A DNA stretch of 34,265 nt from NCBI GenBank assembly GCA_900299185.1, contig OMIV01000377.1, positions 1 through 34,265 on the forward strand. Direction: 5' to 3'. Position 1 is the stretch's first letter; each line of letters begins with the position of its first letter. The position numbers and the translations under genes are program-made. This DNA comes from Planctomycetaceae bacterium (GTDB lineage Bacteria; Planctomycetota; Planctomycetia; Planctomycetales; Planctomycetaceae). The notes under the pieces were generated by a model, which saw only the letters and a program-made list of their open reading frames with translations, was not told the origin of the DNA and did not search any database. This document shows positions 1 to 34,265 of this stretch, one piece after another.

Positions 1-1
1 G

Positions 2-829
2 TCGTTGATCAACGCGATGCTGCGTCAGTATCGGCTTTCGCTCCGCGAAAGCACGCTGCCTTCAAACGCCGAACTATCGATAGCTGAGGCGAGCTTTCGC
101 GGAGCGAAAGCCGACACTCGCATCCGGCTCATGCCGGAAGACATCGTCATTCATTGCACGCGGAACACTCCGAAGTGCGCGACCGCCGTGCTGATGGATA
201 TGAGCGGCTCGATGCGCTACGAAGGCCAATACATCAACGTGAAGCGGATGGCGCTCGCACTCGATGGGCTCATCCGCAAGGAGTACCCCGGCGACTTCTT
301 GCAGTTCATCGAGATGTACTCGGTCGCGAAGCCGAGACACTTCAGCGAGCTCATGAGCCTGCTGCCGAAGCCAGTCACGATCTACGACCCGGTCGTCCGC
401 TTGCGTGCTGACATGAGCCGCGAAGACATCGAGGAAGAGCACCTCCCGCCGCACTTCACCAACATTCAACATGCGCTGCAGTTGGCTCGGCAGTTCTTGA
501 CGACGCAGCCGACTCCGAACCGGCAGGTAATTCTCATTACCGACGGGCTGCCGACCGCGCATTTCGAGGGCTCGCAACTCTACTTGCTCTATCCGTCCGA
601 TCCGGAGACCGAAGCGGCGACGATGCGCGAAGCGTTGCTGTGTCAGCGCGAAGGCATCGTCATCAATCTCTTCCTGCTGCAAAGTTGGTCGCAGTCGACC
701 GAAGACATCCGATTCGCGCATCGACTGGCGGAATGCACGCGCGGCCGAGTGTTCTTCGTTGCCGGAAAGGAGCTCGATCGCTTCGTTGTTTGGGACTACG
801 TCAACCGACGGAAGTCGATCGTGAGTTGA
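2..829 (+). CDS. VWA-domain protein, 5' end outside the window
   Basis: This is the C-terminal part of a von Willebrand factor A domain protein. The frame is open from base 2, so the true start lies upstream; the TTG at 5 is probably not the start. The MIDAS metal site is visible as DMSGSM (D at 197-199, serines at 203-205 and 209-211). It is followed by FTNIQHAL (likely the MIDAS Thr) and by ITDGLPT, the second Asp of the Rossmann-like VWA fold. The protein ends in a basic RRKSIVS tail. In this family the VWA domain usually binds a divalent metal and a protein partner and often works with a MoxR-type AAA+ ATPase; no such partner is inside the window. Just before the VWA domain the frame crosses a pair of inverted palindromic repeats (31-114), which looks like an in-frame insertion. 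The next gene begins 50 bases downstream. Confidence 0.85.
   Translation, partial: SLINAMLRQYRLSLRESTLPSNAELSIAEASFRGAKADTRIRLMPEDIVIHCTRNTPKCATAVLMDMSGSMRYEGQYINVKRMALALDGLIRKEYPGDFLQFIEMYSVAKPRHFSELMSLLPKPVTIYDPVVRLRADMSREDIEEEHLPPHFTNIQHALQLARQFLTTQPTPNRQVILITDGLPTAHFEGSQLYLLYPSDPETEAATMREALLCQREGIVINLFLLQSWSQSTEDIRFAHRLAECTRGRVFFVAGKELDRFVVWDYVNRRKSIVS
31..114. repeat. Perfect 22-bp inverted repeat pair inside the VWA reading frame
   Basis: Arms at 31-52 and 93-114 are exact reverse complements, separated by 40 bases. Each arm is itself a near-palindrome: GCTTTCGC and GCGAAAGC flank a three-base centre (TCC on the left, GGA on the right), so each can form an 8-bp hairpin alone, or both can pair as one long stem. 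The frame stays open across it, encoding segments such as LSLREST and EASFRGAKAD between the flanking MLRQYR and RIRLMPEDI. This is the form of a REP-like or palindromic element inserted in frame. No other copy was noticed in the window. Confidence 0.85.
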
Positions 830-879
830 CGGGTAACTGCCGTGGCTGCCCATAATCCCGCCGCACTGATCTCTTTTGA

Positions 880-2709
880 TTGTTCGCTTTATCGACGAGC
901 CGTCATTCAGTCAGATCTCAATCGTTGCCGGTCGCCCCTTCACTGAAGGAATTGCTCTTGTTTGCTGGTCCCATTTTTAGTCGCGAAGTGCTGACGCAGC
1001 CTCGGCACATGAGCCATTACGTAGCTCGATCCGGGTATGTCGGATTGCTCTTCGTGCTGATCTACACGTCCTATCAAACGACGATCGGCGGGTTTCAAGA
1101 CAAGCTCAGCTTGGCGGAACTTAGTGACTTCGGCAGTCTGATCTTCGCCATTCTGGCGTTCGTGCAACTGACGTTGGTGGTGTTCTTCTCGCTGTTGTTT
1201 ACGGCGGGAAATGTTGCTCAAGAGAAGGACCGTCAGACGTTAATTCTTCTGCTGATGACCGATCTGCGAAATCACGAGATCGTGTTGGGAAAGTTACTCG
1301 CAGGACTGTTGCAAGTCGGCACGTTGATCTTGGCATCGGCTCCAGTCTTTGCCCTGTTGCAGACGCTCGGCGGAGTCGACGTCGCTCAAATTGGATGGAC
1401 GGTCGCCGTCTGTGCGGTCAGCGCATTGCTCGCGGGGAGTTGGGGCGCGTTCGTCGCGTTCTGGCGAGAGAAGACATTCCAAACGTTGGCGATTGGAGTG
1501 TTGGGTCTCGTCGTTTATCTCGGAGTTCTCGAAGCGTCTGTCGTGCTTTCGCCCGATGGTTCGGTGTTGGGGCAGATTGGAAATGCGTTGAGCCCCTATC
1601 GGGCGCTCGGGCAGATCATGTCGCCATTGGCTGGCATGACGGGGCCAGGAACGGCCTCGGTCTCAGCACTGCCTGCGGTTTGTGGTTTAGGGACGCTGTC
1701 GGTGGTGCTAATTGGCATCACCATCAACCGCTTACGAGTGTGGAATCCATCTCGGGCTTTCCATGTCGGCCCGGCGGTCGCGACGGCTGCTGCTGACGAT
1801 GAATCACCGCAGGCCAAGGTTGTGACTCGTCATCGTCGCATCTGGTCCAACCCAGTGTTGTGGCGCGAGATGATGACTCGTGCTTATGGGCGGCGAACGG
1901 CACTCATCAAGTTGGCCTACGTCTTGTTATCAGCGGTGGTCAGCTACGAATTGATTTTGGCCGGCAATCAAGCTGATGCGATCTTGGGGATGATCTCGCC
2001 GCCCGTGTTTGTGTTTGGCGCGCTGTCGATTCTGGCTCTGATGTTGGTGAATGCGCAGGCCGTGACGTCCATCACCAACGAACGCGACATGAAGACGCTC
2101 GATCTGATCATCGCCACGGAGATCACGGCGAAAGAGTTCGTTTTTGGGAAGCTGGGCGGAGTGCTGTTCAACACCAAGGAATTGTTCGTAGTGCCGCTGG
2201 TCATCATCGCTTGGTTCGCTGGGACGAACGCCATCACGTTTGAGAACGCGACGTACTTGGTCGTTGGTTATCTGAATCTCGTCGCGTTCGCAGCCATGCT
2301 CGGACTGCACTTTGGATTGGGCTTTGCCAGTTCGAGGTCAGCCATCGCGAACAGCCTGGGCACGATGTTCTTTCTCTTCGTGGGCATCTTCGTGCTGATG
2401 GTGTTGCTGGTTGAGGCACGCGGATCGTTCGGAACTCAGATTCAAGCCTTCTTACTTTTCATCGTGGCCGGGGCATTCGCCTTGGTGCAGGCGCTGACGT
2501 CGCGCAATCCTTCGCCGGCGCTCAGGTTGGCTGGCGGCACTCTGCCGTTCCTGACCTTTTACGCGATCACCTCGTACTTGCTGCGAGGATCTCTGGGAGT
2601 CTGTGTGTCTGTGTTGATGGCCTATGGATTTACCACGATGGCCATGTTGATTCCGGCTGTTAGCGAGTTCGATGTGGCACTAGGTCGATCGACGCTTGAC
2701 AAAGAATGA
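880..2709 (+). CDS. ABC-2 type transporter permease, multi-pass membrane protein
   Basis: A 609-residue protein with roughly twelve hydrophobic segments in two similar halves. The first runs from about residue 52 (YVGLLFVLIYTSY) to about 285; the second begins near 340 (ALIKLAYVLLSAVVSY) and continues to about 580. A soluble linker with LWREMMTRAYGRR lies between them. Phrases such as ERDMKTLDLIIATEITAKEFVFGK resemble the cytoplasmic loop after the first membrane pair in ABC-2 permeases, so this is probably the membrane part of an exporter of unknown substrate. No ATPase gene is in view. The TTG at 880 gives the longest frame. A TTG at 958 (MFAGPIFSRE) has AAGGA at 946-950, seven bases upstream, and is a serious alternative start. 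Gene order after the VWA protein is compatible with co-transcription. Confidence 0.85.
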   Translation: MFALSTSRHSVRSQSLPVAPSLKELLLFAGPIFSREVLTQPRHMSHYVARSGYVGLLFVLIYTSYQTTIGGFQDKLSLAELSDFGSLIFAILAFVQLTLVVFFSLLFTAGNVAQEKDRQTLILLLMTDLRNHEIVLGKLLAGLLQVGTLILASAPVFALLQTLGGVDVAQIGWTVAVCAVSALLAGSWGAFVAFWREKTFQTLAIGVLGLVVYLGVLEASVVLSPDGSVLGQIGNALSPYRALGQIMSPLAGMTGPGTASVSALPAVCGLGTLSVVLIGITINRLRVWNPSRAFHVGPAVATAAADDESPQAKVVTRHRRIWSNPVLWREMMTRAYGRRTALIKLAYVLLSAVVSYELILAGNQADAILGMISPPVFVFGALSILALMLVNAQAVTSITNERDMKTLDLIIATEITAKEFVFGKLGGVLFNTKELFVVPLVIIAWFAGTNAITFENATYLVVGYLNLVAFAAMLGLHFGLGFASSRSAIANSLGTMFFLFVGIFVLMVLLVEARGSFGTQIQAFLLFIVAGAFALVQALTSRNPSPALRLAGGTLPFLTFYAITSYLLRGSLGVCVSVLMAYGFTTMAMLIPAVSEFDVALGRSTLDKE

Positions 2710-2855
2710 CACCGCTTGGTTGGTAAGAAATCTGACACGAAGAGTTCCGGTTCGTTGGAGATGTCTGAGAAAGTCCGTTGGTCGCGACAGCTGTTGCATC
2801 AGCGGTCTTGATGAGAGCTAGGGCCAATTCACTTTCGATTGAAATTCACCACGAC

Positions 2856-4145
2856 ATGGCTGTCTTCATTCAGAATCCCGACGTCTTTATTCCACTGCTG
2901 GCGATGATCGCGATGCTGGCAGGTTCGGCGACGTGTTCGGCGAGTGAGACGGCGTTGTTCTTCTTGTCGGACGAAGAAGTCAAAGCGCTGCAGGTCAGTC
3001 CGAAGCCCGCTGATCAGCGGATCGTGGCGTTGCTCAAAGATCCCGATCATCTGCTGACCGCGCTGCTGTTCTGGAACTTGGTCATCAATCTGTCGATCTT
3101 CGCTTTGGGAGTCGTCATTACCGAGAGATTGATCGCGAAGGATCATCACACTGCGGCGGGAGCGTTGAGCTTCGTCACACTGATTGCCGTGATTTGTTTC
3201 GGCGAGGTGTTGCCCAAAACGACGGCTGTGCTGTTTCGAAAAGGGCTCGCGCGGATCATCAGCTTGCCGATCACACTGCTCGTCAGAACGTTCGATCCCT
3301 TCGCCCCAACCTTCAAAGCGATGACGCGTTCGTTGCGTCGAGTCTTCTGGCCAGACATCGAGAAAGAGCAGTCCCTCTCGCCCGATGATCTCGAACAAGC
3401 GATCGATAACTCAGCCGGAGATTCTGTGGTTGCTCGGCAAGAGCGGCAGGTGTTGCACAACATTTTGGATCTGTCCGAAATCACGGTCGAAGAAGTCATG
3501 CGTCCGCGCGGGACTTATCGAGCGATCGTGCCTCCCGTCAGTCTGGCTCAGCTTCGTTCGCAACATGCGTCCGACGATTTCTTAGTCATCGCAGCCAGCA
3601 ATGGTGAGGATGTTGAAGGAGTGATCCCGCTGACCAGCATGCCATTGGCGATGGACCAATCCTTAGAGCGAGCCGCTCAGCCGGTGGTGCATGTGCCGTG
3701 GTGCGCGACGGTGGCATACGTCTTACAGCGAATGGAAGACGATCATCGTTTGCTGGCTTCCGTGGTGAATGAGTTTGGCGAGACGATTGGAGTCATTTCT
3801 TACGACGATGTGGTCGACACAATTTTGGCTCCAGACCCCAGCCGCAATCGCCGCTTGATGCGGCGCGAGCCAATCCTTGAAGTTGCTCCTGGTCGCTTTC
3901 ATGTGGATGGCATCACGTCACTGCGATTCCTGAGTCAGCGGCTTGAGATCGACTATGACTCGGATGAGGAAGACAGCGTGACGGTGACAGGACTCTTCCA
4001 CGAGCAGCTCGAACGCATTCCCGAATTGAACGACGAATGCCAATGGCGCGGGCTCAGCTTGCGAGTGATTGAAACCGCGCGGCGCGGACAAGTTCGCGTG
4101 TTGGTCACGAAGCTCGAAGAGTCCGATACCGACTCTGTGTTCTAA
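2856..4145 (+). CDS. CNNM/CorC (HlyC) family membrane protein with CBS domains
   Basis: A 430-residue protein from the ATG at 2856. In order it shows a DUF21/CNNM transmembrane domain (about residues 10-175) with the typical SASETALF motif in the first helix, then a CBS-pair region containing LDLSEITVEEVMRPR (about 205-320), and a C-terminal CorC_HlyC-like domain (about 335-425) with DEEDSVTVTGLF. The family is linked to magnesium/cobalt efflux or resistance and sits in the cytoplasmic membrane; the hemolysin label in databases is historical. In-frame upstream starts exist (TTG 2778, ATG 2811), but the added residues lack family resemblance and no start has a clear ribosome site, so ATG 2856 was chosen because it begins just before the DUF21 helix. 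The substrate is inferred from the family. Confidence 0.88.
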   Translation: MAVFIQNPDVFIPLLAMIAMLAGSATCSASETALFFLSDEEVKALQVSPKPADQRIVALLKDPDHLLTALLFWNLVINLSIFALGVVITERLIAKDHHTAAGALSFVTLIAVICFGEVLPKTTAVLFRKGLARIISLPITLLVRTFDPFAPTFKAMTRSLRRVFWPDIEKEQSLSPDDLEQAIDNSAGDSVVARQERQVLHNILDLSEITVEEVMRPRGTYRAIVPPVSLAQLRSQHASDDFLVIAASNGEDVEGVIPLTSMPLAMDQSLERAAQPVVHVPWCATVAYVLQRMEDDHRLLASVVNEFGETIGVISYDDVVDTILAPDPSRNRRLMRREPILEVAPGRFHVDGITSLRFLSQRLEIDYDSDEEDSVTVTGLFHEQLERIPELNDECQWRGLSLRVIETARRGQVRVLVTKLEESDTDSVF

Positions 4146-4348
4146 GTCGGAATAACCTCGCTGCGATGGCAGGCATCGTCGAGTTCTGGACGGAACGCAC
4201 GCAGAAGTAGGCCGCCCAAAACCTCGTGATTTCTGCATTGCTCGGCGATCATCTGGCGAGTCGGTTGCCGTTGATGCTGTCTTCCGTGAGAACGCTTGCC
4301 CGAACGCTGAACGCGTTTGGTTTGCAACTCATTTAAGACTGGTTGGTC

Positions 4349-6052
4349 ATGCTCAAAAGATTGATGTTGGCTGCGTCGATGCTCGTGTTTGCGATATTGC
4401 CAAATCCCGTGGCGGCGGAAATGAAGAGTTGGGACGGCAAGTATTCCGTCGACAAGATCGAAGTGAGCTTGGTCTATTTCCTGCCAAGCGATCGCACGGC
4501 TTTGCCGGATTGGCGTGAGCGGCTCGACTATTTCAAACGGCGACTGGAACAGTTCCACCAGCGCGAGTTTCAGGGGCAGTCGGTGCTGGCGGCCAAAGTT
4601 AAAGAAGTGCCGTTCGTTTCGGAGCGAACGACGGCTCAACTGCGAGCGGGTGATGCCAACTTCATCTTCTTTCGCACACTGCGTGAAGTGGATGAACGGC
4701 TGGCTTTCGGTCGCGAGAAGGAACGCCAAGCCTTTCCGATCTTGCTTGTGCTGAGCGACATCAATTGGCTGCCGCTCGATGACTTCTATCGAGTAAAGCC
4801 AGTTGGCGATCGCTACGAATTCGAAGGGCAGCTCATCAATGGTCGCCATCATCCGGGGTCCGCAGCGGGCGGGGCTCGCGCGACTTACCTGTCGGACCGT
4901 GGCGTGGGCTGGGGGCTAGTCAGTGCTGATGGTTGGCGAGTGCCTTATTCGGGCTCGGACTGTGTCGCTTATCACGAAGGGGTAGGGCACACGATTGGTA
5001 TGCCGCATAACGAACCGGGCGATGGGGCCGTGATGAGCATGGGGCAATATCGAGGTTGGCTCAGTCAGTCGTGGGTCGATGACGGGCAGAAAAAGCGGCT
5101 GGGCTTCAAGGCTCCCGAAGCGAAGCCGGATTTGGCTAAGGATTTATTCTCACACTTCCAAGCGTGGCCTCAGCCGCTGATCCCAAAGCCAAACGAGGAT
5201 GTGCAACTGAAGGTCTCTGTGCCGAAAGAGCTGACGCTCAAGAGTTGCCGAGTGCGAATTCAAACGGAGCTGCGTGGTGCTTGGTTGGAAGTGCCTGGCA
5301 GCAAAGCCGCATTGTCGAGTGGCGTCGTTGATCTCGGACGATTTGGTCGCGCCACTCCTGTGAGCTACCGCGCGGATGTCGAAACGACCGACGGACAGAC
5401 GGCTGAGCTGTGGGGGTATTTTCAAGTTCGATCCGAGGCCGATAAGCCACCGTTTCCGCATCAATTTGACGGGCTTTCGTTGGCCTCGACTGCTGTGGCT
5501 GAAGCCGAGATTAAGCCTGAGATCGATGTTTTGAAGTTGATCGACTTGAAGCGCGATCGAGTGGCGGGGGATTGGATGCTCGAAGATGGGCGACTCGACA
5601 GTCCCAAGCAATACGGTGCTCGAATTGAACTTCCGACTGACGCGCCTGCTGAGTATCGCTTGGTCGTGATTGCTGAACCGTTGGACCAGCCCAATGGTTT
5701 GATTCTTGGTCAGCAAGTTGACGGACATCATTGCTTGGTGCTGCTCAACCATGTGAGCGGCGAAAAAGCATTCGGGGCGATAGAGAACGTTGATGGCAAG
5801 AATGTCGGTCGAAACTCGACGACGTTTGAACGCGCCGTCTTTCAGCAAGGCGTTCCGTCCGAGGTGATTTGCACGGTGCGTAAGAACTCCATTCGAGTCA
5901 CCGTTGATGGTCGCGAAGTCATCGATTGGAAGGGCGACGCATCGCGTTTGAGTTTGGGCGATTACTGGAAGACACCCAACGAGAAGCGACTGTTTCTGGG
6001 AGCCTATGACTGCCGCTATCGCTTTCATCGGGTGAGTGTGAGCCCGCTGTAG
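4349..6052 (+). CDS. Secreted putative metalloprotease with LamG-like C-terminal domain
   Basis: A 567-residue secreted protein. The ATG at 4349 opens a clean signal peptide (basic MLKRL, hydrophobic core, cleavage near PVAAE). Residues 209-220 read HEGVGHTIGMPH, which is HExxGHxxGxxH: one residue longer between the first two histidines than the metzincin motif HExxHxxGxxH, and equal to the HExxGH form known from the M49 (dipeptidyl peptidase III) family. MSMGQYRG follows about 12 residues later and may hold a Met-turn-like Met. The last 160 residues (WMLEDGRLDS to FLGAYDCRYRFHRVSV) look like a concanavalin/LamG or DUF1080-type beta-sandwich. It stands alone, convergent with plsC. Zinc binding and peptidase activity are inferred from the motif. 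Confidence 0.75.
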   Translation: MLKRLMLAASMLVFAILPNPVAAEMKSWDGKYSVDKIEVSLVYFLPSDRTALPDWRERLDYFKRRLEQFHQREFQGQSVLAAKVKEVPFVSERTTAQLRAGDANFIFFRTLREVDERLAFGREKERQAFPILLVLSDINWLPLDDFYRVKPVGDRYEFEGQLINGRHHPGSAAGGARATYLSDRGVGWGLVSADGWRVPYSGSDCVAYHEGVGHTIGMPHNEPGDGAVMSMGQYRGWLSQSWVDDGQKKRLGFKAPEAKPDLAKDLFSHFQAWPQPLIPKPNEDVQLKVSVPKELTLKSCRVRIQTELRGAWLEVPGSKAALSSGVVDLGRFGRATPVSYRADVETTDGQTAELWGYFQVRSEADKPPFPHQFDGLSLASTAVAEAEIKPEIDVLKLIDLKRDRVAGDWMLEDGRLDSPKQYGARIELPTDAPAEYRLVVIAEPLDQPNGLILGQQVDGHHCLVLLNHVSGEKAFGAIENVDGKNVGRNSTTFERAVFQQGVPSEVICTVRKNSIRVTVDGREVIDWKGDASRLSLGDYWKTPNEKRLFLGAYDCRYRFHRVSVSPL

Positions 6053-6092
6053 TTGCTCGATGTGATCGCAGTCGATTGCTGGAAGAAGTCTG

Positions 6093-6773
6093 TCACAGGC
6101 TTTGTTGACGCCACTCTTCGGCTTCTCGTTGGCAGGCGATGACGGCGCTGCGAGCGAAGTCGACGAGCGCATCTTCTTGGCCTTTGACGCTGAGCTTGTC
6201 GAGCGTTGCTCGGCACAGCGGCGGGCCAAAGACGATGCGAACATCGCGCGGCAACAATCGCAGGCCGCCGCGCGGCATCGCTTCGTGAGCCCCGGCGACT
6301 CCGACTGGATAGACCGGCAGATTTAAGCGACGGATCAATGTGACGAAGCCGGGTTTGAAGTCTCCGACTTGACCGTCAACGCAACGAGTACCCTCAGGGA
6401 AGATGCCGACCAAGAAGCCGTGCTCCATGCGTTTGAGTGCTTCGCGGATGGACGCGGTGCTGGCGGCGTCGCGATTGATCGGCATGACGTAGGTCTTTCT
6501 CAGCACCCAACCGATGAAGGGGACTGGAAAGAGGGTGTCGCGAGCGAGGTAACTCACCGGACGTTGCAGCGGTAAGCCGACCAACATGGGGTCGAGGAAA
6601 CTTTGGTGATTCACGAGCACCAGTCCGCCGCCGGACTCGGGGACGTTCTTCAGGCCGCGGCATTGGTAGCGCAGCCAAACCATGAACACCATTCGCAACA
6701 GATACTGAATCGCTAACCAAACAAAGTTGCGACGGACCGGATGAGGAAGCGGCGTTGTGTCGGCAGTTGTCAT
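6093..6773 (-). CDS. plsC: 1-acyl-sn-glycerol-3-phosphate acyltransferase (PlsC family)
   Basis: A 226-residue acyltransferase that would transfer a fatty acyl chain to lysophosphatidic acid at the inner membrane during phospholipid synthesis. The catalytic HxxxxD box is NHQSFLD (H56, D61), motif II is MPINR (97-101), and the substrate-binding motif III is FPEGTR (125-130). A hydrophobic stretch near residues 17-34 fits the usual N-terminal membrane helix. The ATG at 6773 was chosen because it gives the standard family N-terminus; a TTG at 6821 in the same frame adds an unlikely extension. Its start forms an ATGA overlap with the end of a weak 80-codon reading frame upstream (6770-7012). It may also serve a related lysophospholipid, since the family is broad. 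Confidence 0.9.
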   Translation of the reverse strand: MTTADTTPLPHPVRRNFVWLAIQYLLRMVFMVWLRYQCRGLKNVPESGGGLVLVNHQSFLDPMLVGLPLQRPVSYLARDTLFPVPFIGWVLRKTYVMPINRDAASTASIREALKRMEHGFLVGIFPEGTRCVDGQVGDFKPGFVTLIRRLNLPVYPVGVAGAHEAMPRGGLRLLPRDVRIVFGPPLCRATLDKLSVKGQEDALVDFARSAVIACQREAEEWRQQSL

Positions 6774-7012
6774 GCGAAGCTGTGACAGTCGAAGGGATTG
6801 GCGGGGCGCGACGAAAAACAATTGAGCGACGTCGCTCGGTAGAACGGTATCGAAGGTCTAGAGCAGGATGTAGTTGGTGCCGCCGAATCGGCGACGACTT
6901 GGACTGCTTCTGGCTGGAATTGACTGACAATATTGATGAAATCGTTCTCTCCATTGGCGGCTTCGAGAGAGTCGTTCGATGGTTTGGCCGTTTCAGTTTT
7001 ACTGAGCGGCAT
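6770..7012 (-). CDS. Possible 80-residue protein upstream of plsC, doubtful
   Basis: A short minus-strand frame starting at ATG 7012 and ending in a TGA that shares the ATGA of the plsC start, the geometry of a translationally coupled pair. The first 40 residues (MPLSKTETAKPSND, then GENDFINIVSQFQPEAVQVV) have believable composition. The last 35 are rich in Ser, Pro, Cys and Arg and look out of frame. In another frame the same DNA reads RFGGTNYILL then a stop, so a shorter protein with a frameshift is also possible. No family is recognised. It may be chance. Confidence 0.25.
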   Translation of the reverse strand: MPLSKTETAKPSNDSLEAANGENDFINIVSQFQPEAVQVVADSAAPTTSCSRPSIPFYRATSLNCFSSRPANPFDCHSFA

Positions 7013-7094
7013 GATTCACCATGTTTGACGATGACTTGTCGATGGATGCGAATCGCACTTGCCTCGGCGTCATCCTCGGTCGATTCAAGACAAT
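6774..7094. other. Region between plsC and the GTPase gene
   Basis: These 321 bases separate divergent genes and must hold their start signals unless plsC is expressed from further upstream. I see no convincing sigma-70 promoter and no sigma-54 -24/-12 pair. They contain the doubtful minus-strand frame 6770-7012 and a 25-codon plus-strand frame at 7021-7098. Confidence 0.5.
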
Positions 7095-7098
7095 ATGA
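7021..7098 (+). CDS. Possible 25-residue leader peptide overlapping the GTPase start
   Basis: ATG 7021 opens a 25-codon frame (begins MFDDDLSMDANR, ends LGRFKTI) whose TGA at 7096-7098 overlaps the GTPase ATG at 7095 as ATGA. No ribosome site is evident before it. The overlap is the only support; it could be a coupled leader peptide or coincidence. Confidence 0.25.
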   Translation: MFDDDLSMDANRTCLGVILGRFKTI

Positions 7099-8087
7099 AG
7101 AAGAACCTCAAAGTCAGCATCATTGGCGGTAAGGCATCCGGGAAGACGTGCTTCCTGATGGGGATGTATGCCGTCATGCGCCGCGGCATGAATAACTTCT
7201 TCTTGCACTGTGCCGACACAAACGACGACGAGCGATTGATGAAGTCGTGGTCGTTGTTGACTCGGACTGGCGACCGCAAGTGGCCGACTCCGACCACCGA
7301 CGATCTGGTTCGCTACCACTTCACATTTAAGAGCGGGCTGACTCGGACCTTGGCCGAGTTCGAGTGGATCGACTACCGCGGTTCGCTGTTGCACGAAACT
7401 TCCGACGCCTCTGCTCAGTTGGTGGCCGAGTTCAATCAGTCGGATTGCATCTTCTTCTGCGCTGATGGAAACGAATTACGGTCTCCGGTCGGCGATCGAC
7501 TGTTCGACGTCGACAATTCACTCTGCATCTCGCGGGCGAAGGTGTTGCTCGACGGTCTGCAGAAGCGAGTCCCGATCGTCGTCATCGTGACTAAGAACGA
7601 CATCTGTAACAGTCTTATGAAGAACGATCTGACGAAAGATATTGAGCTGTTGTTCGATGCCTGGCTGGCGAAGGGCGAAGGCTGGGACGTCATGATTTGC
7701 CCCGTCACTTTGGGCGTCGACTTGAGCGATGAAATGCAGGACGCGCCGATCAATCCTCGCTCGATGCACCTCCCATTGATCTATGCCATCTTCTCCATGC
7801 AGGTTGAATCTCTGATGGCGGTCGAACGCGACATCAGACGACTGCGCGAGTCTCGCATGGCTTGTGAGCATCGAATTGGTGCGCTGGGGACGAACTTCGT
7901 TTCCGAGTTCCTCAACCGTCAGCAGATCGAAGAAGCATCGCGCGAGTCGTCTTATCTGGCTCAGCAAGTGGTGCGACAAGACCGCGAGTTGCGCAGGCTC
8001 GAACAAGAGTTGTCGCAGCTCGGTCATGAACTCAGCAAAGCCACGATGTATTCGAATGGCGAAAGAGTCACGGTCGCGGGCAAGTAA
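7095..8087 (+). CDS. P-loop GTPase of unknown role with C-terminal coiled coil
   Basis: A 330-residue cytoplasmic protein with the ordered motifs of a Ras-like/TRAFAC GTPase. The P-loop GGKASGKT lies at residues 11-18 directly after a first beta strand (LKVSII). A Walker B/G3-like WIDYRG has D93 and G96, and a G4-like TKND (166-169) sits at the end of a hydrophobic strand (PIVVIV) and suggests guanine specificity. Residues from about 255 to 325 are charged and heptad-like (RDRELRRLEQELSQLGHEL end region), predicting a coiled coil. There is no transmembrane segment. Translation from the ATG at 7095 places the P-loop at the usual distance from the N-terminus. Bacterial GTPases of this loose type occur in signalling and conflict systems, but no partner typical of those is adjacent, so the job is unknown. 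Confidence 0.8.
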   Translation: MKKNLKVSIIGGKASGKTCFLMGMYAVMRRGMNNFFLHCADTNDDERLMKSWSLLTRTGDRKWPTPTTDDLVRYHFTFKSGLTRTLAEFEWIDYRGSLLHETSDASAQLVAEFNQSDCIFFCADGNELRSPVGDRLFDVDNSLCISRAKVLLDGLQKRVPIVVIVTKNDICNSLMKNDLTKDIELLFDAWLAKGEGWDVMICPVTLGVDLSDEMQDAPINPRSMHLPLIYAIFSMQVESLMAVERDIRRLRESRMACEHRIGALGTNFVSEFLNRQQIEEASRESSYLAQQVVRQDRELRRLEQELSQLGHELSKATMYSNGERVTVAGK

Positions 8088-8240
8088 TGCTCGAATCGAA
8101 TGGCGTTCGAGATGCTGTTGTGACTGAAGAGACGTCTTTGGCGGCTGATAGAGCAACACCGATGCACCGCTCATGGTCTCGGACAGTGGCGTGCCTATAG
8201 TCCTTTGCGTTTTATTCGTTGACTCATTCGAGGATGTGGC

Positions 8241-8942
8241 ATGTCGGTGCATTGGATTGTGTTTGATGCCGTGGGGACTGTGATTTATCCGACTCCCAGT
8301 GTGGCGGTGGCTTATCACGAGATCGGTCGAAAGTTCGGAACGTCGCTGTCGTTGGAAGAAATTCGCACGCGATTTCGATCCGCCTTCGCGACCGCATCGG
8401 AGTCAATTAACTCTGGGACGAGTGAAGCTGACGAAGAAGCATTCTGGCGCGAGATCGTGAATGGAGTTTTGCCCGACGTGAGTGATCCCGAGTTGTGCTT
8501 TCGAGAACTCTTCGACCACTTCGCTCGAATAACCGCTTGGGCCTGCTTTGATGATGTCGCTCCAACGCTCGAAGGGTTGCGGTCGCGCGGCTTTCGTTTG
8601 GCGGTCGCTTCGAACTTCGATCGGCGATTGCATCCGTTATGTGACGGGCTTGGAGCAGGGCAGCCGCTGCGGTTGTTTGAACGCCGAGTGATCTCGTCCG
8701 AAGTCGGCTTTCGGAAACCGGCGGCTGAGTTCTATCAGGCCGTGTTGAAAGTCACTGAAGCTGGTCCTGACGAATTGCTTGTTGTTGGCGATGATGAGCA
8801 GAACGATGTGCTGGGAGCGCGAGTAGCAGGACTAAGAGCGATTCATCTGCGACGCGATGCCTCAGCCGCGCAGCATGATCGAGCGTTGTTCGATCGCGAC
8901 TTCATTTCATCATTGTCGGAATTGGAAGCCCTCGAACTATGA
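8241..8942 (+). CDS. HAD superfamily hydrolase, variant motif I
   Basis: A 233-residue HAD-IA-type protein. Motif I is FDAVGT: the nucleophile Asp is residue 9, but the usual second Asp (the general acid, two residues on) is Val. Motif II is VASNFD, the motif III lysine is in FRKPAAEFY, and motif IV is VGDDEQNDVLGA with the metal-binding acids. An alpha-helical cap fills residues 15-100. The DAVGT variant is known in part of this superfamily, so activity may be altered rather than lost; the substrate is unknown. AGGA at 8231-8234 lies six bases before the ATG. Its TGA overlaps the next gene's ATG (ATGA, 8939-8942), indicating translational coupling with the lipid kinase. Confidence 0.85.
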   Translation: MSVHWIVFDAVGTVIYPTPSVAVAYHEIGRKFGTSLSLEEIRTRFRSAFATASESINSGTSEADEEAFWREIVNGVLPDVSDPELCFRELFDHFARITAWACFDDVAPTLEGLRSRGFRLAVASNFDRRLHPLCDGLGAGQPLRLFERRVISSEVGFRKPAAEFYQAVLKVTEAGPDELLVVGDDEQNDVLGARVAGLRAIHLRRDASAAQHDRALFDRDFISSLSELEALEL

Positions 8943-9814
8943 CGCGCACTTGGGTCGCGATTCAGCGGAACCCCAACTCGGGCACGGGCCGAAAGAAAGC
9001 TCGGATTCTCGGACTCATTCAAGCACTGCGTCGGCATGGCATTCGGCCTCGACTGTATTCGCGTCGTGAGCAATTGGATGAGCAGTTGCGAACTGAAGCC
9101 GGACGCGAAGGTTTGTTGTGCATCGTCGCAGCGGGTGGAGACGGCACGATTGCGGATGTCGTCAATCGGTTCCCCGGAATTACCGTCTGTCCGTTTCCAC
9201 TCGGCACCGAGAACGTACTCTGCAAGTACCTGCGGATCACTGACGATGGCGAGATGGTGGCGGAGATGATCGTGCGGCATCACTGGCGTGAGTTCGACTT
9301 GGGTCAGATTAACGGTCGCCGTTTCACCATGATGGCCAGTGCCGGTTTCGATGGAGATGTTGTGCATCGAGTCCATCAAGCTCGTCGCGGCAACATCACC
9401 AAGTTGGCTTACATGAAGCCGCTGTGGCAGACCACTTTTACTTACAAGTTCCCGCTCGCTCGGGTGTTCTTCGACGATGATCCGCAGCCGGTCAGCGGTA
9501 GCTTGGTGATGGTTGCGAACTTGCCGTGCTATGGCATGGGTTTGCGGATCGTGCCCCACGCGAACGGTAATGACGGGTTGCTCGATGTGGGTGTCTTTCC
9601 TGAGCCGGGCAGCATGAACTTGATTGGCTATGGCTTCGATGTGTTGGCCGGTCGCCAAGTTCAGCCTGGGCACGACGCCGTCTTTCGGCAGGCTCGTAAG
9701 ATTCGTTTGGAGTCAGACTCGCCGGTGCCGGTGCAAATTGATGGCGATCCGCTGGGCATGACCCCGTGCGATATTGAAGTCGTCCCGAACGCCATGAGGT
9801 TGATCGTCCCGTGA
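8939..9814 (+). CDS. Diacylglycerol kinase family lipid kinase (DAGKc domain)
   Basis: A 291-residue lipid kinase of the YegS/DgkB/BmrU type. The nucleotide-binding signature AAGGDGTIADV is at residues 64-74, preceded by the N-terminal strand and NPNSGTG loop (11-17). The C-terminal beta-sandwich half carries the ASAGFDGDVV motif and ends with PVPVQIDGDPLG, typical of the family. It would phosphorylate diacylglycerol or a related lipid at the inner membrane face; the exact substrate cannot be read from sequence. It overlaps the HAD gene by four bases, so the two are probably made together, perhaps as kinase and phosphatase on related substrates (inference). Confidence 0.9.
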   Translation: MTRTWVAIQRNPNSGTGRKKARILGLIQALRRHGIRPRLYSRREQLDEQLRTEAGREGLLCIVAAGGDGTIADVVNRFPGITVCPFPLGTENVLCKYLRITDDGEMVAEMIVRHHWREFDLGQINGRRFTMMASAGFDGDVVHRVHQARRGNITKLAYMKPLWQTTFTYKFPLARVFFDDDPQPVSGSLVMVANLPCYGMGLRIVPHANGNDGLLDVGVFPEPGSMNLIGYGFDVLAGRQVQPGHDAVFRQARKIRLESDSPVPVQIDGDPLGMTPCDIEVVPNAMRLIVP

Positions 9815-10177
9815 TCCCTCGGGCTGCGACTCTGACTTTCCTGCCTATCCGGCTGATGAAACCTGTTGTGCCGAGCCTGCGGGTCGCTCGTGTCCCGTCA
9901 AAAAGGACCGGCCTGCCTACGTTCGTTCGCCGATTCCTTCTGAAGCATCTGAAAACAACTTGTTCGCAGAATTGGTGACCTCCAAACTGCCCGCACTTTG
10001 AACATGGGTTGGTAGCGCGGTCTTCCATGCCGTGCGTTCCGCGAGTTGTTCGTGGCCGCCACCGAAAGTCTGTTCGGCGCGAGATGGAGTCTCCTGCCGT
10101 GAGACTCTCCGAAATTGAAACTCACCAGCGTGGCGAGCAGTTCGCTCGAGCCAGGCTCTCCTTCCAGGACGCACATC
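9815..10177. other. 363-base gap with a small stem-loop in the leader of the next gene
   Basis: No gene is supported here. The one clear structure is an inverted repeat GAGTCTC (10087-10093) and GAGACTC (10101-10107) with a 7-base loop, about 70 bases before the next ATG. It has no T-tract, so it is more likely a leader hairpin than a terminator. No promoter stands out. Confidence 0.4.
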
Positions 10178-11023
10178 ATGCTGCGACGCCTCTGTTTGAC
10201 TCTCGCTGTTCTCGCCGCCTCGTCGTCCGCTTGGGCGCAAGGGCTGATTTGGTCGCTGCCCAAAGAAGATGGCATGTCGGTCAAGTTTGAGGGCTCTTAC
10301 AAGCAGACCGAACAACGGCCTGGTTCGAACGATGGACCGTTGGAGTTGGAGTGGGCTCAGCACTTGTGGGTGAAGTCGGTTGGCAAAGAGGACGCTGATT
10401 ACAAAGGCGAGAAGACACCTTGCCGTTGGGTCGAGATCAAGGTTGTTACGGGCCGAATCAATCAAGGTGCCATCGACACGGGCTCGGTTGGCGAGCGGAT
10501 CTACAAGGTGCTGGTTCCCGAGAAGGCCATCGAAGGCCGCATCAAGGACGACCGCAATCTGCCCATCGTTTACGTGCCAATCGTGAAGGGCTTCCGCAAG
10601 ATCAACGGTAAGGATCCCGCCGCGAAGCCGATCACTTCGAATGTCTTGCAGATCTATCCGGTGCTCGGCTTGGTACGCGACTTCAAAGAACTCGAAGAGT
10701 CTCCAGGTATGGAGTCCGTGCAAGTTGGCAACGACACGTTTGAAGCCAAGGAATTCAAAGGCAACTTGGAGCAGGAGAGTTTGGTCTCACGCTTCACTCA
10801 CGAAGCCAAGTTCTATCGCTCCAAGGACGTGCCTTTTGGGTTGGCTCGTTGGACGGTGACGATCAACCAGGAGCGCAAGGCTGAAGCTGAACCGCGATCC
10901 GCGTTTAAGCCGGTCAGCGAGATCAAGCTCGAAATGACTGCTCGCGAAATCACTTCGGACGCCAAGAGCGAACTGATTACGGAAGCTGCTCCAGTCGCCG
11001 CTGAAAACGCGAATCAGCAATAG
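10178..11023 (+). CDS. Secreted protein of unknown function
   Basis: A 281-residue protein with a Sec signal peptide (MLRRLCLTLAVLAASSSAWA, cleavage before Q21). The mature part is soluble and mixed alpha/beta, beginning with GLIWSLPKEDGMSVKFEG and containing WVEIKVVTG and a near C-terminal EIKLEMTAREI strand; there is no further membrane segment. I do not recognise a family. AGGA at 10166-10169, eight bases before ATG 10178, decides the start over an in-frame ATG at 10115 that would bury the signal peptide. It is convergent with bpt, with a stem-loop in between. Confidence 0.8.
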   Translation: MLRRLCLTLAVLAASSSAWAQGLIWSLPKEDGMSVKFEGSYKQTEQRPGSNDGPLELEWAQHLWVKSVGKEDADYKGEKTPCRWVEIKVVTGRINQGAIDTGSVGERIYKVLVPEKAIEGRIKDDRNLPIVYVPIVKGFRKINGKDPAAKPITSNVLQIYPVLGLVRDFKELEESPGMESVQVGNDTFEAKEFKGNLEQESLVSRFTHEAKFYRSKDVPFGLARWTVTINQERKAEAEPRSAFKPVSEIKLEMTAREITSDAKSELITEAAPVAAENANQQ

Positions 11024-11063
11024 CACCGGCTTCGTGGTGCAGCATGGGAAACTCGTTTGCCGA

Positions 11064-11086
11064 GTGACTCAGTGTGCTTGAGTCAC
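11064..11086. terminator. Stem-loop between convergent genes
   Basis: GTGACTCA (11064-11071) and TGAGTCAC (11079-11086) form a perfect 8-bp stem with a 7-base loop, 41 bases after the secreted-protein stop and 17 bases past the bpt stop. The downstream T-tract is weak (TTCTTCT), so it is a plausible but unproven terminator for either side. Confidence 0.4.
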
Positions 11087-11102
11087 GCACTTCTTCTGAT
11101 AG

Positions 11103-11852
11103 CTATTGCTTGTCGGGAGCCAAACGCCAGTCGGGCTCTTCGTCGTCGGCGACAAATCGCGACAGCAACTCGTGCGGCTGGTAACGCGACTTGTAGGTCA
11201 TCGATTGGTTCTGCTCGATCCAATAGCCGAGGTAGACGTGAGGCAGACCTTGAGACTGTGCGAAGCGCAGTTCGGTCAACGCTGAGAATGTCCCTGGACC
11301 GAGTTCTCGCCACTTCGGGTCGTGGAAGAAGTAGGCACTCGATAGTCCGAGCGGCGTGATGTCGACTAATCCGACGCCGACGAGTTGGCTGTTGTCCCAA
11401 TAGAGCAGCTCGTAAGCGAACTCGTATCTCTTGCCAATAAAGCCTTCGAAGTAGTCTTCGGGCGTCGTCGTCTTGGCAGGCCAACCTCGTCGTTCGGCCA
11501 TGTCGAGGTGATAAGCGTCGAAGAGCCGCATGTGGTCACGGGTGATTGAAGGTGGCCCGATCGTGACTTCGATGTGCTCGTTGCGATTGAGCGTTCTTCG
11601 TTGGCTTTTCGACGGGTGGAAGTTTTCTGTCACGACACGAATCGGTCGGCACTTCGTACACGCCGCGCAGATCGGACGAAAAATGTGCAGCCCGAAGCGA
11701 CGCCAACCGCGTCGCAGAAGTTCGCCGAAGTTGTCTGCGTTGAGATCACCGCAAACTCGATAGTCGAAGCAAGCCGTTTCTTCGGGCAGATAGCTGCAGG
11801 CATGTGGCTCGGATTGGACTCGAACGAGATCCGTAACTTCCGCAGCGGGCAT
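11103..11852 (-). CDS. bpt: Aspartate/glutamate leucyltransferase or arginyltransferase (Bpt/Ate family)
   Basis: A 249-residue aminoacyl-tRNA-protein transferase. Members attach Leu (Bpt) or Arg (Ate) to the N-terminus of proteins starting with acidic residues, making them substrates for N-end-rule proteolysis by the ClpS/ClpAP route. The N-terminal ATE_N domain shows the cysteine pattern CFDYRVC and CAACTKCRPIRV. The C-terminal GNAT-like domain includes WDNSQLVGVGLVDITPLGLSSAYFF and YLGYWIEQNQSMTYKSRY, close to the family signature. Length matches bacterial Bpt. The ATG at 11852 has AAGGA about eight bases upstream on its strand. Leu versus Arg specificity is inferred from the bacterial setting. 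Confidence 0.9.
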   Translation of the reverse strand: MPAAEVTDLVRVQSEPHACSYLPEETACFDYRVCGDLNADNFGELLRRGWRRFGLHIFRPICAACTKCRPIRVVTENFHPSKSQRRTLNRNEHIEVTIGPPSITRDHMRLFDAYHLDMAERRGWPAKTTTPEDYFEGFIGKRYEFAYELLYWDNSQLVGVGLVDITPLGLSSAYFFHDPKWRELGPGTFSALTELRFAQSQGLPHVYLGYWIEQNQSMTYKSRYQPHELLSRFVADDEEPDWRLAPDKQ

Positions 11853-11902
11853 GACGGCGGTCCTTATGGTCGGCTGAAGGCGATGATGCCGGTTCTTACG
11901 GG

Positions 11903-12022
11903 ATGACTTTGCGACAACTTCATGAGCTGCAGCCTATCGCATGGCTCGCGTCCTTCGCTCTCATCGCAGGCACCGTTATCGTCCTGGTTCGTCGCGGCGG
12001 GTCAGAGGACTTGTCGCCTTAG
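11903..12022 (+). CDS. Possible 39-residue single-pass membrane peptide
   Basis: ATG 11903 to TAG 12020-12022 encodes 39 residues: a short polar start (MTLRQLHELQP), a clean hydrophobic helix (IAWLASFALIAGTVIVLV), then RRGGSEDLSP. This positive-inside pattern is unlikely to be noise, though no strong ribosome site precedes it. It lies 33 bases before the MMPL exporter and could be a small accessory subunit. No family is recognised. Confidence 0.45.
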   Translation: MTLRQLHELQPIAWLASFALIAGTVIVLVRRGGSEDLSP

Positions 12023-12055
12023 CTTGCTGGTTCGATCGACTCTTGCCCCCAGTGC

Positions 12056-14488
12056 ATGATGCACGACTCCGTTCAAACAACCACTCACTCCACATCGTTG
12101 GTCTCACGCTGCATAGAAGGGTTGCTGCGCTGGCGTGGGCTGCTGCTTGTTGGCGTGGCGTTGCTAACGGTGGTGATCTGGCCGCTCGCCGATCGACTGC
12201 AATTCGACCAGTCGATCGAAACGCTGTACGCCGCCGATGACTCGCATCTCATCGATTACCTCGAAAGCAAACGACTCTTTGGTGGTGACGAACTCCTCAT
12301 CATCGCTTGGAATCAGGACAACCTGTTTGAGGGTGATTCGTACTCGATCACTCCCGACGTCAGTCGCGATATTAAGGCGTTCGCTGAGCGAGTTGGCCAA
12401 GTTCCCGGCGTTGAAGAAGGTTCCATTCAGCACGCCCCGGCCGCGTTAGCGTTTCCTTACGAACGACACCGAGTGGCCGAGATGGTGGAAGGCATGTTGC
12501 TGGGCAGCGATCGTCGAACGACGGCTGTGATCGCTCGTTTGACGCCAGAGAAGTCTGCCAGCGTGCCGCGCGCTGAAACGTTTCGGCGGATTCGTGAGTT
12601 AGCTCAGAGTCACAATCCGCCTGCTGTGGTTGTGGGTGAGCCAATCCAAATCAATGAGATGTTTCGCTTGGTCGAACAAGACGGGCATCTGCTGTTCTTG
12701 GTCTCGCTGATGATTCTCGCGGCCATCTTGGTCATCGTCCTGCAGAGCGTTCGTTGGGTGATCTTTCCTTTGGTCGTGGTGGCTTTGACCGTGCGCGGCA
12801 CGCAGGCCATGTTCGTGGTGTTGGGTGTAAAGCTCAGCATGGTGAGTTCCATGTTGAACTCGCTGGTGACCGTGATCGGTGTCGCGACAGCCATGCACTT
12901 GGCGATGAAGTATCGCGAACTGCGTTCGGACCATCCGCCAGAAAAGGCGCTGTCGCTGGCGATGGCAAAGCTGTTGGGCCCACTGTTCTGGACGACGTTA
13001 ACCACGGCCTATGGCTTTGCCGTGGTGATGACCAGCAAGGTTACGCCGTGTCGCAGCTTCGGCATGATGATGGCCGCGGCGACCATGATGGTGCTCGTTG
13101 TTGTCTATCTGGTCGTGCCGTTTTGCTTGCTGGGAATGGAGCGGCTTTCTCGTTTACGAGCATCAAGTGCTGATGGCTCGCCTGCGTCTGAGAAGCTCAC
13201 CATCTGGCAACGCTGGTTCGGTGATCCGGCAGCCGCTCCGGCTGAAGAACAACTTGTGCGCGGCCTTTCCAAGATCGTGCATCTGGCTGATCGACATCCG
13301 CGCGGCGTGATGATCGGGACGCTGTTGCTCGTGGCTTGGGCCGGTTGGGGACTGACGAAGATCGATGTCGAAACCGACTTCAGTCGCAACTTTCGCGACA
13401 ACAGCGAATTGGTTCGCTCGCTGAACTTTGTCGAGACTCGGCTTGGTGGTGCAGGCACTTGGGAAGTGAGCTTTCCGGCTCCTCGCGAATTGAACGACGA
13501 ATATCTCGACAAGGTCCGCAGTCTGTCGGAGCGACTGCGGTCCGAGTTGCTCATTACTCCCGAACAAATGCAGCAACGCGGTGAGGGCGATGGCAAGCTG
13601 ACCAAGGTCGTGGCTGTGACCGATGGTTTGGATTTGATTCCCAAGAAGATCGGCATTGGTTTCTTGTCGAAGACGATCTCGCTCGAGCAACGCTTAGCGA
13701 TTCTCGACAACCTGCCCGGCAGTGTGCTGTCGAGTCTCTACAACGCCGAGTCGGGGCGCATGCGGCTATTGTTGCGAGGGCTCGAACGGCAACGCTCTGA
13801 CAAGAAGTTGCAGTTGATCGAGCGCGTGCAGTCGATCGTTGAGGACGCCTGGTCGACCGTCGCTGTGGCGGCAACATCGAATGCAGAGAGCAAGGACGCG
13901 AGTGCTATCTCGAATCACAAAGTCAGCACGAGCGGGCTGTTCGTGCTGCTGACGTTTTTGATTTCGAGCTTGATGGAGGATCAAGTCACCAGCTTCGTGC
14001 TATCGAGCGTGGGCATTGTGGTGATGATGAGTGTTGAATTTCGGAGCTTGAAGATTGGCCTCATCGCGCTCGTCCCGAATGTGTTTCCCATCGTGATGGT
14101 TGTGGGGACGATGGGTTGGTTTGGGCTTCCCATTAACATTGCGACGGCCATGATCGCGAGTGTGTCGATGGGGCTTACGGTCGATTCCAGCATCATCTAT
14201 CTGGATGACTTCTTAACCGCGCGGCGCAAAGGTTTGTCGGTGCGTGCGGCGTTGGATGGGACTCAGGCTCATGTGGGACGCACGCTGGTCTTCACCAACT
14301 TGGCACTTGTCGCCGGCTTCTGTGTGCTGACTCTGTCGCACTTCATCCCGCTGGTTTACTTCGGGTTGTTGGTCAGCGTGGCGATGGCCGGAGGTCTCGT
14401 CGGCAACTTGTTCTTACTGCCGCTCTTGCTGCGGACGTTTCAACGCGATGCCGTGACTTCGAGCGAATCTCAATTGCGGAGTGACTGA
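12056..14488 (+). CDS. MMPL/RND family transporter
   Basis: An 810-residue inner-membrane protein with the two-fold RND layout: a first helix near residues 24-44, a periplasmic domain (about 55-205), six helices (about 210-360), a second lead helix (about 415-432, MIGTLLLVAWAGWGLTKI), a second periplasmic domain (435-620) and six more helices to the end. Acidic and polar residues in the central helices (for example SMGLTVDSSIIYLDDFL) fit the proton path of MMPL/sterol-sensing-type exporters. The family exports lipids or hydrophobic compounds using the proton gradient. No membrane-fusion or outer-membrane partner is adjacent, which is common for the MMPL branch. The start at 12056 is the first of two consecutive ATGs; no ribosome site is visible. 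Confidence 0.88.
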   Translation: MMHDSVQTTTHSTSLVSRCIEGLLRWRGLLLVGVALLTVVIWPLADRLQFDQSIETLYAADDSHLIDYLESKRLFGGDELLIIAWNQDNLFEGDSYSITPDVSRDIKAFAERVGQVPGVEEGSIQHAPAALAFPYERHRVAEMVEGMLLGSDRRTTAVIARLTPEKSASVPRAETFRRIRELAQSHNPPAVVVGEPIQINEMFRLVEQDGHLLFLVSLMILAAILVIVLQSVRWVIFPLVVVALTVRGTQAMFVVLGVKLSMVSSMLNSLVTVIGVATAMHLAMKYRELRSDHPPEKALSLAMAKLLGPLFWTTLTTAYGFAVVMTSKVTPCRSFGMMMAAATMMVLVVVYLVVPFCLLGMERLSRLRASSADGSPASEKLTIWQRWFGDPAAAPAEEQLVRGLSKIVHLADRHPRGVMIGTLLLVAWAGWGLTKIDVETDFSRNFRDNSELVRSLNFVETRLGGAGTWEVSFPAPRELNDEYLDKVRSLSERLRSELLITPEQMQQRGEGDGKLTKVVAVTDGLDLIPKKIGIGFLSKTISLEQRLAILDNLPGSVLSSLYNAESGRMRLLLRGLERQRSDKKLQLIERVQSIVEDAWSTVAVAATSNAESKDASAISNHKVSTSGLFVLLTFLISSLMEDQVTSFVLSSVGIVVMMSVEFRSLKIGLIALVPNVFPIVMVVGTMGWFGLPINIATAMIASVSMGLTVDSSIIYLDDFLTARRKGLSVRAALDGTQAHVGRTLVFTNLALVAGFCVLTLSHFIPLVYFGLLVSVAMAGGLVGNLFLLPLLLRTFQRDAVTSSESQLRSD

Positions 14489-14548
14489 GCGACATTGACG
14501 ACCCATTCCGCGACTCGCTCAACCCAAAGGGCCAGTCTCGCAATTGCG

Positions 14549-14950
14549 CTAAGCTGCGGCTTGGTCTGGTTGAGTCTTCTTTTCCGCGAGGCCGAGAACT
14601 TGTTTCCCGGCCAGCGTCAGTTGGTAGACGACTTCTGCGGTCTTGTCGGCGAGGTCGCACTTTAAGAATCCGTAGGCGATCAAGCGGCCGTGGATCTTGG
14701 AAAGTTCAGATCGTTCGACGCCGTCGACTTGATGGATGCGAGATAGCCAGCGAGCACCACGACGATGCTTGCCGCCTTCCTCGGCGTCGGCATCCTCAGT
14801 TGCCTCACCGTCAGCTTCGGACGTCGTTTCCTCGGCAGGTGCATCTGCCGCACCGGGAGCGCCTGCGTCCTGCTGAGCCAAGTAGTAGGCTTGCAGCACT
14901 TGGACCCAAGTGGGGTTTTCCAAAACGAGAGTGAAGTCTGAGTCGATCAT
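14549..14950 (-). CDS. Small acidic protein with winged-helix-like C-terminus
   Basis: A 133-residue cytoplasmic protein from ATG 14950. The N-terminal segment (DSDFTLVLENPTWVQVLQAY) is followed by a low-complexity Ala/Glu/Asp linker (about residues 30-62) and a C-terminal part (RWLSRIHQVDGVERSELSKI to VVYQLTLAGKQVLGL) that reads like a winged helix with a beta hairpin. The frame can be extended upstream, but the extra residues look random and run into the divergent gene, so the shorter start was chosen. Function unknown; DNA binding is possible. The 246 bases between it and the next divergent gene hold only a 12-bp direct repeat, CGGCGACTTCGA, at 15018 and 15042. Confidence 0.6.
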   Translation of the reverse strand: MIDSDFTLVLENPTWVQVLQAYYLAQQDAGAPGAADAPAEETTSEADGEATEDADAEEGGKHRRGARWLSRIHQVDGVERSELSKIHGRLIAYGFLKCDLADKTAEVVYQLTLAGKQVLGLAEKKTQPDQAAA

Positions 14951-15196
14951 GCTCTCGATATCGGTCGCACCGATGACGAGATGCAGTAACGCTCTGTGGC
15001 CCGCTACGAACGGACTGCGGCGACTTCGATGTCGTCCAGTCCGGCGACTTCGACAGAATCGAGTGAAGATCGCTTCGGACGATTGATCGAACGGAGAACT
15101 TCGCGATGACTCGATTGGGTTTTCGTAACCCGCAAGGTTTGCCAACTTGTTCGCCGTTCGGATGCATGCCACCTCTTTTCTCAAAGACCACCAACG

Positions 15197-16381
15197 ATGC
15201 TCAAGCTGCGTTGCTTGTTGATTGCGCTGCTTCTGGTTTCGCTGGATAGCGGCGTTGATTCGTTCGCTCGTCGACTCCGAGCCGATGAGCCGGTGATGGT
15301 CGGGCAGCACGTGCGAGTGACGTTGCGAGATAAGCAGCAAGTCGAGCAAACGATTGTGGGACGTGTGCTCGTTAAAGCTGCCGATGGAGGCTTACTGATT
15401 GAGTCTGCGGATGGCCGGTTCTCAACGGCCCCTGCCGAGCAACTGCAACAAGTCACTCTCGTGGCAGATGAGTTTCGAATGCTGACGGGTGATGCACTGA
15501 AGAAGCACTTGGCTGAGCAGCTCGCTCACTTGAAGTTGCCCGGTGAGATCCAATTCGCGACGACCGAGCACTATGTCTTTGCCACGAACGGCAACGTGGT
15601 CACAGCCGAATGGGCGGCTCAGACGCTGGAGAAACTTCATCGCGTCTTTCATCTGTATTGGGAGCAGCAAGAACTGAAGCTGGTGCCTGCCGAGCGACCG
15701 TTGATCGGGTTGTGGTTTGCGACTCAAACCGACTTCGCGAAGTACGGCACGGCGGACGGCAATCCGCTGGCTGCGAAGGGTAATGGTTATTACTCCATGA
15801 CCACTAATCGCTTCGCGTTGTTCGACTTTCCGACAAAGCCGGGAATGCCGCCGTTGAAAACGGTGGCTGATGCTCAGCGGGCCAGCGTCGCTCATCCCAC
15901 GATCACGGCGACGCTGTTGCACGAGGGCCTGCACCAGATCGCATACAACTCGGGCTTGCATCAGCGCTACTCAGACGTGCCCGTCTGGTTGAGCGAGGGC
16001 ATGGCGATGTTCTTCGAGTCGATTGATCTCAATGCCAAAGATGAAACGAAGTCTGTTGGTCGCACGAATCCCGCGCGACTGAAGTCGTATCGCCTGCTGC
16101 AAAAGATGCCGAAGGACGCAATGCCGCTGCAGAGTTTGATTGCGACCAACGAACGCTTTGCCAAAGCCGACGAGATTCCTCGGTCGTACCCCGAAGCGTG
16201 GGCGCTGACATATTTCTTACTCAAGCAGCAGCCCGCGAAGTACGTCGACTATCTGCGAGTCATCCAAGCGAAGCCGGTGCTGCAATGGGACGAGCCTGAC
16301 GAGCGGATGGCAAACTTTCGGACGGCTTTTGGTGATCCCGCGACGGTTCAACAACAGGTCCGGCGCTTTGTTGATCGCTGA
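15197..16381 (+). CDS. Secreted DUF1570-type gluzincin-like protein
   Basis: A 394-residue exported protein. The N-terminus (MLKLRCLLIALLLVSLDSG) is a signal peptide. A small beta-rich domain at about residues 35-85 (VGQHVRVTLRDKQQVEQTIV) resembles an SH3-like fold. The core domain carries LLHEGLHQIAYNSG, an HExxH zinc motif with H242, E243 and H246. About 25 residues later comes WLSEGMAMFFE, whose Glu would be the third zinc ligand, as in the peptidase MA-like gluzincins of DUF1570. It probably acts in the periplasm on an unknown protein substrate. It is convergent with the ExbD genes. Catalysis is inferred from the motif. Confidence 0.8.
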   Translation: MLKLRCLLIALLLVSLDSGVDSFARRLRADEPVMVGQHVRVTLRDKQQVEQTIVGRVLVKAADGGLLIESADGRFSTAPAEQLQQVTLVADEFRMLTGDALKKHLAEQLAHLKLPGEIQFATTEHYVFATNGNVVTAEWAAQTLEKLHRVFHLYWEQQELKLVPAERPLIGLWFATQTDFAKYGTADGNPLAAKGNGYYSMTTNRFALFDFPTKPGMPPLKTVADAQRASVAHPTITATLLHEGLHQIAYNSGLHQRYSDVPVWLSEGMAMFFESIDLNAKDETKSVGRTNPARLKSYRLLQKMPKDAMPLQSLIATNERFAKADEIPRSYPEAWALTYFLLKQQPAKYVDYLRVIQAKPVLQWDEPDERMANFRTAFGDPATVQQQVRRFVDR

Positions 16382-16472
16382 ATTTTGTGACGACCGCCAC
16401 GTGGCCATTCAGCGGTTGCATCATCGGCGTGATGATTGAAGTTTGCTTTCAAGGATGAATCGCCTCGAAGCT

Positions 16473-17084
16473 CTATTCATCCTCGGACTTCGAAGTCAGC
16501 CGAATCTTTTGAATGCCGAGTTCATTCGCGATATCGATGACTTGCACGACCGCGTCGTGAATTGCTGCCGGATGCGCGTCGATGACGAGTTCGGCTTTCT
16601 CTGCGGTGCGACTGGTACGGATTTTGGCGGACAACTCGGTCGGTGCTGTCGCCACGTCGTCGACGAAGTAGTTATTGCGTTCGTTGATTGCGACCACGAT
16701 GGAGGCTTCGGCAACGTCTTCAAAGTCGACGCTGCTGGATGAACCGCCGCCTGAGCCATCGTCTTTCTTCTGAGCCGTTGGCGGTGGCGTGGGGAGCGTC
16801 TTTTGTTCGATGTAACGCGCGGTGAGGATGAAGAAGATCAGCAGCAACATCGTCACGTCGACCATCGGTGTGAGGTCGAGCTCGCCGAACTCATTTTCTT
16901 TCTTCGCCGAGCCACCGAAACCGTCTTCTTCTTCGCCTTCGAAGTGATGCTCGTCTTTCAGTTCCGGCGCGGGGATTGTGATCTTGTTCTTACAGTTAGG
17001 ACACTCCACCGACCGACCTGCCATCTTTTCAGGGCAGGCGACTCGCTTTTGACAGTGTTTACAGCGAAATCGAATCTCGCTCAT
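16473..17084 (-). CDS. ExbD/TolR family protein with N-terminal zinc ribbon
   Basis: A 203-residue biopolymer-transport protein. The N-terminal 35 residues form a zinc-ribbon-like module (CKHC at 8-11, a Cys at 17, CPNC at 28-31), followed by an acidic linker. Then comes the ExbD core: LDLTPMVDVTMLLLIFFILTA with the membrane helix and its conserved Asp, a Pro/Gly/Ser-rich periplasmic linker, and a TolR-like C-terminal domain ending in EDE. ExbD works with ExbB as a proton channel that energises outer-membrane processes through a TonB- or TolA-like partner. It is the last gene of the minus-strand trio; AGGA about nine bases upstream supports ATG 17084. A cytoplasmic zinc ribbon on ExbD is unusual. 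Confidence 0.88.
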   Translation of the reverse strand: MSEIRFRCKHCQKRVACPEKMAGRSVECPNCKNKITIPAPELKDEHHFEGEEEDGFGGSAKKENEFGELDLTPMVDVTMLLLIFFILTARYIEQKTLPTPPPTAQKKDDGSGGGSSSSVDFEDVAEASIVVAINERNNYFVDDVATAPTELSAKIRTSRTAEKAELVIDAHPAAIHDAVVQVIDIANELGIQKIRLTSKSEDE

Positions 17085-17192
17085 GGGGGATGGTCCTCGG
17101 TCAATCTTGTCTGTCTTCGTCGCTCAATCGTTGGTCAATTCATTTTGAGCTAAGTGACGAACGATCGAGCACTGCAGACGAACATCGGCTAG

Positions 17193-17642
17193 CTATTTCT
17201 TTTTGTCCTGCACTGCGATGCCCAGCTTGACTCCGTCAACCTTGGCAGCGGCTTTAAGAACTTGCTGCACGACACCGTGAGGCACCTCGCGGTCGGCCAT
17301 AATGATCACGTTGGTCTTTTGCTTGCGGAGACCGTCTTCGACAAAGGCTGGCACGCCAGCAACTGTGCCTTCTTTGTTTTCGTCGCCGTAAAGAATTGAT
17401 GCCTGCTGAGTGTTGGGATTGTTCTTGATCGTGATGACAGAAGCCGATTCCTTCTTCATGGCACCGCCGTGCTCGGCGGCTGGCACGTTTGCATCCATGC
17501 GGGGAGTCATGGCCTGCAACACGATGAAGTACATCAGCAAGATGAAGGTGCAGTCGATCAACGGAGCCACGTCGATTTCTTCGTCGTGCTTCGCCTTCTT
17601 GCGCTTAGGCGCCTCCAACCCGCCGCCATCACCGTGAGACAT
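17193..17642 (-). CDS. ExbD/TolR family protein
   Basis: A 149-residue ExbD with the standard plan: a short basic cytoplasmic start (KRKKAKHDEE), a membrane helix EIDVAPLIDCTFILLMYFIV with the conserved Asp, and a periplasmic domain (about residues 55-146) containing NVIIMADREVPHGVVQQVL. It would form the stator/proton channel with ExbB. AAAGG lies about eight bases before ATG 17642. It sits between exbB-like and zinc-ribbon exbD-like genes, so two different ExbD subunits are probably present in one complex. Confidence 0.9.
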   Translation of the reverse strand: MSHGDGGGLEAPKRKKAKHDEEIDVAPLIDCTFILLMYFIVLQAMTPRMDANVPAAEHGGAMKKESASVITIKNNPNTQQASILYGDENKEGTVAGVPAFVEDGLRKQKTNVIIMADREVPHGVVQQVLKAAAKVDGVKLGIAVQDKKK

Positions 17643-17734
17643 TGCTGGGCCTTTCTGTGGGACCGATGCTCAACTTCAAGACTCGAACCGAGTGCCAGGC
17701 AACTCGATTAAGACTGTCGAGTATTCGCCGCCAG

Positions 17735-18403
17735 CTACTTCTTGCCCTTGGCCAATGAGGTCTCAAGTTCGTCGAAGAACTCACCCATGTAGATTCGGAC
17801 GTCAGTTTCCAATCGTCCCACGCGCACATGGAACAACGCACCCAACAGAGTCAGCGGAATGGCGACCGTGAGTCCCAGAGCCGTGGCGAAAAGGGCTGTA
17901 CCGATACCACCAGCGAGCTTACTGGGGTCACCGCCCGAGGCACCCATTTCGGCGAGCTTACTAAACGTCACAACGATGCCGAGCACCGTGCCGAGCAGTC
18001 CCAGCATCGGACCCGATCGCACACAAGTACCGACCCAAGCGAGTGTGTATTCCAACTCGGTGGTGACTTCTCGTTCGAACTCTTGATTGACGAGTCGCTT
18101 CAACTTGGCGAGTGGCTTGGTGCGATTTGCTAAGGCGACCAGGATCAATTGAGGAACTGCTTTGGACCAATACTGCGGCGAGTCACACAGTTCGGCAACA
18201 CCGTCGTAATCTTGCTTGTCGAGCATGTCGCGAACTTCATCGAGGAAGTCGTCCGCAGCCTTATCGTTGGGGAACCGTTTGGCTTTGATCCGTCGGAACA
18301 ACAGCAGCGCGAGGTATGCACCGAACAACGCCACGATTGCGAGGACTGAGTACACGAAGAACTCGAGACCCAATAGGACGGATTTGAGATTCGAAGAAAC
18401 CAT
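17735..18403 (-). CDS. MotA/TolQ/ExbB proton channel family protein
   Basis: A 222-residue polytopic membrane protein with the ExbB order: first helix near residues 12-34 (FFVYSVLAIVALFGAYLALLLF), a large cytoplasmic loop, then two helices, the second within GPMLGLLGTVLGIVVTFSKL and the third within AGGIGTALFATALGLTVAIPLTLLG. These contain the signature Gly/Thr residues lining the proton path. It should couple proton flow to mechanical work with the two downstream ExbD proteins. The ATG at 18403 has GGAG just upstream and gives the family N-terminus; a GTG at 18535 would add 44 unrelated residues. It is divergent from the TonB-like gene and heads the minus-strand operon. Confidence 0.92.
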   Translation of the reverse strand: MVSSNLKSVLLGLEFFVYSVLAIVALFGAYLALLLFRRIKAKRFPNDKAADDFLDEVRDMLDKQDYDGVAELCDSPQYWSKAVPQLILVALANRTKPLAKLKRLVNQEFEREVTTELEYTLAWVGTCVRSGPMLGLLGTVLGIVVTFSKLAEMGASGGDPSKLAGGIGTALFATALGLTVAIPLTLLGALFHVRVGRLETDVRIYMGEFFDELETSLAKGKK

Positions 18404-18581
18404 GTCCGCTCCGAGAGATGAGATTTCGAAGTGAGCCAAAGACGTGAAGGCTGGTGAAAGAGGGCGGCCTTTTAGCTTCTTCAAAGTGTGCCGACAACAC
18501 TTCAAGAGAGGGTTGATGGCACGGCTGTGACTCACGTGTTTGAGGGCCTCATCGCGTCATTACGGAGCGGATGAGGGCTCG

Positions 18582-18610
18582 TTGACACTCTGAAAAACGG
18601 GGCCTACATT
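18582..18610 (+). promoter_or_regulatory. Sigma-70-type promoter for the TonB-like operon
   Basis: TTGACA (18582-18587) is a perfect -35 box, followed by exactly 17 bases and TACATT (18605-18610), a 4/6 match to the -10 consensus. Transcription would start near 18617, leaving a leader of about 140 bases. The inverted repeat ending at 18576 sits just upstream of the -35 box and could be an operator. Confidence 0.65.
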
Positions 18611-18626
18611 CGGACCGCATCTCTTT

Positions 18627-18670
18627 AAGCGAGGCTTGTTCTGTCTTGGAACACACTTGATGCCTCGCTT
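18627..18670 (+). promoter_or_regulatory. Two-tier leader stem-loop
   Basis: AAGCGAGGC (18627-18635) pairs perfectly with GCCTCGCTT (18662-18670). Inside the 26-base loop, TGTTC and GAACA can form a second 5-bp stem. It lies in the predicted 5' leader about 87 bases before the ATG. No T-tract follows, so it is more likely an mRNA stability or regulatory structure than a terminator. Confidence 0.5.
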
Positions 18671-18756
18671 TGGTCGCGTGCTTCCATGCGACGCCTTTCA
18701 TTTAGAAATCGATCTCGCCGTTCGGCGCTAATCATCCCCCTCTCAAGGCTCTCTCT

Positions 18757-19737
18757 ATGGCAGCGACTCAAGCACCGGCCAAACCTAAGCCTGTGATGGG
18801 AGTGACGAAGTACGACAAGGCTTCGACGGGCGTCTTACTGACGGCTTTCACGTTTGCCATGTTGCTGGCTGGTCTCATCGCATTGTGGTTCAGCGTGCGA
18901 ACTGTCGAGCCCGAACCGCCAGTCATGCCGGTGGAGATCATCGCTCGCGAAGGCGGTTACGAAGACGGCGACATCGACGGCACTGGTGAATTCAATCTCA
19001 ATCCCACCGACCCGAACTCAGCGTTGGCCCCTGGTATGGCCGAGCAATCGTCGGGAGCCACCGAAGCGCTTTCTGATATCGCAGAAGCTGTTTCGTCGGA
19101 TGTCAGCGATAGCCTCAGCGGCGAAGGGTCTGCAGATGTCGTGCAAGCTTTCGATACCGCGATGGCTGCTCCGAGTGCGAATAAGAATCCGACCGGCGAA
19201 GTCTTCGAGGTCGGCGGAACGGGATCGGGCGGACGAGGCGGTAGTCCCACAGGTAATGGCAAGAAGCCGTTGGGAACGGGCGGTGGCTTGCGCGGCGGTA
19301 TCGCTCGTGAAGATCGCTGGGTCGTTCGCTTCGATGAAAGCACGCTCGACGAGTACGCCAAGCAGCTCGACTTCTTCAAGATCGAGCTCGGAGCGCTCTT
19401 CCCCGATGGCCGCTTGGTGATGATCACCAACATGGCTGCGGCCAAGCCAACGGTGCGAGAGACTCGGTCCGGCAAGGGTGAGCAACGACTCTATTTCCGC
19501 TGGCGAGGTGGAGGTCGACAGAAGGTCGATAACGACCTCTTCAAGAAGGCGGGTATCGCTAGTGACAACGCCATGATCCTGCACTTCTACGATCCCAATA
19601 CCGAGAACTTGCTGGCCAACGTCGAGCAGCAGTATCGCAATCGCAAGACGACAGAGATTCGCAAGACTTACTTCGCGGTTCGCAAAGAAGGCAATAACTA
19701 TCGGTTCTCTGTGACCAGTCAGAGCTACATGAGATAG
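18757..19737 (+). CDS. TonB-like single-pass envelope protein of unknown family
   Basis: A 326-residue protein shaped like TonB or TolA: a short cytoplasmic start rich in Pro/Lys/Ala, one membrane helix at about residues 26-48 (GVLLTAFTFAMLLAGLIALWF), then EPEPPVMPVEI and a long low-complexity Ser/Ala/Gly/Asp region (about 60-180, including a GTGSGGRGG stretch). It ends in a folded domain (about 185-326) starting RWVVRFDEST. That domain does not resemble the TonB C-terminal fold; it has several predicted strands and ends FRFSVTSQSYMR. Facing the ExbB/ExbD genes across a shared promoter region, it is the natural candidate for the partner that carries motor force through the periplasm. AAGG at 18745-18748 supports the start. 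The role is inferred from architecture and position. Confidence 0.75.
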   Translation: MAATQAPAKPKPVMGVTKYDKASTGVLLTAFTFAMLLAGLIALWFSVRTVEPEPPVMPVEIIAREGGYEDGDIDGTGEFNLNPTDPNSALAPGMAEQSSGATEALSDIAEAVSSDVSDSLSGEGSADVVQAFDTAMAAPSANKNPTGEVFEVGGTGSGGRGGSPTGNGKKPLGTGGGLRGGIAREDRWVVRFDESTLDEYAKQLDFFKIELGALFPDGRLVMITNMAAAKPTVRETRSGKGEQRLYFRWRGGGRQKVDNDLFKKAGIASDNAMILHFYDPNTENLLANVEQQYRNRKTTEIRKTYFAVRKEGNNYRFSVTSQSYMR

Positions 19738-19808
19738 GCCCTTCGACTCAGCTTCGACCGCTTGCGGTCCAACAACGGATTCAACGCCACAACAAGGAAC
19801 GACAGCAG

Positions 19809-22800
19809 ATGGCAGGCAAAGGCGGTAAGCCCGATTGGCTCGATGACGACGACCTCGACCCGATCGGTGACGATGACGTTCTGGATGGCGACGACCACCT
19901 CGATGGCGATGATCTCCTGGAAGACAACGCGCCGGTTCTGAAACGCGGCGGCGGTGGTCGACGTGATGAGCCTGAGTCACGCAAGGGCGCAGATCGCGAG
20001 AAAGAAAAGGATCGCGGTGCGGACCGTCACGATGAAAAAGACTCGGCCAAGGACCGTAAGAAGGAACGCTCTGAACGCGACCTAAGACGAGAGCGAGCGG
20101 TCCGACCGGGAGAGCAAGACATCACGAAGTCGCCGCTCATCCTGGGATTGAGCGTGACGATCGTCGTGCTCGCTCTGCTGAGCGGCATCTACTTCTTCAT
20201 GATCAAGCGTGAGACAACCAACGCGCAGCTCAAAGCGATCGATGAGCAGATTTCAGGCGGTCAGTACGCGACGGCGATGATCTCGCTCGAACAAATGATT
20301 GTGGATCACCCGAAGGACGAGATTGGCGATCAAGCTCGCATTCGTTTGGGGAAGGTCCGAGTCGATAAGTCGATTAAGACGGCTGCTCCCGAATGGAATG
20401 CTGGACTCGATGCGCTCAACAAAATGATCGCTGATTGCCGCGAAGTGAAATCGTTCGCCGAAGAGAATGCGGCGTTAGCTGAGTACGCGAAGACGATCGC
20501 GATTGGTGCGCTCGATACAGCCGAGAAGAATCGTTCGCCGGAACTCATCAAGGTTTCCGACGAAGCTGTGATCCTGCTCGAGCGCTACTCGGATGCGGAT
20601 AAGCCACCCACGGCTGCGAAGGCGAAGATCAAAGTCGCGAAGGAAGCCGCTGAAGCTGCCATCTTGAAGGCTACGACCACTCAAGCGACGTACGCCGAAA
20701 TCGATCGCCTCAACAAAGGCGGGAAGCCCATTGAAGCACTCGCGTCGCGGCGACGATTGCTGGACCGCTACCCGGACCTGGAGAAAGATCGCAAGCTCAG
20801 CCAATTGCTCGAACAAACATTGGTCTCCGAGCAAAAGGCCGTGAAGGTTGATGACTCCAATCGAGCCGCAGTGCGCGAGGATCGGCCGCTGTTGAAGAAG
20901 CCCTTGGCGCTCACGCTCCACACACGCGTCTTGTCTGATGAATCATCGGAAGGCCGAACCGTTTGGGCGGTGTCCGGCGGATGTCTTTACGGCATCGACA
21001 CCATCACTGGTGACCCAGTATGGCGTCGCGGTATTGGGACGGATTCGCCGTTCTTTCCGATCTCGATTGATGCCGCTGTCCCGGCACTGTTGATGTTCGA
21101 TACGCGATTCGAAGAGTTGATCTTCGTGAATCGTCAGACCGGTGAATTGATTTGGCGTCAGCCACTTGGCGAACGAGCCAGCGGCGCTCCGTTGATTCAC
21201 AACAATCAGATTTACCAAGGCACGATCGGCAACTCGTTGTTCCGCATCGATGTGCAAACAGGCGAGATCACCAGCAATCTGATCTTCTCGCAGCCTGTGG
21301 TATCGCCGCCGGCGCTGACTCGCGATGGTCAACATCTCGTGATCCCCGGCAATGAAGCCATCTCCTACACCTTGGGAGTACAGCCGCTGGAGTGCGTGCG
21401 TGTCCTGTTTAGCGGCCAGCGACCAGGTGCTGTGCAAGTGCCATTGATGCCGATGGGCGCCACCTTGCTGATGATCGAAAACGATCAAATCAACGGTGCC
21501 AACCTCCGCGTCTTTGATGCTGGCAAGACCGAGAAGATCATGCCGGAAGTTGGCACCGCTCGTGTCGCCGCGCAAGTTAAAGATCGCGTCGTGCTGCGAG
21601 GCAACCAGCTCTTCATTGCTGGCGAACGCGAGTTGTTGTCGGTCTACACGGTTTCGGATGATCCTGAGCAACCTAAGTTGCTGCCCATCGCCAAGCCTCC
21701 AACGCAGATCGAATACACGGGTCCGATCTTTATGCACGCTGGTGCGGGAGGTCGGCTGTGGGTGGCGAGCGACAACCTGAAGCAGTTCGAATTGAAGAAT
21801 GATACGCTCGGTGAGGCGACGACTAAGCGGCTCTATTTGGGAGCAACAGGTCAGCCCATTCAGTCGATCGGCAAGAACCTTTTCATTGGTCGTCAACTTC
21901 TGGAAAGCGGTGCCTTGTCGCTGCTGCAAGTTGATGGCGAAGAGATGGTGGCGGCTTGGAAAACAGTTGTGGGTTGTAGCCTGCTGACGGCTCAAGTGGC
22001 TGGTGAGAATCTGGTTTGCGTCAATGCGTCGGGCGACGTGTTCCAAGTGCCGTTGACGGAAGTCGAAGCCGGTGGCTTCCGCTTCAAGGTCGAGACGTCA
22101 GTGAAGATTGCAGAGGGCACGACTGACCCGGTCTTCGCTGGTCGACTAGCAGGCGGAAAGCTGGCCATTGCTTGTGGCGGTAAGGAGCCTCGGCTTTGGA
22201 CGATCAACACGATCGGCAAGATCGAGCAAGAGTATGTGCTCGATGGGCCGCCGGTTGGTCCTCCGGTTCCGCTGAGTGGCGGAGTGACGGTGCCGCTCGC
22301 AAATAAGTTGCGAACGTTTGGTGTCACTGGCGGGGCTCGAGTTGACGACTACCTGTCGGTGATCGGTCAGCAAGCTGCAGCTCGAAACGCTTGGTCTCAT
22401 GTCTTGCCGCTTGATGCGACTCACTTGGTTGTCATTGATGCCGAAGGCAAGTTGTCACGGTTGGAGTATCGCACCACGCCGACAGCTCACTTGCAGCAGT
22501 TGGATCAAGTGGCACTCGGCAACCCGGTCGACGTGAGTCCGGTGCTCGACAAGGGCAAGCTCTATGTCACTGACGCCAGCGGGCGATTGCAGATTCTTAA
22601 CGTCAATGGCTTCGATCGAATTGCCGAAGCGAAGCTCGCGAATCCGGCAGTTGGCAAGTTGGCATTGGCCGGCAATCGATTGTTGGCTGTGACTTCGACC
22701 GGTGCCTTGGAGTGCTATGACACCGATCAGAACCTGAAGCAGCTTTGGTCTGTTCCTCTCGCTAGCGACCTGCTGGCCGACTCGGCCATGCTCGAACAAG

Positions 22801-22988
22801 GCAAGTTGTTGATCGCGACGCAAGCCGGCCATGTGAAAGCCTTGAACCCAGATACGGGGGCTGAGTTGCAGTCGATCATTCTGGATAATTCGATTGAATA
22901 TGGTCCGGTGAAAGCCGGGAAGTTCATCCTCGTGGCGACGGTTGATGGAGCACTTCATCGCGTCGAAAGCGTGCTGGGAGGCGAGTGA
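19809..22988 (+). CDS. Membrane-anchored TPR-like and PQQ-type beta-propeller protein
   Basis: A 1059-residue protein. Residues 1-108 are a disordered cytoplasmic tail: first very acidic (DDDDLDPIGDDDVLDGDDHL), then a mixed-charge Arg/Lys/Asp/Glu run. One membrane helix follows (about 109-132). Residues 135-330 are helical and TPR-like (GGQYATAMISLEQMIVDHP; GGKPIEALASRRRLLDRYP). From about 350 to the end there are propeller blades of the PQQ/BamB type (GGCLYGIDTITGDPVWRRG; NRQTGELIWRQPLG; GHVKALNPDTGAELQSII). The propeller would lie in the periplasm and bind a partner protein or ligand; cofactor use is not implied. AAGGA at 19794-19798 precedes the ATG. A small GACCG-CTTG-CGGTC hairpin (19756-19769) lies in the gap from the previous gene. 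Its TGA overlaps the next ATG. Confidence 0.85.
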   Translation: MAGKGGKPDWLDDDDLDPIGDDDVLDGDDHLDGDDLLEDNAPVLKRGGGGRRDEPESRKGADREKEKDRGADRHDEKDSAKDRKKERSERDLRRERAVRPGEQDITKSPLILGLSVTIVVLALLSGIYFFMIKRETTNAQLKAIDEQISGGQYATAMISLEQMIVDHPKDEIGDQARIRLGKVRVDKSIKTAAPEWNAGLDALNKMIADCREVKSFAEENAALAEYAKTIAIGALDTAEKNRSPELIKVSDEAVILLERYSDADKPPTAAKAKIKVAKEAAEAAILKATTTQATYAEIDRLNKGGKPIEALASRRRLLDRYPDLEKDRKLSQLLEQTLVSEQKAVKVDDSNRAAVREDRPLLKKPLALTLHTRVLSDESSEGRTVWAVSGGCLYGIDTITGDPVWRRGIGTDSPFFPISIDAAVPALLMFDTRFEELIFVNRQTGELIWRQPLGERASGAPLIHNNQIYQGTIGNSLFRIDVQTGEITSNLIFSQPVVSPPALTRDGQHLVIPGNEAISYTLGVQPLECVRVLFSGQRPGAVQVPLMPMGATLLMIENDQINGANLRVFDAGKTEKIMPEVGTARVAAQVKDRVVLRGNQLFIAGERELLSVYTVSDDPEQPKLLPIAKPPTQIEYTGPIFMHAGAGGRLWVASDNLKQFELKNDTLGEATTKRLYLGATGQPIQSIGKNLFIGRQLLESGALSLLQVDGEEMVAAWKTVVGCSLLTAQVAGENLVCVNASGDVFQVPLTEVEAGGFRFKVETSVKIAEGTTDPVFAGRLAGGKLAIACGGKEPRLWTINTIGKIEQEYVLDGPPVGPPVPLSGGVTVPLANKLRTFGVTGGARVDDYLSVIGQQAAARNAWSHVLPLDATHLVVIDAEGKLSRLEYRTTPTAHLQQLDQVALGNPVDVSPVLDKGKLYVTDASGRLQILNVNGFDRIAEAKLANPAVGKLALAGNRLLAVTSTGALECYDTDQNLKQLWSVPLASDLLADSAMLEQGKLLIATQAGHVKALNPDTGAELQSIILDNSIEYGPVKAGKFILVATVDGALHRVESVLGGE

Positions 22989-25579
22989 TGACGAGCTTGA
23001 AACATGCGTGGTGGCGGCCGCTTATCGGTGTGTTGGCTTTGCTTTGGGCGATTCCGGTTTACTCGCAAGAGTCGACCGACGAATCGCTGAAGAAGGTCGA
23101 CGAGATGCCGATTCCGACGGTGGAAGAATTACTCACCAAGCCTCCCGTCGATTGGATCGTGTTGAAGGCGCCACGGCGAGATGAAGTCATCGTCGTGCAG
23201 CCCGTGTCTCCTCGTCCGGACACGATCAGCAAGATGAATAAGCAGCTCGACGACTTGAAGAGTTCCGCGCGGCGTCCCAAGCAAGAGCAGGGCGAGAGTA
23301 CCGACCAGTATCGGGAACGCATTCGGCAACTGATGGATGAGGCCGAGAACTTGCTCATCCTGCTTCCTGAAGTGAAGCCGCCGATGAAGAAGGAAGAGGG
23401 CGATCCTGATGCTCCGGCTGCTCCCAAGCCTGACCCGGCAACCCCAACTCCCGGCAATCCGGCTGATCCCAACGCCGCCAAGAAAGAAGACGACGGACGT
23501 GAGTTCAAGCTCAACGTTCAGAAGCACATTGATCGCATCATCTATCACGAAGATCTGATGCTGAAGCGGGCCGACATTCTGATGAATGAAGGCAAGCTTG
23601 GACCGGCCTTTGAAATGTTGCTGGTGCTTGAGCGTCGCTATTCAGAGTGGCCCGGCTATACCGATCGACGAAACCGTTTGATCTTCGAAGAAGGCAAGCA
23701 GCAAACGGCAGCAGGCAATGTGGAGGCCGCTTTCGCTTACTTTGAAGAATTGCATTCGATCGCGGCGGCTTATCCCGGCTTGCGACAAGAAATGGGTGTT
23801 GCTGCGAACTCGCTGATCGAGACCGCATACACCAAGGGCGAGATCATGCGAGCTCGCTTCTATCTCTTGCGGCTCCGCAAGCGAGATCCCGAACATCCCA
23901 TTGCCGCGAAGTGGACGTCGACCTTTACCAAACGGGTTGATGAGCTTCTCGACAAGGCGAAGGCGTCGCGAGAGCAAGGCAAGCATTCCGAAGCCTTGGA
24001 AATGGTGGACGAAGCCAGCCGTGTGTGGCCGATTCATCCGCAGCTCCGCAACTTCCACCGTTCCGTTGCCAATCGTTATCAGGTCTTGAACGTTGGCGTC
24101 GTTCGCTTTGGTGGCGATCCCGGACCGTTCCCATTTGCGTCTCAAGAGGAACGCCGGTTTGAGCAACTCACTGCGGTCGAGTTGTTCGAGATCGCCAAGT
24201 TCGATCGCAATCCAATCTACCAGTCTCGCTTTATCGAAGAATGGACTCCGACGGATCTTGGCCGACAGATTGTCTTCAATCTGCGACCGCGGCGACTCAC
24301 ATGGGAATCCAGTCCTGTAATTTCTGCGTCACAAGTGGCCGGGACATTGGCTGCCAGACTTGATCGCAACTCGCCGCAGTACGACGAACGGTTCTCGAAC
24401 TACGTGCGCTCCTTAACCGTGAAGTCACCGACTGAGTTCGTTGTGAATCTCTCAACGATTCCCGTTCGACCGCAGGCCATCTTCCGATTTCCGGTGGTTG
24501 GTCCAAATGACTCGGCATCAACTGCAAACCCTGCTGTCGGAGCTGTGCCATCAGCGGCGGTTGCTTCGTCTCGTTTCAAGTTGATCGAGAAGACTGCTGA
24601 CCGTCAGGTCTATCGACGAACTGTGCCAGAGCCCGACACAACGGCTCAGTTTCACGTGGCGGAAGTTGTCGAGAAACGCTATCCGACTCACGAGGCTGCC
24701 GTTCAAGCGTTGCTGCGCGGCGACGTTTCCGTTTACCCGTCCCCTCCGATTTGGTTGGCGGGTCGCATTGCTGCGAGCGACGAATTTCAAATTGAACCCT
24801 TCGGGATTCCGACAACTCATGTTCTGCAATTCAACCCGAGGAGCGAGCCTCTCAAGAACAATGAATTCCGTCGGGCCTTGGCCTACGGCATCAATCGAGA
24901 CCGGGTTCTTCGTGAGACGATGTTCCGCAACGAGAAGTCGGTCGAGACTCGCTCGCGTCTGACGACGGCGGTCTTCCCCAGTAAGAGCTATGCCTTCAAC
25001 GCGCAGGTCGAGCAAACGAAGTACGACATCCAATTGGCGTTTGCATTGGTCACGGTTTCTAAGAAGCGGCTCGGTGGTGCGGTGCCAGAACTCACCATGA
25101 TCTGCGAACCCGATGAGTCCATCATTCGCTGTGCTGAAGAGTTCGTGAAGGAGTGGGCTCGCATTGGCGTCAAAGTGAAGCTGGTGTCTGACCCGAAGGC
25201 GACGCCACCAGAGAGCTGGGATATTGCTTATCGGACAGCCAAGTTGGCGGAGCCTCTCACTGAGTTGTGGCCCTTCTTGACGATGAGTCGAGACGCACGA
25301 GTCAATGATCTGGAGCATCTGCCCGATTGGTTGCGGCAACAGTTGATCGAGCTGGAGCAAGCTCCCGATATCAACGCGTCGATCGACATGCTGCGTCGAC
25401 TGCACTTCCGGCTAAACGAGTTCCAGTTGTGCGTTCCGTTGTGGGAGATCGACGACGTCATGGTGATTCGCAAGAACATTCTCGGCGTGCCTCCGGGGGC
25501 GCTGCATCCTTTCCACAACTTAGAACGGTGGATCGTGCAGCCGTGGTTCCCGACTGACTCGTTGGGAGAATCGACATGA
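22988..25579 (+). CDS. Exported TPR plus SBP_bac_5-type substrate-binding protein
   Basis: An 863-residue exported protein. A signal peptide (about residues 1-27, ending VYSQ) is followed by a Pro-rich spacer, a helical TPR-like region (about 190-360; KLGPAFEMLLVLERRYSEWP, NVEAAFAYFEELHSI), and then a family-5 solute-binding domain (about 385-850). The SBP domain shows EFRRALAYGINRDRVL and later WDIAYRTAKLAEP and FQLCVPLWEIDDVMV, matching peptide/nickel-type binding proteins. No ABC permease or ATPase is nearby, so it probably serves the neighbouring motor-linked complex rather than classical uptake (inference). ATG 22988 shares its A with the upstream TGA and has GGGAGG six bases before it; GTG 22985 is an alternative. 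Confidence 0.85.
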   Translation: MTSLKHAWWRPLIGVLALLWAIPVYSQESTDESLKKVDEMPIPTVEELLTKPPVDWIVLKAPRRDEVIVVQPVSPRPDTISKMNKQLDDLKSSARRPKQEQGESTDQYRERIRQLMDEAENLLILLPEVKPPMKKEEGDPDAPAAPKPDPATPTPGNPADPNAAKKEDDGREFKLNVQKHIDRIIYHEDLMLKRADILMNEGKLGPAFEMLLVLERRYSEWPGYTDRRNRLIFEEGKQQTAAGNVEAAFAYFEELHSIAAAYPGLRQEMGVAANSLIETAYTKGEIMRARFYLLRLRKRDPEHPIAAKWTSTFTKRVDELLDKAKASREQGKHSEALEMVDEASRVWPIHPQLRNFHRSVANRYQVLNVGVVRFGGDPGPFPFASQEERRFEQLTAVELFEIAKFDRNPIYQSRFIEEWTPTDLGRQIVFNLRPRRLTWESSPVISASQVAGTLAARLDRNSPQYDERFSNYVRSLTVKSPTEFVVNLSTIPVRPQAIFRFPVVGPNDSASTANPAVGAVPSAAVASSRFKLIEKTADRQVYRRTVPEPDTTAQFHVAEVVEKRYPTHEAAVQALLRGDVSVYPSPPIWLAGRIAASDEFQIEPFGIPTTHVLQFNPRSEPLKNNEFRRALAYGINRDRVLRETMFRNEKSVETRSRLTTAVFPSKSYAFNAQVEQTKYDIQLAFALVTVSKKRLGGAVPELTMICEPDESIIRCAEEFVKEWARIGVKVKLVSDPKATPPESWDIAYRTAKLAEPLTELWPFLTMSRDARVNDLEHLPDWLRQQLIELEQAPDINASIDMLRRLHFRLNEFQLCVPLWEIDDVMVIRKNILGVPPGALHPFHNLERWIVQPWFPTDSLGEST

Positions 25580-27354
25580 GCAGGGATCAGCAAATGTTCG
25601 AGAACTCGATGTGGTCTAGGTCGGTTGGCTCCGTTCGTTTCGTGTTCGTCGCCTTGGCTTGCGCAGGCTTGATGACGGGAATGCAATTGGCATTCGGTCA
25701 AGAGGCTACGCCACCGGCGGGTAATGCGACCGCTGCTCCGAGTGCGGCACCTGCCAGCGCGAGCCCTCCAGCAGAGGCCGCTCCGGCGGCGACGACGGAC
25801 ACCGCAAACGCCCCGGCTGCTAGTCCGGCAACTCCGGCTGCTGCGGCCATTCCAGCAGGTCCGCCTCCAAAGCCTGCCATTGAAGTCCGACCCTATGACG
25901 TTGAACTCACTTTGGCGTTTGCGGAATCAGCAAGACTCGGGGCTGACTTTCAACGCAGTGTGTTGGATGAAGTGCGAACGACTGCCGATCGCAACATTGG
26001 TCCGATGTGGAATCTGAAGATCGCTTCGTCGGAATGGCTGACTCCTCGTAATCGCGCGAGTGTGGCTCGCCTGACCGTTGCTCAAATGAAGGATCGATCG
26101 AAAGAAGGCGACTTCGACAAGATCTATCCGGTGAGCATCGAAGCTGTTGGTGCTCAGTATGTCGTGAGCTGTCGTGAATGGTGCCGAGAGTCTGAGATTC
26201 TCTCGCCCGTCAAAACAGTAACGACGTTGGATCGCCGCATGGTTGCAACGGAAGTCTTCCGCTTGCTGCAAGGACTATTTCGATCGGTGACGCATATTGA
26301 CGATGGGACTGATACGACGGCTCGCATGAAGATTCGAGCGGGCGAGTTCTGGCCTGCCGATCCTGCCTTTAGTCAGGTCGCAGACAATTCGATTTTTGTG
26401 CCGTTCACTCGAAACTTTGGTCGTGATCGGTCGCTGCGAGCGATTCAGTTTGTGCCTTGGACATATCTCGCTCCGCAGAGTGTCGCTCGATCGAGATTGG
26501 ACTGCCGAGTTGATACGGGTGTCCGAGTGAGGTTTGCTCCTAAGAAGCGTGTCGAGTGGCGAGCACTCACGTTGAAGGTCACGCTCAAAGAAACAGAGTT
26601 GACCGTGCAGCCTCAGCGTAAGACGGCGAAGCCGCTCGTCGGCTACATGCTCGCAGTCTATGACGAGTTCCCGAAGGATCCTCCAAAGAAGCCTGAGTCT
26701 GCTGTCGATGCTCCCGCAGATGCCAAAGCCGATGGCGATAAGAAGCCTTCGCAAGCCGAGCAACCACCTGCTGATCCGGGGCCAGTGCCGCTCCTCGTGC
26801 GAACCGATCGAGATGGCCGTGTGTTTGTGCCTGCGAATCCCGCGAAGCCTTTGCAGTGGGTCTTCATTCGCAGTGGCAAAGAATTGCTCACAAAGTTTCC
26901 AATGGTCGCCGGTGCCGAAGCCAAGATGACCGCGAATTGCCCTGACGACACCTTGCGATTGGATGTTGAAGGTCAGATTGCATTACTCGAAGGTGAACTC
27001 GTTGACGTCATTGCCAAGCGTGCCGTCACGATTGCCATGATCAAGGCTCGAGCCAAGAAGAGTGAATGGGCCAAGGTTGATGAAGGCTTCGAGTCGCTCA
27101 AGAAGCAGCCCAAGCTCGACGACTTCAAGAAGAGTGTCGACCTAATTCAAGTGCCTGCCATGAAGGCCGCACAGGCGAAGAAGAACGTCATGGCCGAAGA
27201 TCGCATTCGAAAGCTCAGCGGCAAAGTGCTGGAGATCGCGCAGTTCCATCTCGACGAAGAGAAGGTCACCGAACTCAAGCAGGAAATGGATGAGACCAAG
27301 AAGGCAGAGCTTAAGAAGGAAGATGATGATCAGCCTAAGTTGTTGATCAAGTAA
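25576..27354 (+). CDS. Secreted or anchored protein of unknown function, last gene of the envelope operon
   Basis: A 592-residue protein with an N-terminal export signal (hydrophobic FVFVALACAGLMTGMQLAFG, cleavage near GQ) and a Pro/Ala/Thr-rich linker (about residues 45-100). A folded domain follows (about 103-350; VELTLAFAESARLGADFQRS). A second acid/Lys-rich linker (about 370-400) leads to a small beta domain (PLLVRTDRDGRVFVPANP, resembling a carboxypeptidase-regulatory-like fold) and a charged helical tail that could form a coiled coil (about 470-590). No known family is recognised. Its ATG overlaps the upstream TGA (ATGA), with GGGAG seven bases before it. It is probably a structural or adaptor part of the same envelope complex (inference). 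Confidence 0.8.
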   Translation: MSRDQQMFENSMWSRSVGSVRFVFVALACAGLMTGMQLAFGQEATPPAGNATAAPSAAPASASPPAEAAPAATTDTANAPAASPATPAAAAIPAGPPPKPAIEVRPYDVELTLAFAESARLGADFQRSVLDEVRTTADRNIGPMWNLKIASSEWLTPRNRASVARLTVAQMKDRSKEGDFDKIYPVSIEAVGAQYVVSCREWCRESEILSPVKTVTTLDRRMVATEVFRLLQGLFRSVTHIDDGTDTTARMKIRAGEFWPADPAFSQVADNSIFVPFTRNFGRDRSLRAIQFVPWTYLAPQSVARSRLDCRVDTGVRVRFAPKKRVEWRALTLKVTLKETELTVQPQRKTAKPLVGYMLAVYDEFPKDPPKKPESAVDAPADAKADGDKKPSQAEQPPADPGPVPLLVRTDRDGRVFVPANPAKPLQWVFIRSGKELLTKFPMVAGAEAKMTANCPDDTLRLDVEGQIALLEGELVDVIAKRAVTIAMIKARAKKSEWAKVDEGFESLKKQPKLDDFKKSVDLIQVPAMKAAQAKKNVMAEDRIRKLSGKVLEIAQFHLDEEKVTELKQEMDETKKAELKKEDDDQPKLLIK

Positions 27355-27746
27355 CGCTGACGCCAAACGTTGGGGTCAGGCACCACCGGTTTCAGAACAA
27401 CGAGCGTTCCGTTTGCGTTGCGGAAGTTGCTCGTCACGTTCACTCTGATGCCAGTGGTTCCTGACCCTTTTTATTTGTTGGACCTCTATCTCTCTCAATT
27501 GACGCAACAACTTCATCCAGTGGAATCATCAGCCAAATGGTTCTCGTGCGATGTTTCAGCAACATCTTTGTGAGCAGTCTCAATTGCAGTGTGATTGAAG
27601 TTACTTAGCCGAGTCGCACTGCTACTCGCAGAGATAGTTTTGAAACAGCACTCGAACAATTTGGCGAGTCAGCACCTGTCGCTTTCGCTGATTGATGCTT
27701 CTCGCTGCCAAGAGTCGTTGCGTCTCTCTTCACGAAGGATGACTTC
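27355..27746. other. 392-base gap after the envelope operon
   Basis: The first third holds the long hairpin at 27373-27472. The remainder up to 27746 contains no supported gene. GAAGGA at 27734-27739 serves the next ATG. No convincing promoter was found. Confidence 0.5.
27373..27472 (+). terminator. Long imperfect REP-like hairpin, probable operon terminator
   Basis: GGGTCAGGCACCACCGG (27373-27389) pairs with CCAGTGGTTCCTGACCC (27451-27467) at 15 of 17 positions. An inner stem pairs ACGAGC (27400-27405) with GCTCGT (27429-27434) and TTCCG (27407-27411) with CGGAA (27421-27425). Five Ts follow immediately (27468-27472), 19 bases after the operon's last stop to the start of the hairpin. The GGGGTCAGGCACC style of arm resembles REP-like elements mobilised by RAYT transposases; that origin is inference. 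Confidence 0.6.
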
Positions 27747-29783
27747 ATGCGATTGACGCTCGGAAGCTGTTTGGGATTAGCCATCGCGTTGGCATCGCCC
27801 GTCTTTGGCGATGGGCCTACGGACAATATTCCCGACAAGGTGCGGCAAGTTCCGCCGCCAGGTGCGGTGCTTTCTGACACCGACCAGCAAGAACTGAATG
27901 CGGGATTGGCCAAGCTCACTGAGCAACTTGCACAGTTGAAAGGGAGCAAAGACGCTCGCGTTCAATCGTTGATTCCCGATGTCGAGATCTATGTTCGGGC
28001 GATTGCGGGCGGGCTCAAGCACAACGAGTTCTTTCCTGCCGATAAGCCGGACGCTGCGGCTAAGCAGGCGAAGCAAGTGCTTGCAGTGGGATTGGAACGC
28101 GCTCAGCAGTTGCTGAAGGGCGAAGCTCCTTGGACGCGAGCGAAAGGGCTTGTCGTGCGAGGCTATCGCTCAAAGATCGACAAGACCGTCCAGCCATATG
28201 GGCTAGTCATTCCCGAGAGCTACAACTTCGATGGCGGTCCATCCCATCGGCTCGACTTTTGGTTTCATGGCCGCTTCGAACCTGTGGGCGAGATGAACTT
28301 CATCCAGCAGCGAATGTCATCGACCGGCAATGTCACTCCGAAGGACACCATCGTCCTGCATCCATACGCTCGCTTCAGCAATGCCAACAAGCTGGCGGGA
28401 GAAGTTGACTGCCTCGAAGCGCTTGAGCACGCGAAGCAGTGGTATCGAGTCGACGAAGACCGCATCGCAGTTCGCGGTTTCTCGATGGGCGGTGCAGCAG
28501 CATGGCAATTCGCGGTGCATTACGCCGATCGGTGGTTCGCGGCCAACCCAGGTGCGGGGTTCTCTGAGACGCCGGAGTTCCTGCGAGTCTTTCAAAACGA
28601 AGTCATTACGCCGAGTCGTACCGAGAAGAAGCTGCTGCACTACTATGACTGCACTGACTGGGCCGTGAACCTGTTTCACTTACCCACCGTGGCCTACAGC
28701 GGCGAGATCGATAAGCAGAAGCAGGCCGCCGACATCATGGAAGAGGCTCTCAAGAAAGAAGGGCTGCGTCTGACTCACTTGATCGGTCCCAAGACGGCGC
28801 ACTCAATCCATCCCGAGTCGAAGAAGCTGATTGAGGAAAAGCTCGAAGCAATTGCCAAGCTCGGACGAGACGTCGTCCCGCACGAATTGCACTTCGTGAC
28901 CTACACCTTGAAGTACAACCGCATGCATTGGGTGACAGTGACTGGGCTGGGCGAGCATTGGGAGCAAGCTCGCGTGGACGGTCATCTGCATGCCGACACG
29001 AATGGCATCGAGCTGAAGACCAAGAACGTGACTAGCCTAACGCTCGCAATTTCGGCTGGGCATTCGCCATTCAATCTGCGTCGACCGGTTACGGTGACCA
29101 TCGACGGTGCCGCTATTGCGACGGATCGACCTGAAACGGACGCCTCTTGGACGGCGTCCTTCGTGAAGGTCGACGGACATTGGAAGCAAGGCTTGCCTGG
29201 TGACGGACTTCGCAAGAAGCATGAGCTTCAAGGTCCGATCGACGACGCGTTCATGGACTCGTTTATTGTTGTGCGACCAACCGGTAAGTCAGCGCATGAG
29301 AAGGTCGAGGCTTGGACGAAGTCTGAGTTAGCTCACTTCGTTCAACATTGGCGGCAGCAATTCCGAGGTGACGCGATTGTTAAGGACGATACCGCCATCA
29401 CTGACGACGACATCAAGAATTCGAACTTGGTGATCTTCGGAGATCCGACCAGCAACGCCTTCTTAAAGCGAGTACTCGACAAGCTACCGCTGCAGTGGAC
29501 CGCGAATGAAGTGTCAGTCTCTGGTCAGAAGTTTTCTGCGACTGAGCATGCTCCGGTCATGGTCTATCCGAATCCGCTGAACTCAGAGCGTTACGTCGTT
29601 TTGAATAGCGGCTTCACCTATCGCGAGTTCGCCTACCTCAACAACGCTCGTCAGATTCCTAAGTTGCCGGATTGGGCAATCGTTGATTTGAAGACGCCGG
29701 CGAACCCGGTCTGGCCCGGCAAGATTGTCGCAGCGGACTTCTTCGGCGAGCAGTGGCAAGTTATGCCATTGAAGTCGGAGTGA
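27747..29783 (+). CDS. Secreted alpha/beta hydrolase (esterase/prolyl-oligopeptidase-like)
   Basis: A 678-residue exported protein. The signal peptide is MRLTLGSCLGLAIALASPVFG. After a helical segment (about residues 45-125) comes an alpha/beta-hydrolase domain: YGLVIPESYNFDGG, LDFWFHGR (likely oxyanion region), and the nucleophile elbow GFSMGG with Ser246. HLIGPKTAHSIHPES (about 345-360) probably contains the catalytic His. The C-terminal third (from about 390) has extra beta domains, including NLVIFGDPTSNAFLKRVLDKLP. It may be an esterase or peptidase acting on polymers in the envelope or outside the cell; the substrate is unknown. GAAGGA seven bases upstream marks the ATG. It is flanked by strong hairpins and appears to be a single-gene unit. 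Confidence 0.82.
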   Translation: MRLTLGSCLGLAIALASPVFGDGPTDNIPDKVRQVPPPGAVLSDTDQQELNAGLAKLTEQLAQLKGSKDARVQSLIPDVEIYVRAIAGGLKHNEFFPADKPDAAAKQAKQVLAVGLERAQQLLKGEAPWTRAKGLVVRGYRSKIDKTVQPYGLVIPESYNFDGGPSHRLDFWFHGRFEPVGEMNFIQQRMSSTGNVTPKDTIVLHPYARFSNANKLAGEVDCLEALEHAKQWYRVDEDRIAVRGFSMGGAAAWQFAVHYADRWFAANPGAGFSETPEFLRVFQNEVITPSRTEKKLLHYYDCTDWAVNLFHLPTVAYSGEIDKQKQAADIMEEALKKEGLRLTHLIGPKTAHSIHPESKKLIEEKLEAIAKLGRDVVPHELHFVTYTLKYNRMHWVTVTGLGEHWEQARVDGHLHADTNGIELKTKNVTSLTLAISAGHSPFNLRRPVTVTIDGAAIATDRPETDASWTASFVKVDGHWKQGLPGDGLRKKHELQGPIDDAFMDSFIVVRPTGKSAHEKVEAWTKSELAHFVQHWRQQFRGDAIVKDDTAITDDDIKNSNLVIFGDPTSNAFLKRVLDKLPLQWTANEVSVSGQKFSATEHAPVMVYPNPLNSERYVVLNSGFTYREFAYLNNARQIPKLPDWAIVDLKTPANPVWPGKIVAADFFGEQWQVMPLKSE

Positions 29784-29870
29784 AGGTTGCGGTGCGAGTT
29801 GTTGCTCTTTGCCGAAGAATGATGTCGCAACTTGTCGCAGATGAGTGGCGATGACTTCGCAACAAACAAA

Positions 29871-29910
29871 AACGCCGCTCGGTCACTGAGACCGAGCGGC
29901 GTTCTTTATT
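29871..29910 (+). terminator. Strong intrinsic terminator of the hydrolase gene
   Basis: AACGCCGCTCGGTC (29871-29884) and GACCGAGCGGCGTT (29890-29903) form a perfect 14-bp GC-rich stem with a 5-base loop. CTTTATT follows. An A-rich stretch before the left arm could let it work on the opposite strand too. Confidence 0.85.
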
Positions 29911-29942
29911 GTTCGCACCAACTGGTGCAGGGATGTAAAAGA

Positions 29943-30065
29943 GGCCCTCAAGAAGGTCGCTGCAACTCCCGACGATTGGGTCGACTCCTAAGGAGGCTGG
30001 GTCATTCCGCCTTTGGATTGTCGGAAGCAGGGTGAATTCTAACCGCCGCTGGATTCTTGAGGGCC
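29943..30065. repeat. 123-bp element bounded by a perfect 12-bp inverted repeat
   Basis: GGCCCTCAAGAA (29943-29954) and TTCTTGAGGGCC (30054-30065) are exact reverse complements. Inside are a short palindrome CTCCTAAGGAG, the full anti-SD complement TAAGGAGG (29989-29996), and two imperfect direct repeats: CCGCCTTTGGATTGT at 30007 versus 30043, and TGGGTCATT at 29998 and again at 30070. It also overlaps a protein-like frame (EALKKVAATPDDWVDS, stop, GGWVIPPLDCRKQGEF, stop). It could be a MITE-like remnant, a structured RNA, or a decayed gene end. Confidence 0.5.
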
Positions 30066-30110
30066 AGGTTGGGTCATTGAGATGTTATGCAGTCAGCGTG
30101 CCAGATTGAT

Positions 30111-30296
30111 CGGCGCTTGAAATTTCGGCGCTCGCAATGAGGAAGCCTCTTAGTTCATTGCATTTTGAAGGTAGATCCGTCCAAATTCCTCGCGCCGACG
30201 TAATTGATCGTCGGCGCATCGGCGCGCTGGACAGCGCCGATGACGAAGCGCCGACGAGTTTCGGCGCTTGTTCTTCTCGAGCGCCGAACAGCGCCG
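30111..30296. repeat. Ten-copy CGGCGC/GCGCCG cluster forming tandem hairpins
   Basis: The hexamer occurs in one orientation or the other at 30111, 30126, 30192, 30212, 30220, 30234, 30248, 30262, 30281 and 30291. Three perfect hairpins result, each with an 8-base loop: 30192-30217 (9-bp stem), 30218-30241 (8-bp) and 30246-30269 (8-bp). The array ends 31 bases before the queF ATG, so it may lie in its leader. Confidence 0.8.
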
Positions 30297-30327
30297 ATTT
30301 CCGAACCATCCTTTAACCAACACAACT

Positions 30328-30687
30328 ATGGCTGAGATCTCACGCACCATTCTCGACACGTTCGAGAACCCCTTCCCCAATCGAGACTATGTCATTGAGA
30401 CGATCTGTCCCGAGTTCACGTCGATGTGCCCCAAGACCGGACAGCCGGACTTTGGAGTGCTGACGCTGACCTACGTGCCGGACAAAGTCTGCTACGAGTT
30501 GAAGTCGCTGAAGCTCTACTTGCAGCAGTTCCGGAATCACGGGGCCTTCTACGAGAGCGTGACCAATCAGATCCTGGATGACTTAGTTGCCGTGACTCAG
30601 CCGCGCTGGATGAAGTTGGTTGCTGAGTTCACTCCGCGTGGAGGAATTCGGACCAATGTGACCGTTGAGTTTGGCAAACGGGATTAG
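30328..30687 (+). CDS. queF: NADPH-dependent 7-cyano-7-deazaguanine reductase (preQ0 to preQ1)
   Basis: A 119-residue type I (unimodular) QueF, which reduces the nitrile of preQ0 to the aminomethyl of preQ1 in queuosine synthesis, in the cytoplasm. The catalytic region is [17 protein letters not shown]: Cys34 is the nucleophile that forms the thioimide and Asp41 the proton donor, spaced as Cys55 and Asp62 are in the Bacillus enzyme. The QueF motif [20 protein letters not shown] binds NADPH and substrate. Length is slightly short but complete for the subfamily. ATG 30328 was chosen; an upstream in-frame start at 30268 would run into the hairpin array. No strong ribosome site is visible. No other queuosine gene is in the window. 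The next gene follows 17 bases later. Confidence 0.95.
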
Positions 30688-30704
30688 CAGCTTCTGGGTT
30701 CGTC

Positions 30705-33700
30705 ATGACCAATGATCTCATCAATAAGTCGCGGCTGTTCGTCGCAGTGCTGGGCACTGTGGTCGTGATCTATTGCGTGATCGTGCTGGGCTATGTGGGG
30801 ACGACTCCCGACCTCGGACTGCGTGGGTTGTTGTCTGATCGCGGCGATATGTCGGCGCCTCAAGGCATGCTGATTCGGGCCGTTGTAGAGCTCGATGCGG
30901 AGGGCGTGGCTCCTCGATCTGGCGACGTCCTAGTCAACGTTCGCGATAAACCCATTCGGTCGTTTCAGGACTTTGCATATTCGCTGCAAGCTCTTCGCAA
31001 TGCGCCGATCGACTCGGGCGGAAGGCTCGCCAATCGCAGCGACATGGTTGACGACTCGGCGGGACTGCTCCCTGCTCTGGTCGAGACGGATGACGGCAGT
31101 CGTTTTGTGCGTGTCGAGTTTCAACGCGCCGGTAAACGCGATGTCGTTCGGACTCGATTGCAGGTGAAGTCGCTTCCTTTAGGCGAGGTCCTGCTGTCAT
31201 TCGTTTGGCTGACGTTGCAATTTCTGATCTTTGCGGTGGGAGCCTTGGCGGCTTGGCATCGGCCGTTCGACCGAGTCGCGCTGCGCTTCTTCACGATGTG
31301 CGCGGTGACGATGGGGGCCTTCATCGGTGGCTTTCACTGGTGGGTGCTAGCCGGAAGCTTGGTGCTGACAGCTCCCTTCTTGGTATCTGCTGTGTTTGTG
31401 CCCGCTGTCTCGTTGCACTTCTTCTTGTGTTATCCGCGACAGCTTGAATTGCTGACGAAGTATCCTCGCAACACATTGGCGGTGATCTATTCAGTGCCGC
31501 TTGTGGCGATGGTCGTGATGTTGTCGTTGAGCATCTTCAGCCGCGTGCTGACGTCGCCATTCATGAGCGAGACCGCGATTGAGTGGGTGCAAGGCAGTTT
31601 GATGCTGCTGCGAGGGGCGATTTACAGCTATCTCGTTTTCGCCGCCGGTTGCTTCTTTGTGATGCTGGTGGCATTGGCCAACGACTACTTCTCTGCGACA
31701 ACGGCGATCGAACAAAACCAAGTGAAGTGGATGTTTCGAGCCGGACTCTTTTCGGCCATTCCCATCACTTACACGCTCTATCTCGCTTTGTTCGATCGAA
31801 CTGAGTTCGCGCTGGGTAGTGCTCGTCTGCCGATGTTCTTGGCGAGCTTGTCGTTCATGCTCGCGTATTCGATTGGCATCTCGCGGTTCAAGCTGATGCT
31901 GGTCGACGAGTTCGTTAGCAAAGGGATGTTGTATCAAGCGGCGACACAAGGACTGACCATCGGCTTTGGTATCTTTGTCGCACTGGTCGCGTACTTGGCG
32001 ATCAACCTCAATGTTGCCGGAGCGGTGCCAGGCCGATTCCAGCAAGTGCTTTCTGTTGGCGTGCTGCTGACGTTCTCGGTCGTGGTGCTCTCGTGGAGTC
32101 GCGATCGCGTGCAGCAGATGATCGACCGACGCTTTTACCGCGAGAAATACCAACTCGATAAAGCTCTGCAGCGAGTCAACAGGTCGCTCGATCGATTGGC
32201 TGACCGCAACTCGCTGGGGCAGCGCATGCTGGCTTCGTGCAAAGAGGTGCTGACGGCTCGATTCGCCGCGCTCTATCTGCGAGATGGCGGGCGCGGCAGC
32301 TTTCAGTTGCTGGTTGTCGATGGCACGAGTGGCTTGCCTGAGCGACTGGATGTGCCCGATGAATTGCTGGCAGAGTTGTCGAACGATTCTGCTTTCAGCG
32401 CGATCAGTAGCCCGAGCGTGGGGGACGAACCCGAGTTGATTCGTAGCTTGCGGCGGTTTCGGATCGAGATGCTGCATGCGTTGGAGTCAGACGACGAGAC
32501 CGAAGGCTTGATCGCGCTCGGGCGAAAGTTGAACGGCAGTGGTTACACCGCTGAGGATCTGACGTTTCTCAATACGCTCGGCCAATTCACAACGGTCGCG
32601 CTGCGGTCAGTAAAATTACACCAAGACTTCTCACGACTGAACGATGAGCTGCAGCTCAAGGCCAGCAAGATTGATGAGCAGAAGCGGCAGATCGCGATCA
32701 TGCAGGCCGAGCTGACTCAGCAGGGAGAACCCAGGCCGGTTGAAGAAGCGACCGAATTGCGTCGCGAGATGATCAAAGGCAATAGCCGCGCGATTCGTGA
32801 TGTGTTGGAGACGGTCCGCAAAGTGGCCGCGACAGAATCAACGGTGCTCATTCAAGGTGCGAGTGGAACGGGCAAGGAATTGCTCGCTCAGGCCATTCAT
32901 GACAACTCGCCGCGCCGAGCTGGTCCAATGGTTCGAGTGCATTGTGCGGCGCTCTCGCCAAGCTTGCTGGAGAGCGAACTCTTCGGCCATGTGAAGGGCG
33001 CGTTTACTGGGGCTCATCAAAACCGAGTCGGGCGTTTTGAAATGGCCAATGGAGGAACGTTGTTCCTCGACGAAATTGGAGACATCTCGCTCGAGACGCA
33101 GATCAAATTGCTGCGAGTCTTGCAGACACGATCGTTCGAACCAGTGGGAGGAACTCGCACGGTGACGGTTGACGTGCGGTTGATTACAGCCACTCATCAG
33201 AACTTGCCAAAGCTGATTGCTTCTCGGCGATTCCGCGAGGATCTCTATTACCGCTTGAACGTCGTCAACGTGACGCTGCCATCGTTGCATGAGCGAGCAG
33301 ACGACATCTTCGAACTCGCGCTGCACTTCTTGAAACGAGCTTCTGTGGCGGCGAACAAGTCGATCACCAGTATCGATCCAGACGCGATGGAGGTGCTCCA
33401 ACGCTATTCATGGCCTGGAAACATTCGCGAGTTGGAAAACGTCATCGAGCGAGCGGTTGTGATGTGCGACGGGCCGCGAATCACTGTGAAGGAACTCTCG
33501 ATCGATCTATCGGGAGCCCCTGTCAGTTCGATGGGGACTATGCCGGGCTTGATGACTGATGCATCGTTGGAAAAGGTGTTGAGGGTCCCATCGAGTGTCT
33601 TGGCTGAAGTCCGCAAGACTGCGACGTCTCGACAACAATCAGATGCAGAAGAAGTCGCGTCGCTGCGCCGAGCATTGGAAGAGTGCAAAGGCAATAAGGC

Positions 33701-33773
33701 TGACGCAGCTAGATTGCTCGGATTGCCGCGGAGTACTTTTTACAGCAAGCTCAAGAAGGCAGGGATTCAGTGA
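30705..33773 (+). CDS. Membrane-bound sigma-54-dependent transcriptional activator with PDZ-like and GAF regions
   Basis: A 1022-residue regulator. In order: a first membrane helix (about residues 11-31), a PDZ-like extracytoplasmic domain (about 45-155; [20 protein letters not shown]), a block of several membrane helices (about 165-463), a juxtamembrane [16 protein letters not shown] segment, a GAF domain (about 490-640), a coiled coil (640-680), an AAA+ sigma-54 interaction domain (about 690-930) and a Fis-type helix-turn-helix (about 985-1022). The AAA+ domain has Walker A GASGTGKE (718-725), the RpoN-contacting loop GAFTGA (765-770) and Walker B LFLDEIGD. It should sense an envelope or membrane signal and activate RNA polymerase with sigma-54. 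No sigma-54 promoter was found nearby, so its targets are unknown. Its TGA overlaps the next gene's GTG. Confidence 0.9.
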
Positions 33774-34265
33774 TTAGACCATGGGTCAAAGTCATTGCTC
33801 GCTTTCACACAACTCCCATCTTTGCGCGGATGTGGCTTGGTGTGGCCACGATGACGGCTTACTCAATTGGCGTGACATCGTTCGACGCGTTCTTGTTGCC
33901 AGAAACTCACACGCTTGGAGCTGGCTTGCATGGCGTCTTGGGTGTCGTGCTCGGCACACTCTTGGTCTTTCGCACCAACACTTCGTATGACCGCTGGTGG
34001 GAAGGTCGAAAACTGTGGGGCCAACTCGTCAACGATAGTCGCAACTTGGCGATCAAGGTTCGAACGATTGCTCGAGTTACTGATGAGCGGAAGCGAGAGT
34101 TGGCTCGCGCGTTGGTTGGCTTTGCTCATGCGTTGAAGGACCACTTACGAGGTGGAGCAGAACTCGCTCGAGTTCCGGGCTTTGAACAATCGACTGAAGT
34201 CGCTGCGCATGTTCCGAGTTACTTGGCTCAGCAGATCTATCGCAGTTTGGAGCAATGGCGTCACA
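33770..34265 (+). CDS. Bestrophin-family (UPF0187) membrane channel, 3' end outside the window
   Basis: The first 165 codons of a bestrophin-like protein run off the right edge. The N-terminus ([22 protein letters not shown], read from GTG) leads to a first helix, then [20 protein letters not shown] and [20 protein letters not shown], the bacterial bestrophin signature. Homologues form pentameric ion channels in the cytoplasmic membrane. The GTG at 33770 overlaps the regulator's TGA (GTGA), with AGGGA just upstream, implying coupled expression. This suggests the activator and channel may answer the same signal (inference). Confidence 0.88.

Follow-up and report, generated by a model that had tools for sequence, protein, structure and literature searches.

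A conserved ExbBD-motor gene cluster of Planctomycetia, proposed to be a proton-powered envelope machine that resembles Tol and has a link to phospho-signalling

Planctomycetes have no recognisable FtsZ (PMC5147048 and PMC10632474, in the portions of these texts available), and the Pfam family TolB_N (PF04052) was found in 0 of 40 genomes of the class Planctomycetia. The window analysed here, a stretch of 34,265 nucleotides from a Planctomycetaceae bacterium, bears on how such bacteria energise and coordinate the outer membrane: a preliminary description had proposed that seven of its genes encode an undescribed proton-driven envelope machine. All seven open reading frames claimed between 16473 and 27354 were found at their positions (Table 1). 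The conserved genes and their order, the domain content, the predicted topology and the class-wide distribution of the cluster are established below, and our reading, in which the role is inferred, is of an envelope machine that resembles Tol, is driven by protons and is connected with phospho-signalling.

Table 1. Positions and assignments of the seven cluster genes in the window.
Feature	Position	Strand	Remarks
ExbD2	16473..17084	-	cytoplasmic zinc ribbon (CxxC...CxxC), then ExbD/TolR TM and periplasmic domain
ExbD1, second non-identical ExbD	17193..17642	-	Pfam ExbD 60.1 bits
ExbB/TolQ-like motor channel	17735..18535	-	Pfam MotA_ExbB 81.3 bits; probable true start near 18403
TonB-shaped transducer candidate	18757..19737	+	AF2 model; no TonB_C
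Inner-membrane BamB-like propeller protein	19809..22988	+	PQQ_2 8.3e-19; TM about 114-132; periplasmic blades
Exported TPR-like and family-5 substrate-binding protein (SBP)	22985..25579	+	SBP_bac_5 5e-21
Exported last protein, FlgT/TolB-N-like domain (predicted)	25576..27354	+	AF2, Foldseek, VIA

Gene order was surveyed in three sets, A (33), B (32) and C (40), with some genomes common to several; set C was hand-picked, set A was taken without the second copies L039 and L044, and truncation at a contig end was scored as a miss. All seven genes (TonB-like, ExbB, ExbD, ExbD, BamB-like propeller, TPR/SBP and unknown) were found side by side in 53 of the loci surveyed, 45 of them distinct. Their order is identical in 46 of these, takes the inverted form of the window in 2, both from one relative present in two collections, and in 5 is the common one apart from an additional or divided gene. 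This conserved order goes beyond chance. Co-conservation, named beforehand as a check on the proposal, was thus found, and the lack of co-occurrence in relatives that had been named as its refuter was not. The motor genes face the operon, as first described, in the window genus, where they are inverted, but lie inside the operon in the usual order. In addition, the stop/start overlaps in the window are real (propeller end 22988, SBP start 22985; SBP end 25579, last start 25576), though they do not demonstrate the fixed stoichiometry that had been suggested from them. In relatives, with starts mechanically chosen and often over-extended, the propeller–SBP gap has a median of -4 and is zero or less in 69 of 105 pairs, and the SBP–last gap is zero or less in 74 of 95 pairs. 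These gap counts, like those of lipoboxes, ExbD motifs and kinase motifs below, refer to loci including duplicates.

Profile searches of 119 genomes of the class matched the transducer in 113, the last protein in 111 and both in 108, usually with one match per genome; row sets A1 and A3 of these searches, and of the phylum-wide one below, contain or may contain rows of the searched genomes, which match by construction. Row set A2 comprised 64 of 80 loci plus the window, with L083 and L115 out owing to a stop in the matched stretch and 14 left out by choice, and A3 comprised 32 rows from L071-L150 only (>350 bits, 400-720 aa). Family f3, which we take to be Gemmataceae, gave only partial, scattered matches to the two proteins, and in this family the SBP protein was found in 0 of 4 genomes and a cluster-type ExbB in 0 of 7 tested. 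Across the phylum, where at most 7 candidates per genome were scored, so that distant forms may be missed, the transducer profile matched 23 of 294 genomes: 21 strong matches, every one within the class, and two weak ones (G088 and G140) that stop short of the C-terminal domain. A general transducer of the whole phylum was rejected, as the strong matches are confined to the class.

The motor is of the TolQ/TolR type, with both MotA_ExbB and ExbD above the Pfam cut-offs (80 bits for ExbD2, residues 67-199); the nearest NCBIfam models were tolQ and tolR, both below their own cut-offs. The ExbB reading frame probably starts internally, judging from alignment with relatives that begin at about the same point. 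The ExbB motif GxxGTVxG is present in 17/17 aligned sequences, and the transmembrane Asp motif of the ExbDs is kept in 81/87 members (ExbD1 family, >110 bits) and in 94/101, which suggests that ion flux matters. The window ExbB is the best of the 8 ExbB matches in its own genome (293 bits vs at most 96 for the rest), and in 14 of 28 genomes tested a cluster-type ExbB (168-312 bits) is well separated from the paralogues (at most 101 bits). These 14 include 7/7 genomes of family f2, whose motor genes are found at a separate locus. In an ExbB tree with long branches, cluster members and paralogues are separated by 2 label changes, one cluster member (L184) having been labelled a paralogue by score; a single origin of the cluster ExbB is allowed by this tree, not proven.

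The transducer was modelled with AF2 as a transmembrane helix (18-47), a disordered Gly-rich linker and a C-terminal domain of residues 184-324 (about 19306-19734), the latter with pLDDT mostly >90. No Pfam family, TonB_C included, was detected at E <= 0.1, and hhalign against TonB domains from this genome and from related ones gave a probability of 0.2, with controls at 99.9 and 100. At the level of profiles, these results bear out the preliminary account of a TonB-shaped protein lacking the TonB C-terminal domain. The motif SHxS was found within the transmembrane helix in 0 of 65 rows; one row (L142) has it at or beyond the helix end, and some His occurs in the aligned zone 14-50 in 7 of 65. 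The lack of an SHLS/His motor-docking motif in the transducer thus cautions against assuming that force is transmitted in the manner of TonB/TolA. Furthermore, no PDB match to the C-terminal domain was found with Foldseek (0 at E <= 0.001) or VIA (best Z 3.4), and a profile search of the PDB gave nothing credible. No vWA domain was detected by Pfam, nor did one appear in the Foldseek and VIA lists, although such a fold may have been missed there.

The cluster was compared with known ExbBD-type systems. It shares with the Ton system (ExbB-ExbD-TonB) the motor and the TonB-like topology, but has no TonB_C, no SHLS in the transmembrane helix and no receptor gene; no TonB-dependent receptor was found with Pfam among ten window proteins scanned. 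With Tol-Pal (TolQ-TolR-TolA-TolB-Pal-CpoB) it shares an ExbB/TolQ-type channel, an ExbD/TolR-type protein, a membrane-anchored transducer, a beta-propeller, a TPR-like protein and, by predicted fold, a TolB-N-like domain, all in one cluster. It differs from Tol-Pal in having two ExbDs, a transducer whose C-terminal domain shows no relation to TonB in profile comparisons, a BamB-like propeller anchored in the inner membrane, a TolB-N-like domain on a separate protein and an added SBP domain. Regarding Pal, no OmpA domain was found by Pfam in the ten window proteins; 38 of 40 genomes encode proteins with this domain at other places. By the tests made (TonB_C, SHLS, receptor, TolB, Pal), the cluster fits neither the Ton nor the Tol-Pal system, as had been claimed. 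A role as TolB replacement was not supported: outside the class, too, TolB_N is seldom found (9 weak matches in 294 genomes of the phylum, none within the class), so TolB loss does not track gain of the cluster.

Machines with one TolQ-like and two TolR-like proteins are known from Myxococcus, where Agl-Glt and Nfs drive envelope proteins with TPRs. The cluster has the same motor pattern, and neither Pfam nor NCBIfam identified a homologue of Glt or Nfs proteins among the window proteins, save a sub-threshold GltJ match. The vWA force transducers of the PVC group, in the part of PMC12204202 available, likewise combine a TolQ-like gene, two unlike TolR-like genes and a TPR gene with a transducer made of a transmembrane helix, a disordered linker and a globular domain. 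In contrast to the cluster transducer, which has no Pfam vWA and no SHLS in its helix, theirs has a vWA fold and SHLS/His, and the partners differ (PMC12204202, same part).

The family-5 SBP domain is recognisable (SBP_bac_5, 75.7 bits; DppA and AgaA matched by phmmer), and the protein was found in 34 of 40 genomes, including that of the window. TPR-like repeats had been described for it and for the propeller protein. They are weak in the former (TPR_14 at 21.5 bits vs a cut-off of 23.5, 3.3e-4) and were not called in the window propeller, although sub-threshold YfiO or TPR_6 matches occur in the propeller proteins of two relatives. The domain stands beside an ExbBD motor and, in 14 SBP-bearing genomes (that of the window and 13 others), neither OppC_N (PF12911) nor the OppB-type PF19300 (0/14) was found. 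These observations argue for an importer driven by the proton motive force, in which the SBP would capture a peptide or oligosaccharide and the motor would power its passage over the outer membrane or the periplasm, Ton-like with other parts. Such an importer is nevertheless unlikely: Pfam found no outer-membrane receptor among the cluster proteins, the near-universal presence in the class, mostly as a single match per genome, resembles that of a housekeeping system more than that of an importer, and 11 of 40 genomes also have a canonical TonB, including the window genome, which has a separate one (G000:C123). As to the rival ABC importer elsewhere that had been named as refuter of an SBP without an ABC transporter, no OppB/OppC-type candidate was found in the 14 genomes, but OppC_N does occur somewhere in the other 20 of the 34 SBP-bearing genomes.

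The last protein, first described as a large secreted unknown, has no Pfam family at E <= 0.1 and just two NCBIfam matches, both below cut-offs (yidC_nterm, 4.8e-4; GltJ, 0.0053, in a Pro/Ala-rich stretch). Its AF2 model (mean pLDDT 85.6) comprises a FlgT/TolB-N-like alpha/beta domain at about 105-266, a beta domain, an Ig-like domain at about 336-456 and a helical domain at 459-591. Foldseek matched FlgT (1.5e-8) and TolB (6.2e-5), and VIA gave Z 9.1 for FlgT and 8.3 for TolB, with unrelated entries (a designed helical bundle, pilins and F1-ATPase barrels) scoring as high as TolB; a profile search of the PDB gave nothing credible. The likeness is one of predicted fold alone, and fold likeness proves no function. 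Both FlgT and TolB-N are parts of envelope machines that stand beside MotAB/ExbBD-type motors, and FlgT belongs to the H-ring of the Vibrio flagellum. The cluster shares with that ring the predicted FlgT-like two-domain fold, but no flagellar family was found by Pfam among its proteins. It encodes no outer-membrane part, and lipobox-like starts are rare (SBP 8/109, last protein 1/95, propeller 2/123, transducer 2/149).

The propeller protein was assigned to PQQ_2/BamB by Pfam and matched BamB structures with phmmer. This homology, with the FlgT-like predicted fold, would suit a machine for assembling outer-membrane proteins or surface structures, with the propeller in place of BamB and the FlgT-like protein in place of the ring. 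However, BamB-type blades occur in many unrelated proteins and no BAM or secretion family was found by Pfam in the cluster, so that we regard an assembly machine as highly improbable, even though bamA was the sole essential BAM gene in a P. limnophila screen (PMC10632474, in the portion available). ExbB, ExbD, Tol and TonB are not mentioned in the main text of that paper, and the same terms are absent from PMC12283558.

Cytoplasmic signalling domains in relatives, overlooked in the preliminary description as was the FlgT/TolB-N-like domain, are new findings predicted here from sequence. The cytoplasmic part of ExbD2 is a zinc ribbon (CxxC pair in 72/72 relatives >160 bits) or, in 12 loci (10 distinct proteins), a predicted Ser/Thr kinase. 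These fusions were found by the GTxxYMSPE motif criterion; HRDxKP followed by DFG is present in 12/12 and a VAVK-type Lys in 11/12. In addition, the propeller protein carries a predicted FHA domain in 58 of 111 loci (51 of 100 distinct N-termini), above cut-off in 5 of 7 proteins scanned. The kinase–ExbD2 fusion occurs in 0 of the 37 loci that have an FHA propeller with ExbD2 alongside, and the window genus has neither domain. Motor proteins of the ExbBD superfamily are known with varied extra domains (PMC12505986, in the part available), so such fusions by themselves are not outside the known kind. No report of a naturally occurring proton-motive-force motor with phospho-signalling built directly into it was found in the literature searched, and the text of PMC11032199, on planctomycete kinases, does not contain ExbD, TolR or biopolymer.

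The two domains, and their never occurring together in those 37 loci, would also be compatible with a stress- or surface-sensing receptor whose channel serves signalling, with periplasmic parts sensing and the ExbD2 kinase or FHA passing the signal inward. In other receptors, domains of the SBP type do act as sensors. Yet the window genus manages without kinase and FHA, and the conservation of the ExbD Asp motif points to ion flux, which makes a pure receptor very unlikely.

We give roughly even weight for and against the preferred reading, a trans-envelope machine of Planctomycetia energised by the proton motive force. In such a machine, ExbB with a probably heterodimeric ExbD1/ExbD2 core would use the ion gradient to move the TonB-shaped protein, whose unmatched C-terminal domain would engage periplasmic partners. 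The inner-membrane-anchored propeller, the TPR/SBP protein and the FlgT/TolB-N-like protein would form a periplasmic receptor or scaffold, with the SBP domain acting as ligand sensor or partner-binding module, not as an ABC feeder. Its job would most likely be envelope or outer-membrane housekeeping in the manner of Tol-Pal, possibly during division or budding, rather than the import of a single nutrient. In relatives, the zinc ribbon or kinase on ExbD2 and the FHA on the propeller suggest that phospho-signalling either gates the motor or receives its output. The original interpretation as a whole is upheld in part: in the conserved ExbBD-motor cluster, its co-conservation, its distinctness from Ton and Tol-Pal by the tests made and the lack of detectable Opp/Dpp-type permease domains in the 14 SBP-bearing genomes. 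A bolder version, which we advance as doubtful, is that the cluster represents, next to Ton and Tol-Pal, a third principal type of ExbBD-powered envelope system, one ancestral to Planctomycetia and performing the outer-membrane work of Tol-Pal in bacteria without FtsZ, its motor gated or read out by Ser/Thr phosphorylation through ExbD2-kinase and propeller-FHA. If true, this would be an example from nature of such a motor with phospho-signalling as a built-in part. The cluster offers a short testable gene list: a near class-wide motor, two unlike ExbDs, an unmatched transducer domain and, in some lineages, a predicted kinase-fused proton-channel subunit.

Other ExbB/ExbD loci of the window genome were considered as the published vWA system and rejected, with 0 of eight neighbour proteins scanned being vWA; two of the eight are SQHop_cyclase_C-like.

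The seven genes had been proposed to form one envelope machine, and a synteny survey of relatives supported their co-conservation. Over three sets, 53 full seven-gene loci (45 distinct) were recovered, and in 46 of them the genes lay on a single strand in the identical order TonB-like protein, ExbB, ExbD, ExbD, propeller, substrate-binding protein (SBP) and last protein. This order was kept with an extra or split gene in five loci, and the motor trio was inverted as in the window in two, both from the window's congener in two collections. Thus, motor genes facing the operon, as the preliminary description had it, applied to the window and this congener but not to the commonest order. The SBP protein was present in 34 of 40 genomes, including the window's own. 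The stretches around it in the other 33 contained the propeller (32), the last protein (31), the TonB-like protein (25), ExbB (21) and two ExbDs (21); the full set was found in 19, a contig end being scored as a miss. Moreover, the full seven occurred in 21 of 32 long loci of named records sought by the TonB-like protein and in 13 of 40 loci of a hand-picked spread over the class.

Location of the motor, envelope and cytoplasmic-domain features
Feature	Location	Strand
ExbD2, ExbD1, ExbB	within 16473-27354	minus
TonB-shaped protein, BamB-like propeller, TPR-like/SBP protein, last protein	within 16473-27354	plus
Hanks-type Ser/Thr kinase-ExbD fusion inside the cluster	L114:11187-12824 and eleven other loci	
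Cytoplasmic-side FHA domain on the propeller protein	L041:5247-8939 and relatives	

The flanking esterase, DUF1570, sigma-54 activator and ORF at 12056 were not conserved with the cluster in a phmmer comparison over 42 loci, which gave only sigma-54-type matches, at two loci. The large GAF and sigma-54 activator downstream of the cluster (30705-33773) was not found beside it in most relatives. A contig with a TonB-like gene from an Alphaproteobacteria-titled MAG, the sole such title among 80 kept loci (115 relatives found), is probably mis-binned; the remaining loci are titled as planctomycete or simply as 'bacterium'.

Of 119 class genomes with completeness of at least 95%, 113 gave a match to the TonB-like protein and 111 to the last protein; hand comparison of the lists gave both in 108, the TonB-like protein alone in 5, the last protein alone in 3 and neither in 3. 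The TonB-like gene was separate from the rest in some genomes of family f1 (e.g. G002, G316, G250 and G409). In family f2, which appears to be Isosphaeraceae-like, the four envelope genes stay linked and the motor genes lie at another locus; ExbB scored 168-192 bits in all seven genomes, and two ExbDs followed it in six of the seven loci read, the other (L244) giving one ExbD only. In family f3, which we take to be Gemmataceae, matches to the TonB-like and last proteins were weak and partial (the latter down to 3.6e-5) and not together in the loci read, and the SBP was not found in the four genomes searched. Of 28 genomes searched, half (14) had a cluster-type ExbB; the remainder (seven of f3, four of other class families and three outside the class) gave ExbB at paralogue-level scores only (≤101 bits).

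The window's ExbD and ExbB proteins scored far above their family cut-offs. The ExbB family conserves GxxGTVxG (17/17) and reads I(S/G/M)xAL at the site where E. coli carries Glu before AL. The TonB-shaped protein, which has a single predicted transmembrane segment (residues 25-43, hydropathy), gave no Pfam or NCBIfam match at E ≤ 0.1. Its AlphaFold2 model (65 rows) comprised a transmembrane helix and, beyond a linker of low confidence, a C-terminal domain (184-324) with pLDDT mostly above 90. The profile of this domain did not match TonB C-terminal domains of its own and related genomes (probability 0.2), and the controls gave 99.9 for TonB halves against each other and 100 for the domain's own halves. 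At the profile level, these results agree with the description of a TonB-shaped protein without a TonB C-terminal domain. Because structure comparison yielded no Foldseek match at E ≤ 0.001 and a VIA Z of 3.4 at best, the domain is termed unmatched rather than new. The SHLS motif shared by TonB, TolA and vWA transducers, as described in PMC12204202, was inside the transmembrane segment in none of the 65 rows. Canonical TonB_C was patchy (11 of 40 genomes); the window's own genome encodes a separate such protein (G000:C123:20457-20690).

The last protein, with one N-terminal hydrophobic stretch (residues 17-35, hydropathy), had no Pfam family and nothing above cut-off in Pfam/NCBIfam, and no sequence relative was found in the PDB. 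Foldseek matched its AlphaFold2 model (33 rows, mean pLDDT 85.6) to FlgT (3w1e, 1.5e-8, probability 1.00), the LPHT ring (8z5n, 1.6e-8) and TolB (7mx5, 6.2e-5, probability 0.98), with GNA1162, LpoB and CsgG ranking next, above 0.001; TM-scores were low because only one or two model domains align. By VIA, 8z5n scored Z 9.1 over 202 aligned residues (rmsd 8.3) and FlgT scored Z 8.8, and eleven TolB entries matched inside residues 102-266 (Z 7.5-8.3, rmsd 2.9-3.7); the tool's notes class a Z of 8-9 as modest. VIA also matched F1-ATPase barrels at 237-335, pilin-type Ig domains at about 336-456 and a designed helical bundle at 464-574 (Z 9.3). The agreement of both methods speaks for a predicted FlgT/TolB-N likeness. 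TolB_N was found in none of 40 genomes. OmpA-domain proteins occurred in 38 of 40, and therefore a peptidoglycan-tether protein may exist outside the cluster.

The N-terminus of the SBP protein was judged by eye to be of export type. OppC_N was detected in 22 of 40 genomes, and was not found in the window's genome. Altogether, 14 of the 34 SBP-bearing genomes gave no OppC_N, and OppB-type BPD_transp_1_N was found in none of these 14 (control genomes, 11 of 14 positive). The SBP domain is therefore retained there without a detectable Opp/Dpp-type importer, although assembly gaps might conceal a permease in some; several are near complete (e.g. G008, G023, G030 and G038). With respect to OppB/OppC-type permeases, the earlier claim of an SBP without an ABC transporter fits these 14 genomes; the other 20 SBP-bearing genomes have OppC_N somewhere.

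The window's ExbD2 carries a zinc-ribbon-like CxxC pair, as do all 72 relatives above 160 bits. Among 102 relatives above 100 bits, the pair was present in 74 and a kinase in 12; the remaining 16, for the most part short ExbDs, had neither. The Ser/Thr kinase was fused in frame to ExbD2 at 12 loci (10 distinct proteins; Pkinase 152-172 bits in five scanned). HRDxKP then DFG was present in 12 of 12 and the VAVK or AAVK Lys in 11 (L057 begins within the kinase domain), and by sequence the catalytic motifs look intact; GTxxYMSPE is not extra evidence because the fusions were selected by it. In three scanned f2 proteins (L243, L247 and L249), a different N-terminal extension replaces the zinc ribbon, with sub-threshold GYF_2 in one.

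The propeller protein has a single transmembrane segment (residues 114-132, hydropathy), and FHA was above cut-off in five of seven propeller proteins scanned. By a small profile, the N-termini at 111 loci were FHA in 58, other helical in 28, short in 22 and other in 3. At all 12 kinase loci the propeller was short and without FHA, and kinase-ExbD2 was beside the FHA propeller in none of the 37 FHA loci having ExbD2 alongside; at the remaining 21 FHA loci the stretch carried no ExbD2. The kinase type is probably a single lineage, and the exclusion may therefore be a single event.

A 5:2 ion-driven motor is established for ExbBD and TolQR. We infer that ExbB and the two unlike ExbDs should assemble into such a motor. 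The TonB-shaped protein would be its natural output, with docking that must differ from TonB's. Its periplasmic partners would be the inner-membrane propeller together with the SBP and FlgT/TolB-N-like proteins. Furthermore, the kinase and FHA domains suggest a tie to phospho-signalling. We favour Tol-like envelope housekeeping over nutrient import because the system is near-universal, usually has one match per genome and lacks a receptor in the cluster.

PMC12204202 describes PVC-group vWA transducers encoded with a TolQ-like gene and a TolR-like pair; the cluster has the same motor layout but apparently a different transducer. The part of PMC12505986 covered describes wide domain variety among non-flagellar relatives of the ExbBD-type motor and mentions a kinase once, as a reagent, and that of PMC11032199 does not mention ExbD. 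A search of one literature collection listed no account of the seven-gene cluster, which we place among ExbBD-powered envelope systems as a new variant. In R. baltica, high salinity induces exbB (RB12053) and exbD (RB12055), according to an excerpt of PMC2754498. At L068:8318-14957 (G000:C38), a further ExbB and a pair of ExbDs precede two SQHop_cyclase_C-like-domain proteins, possibly forming a second undescribed motor cluster in the window's genome.
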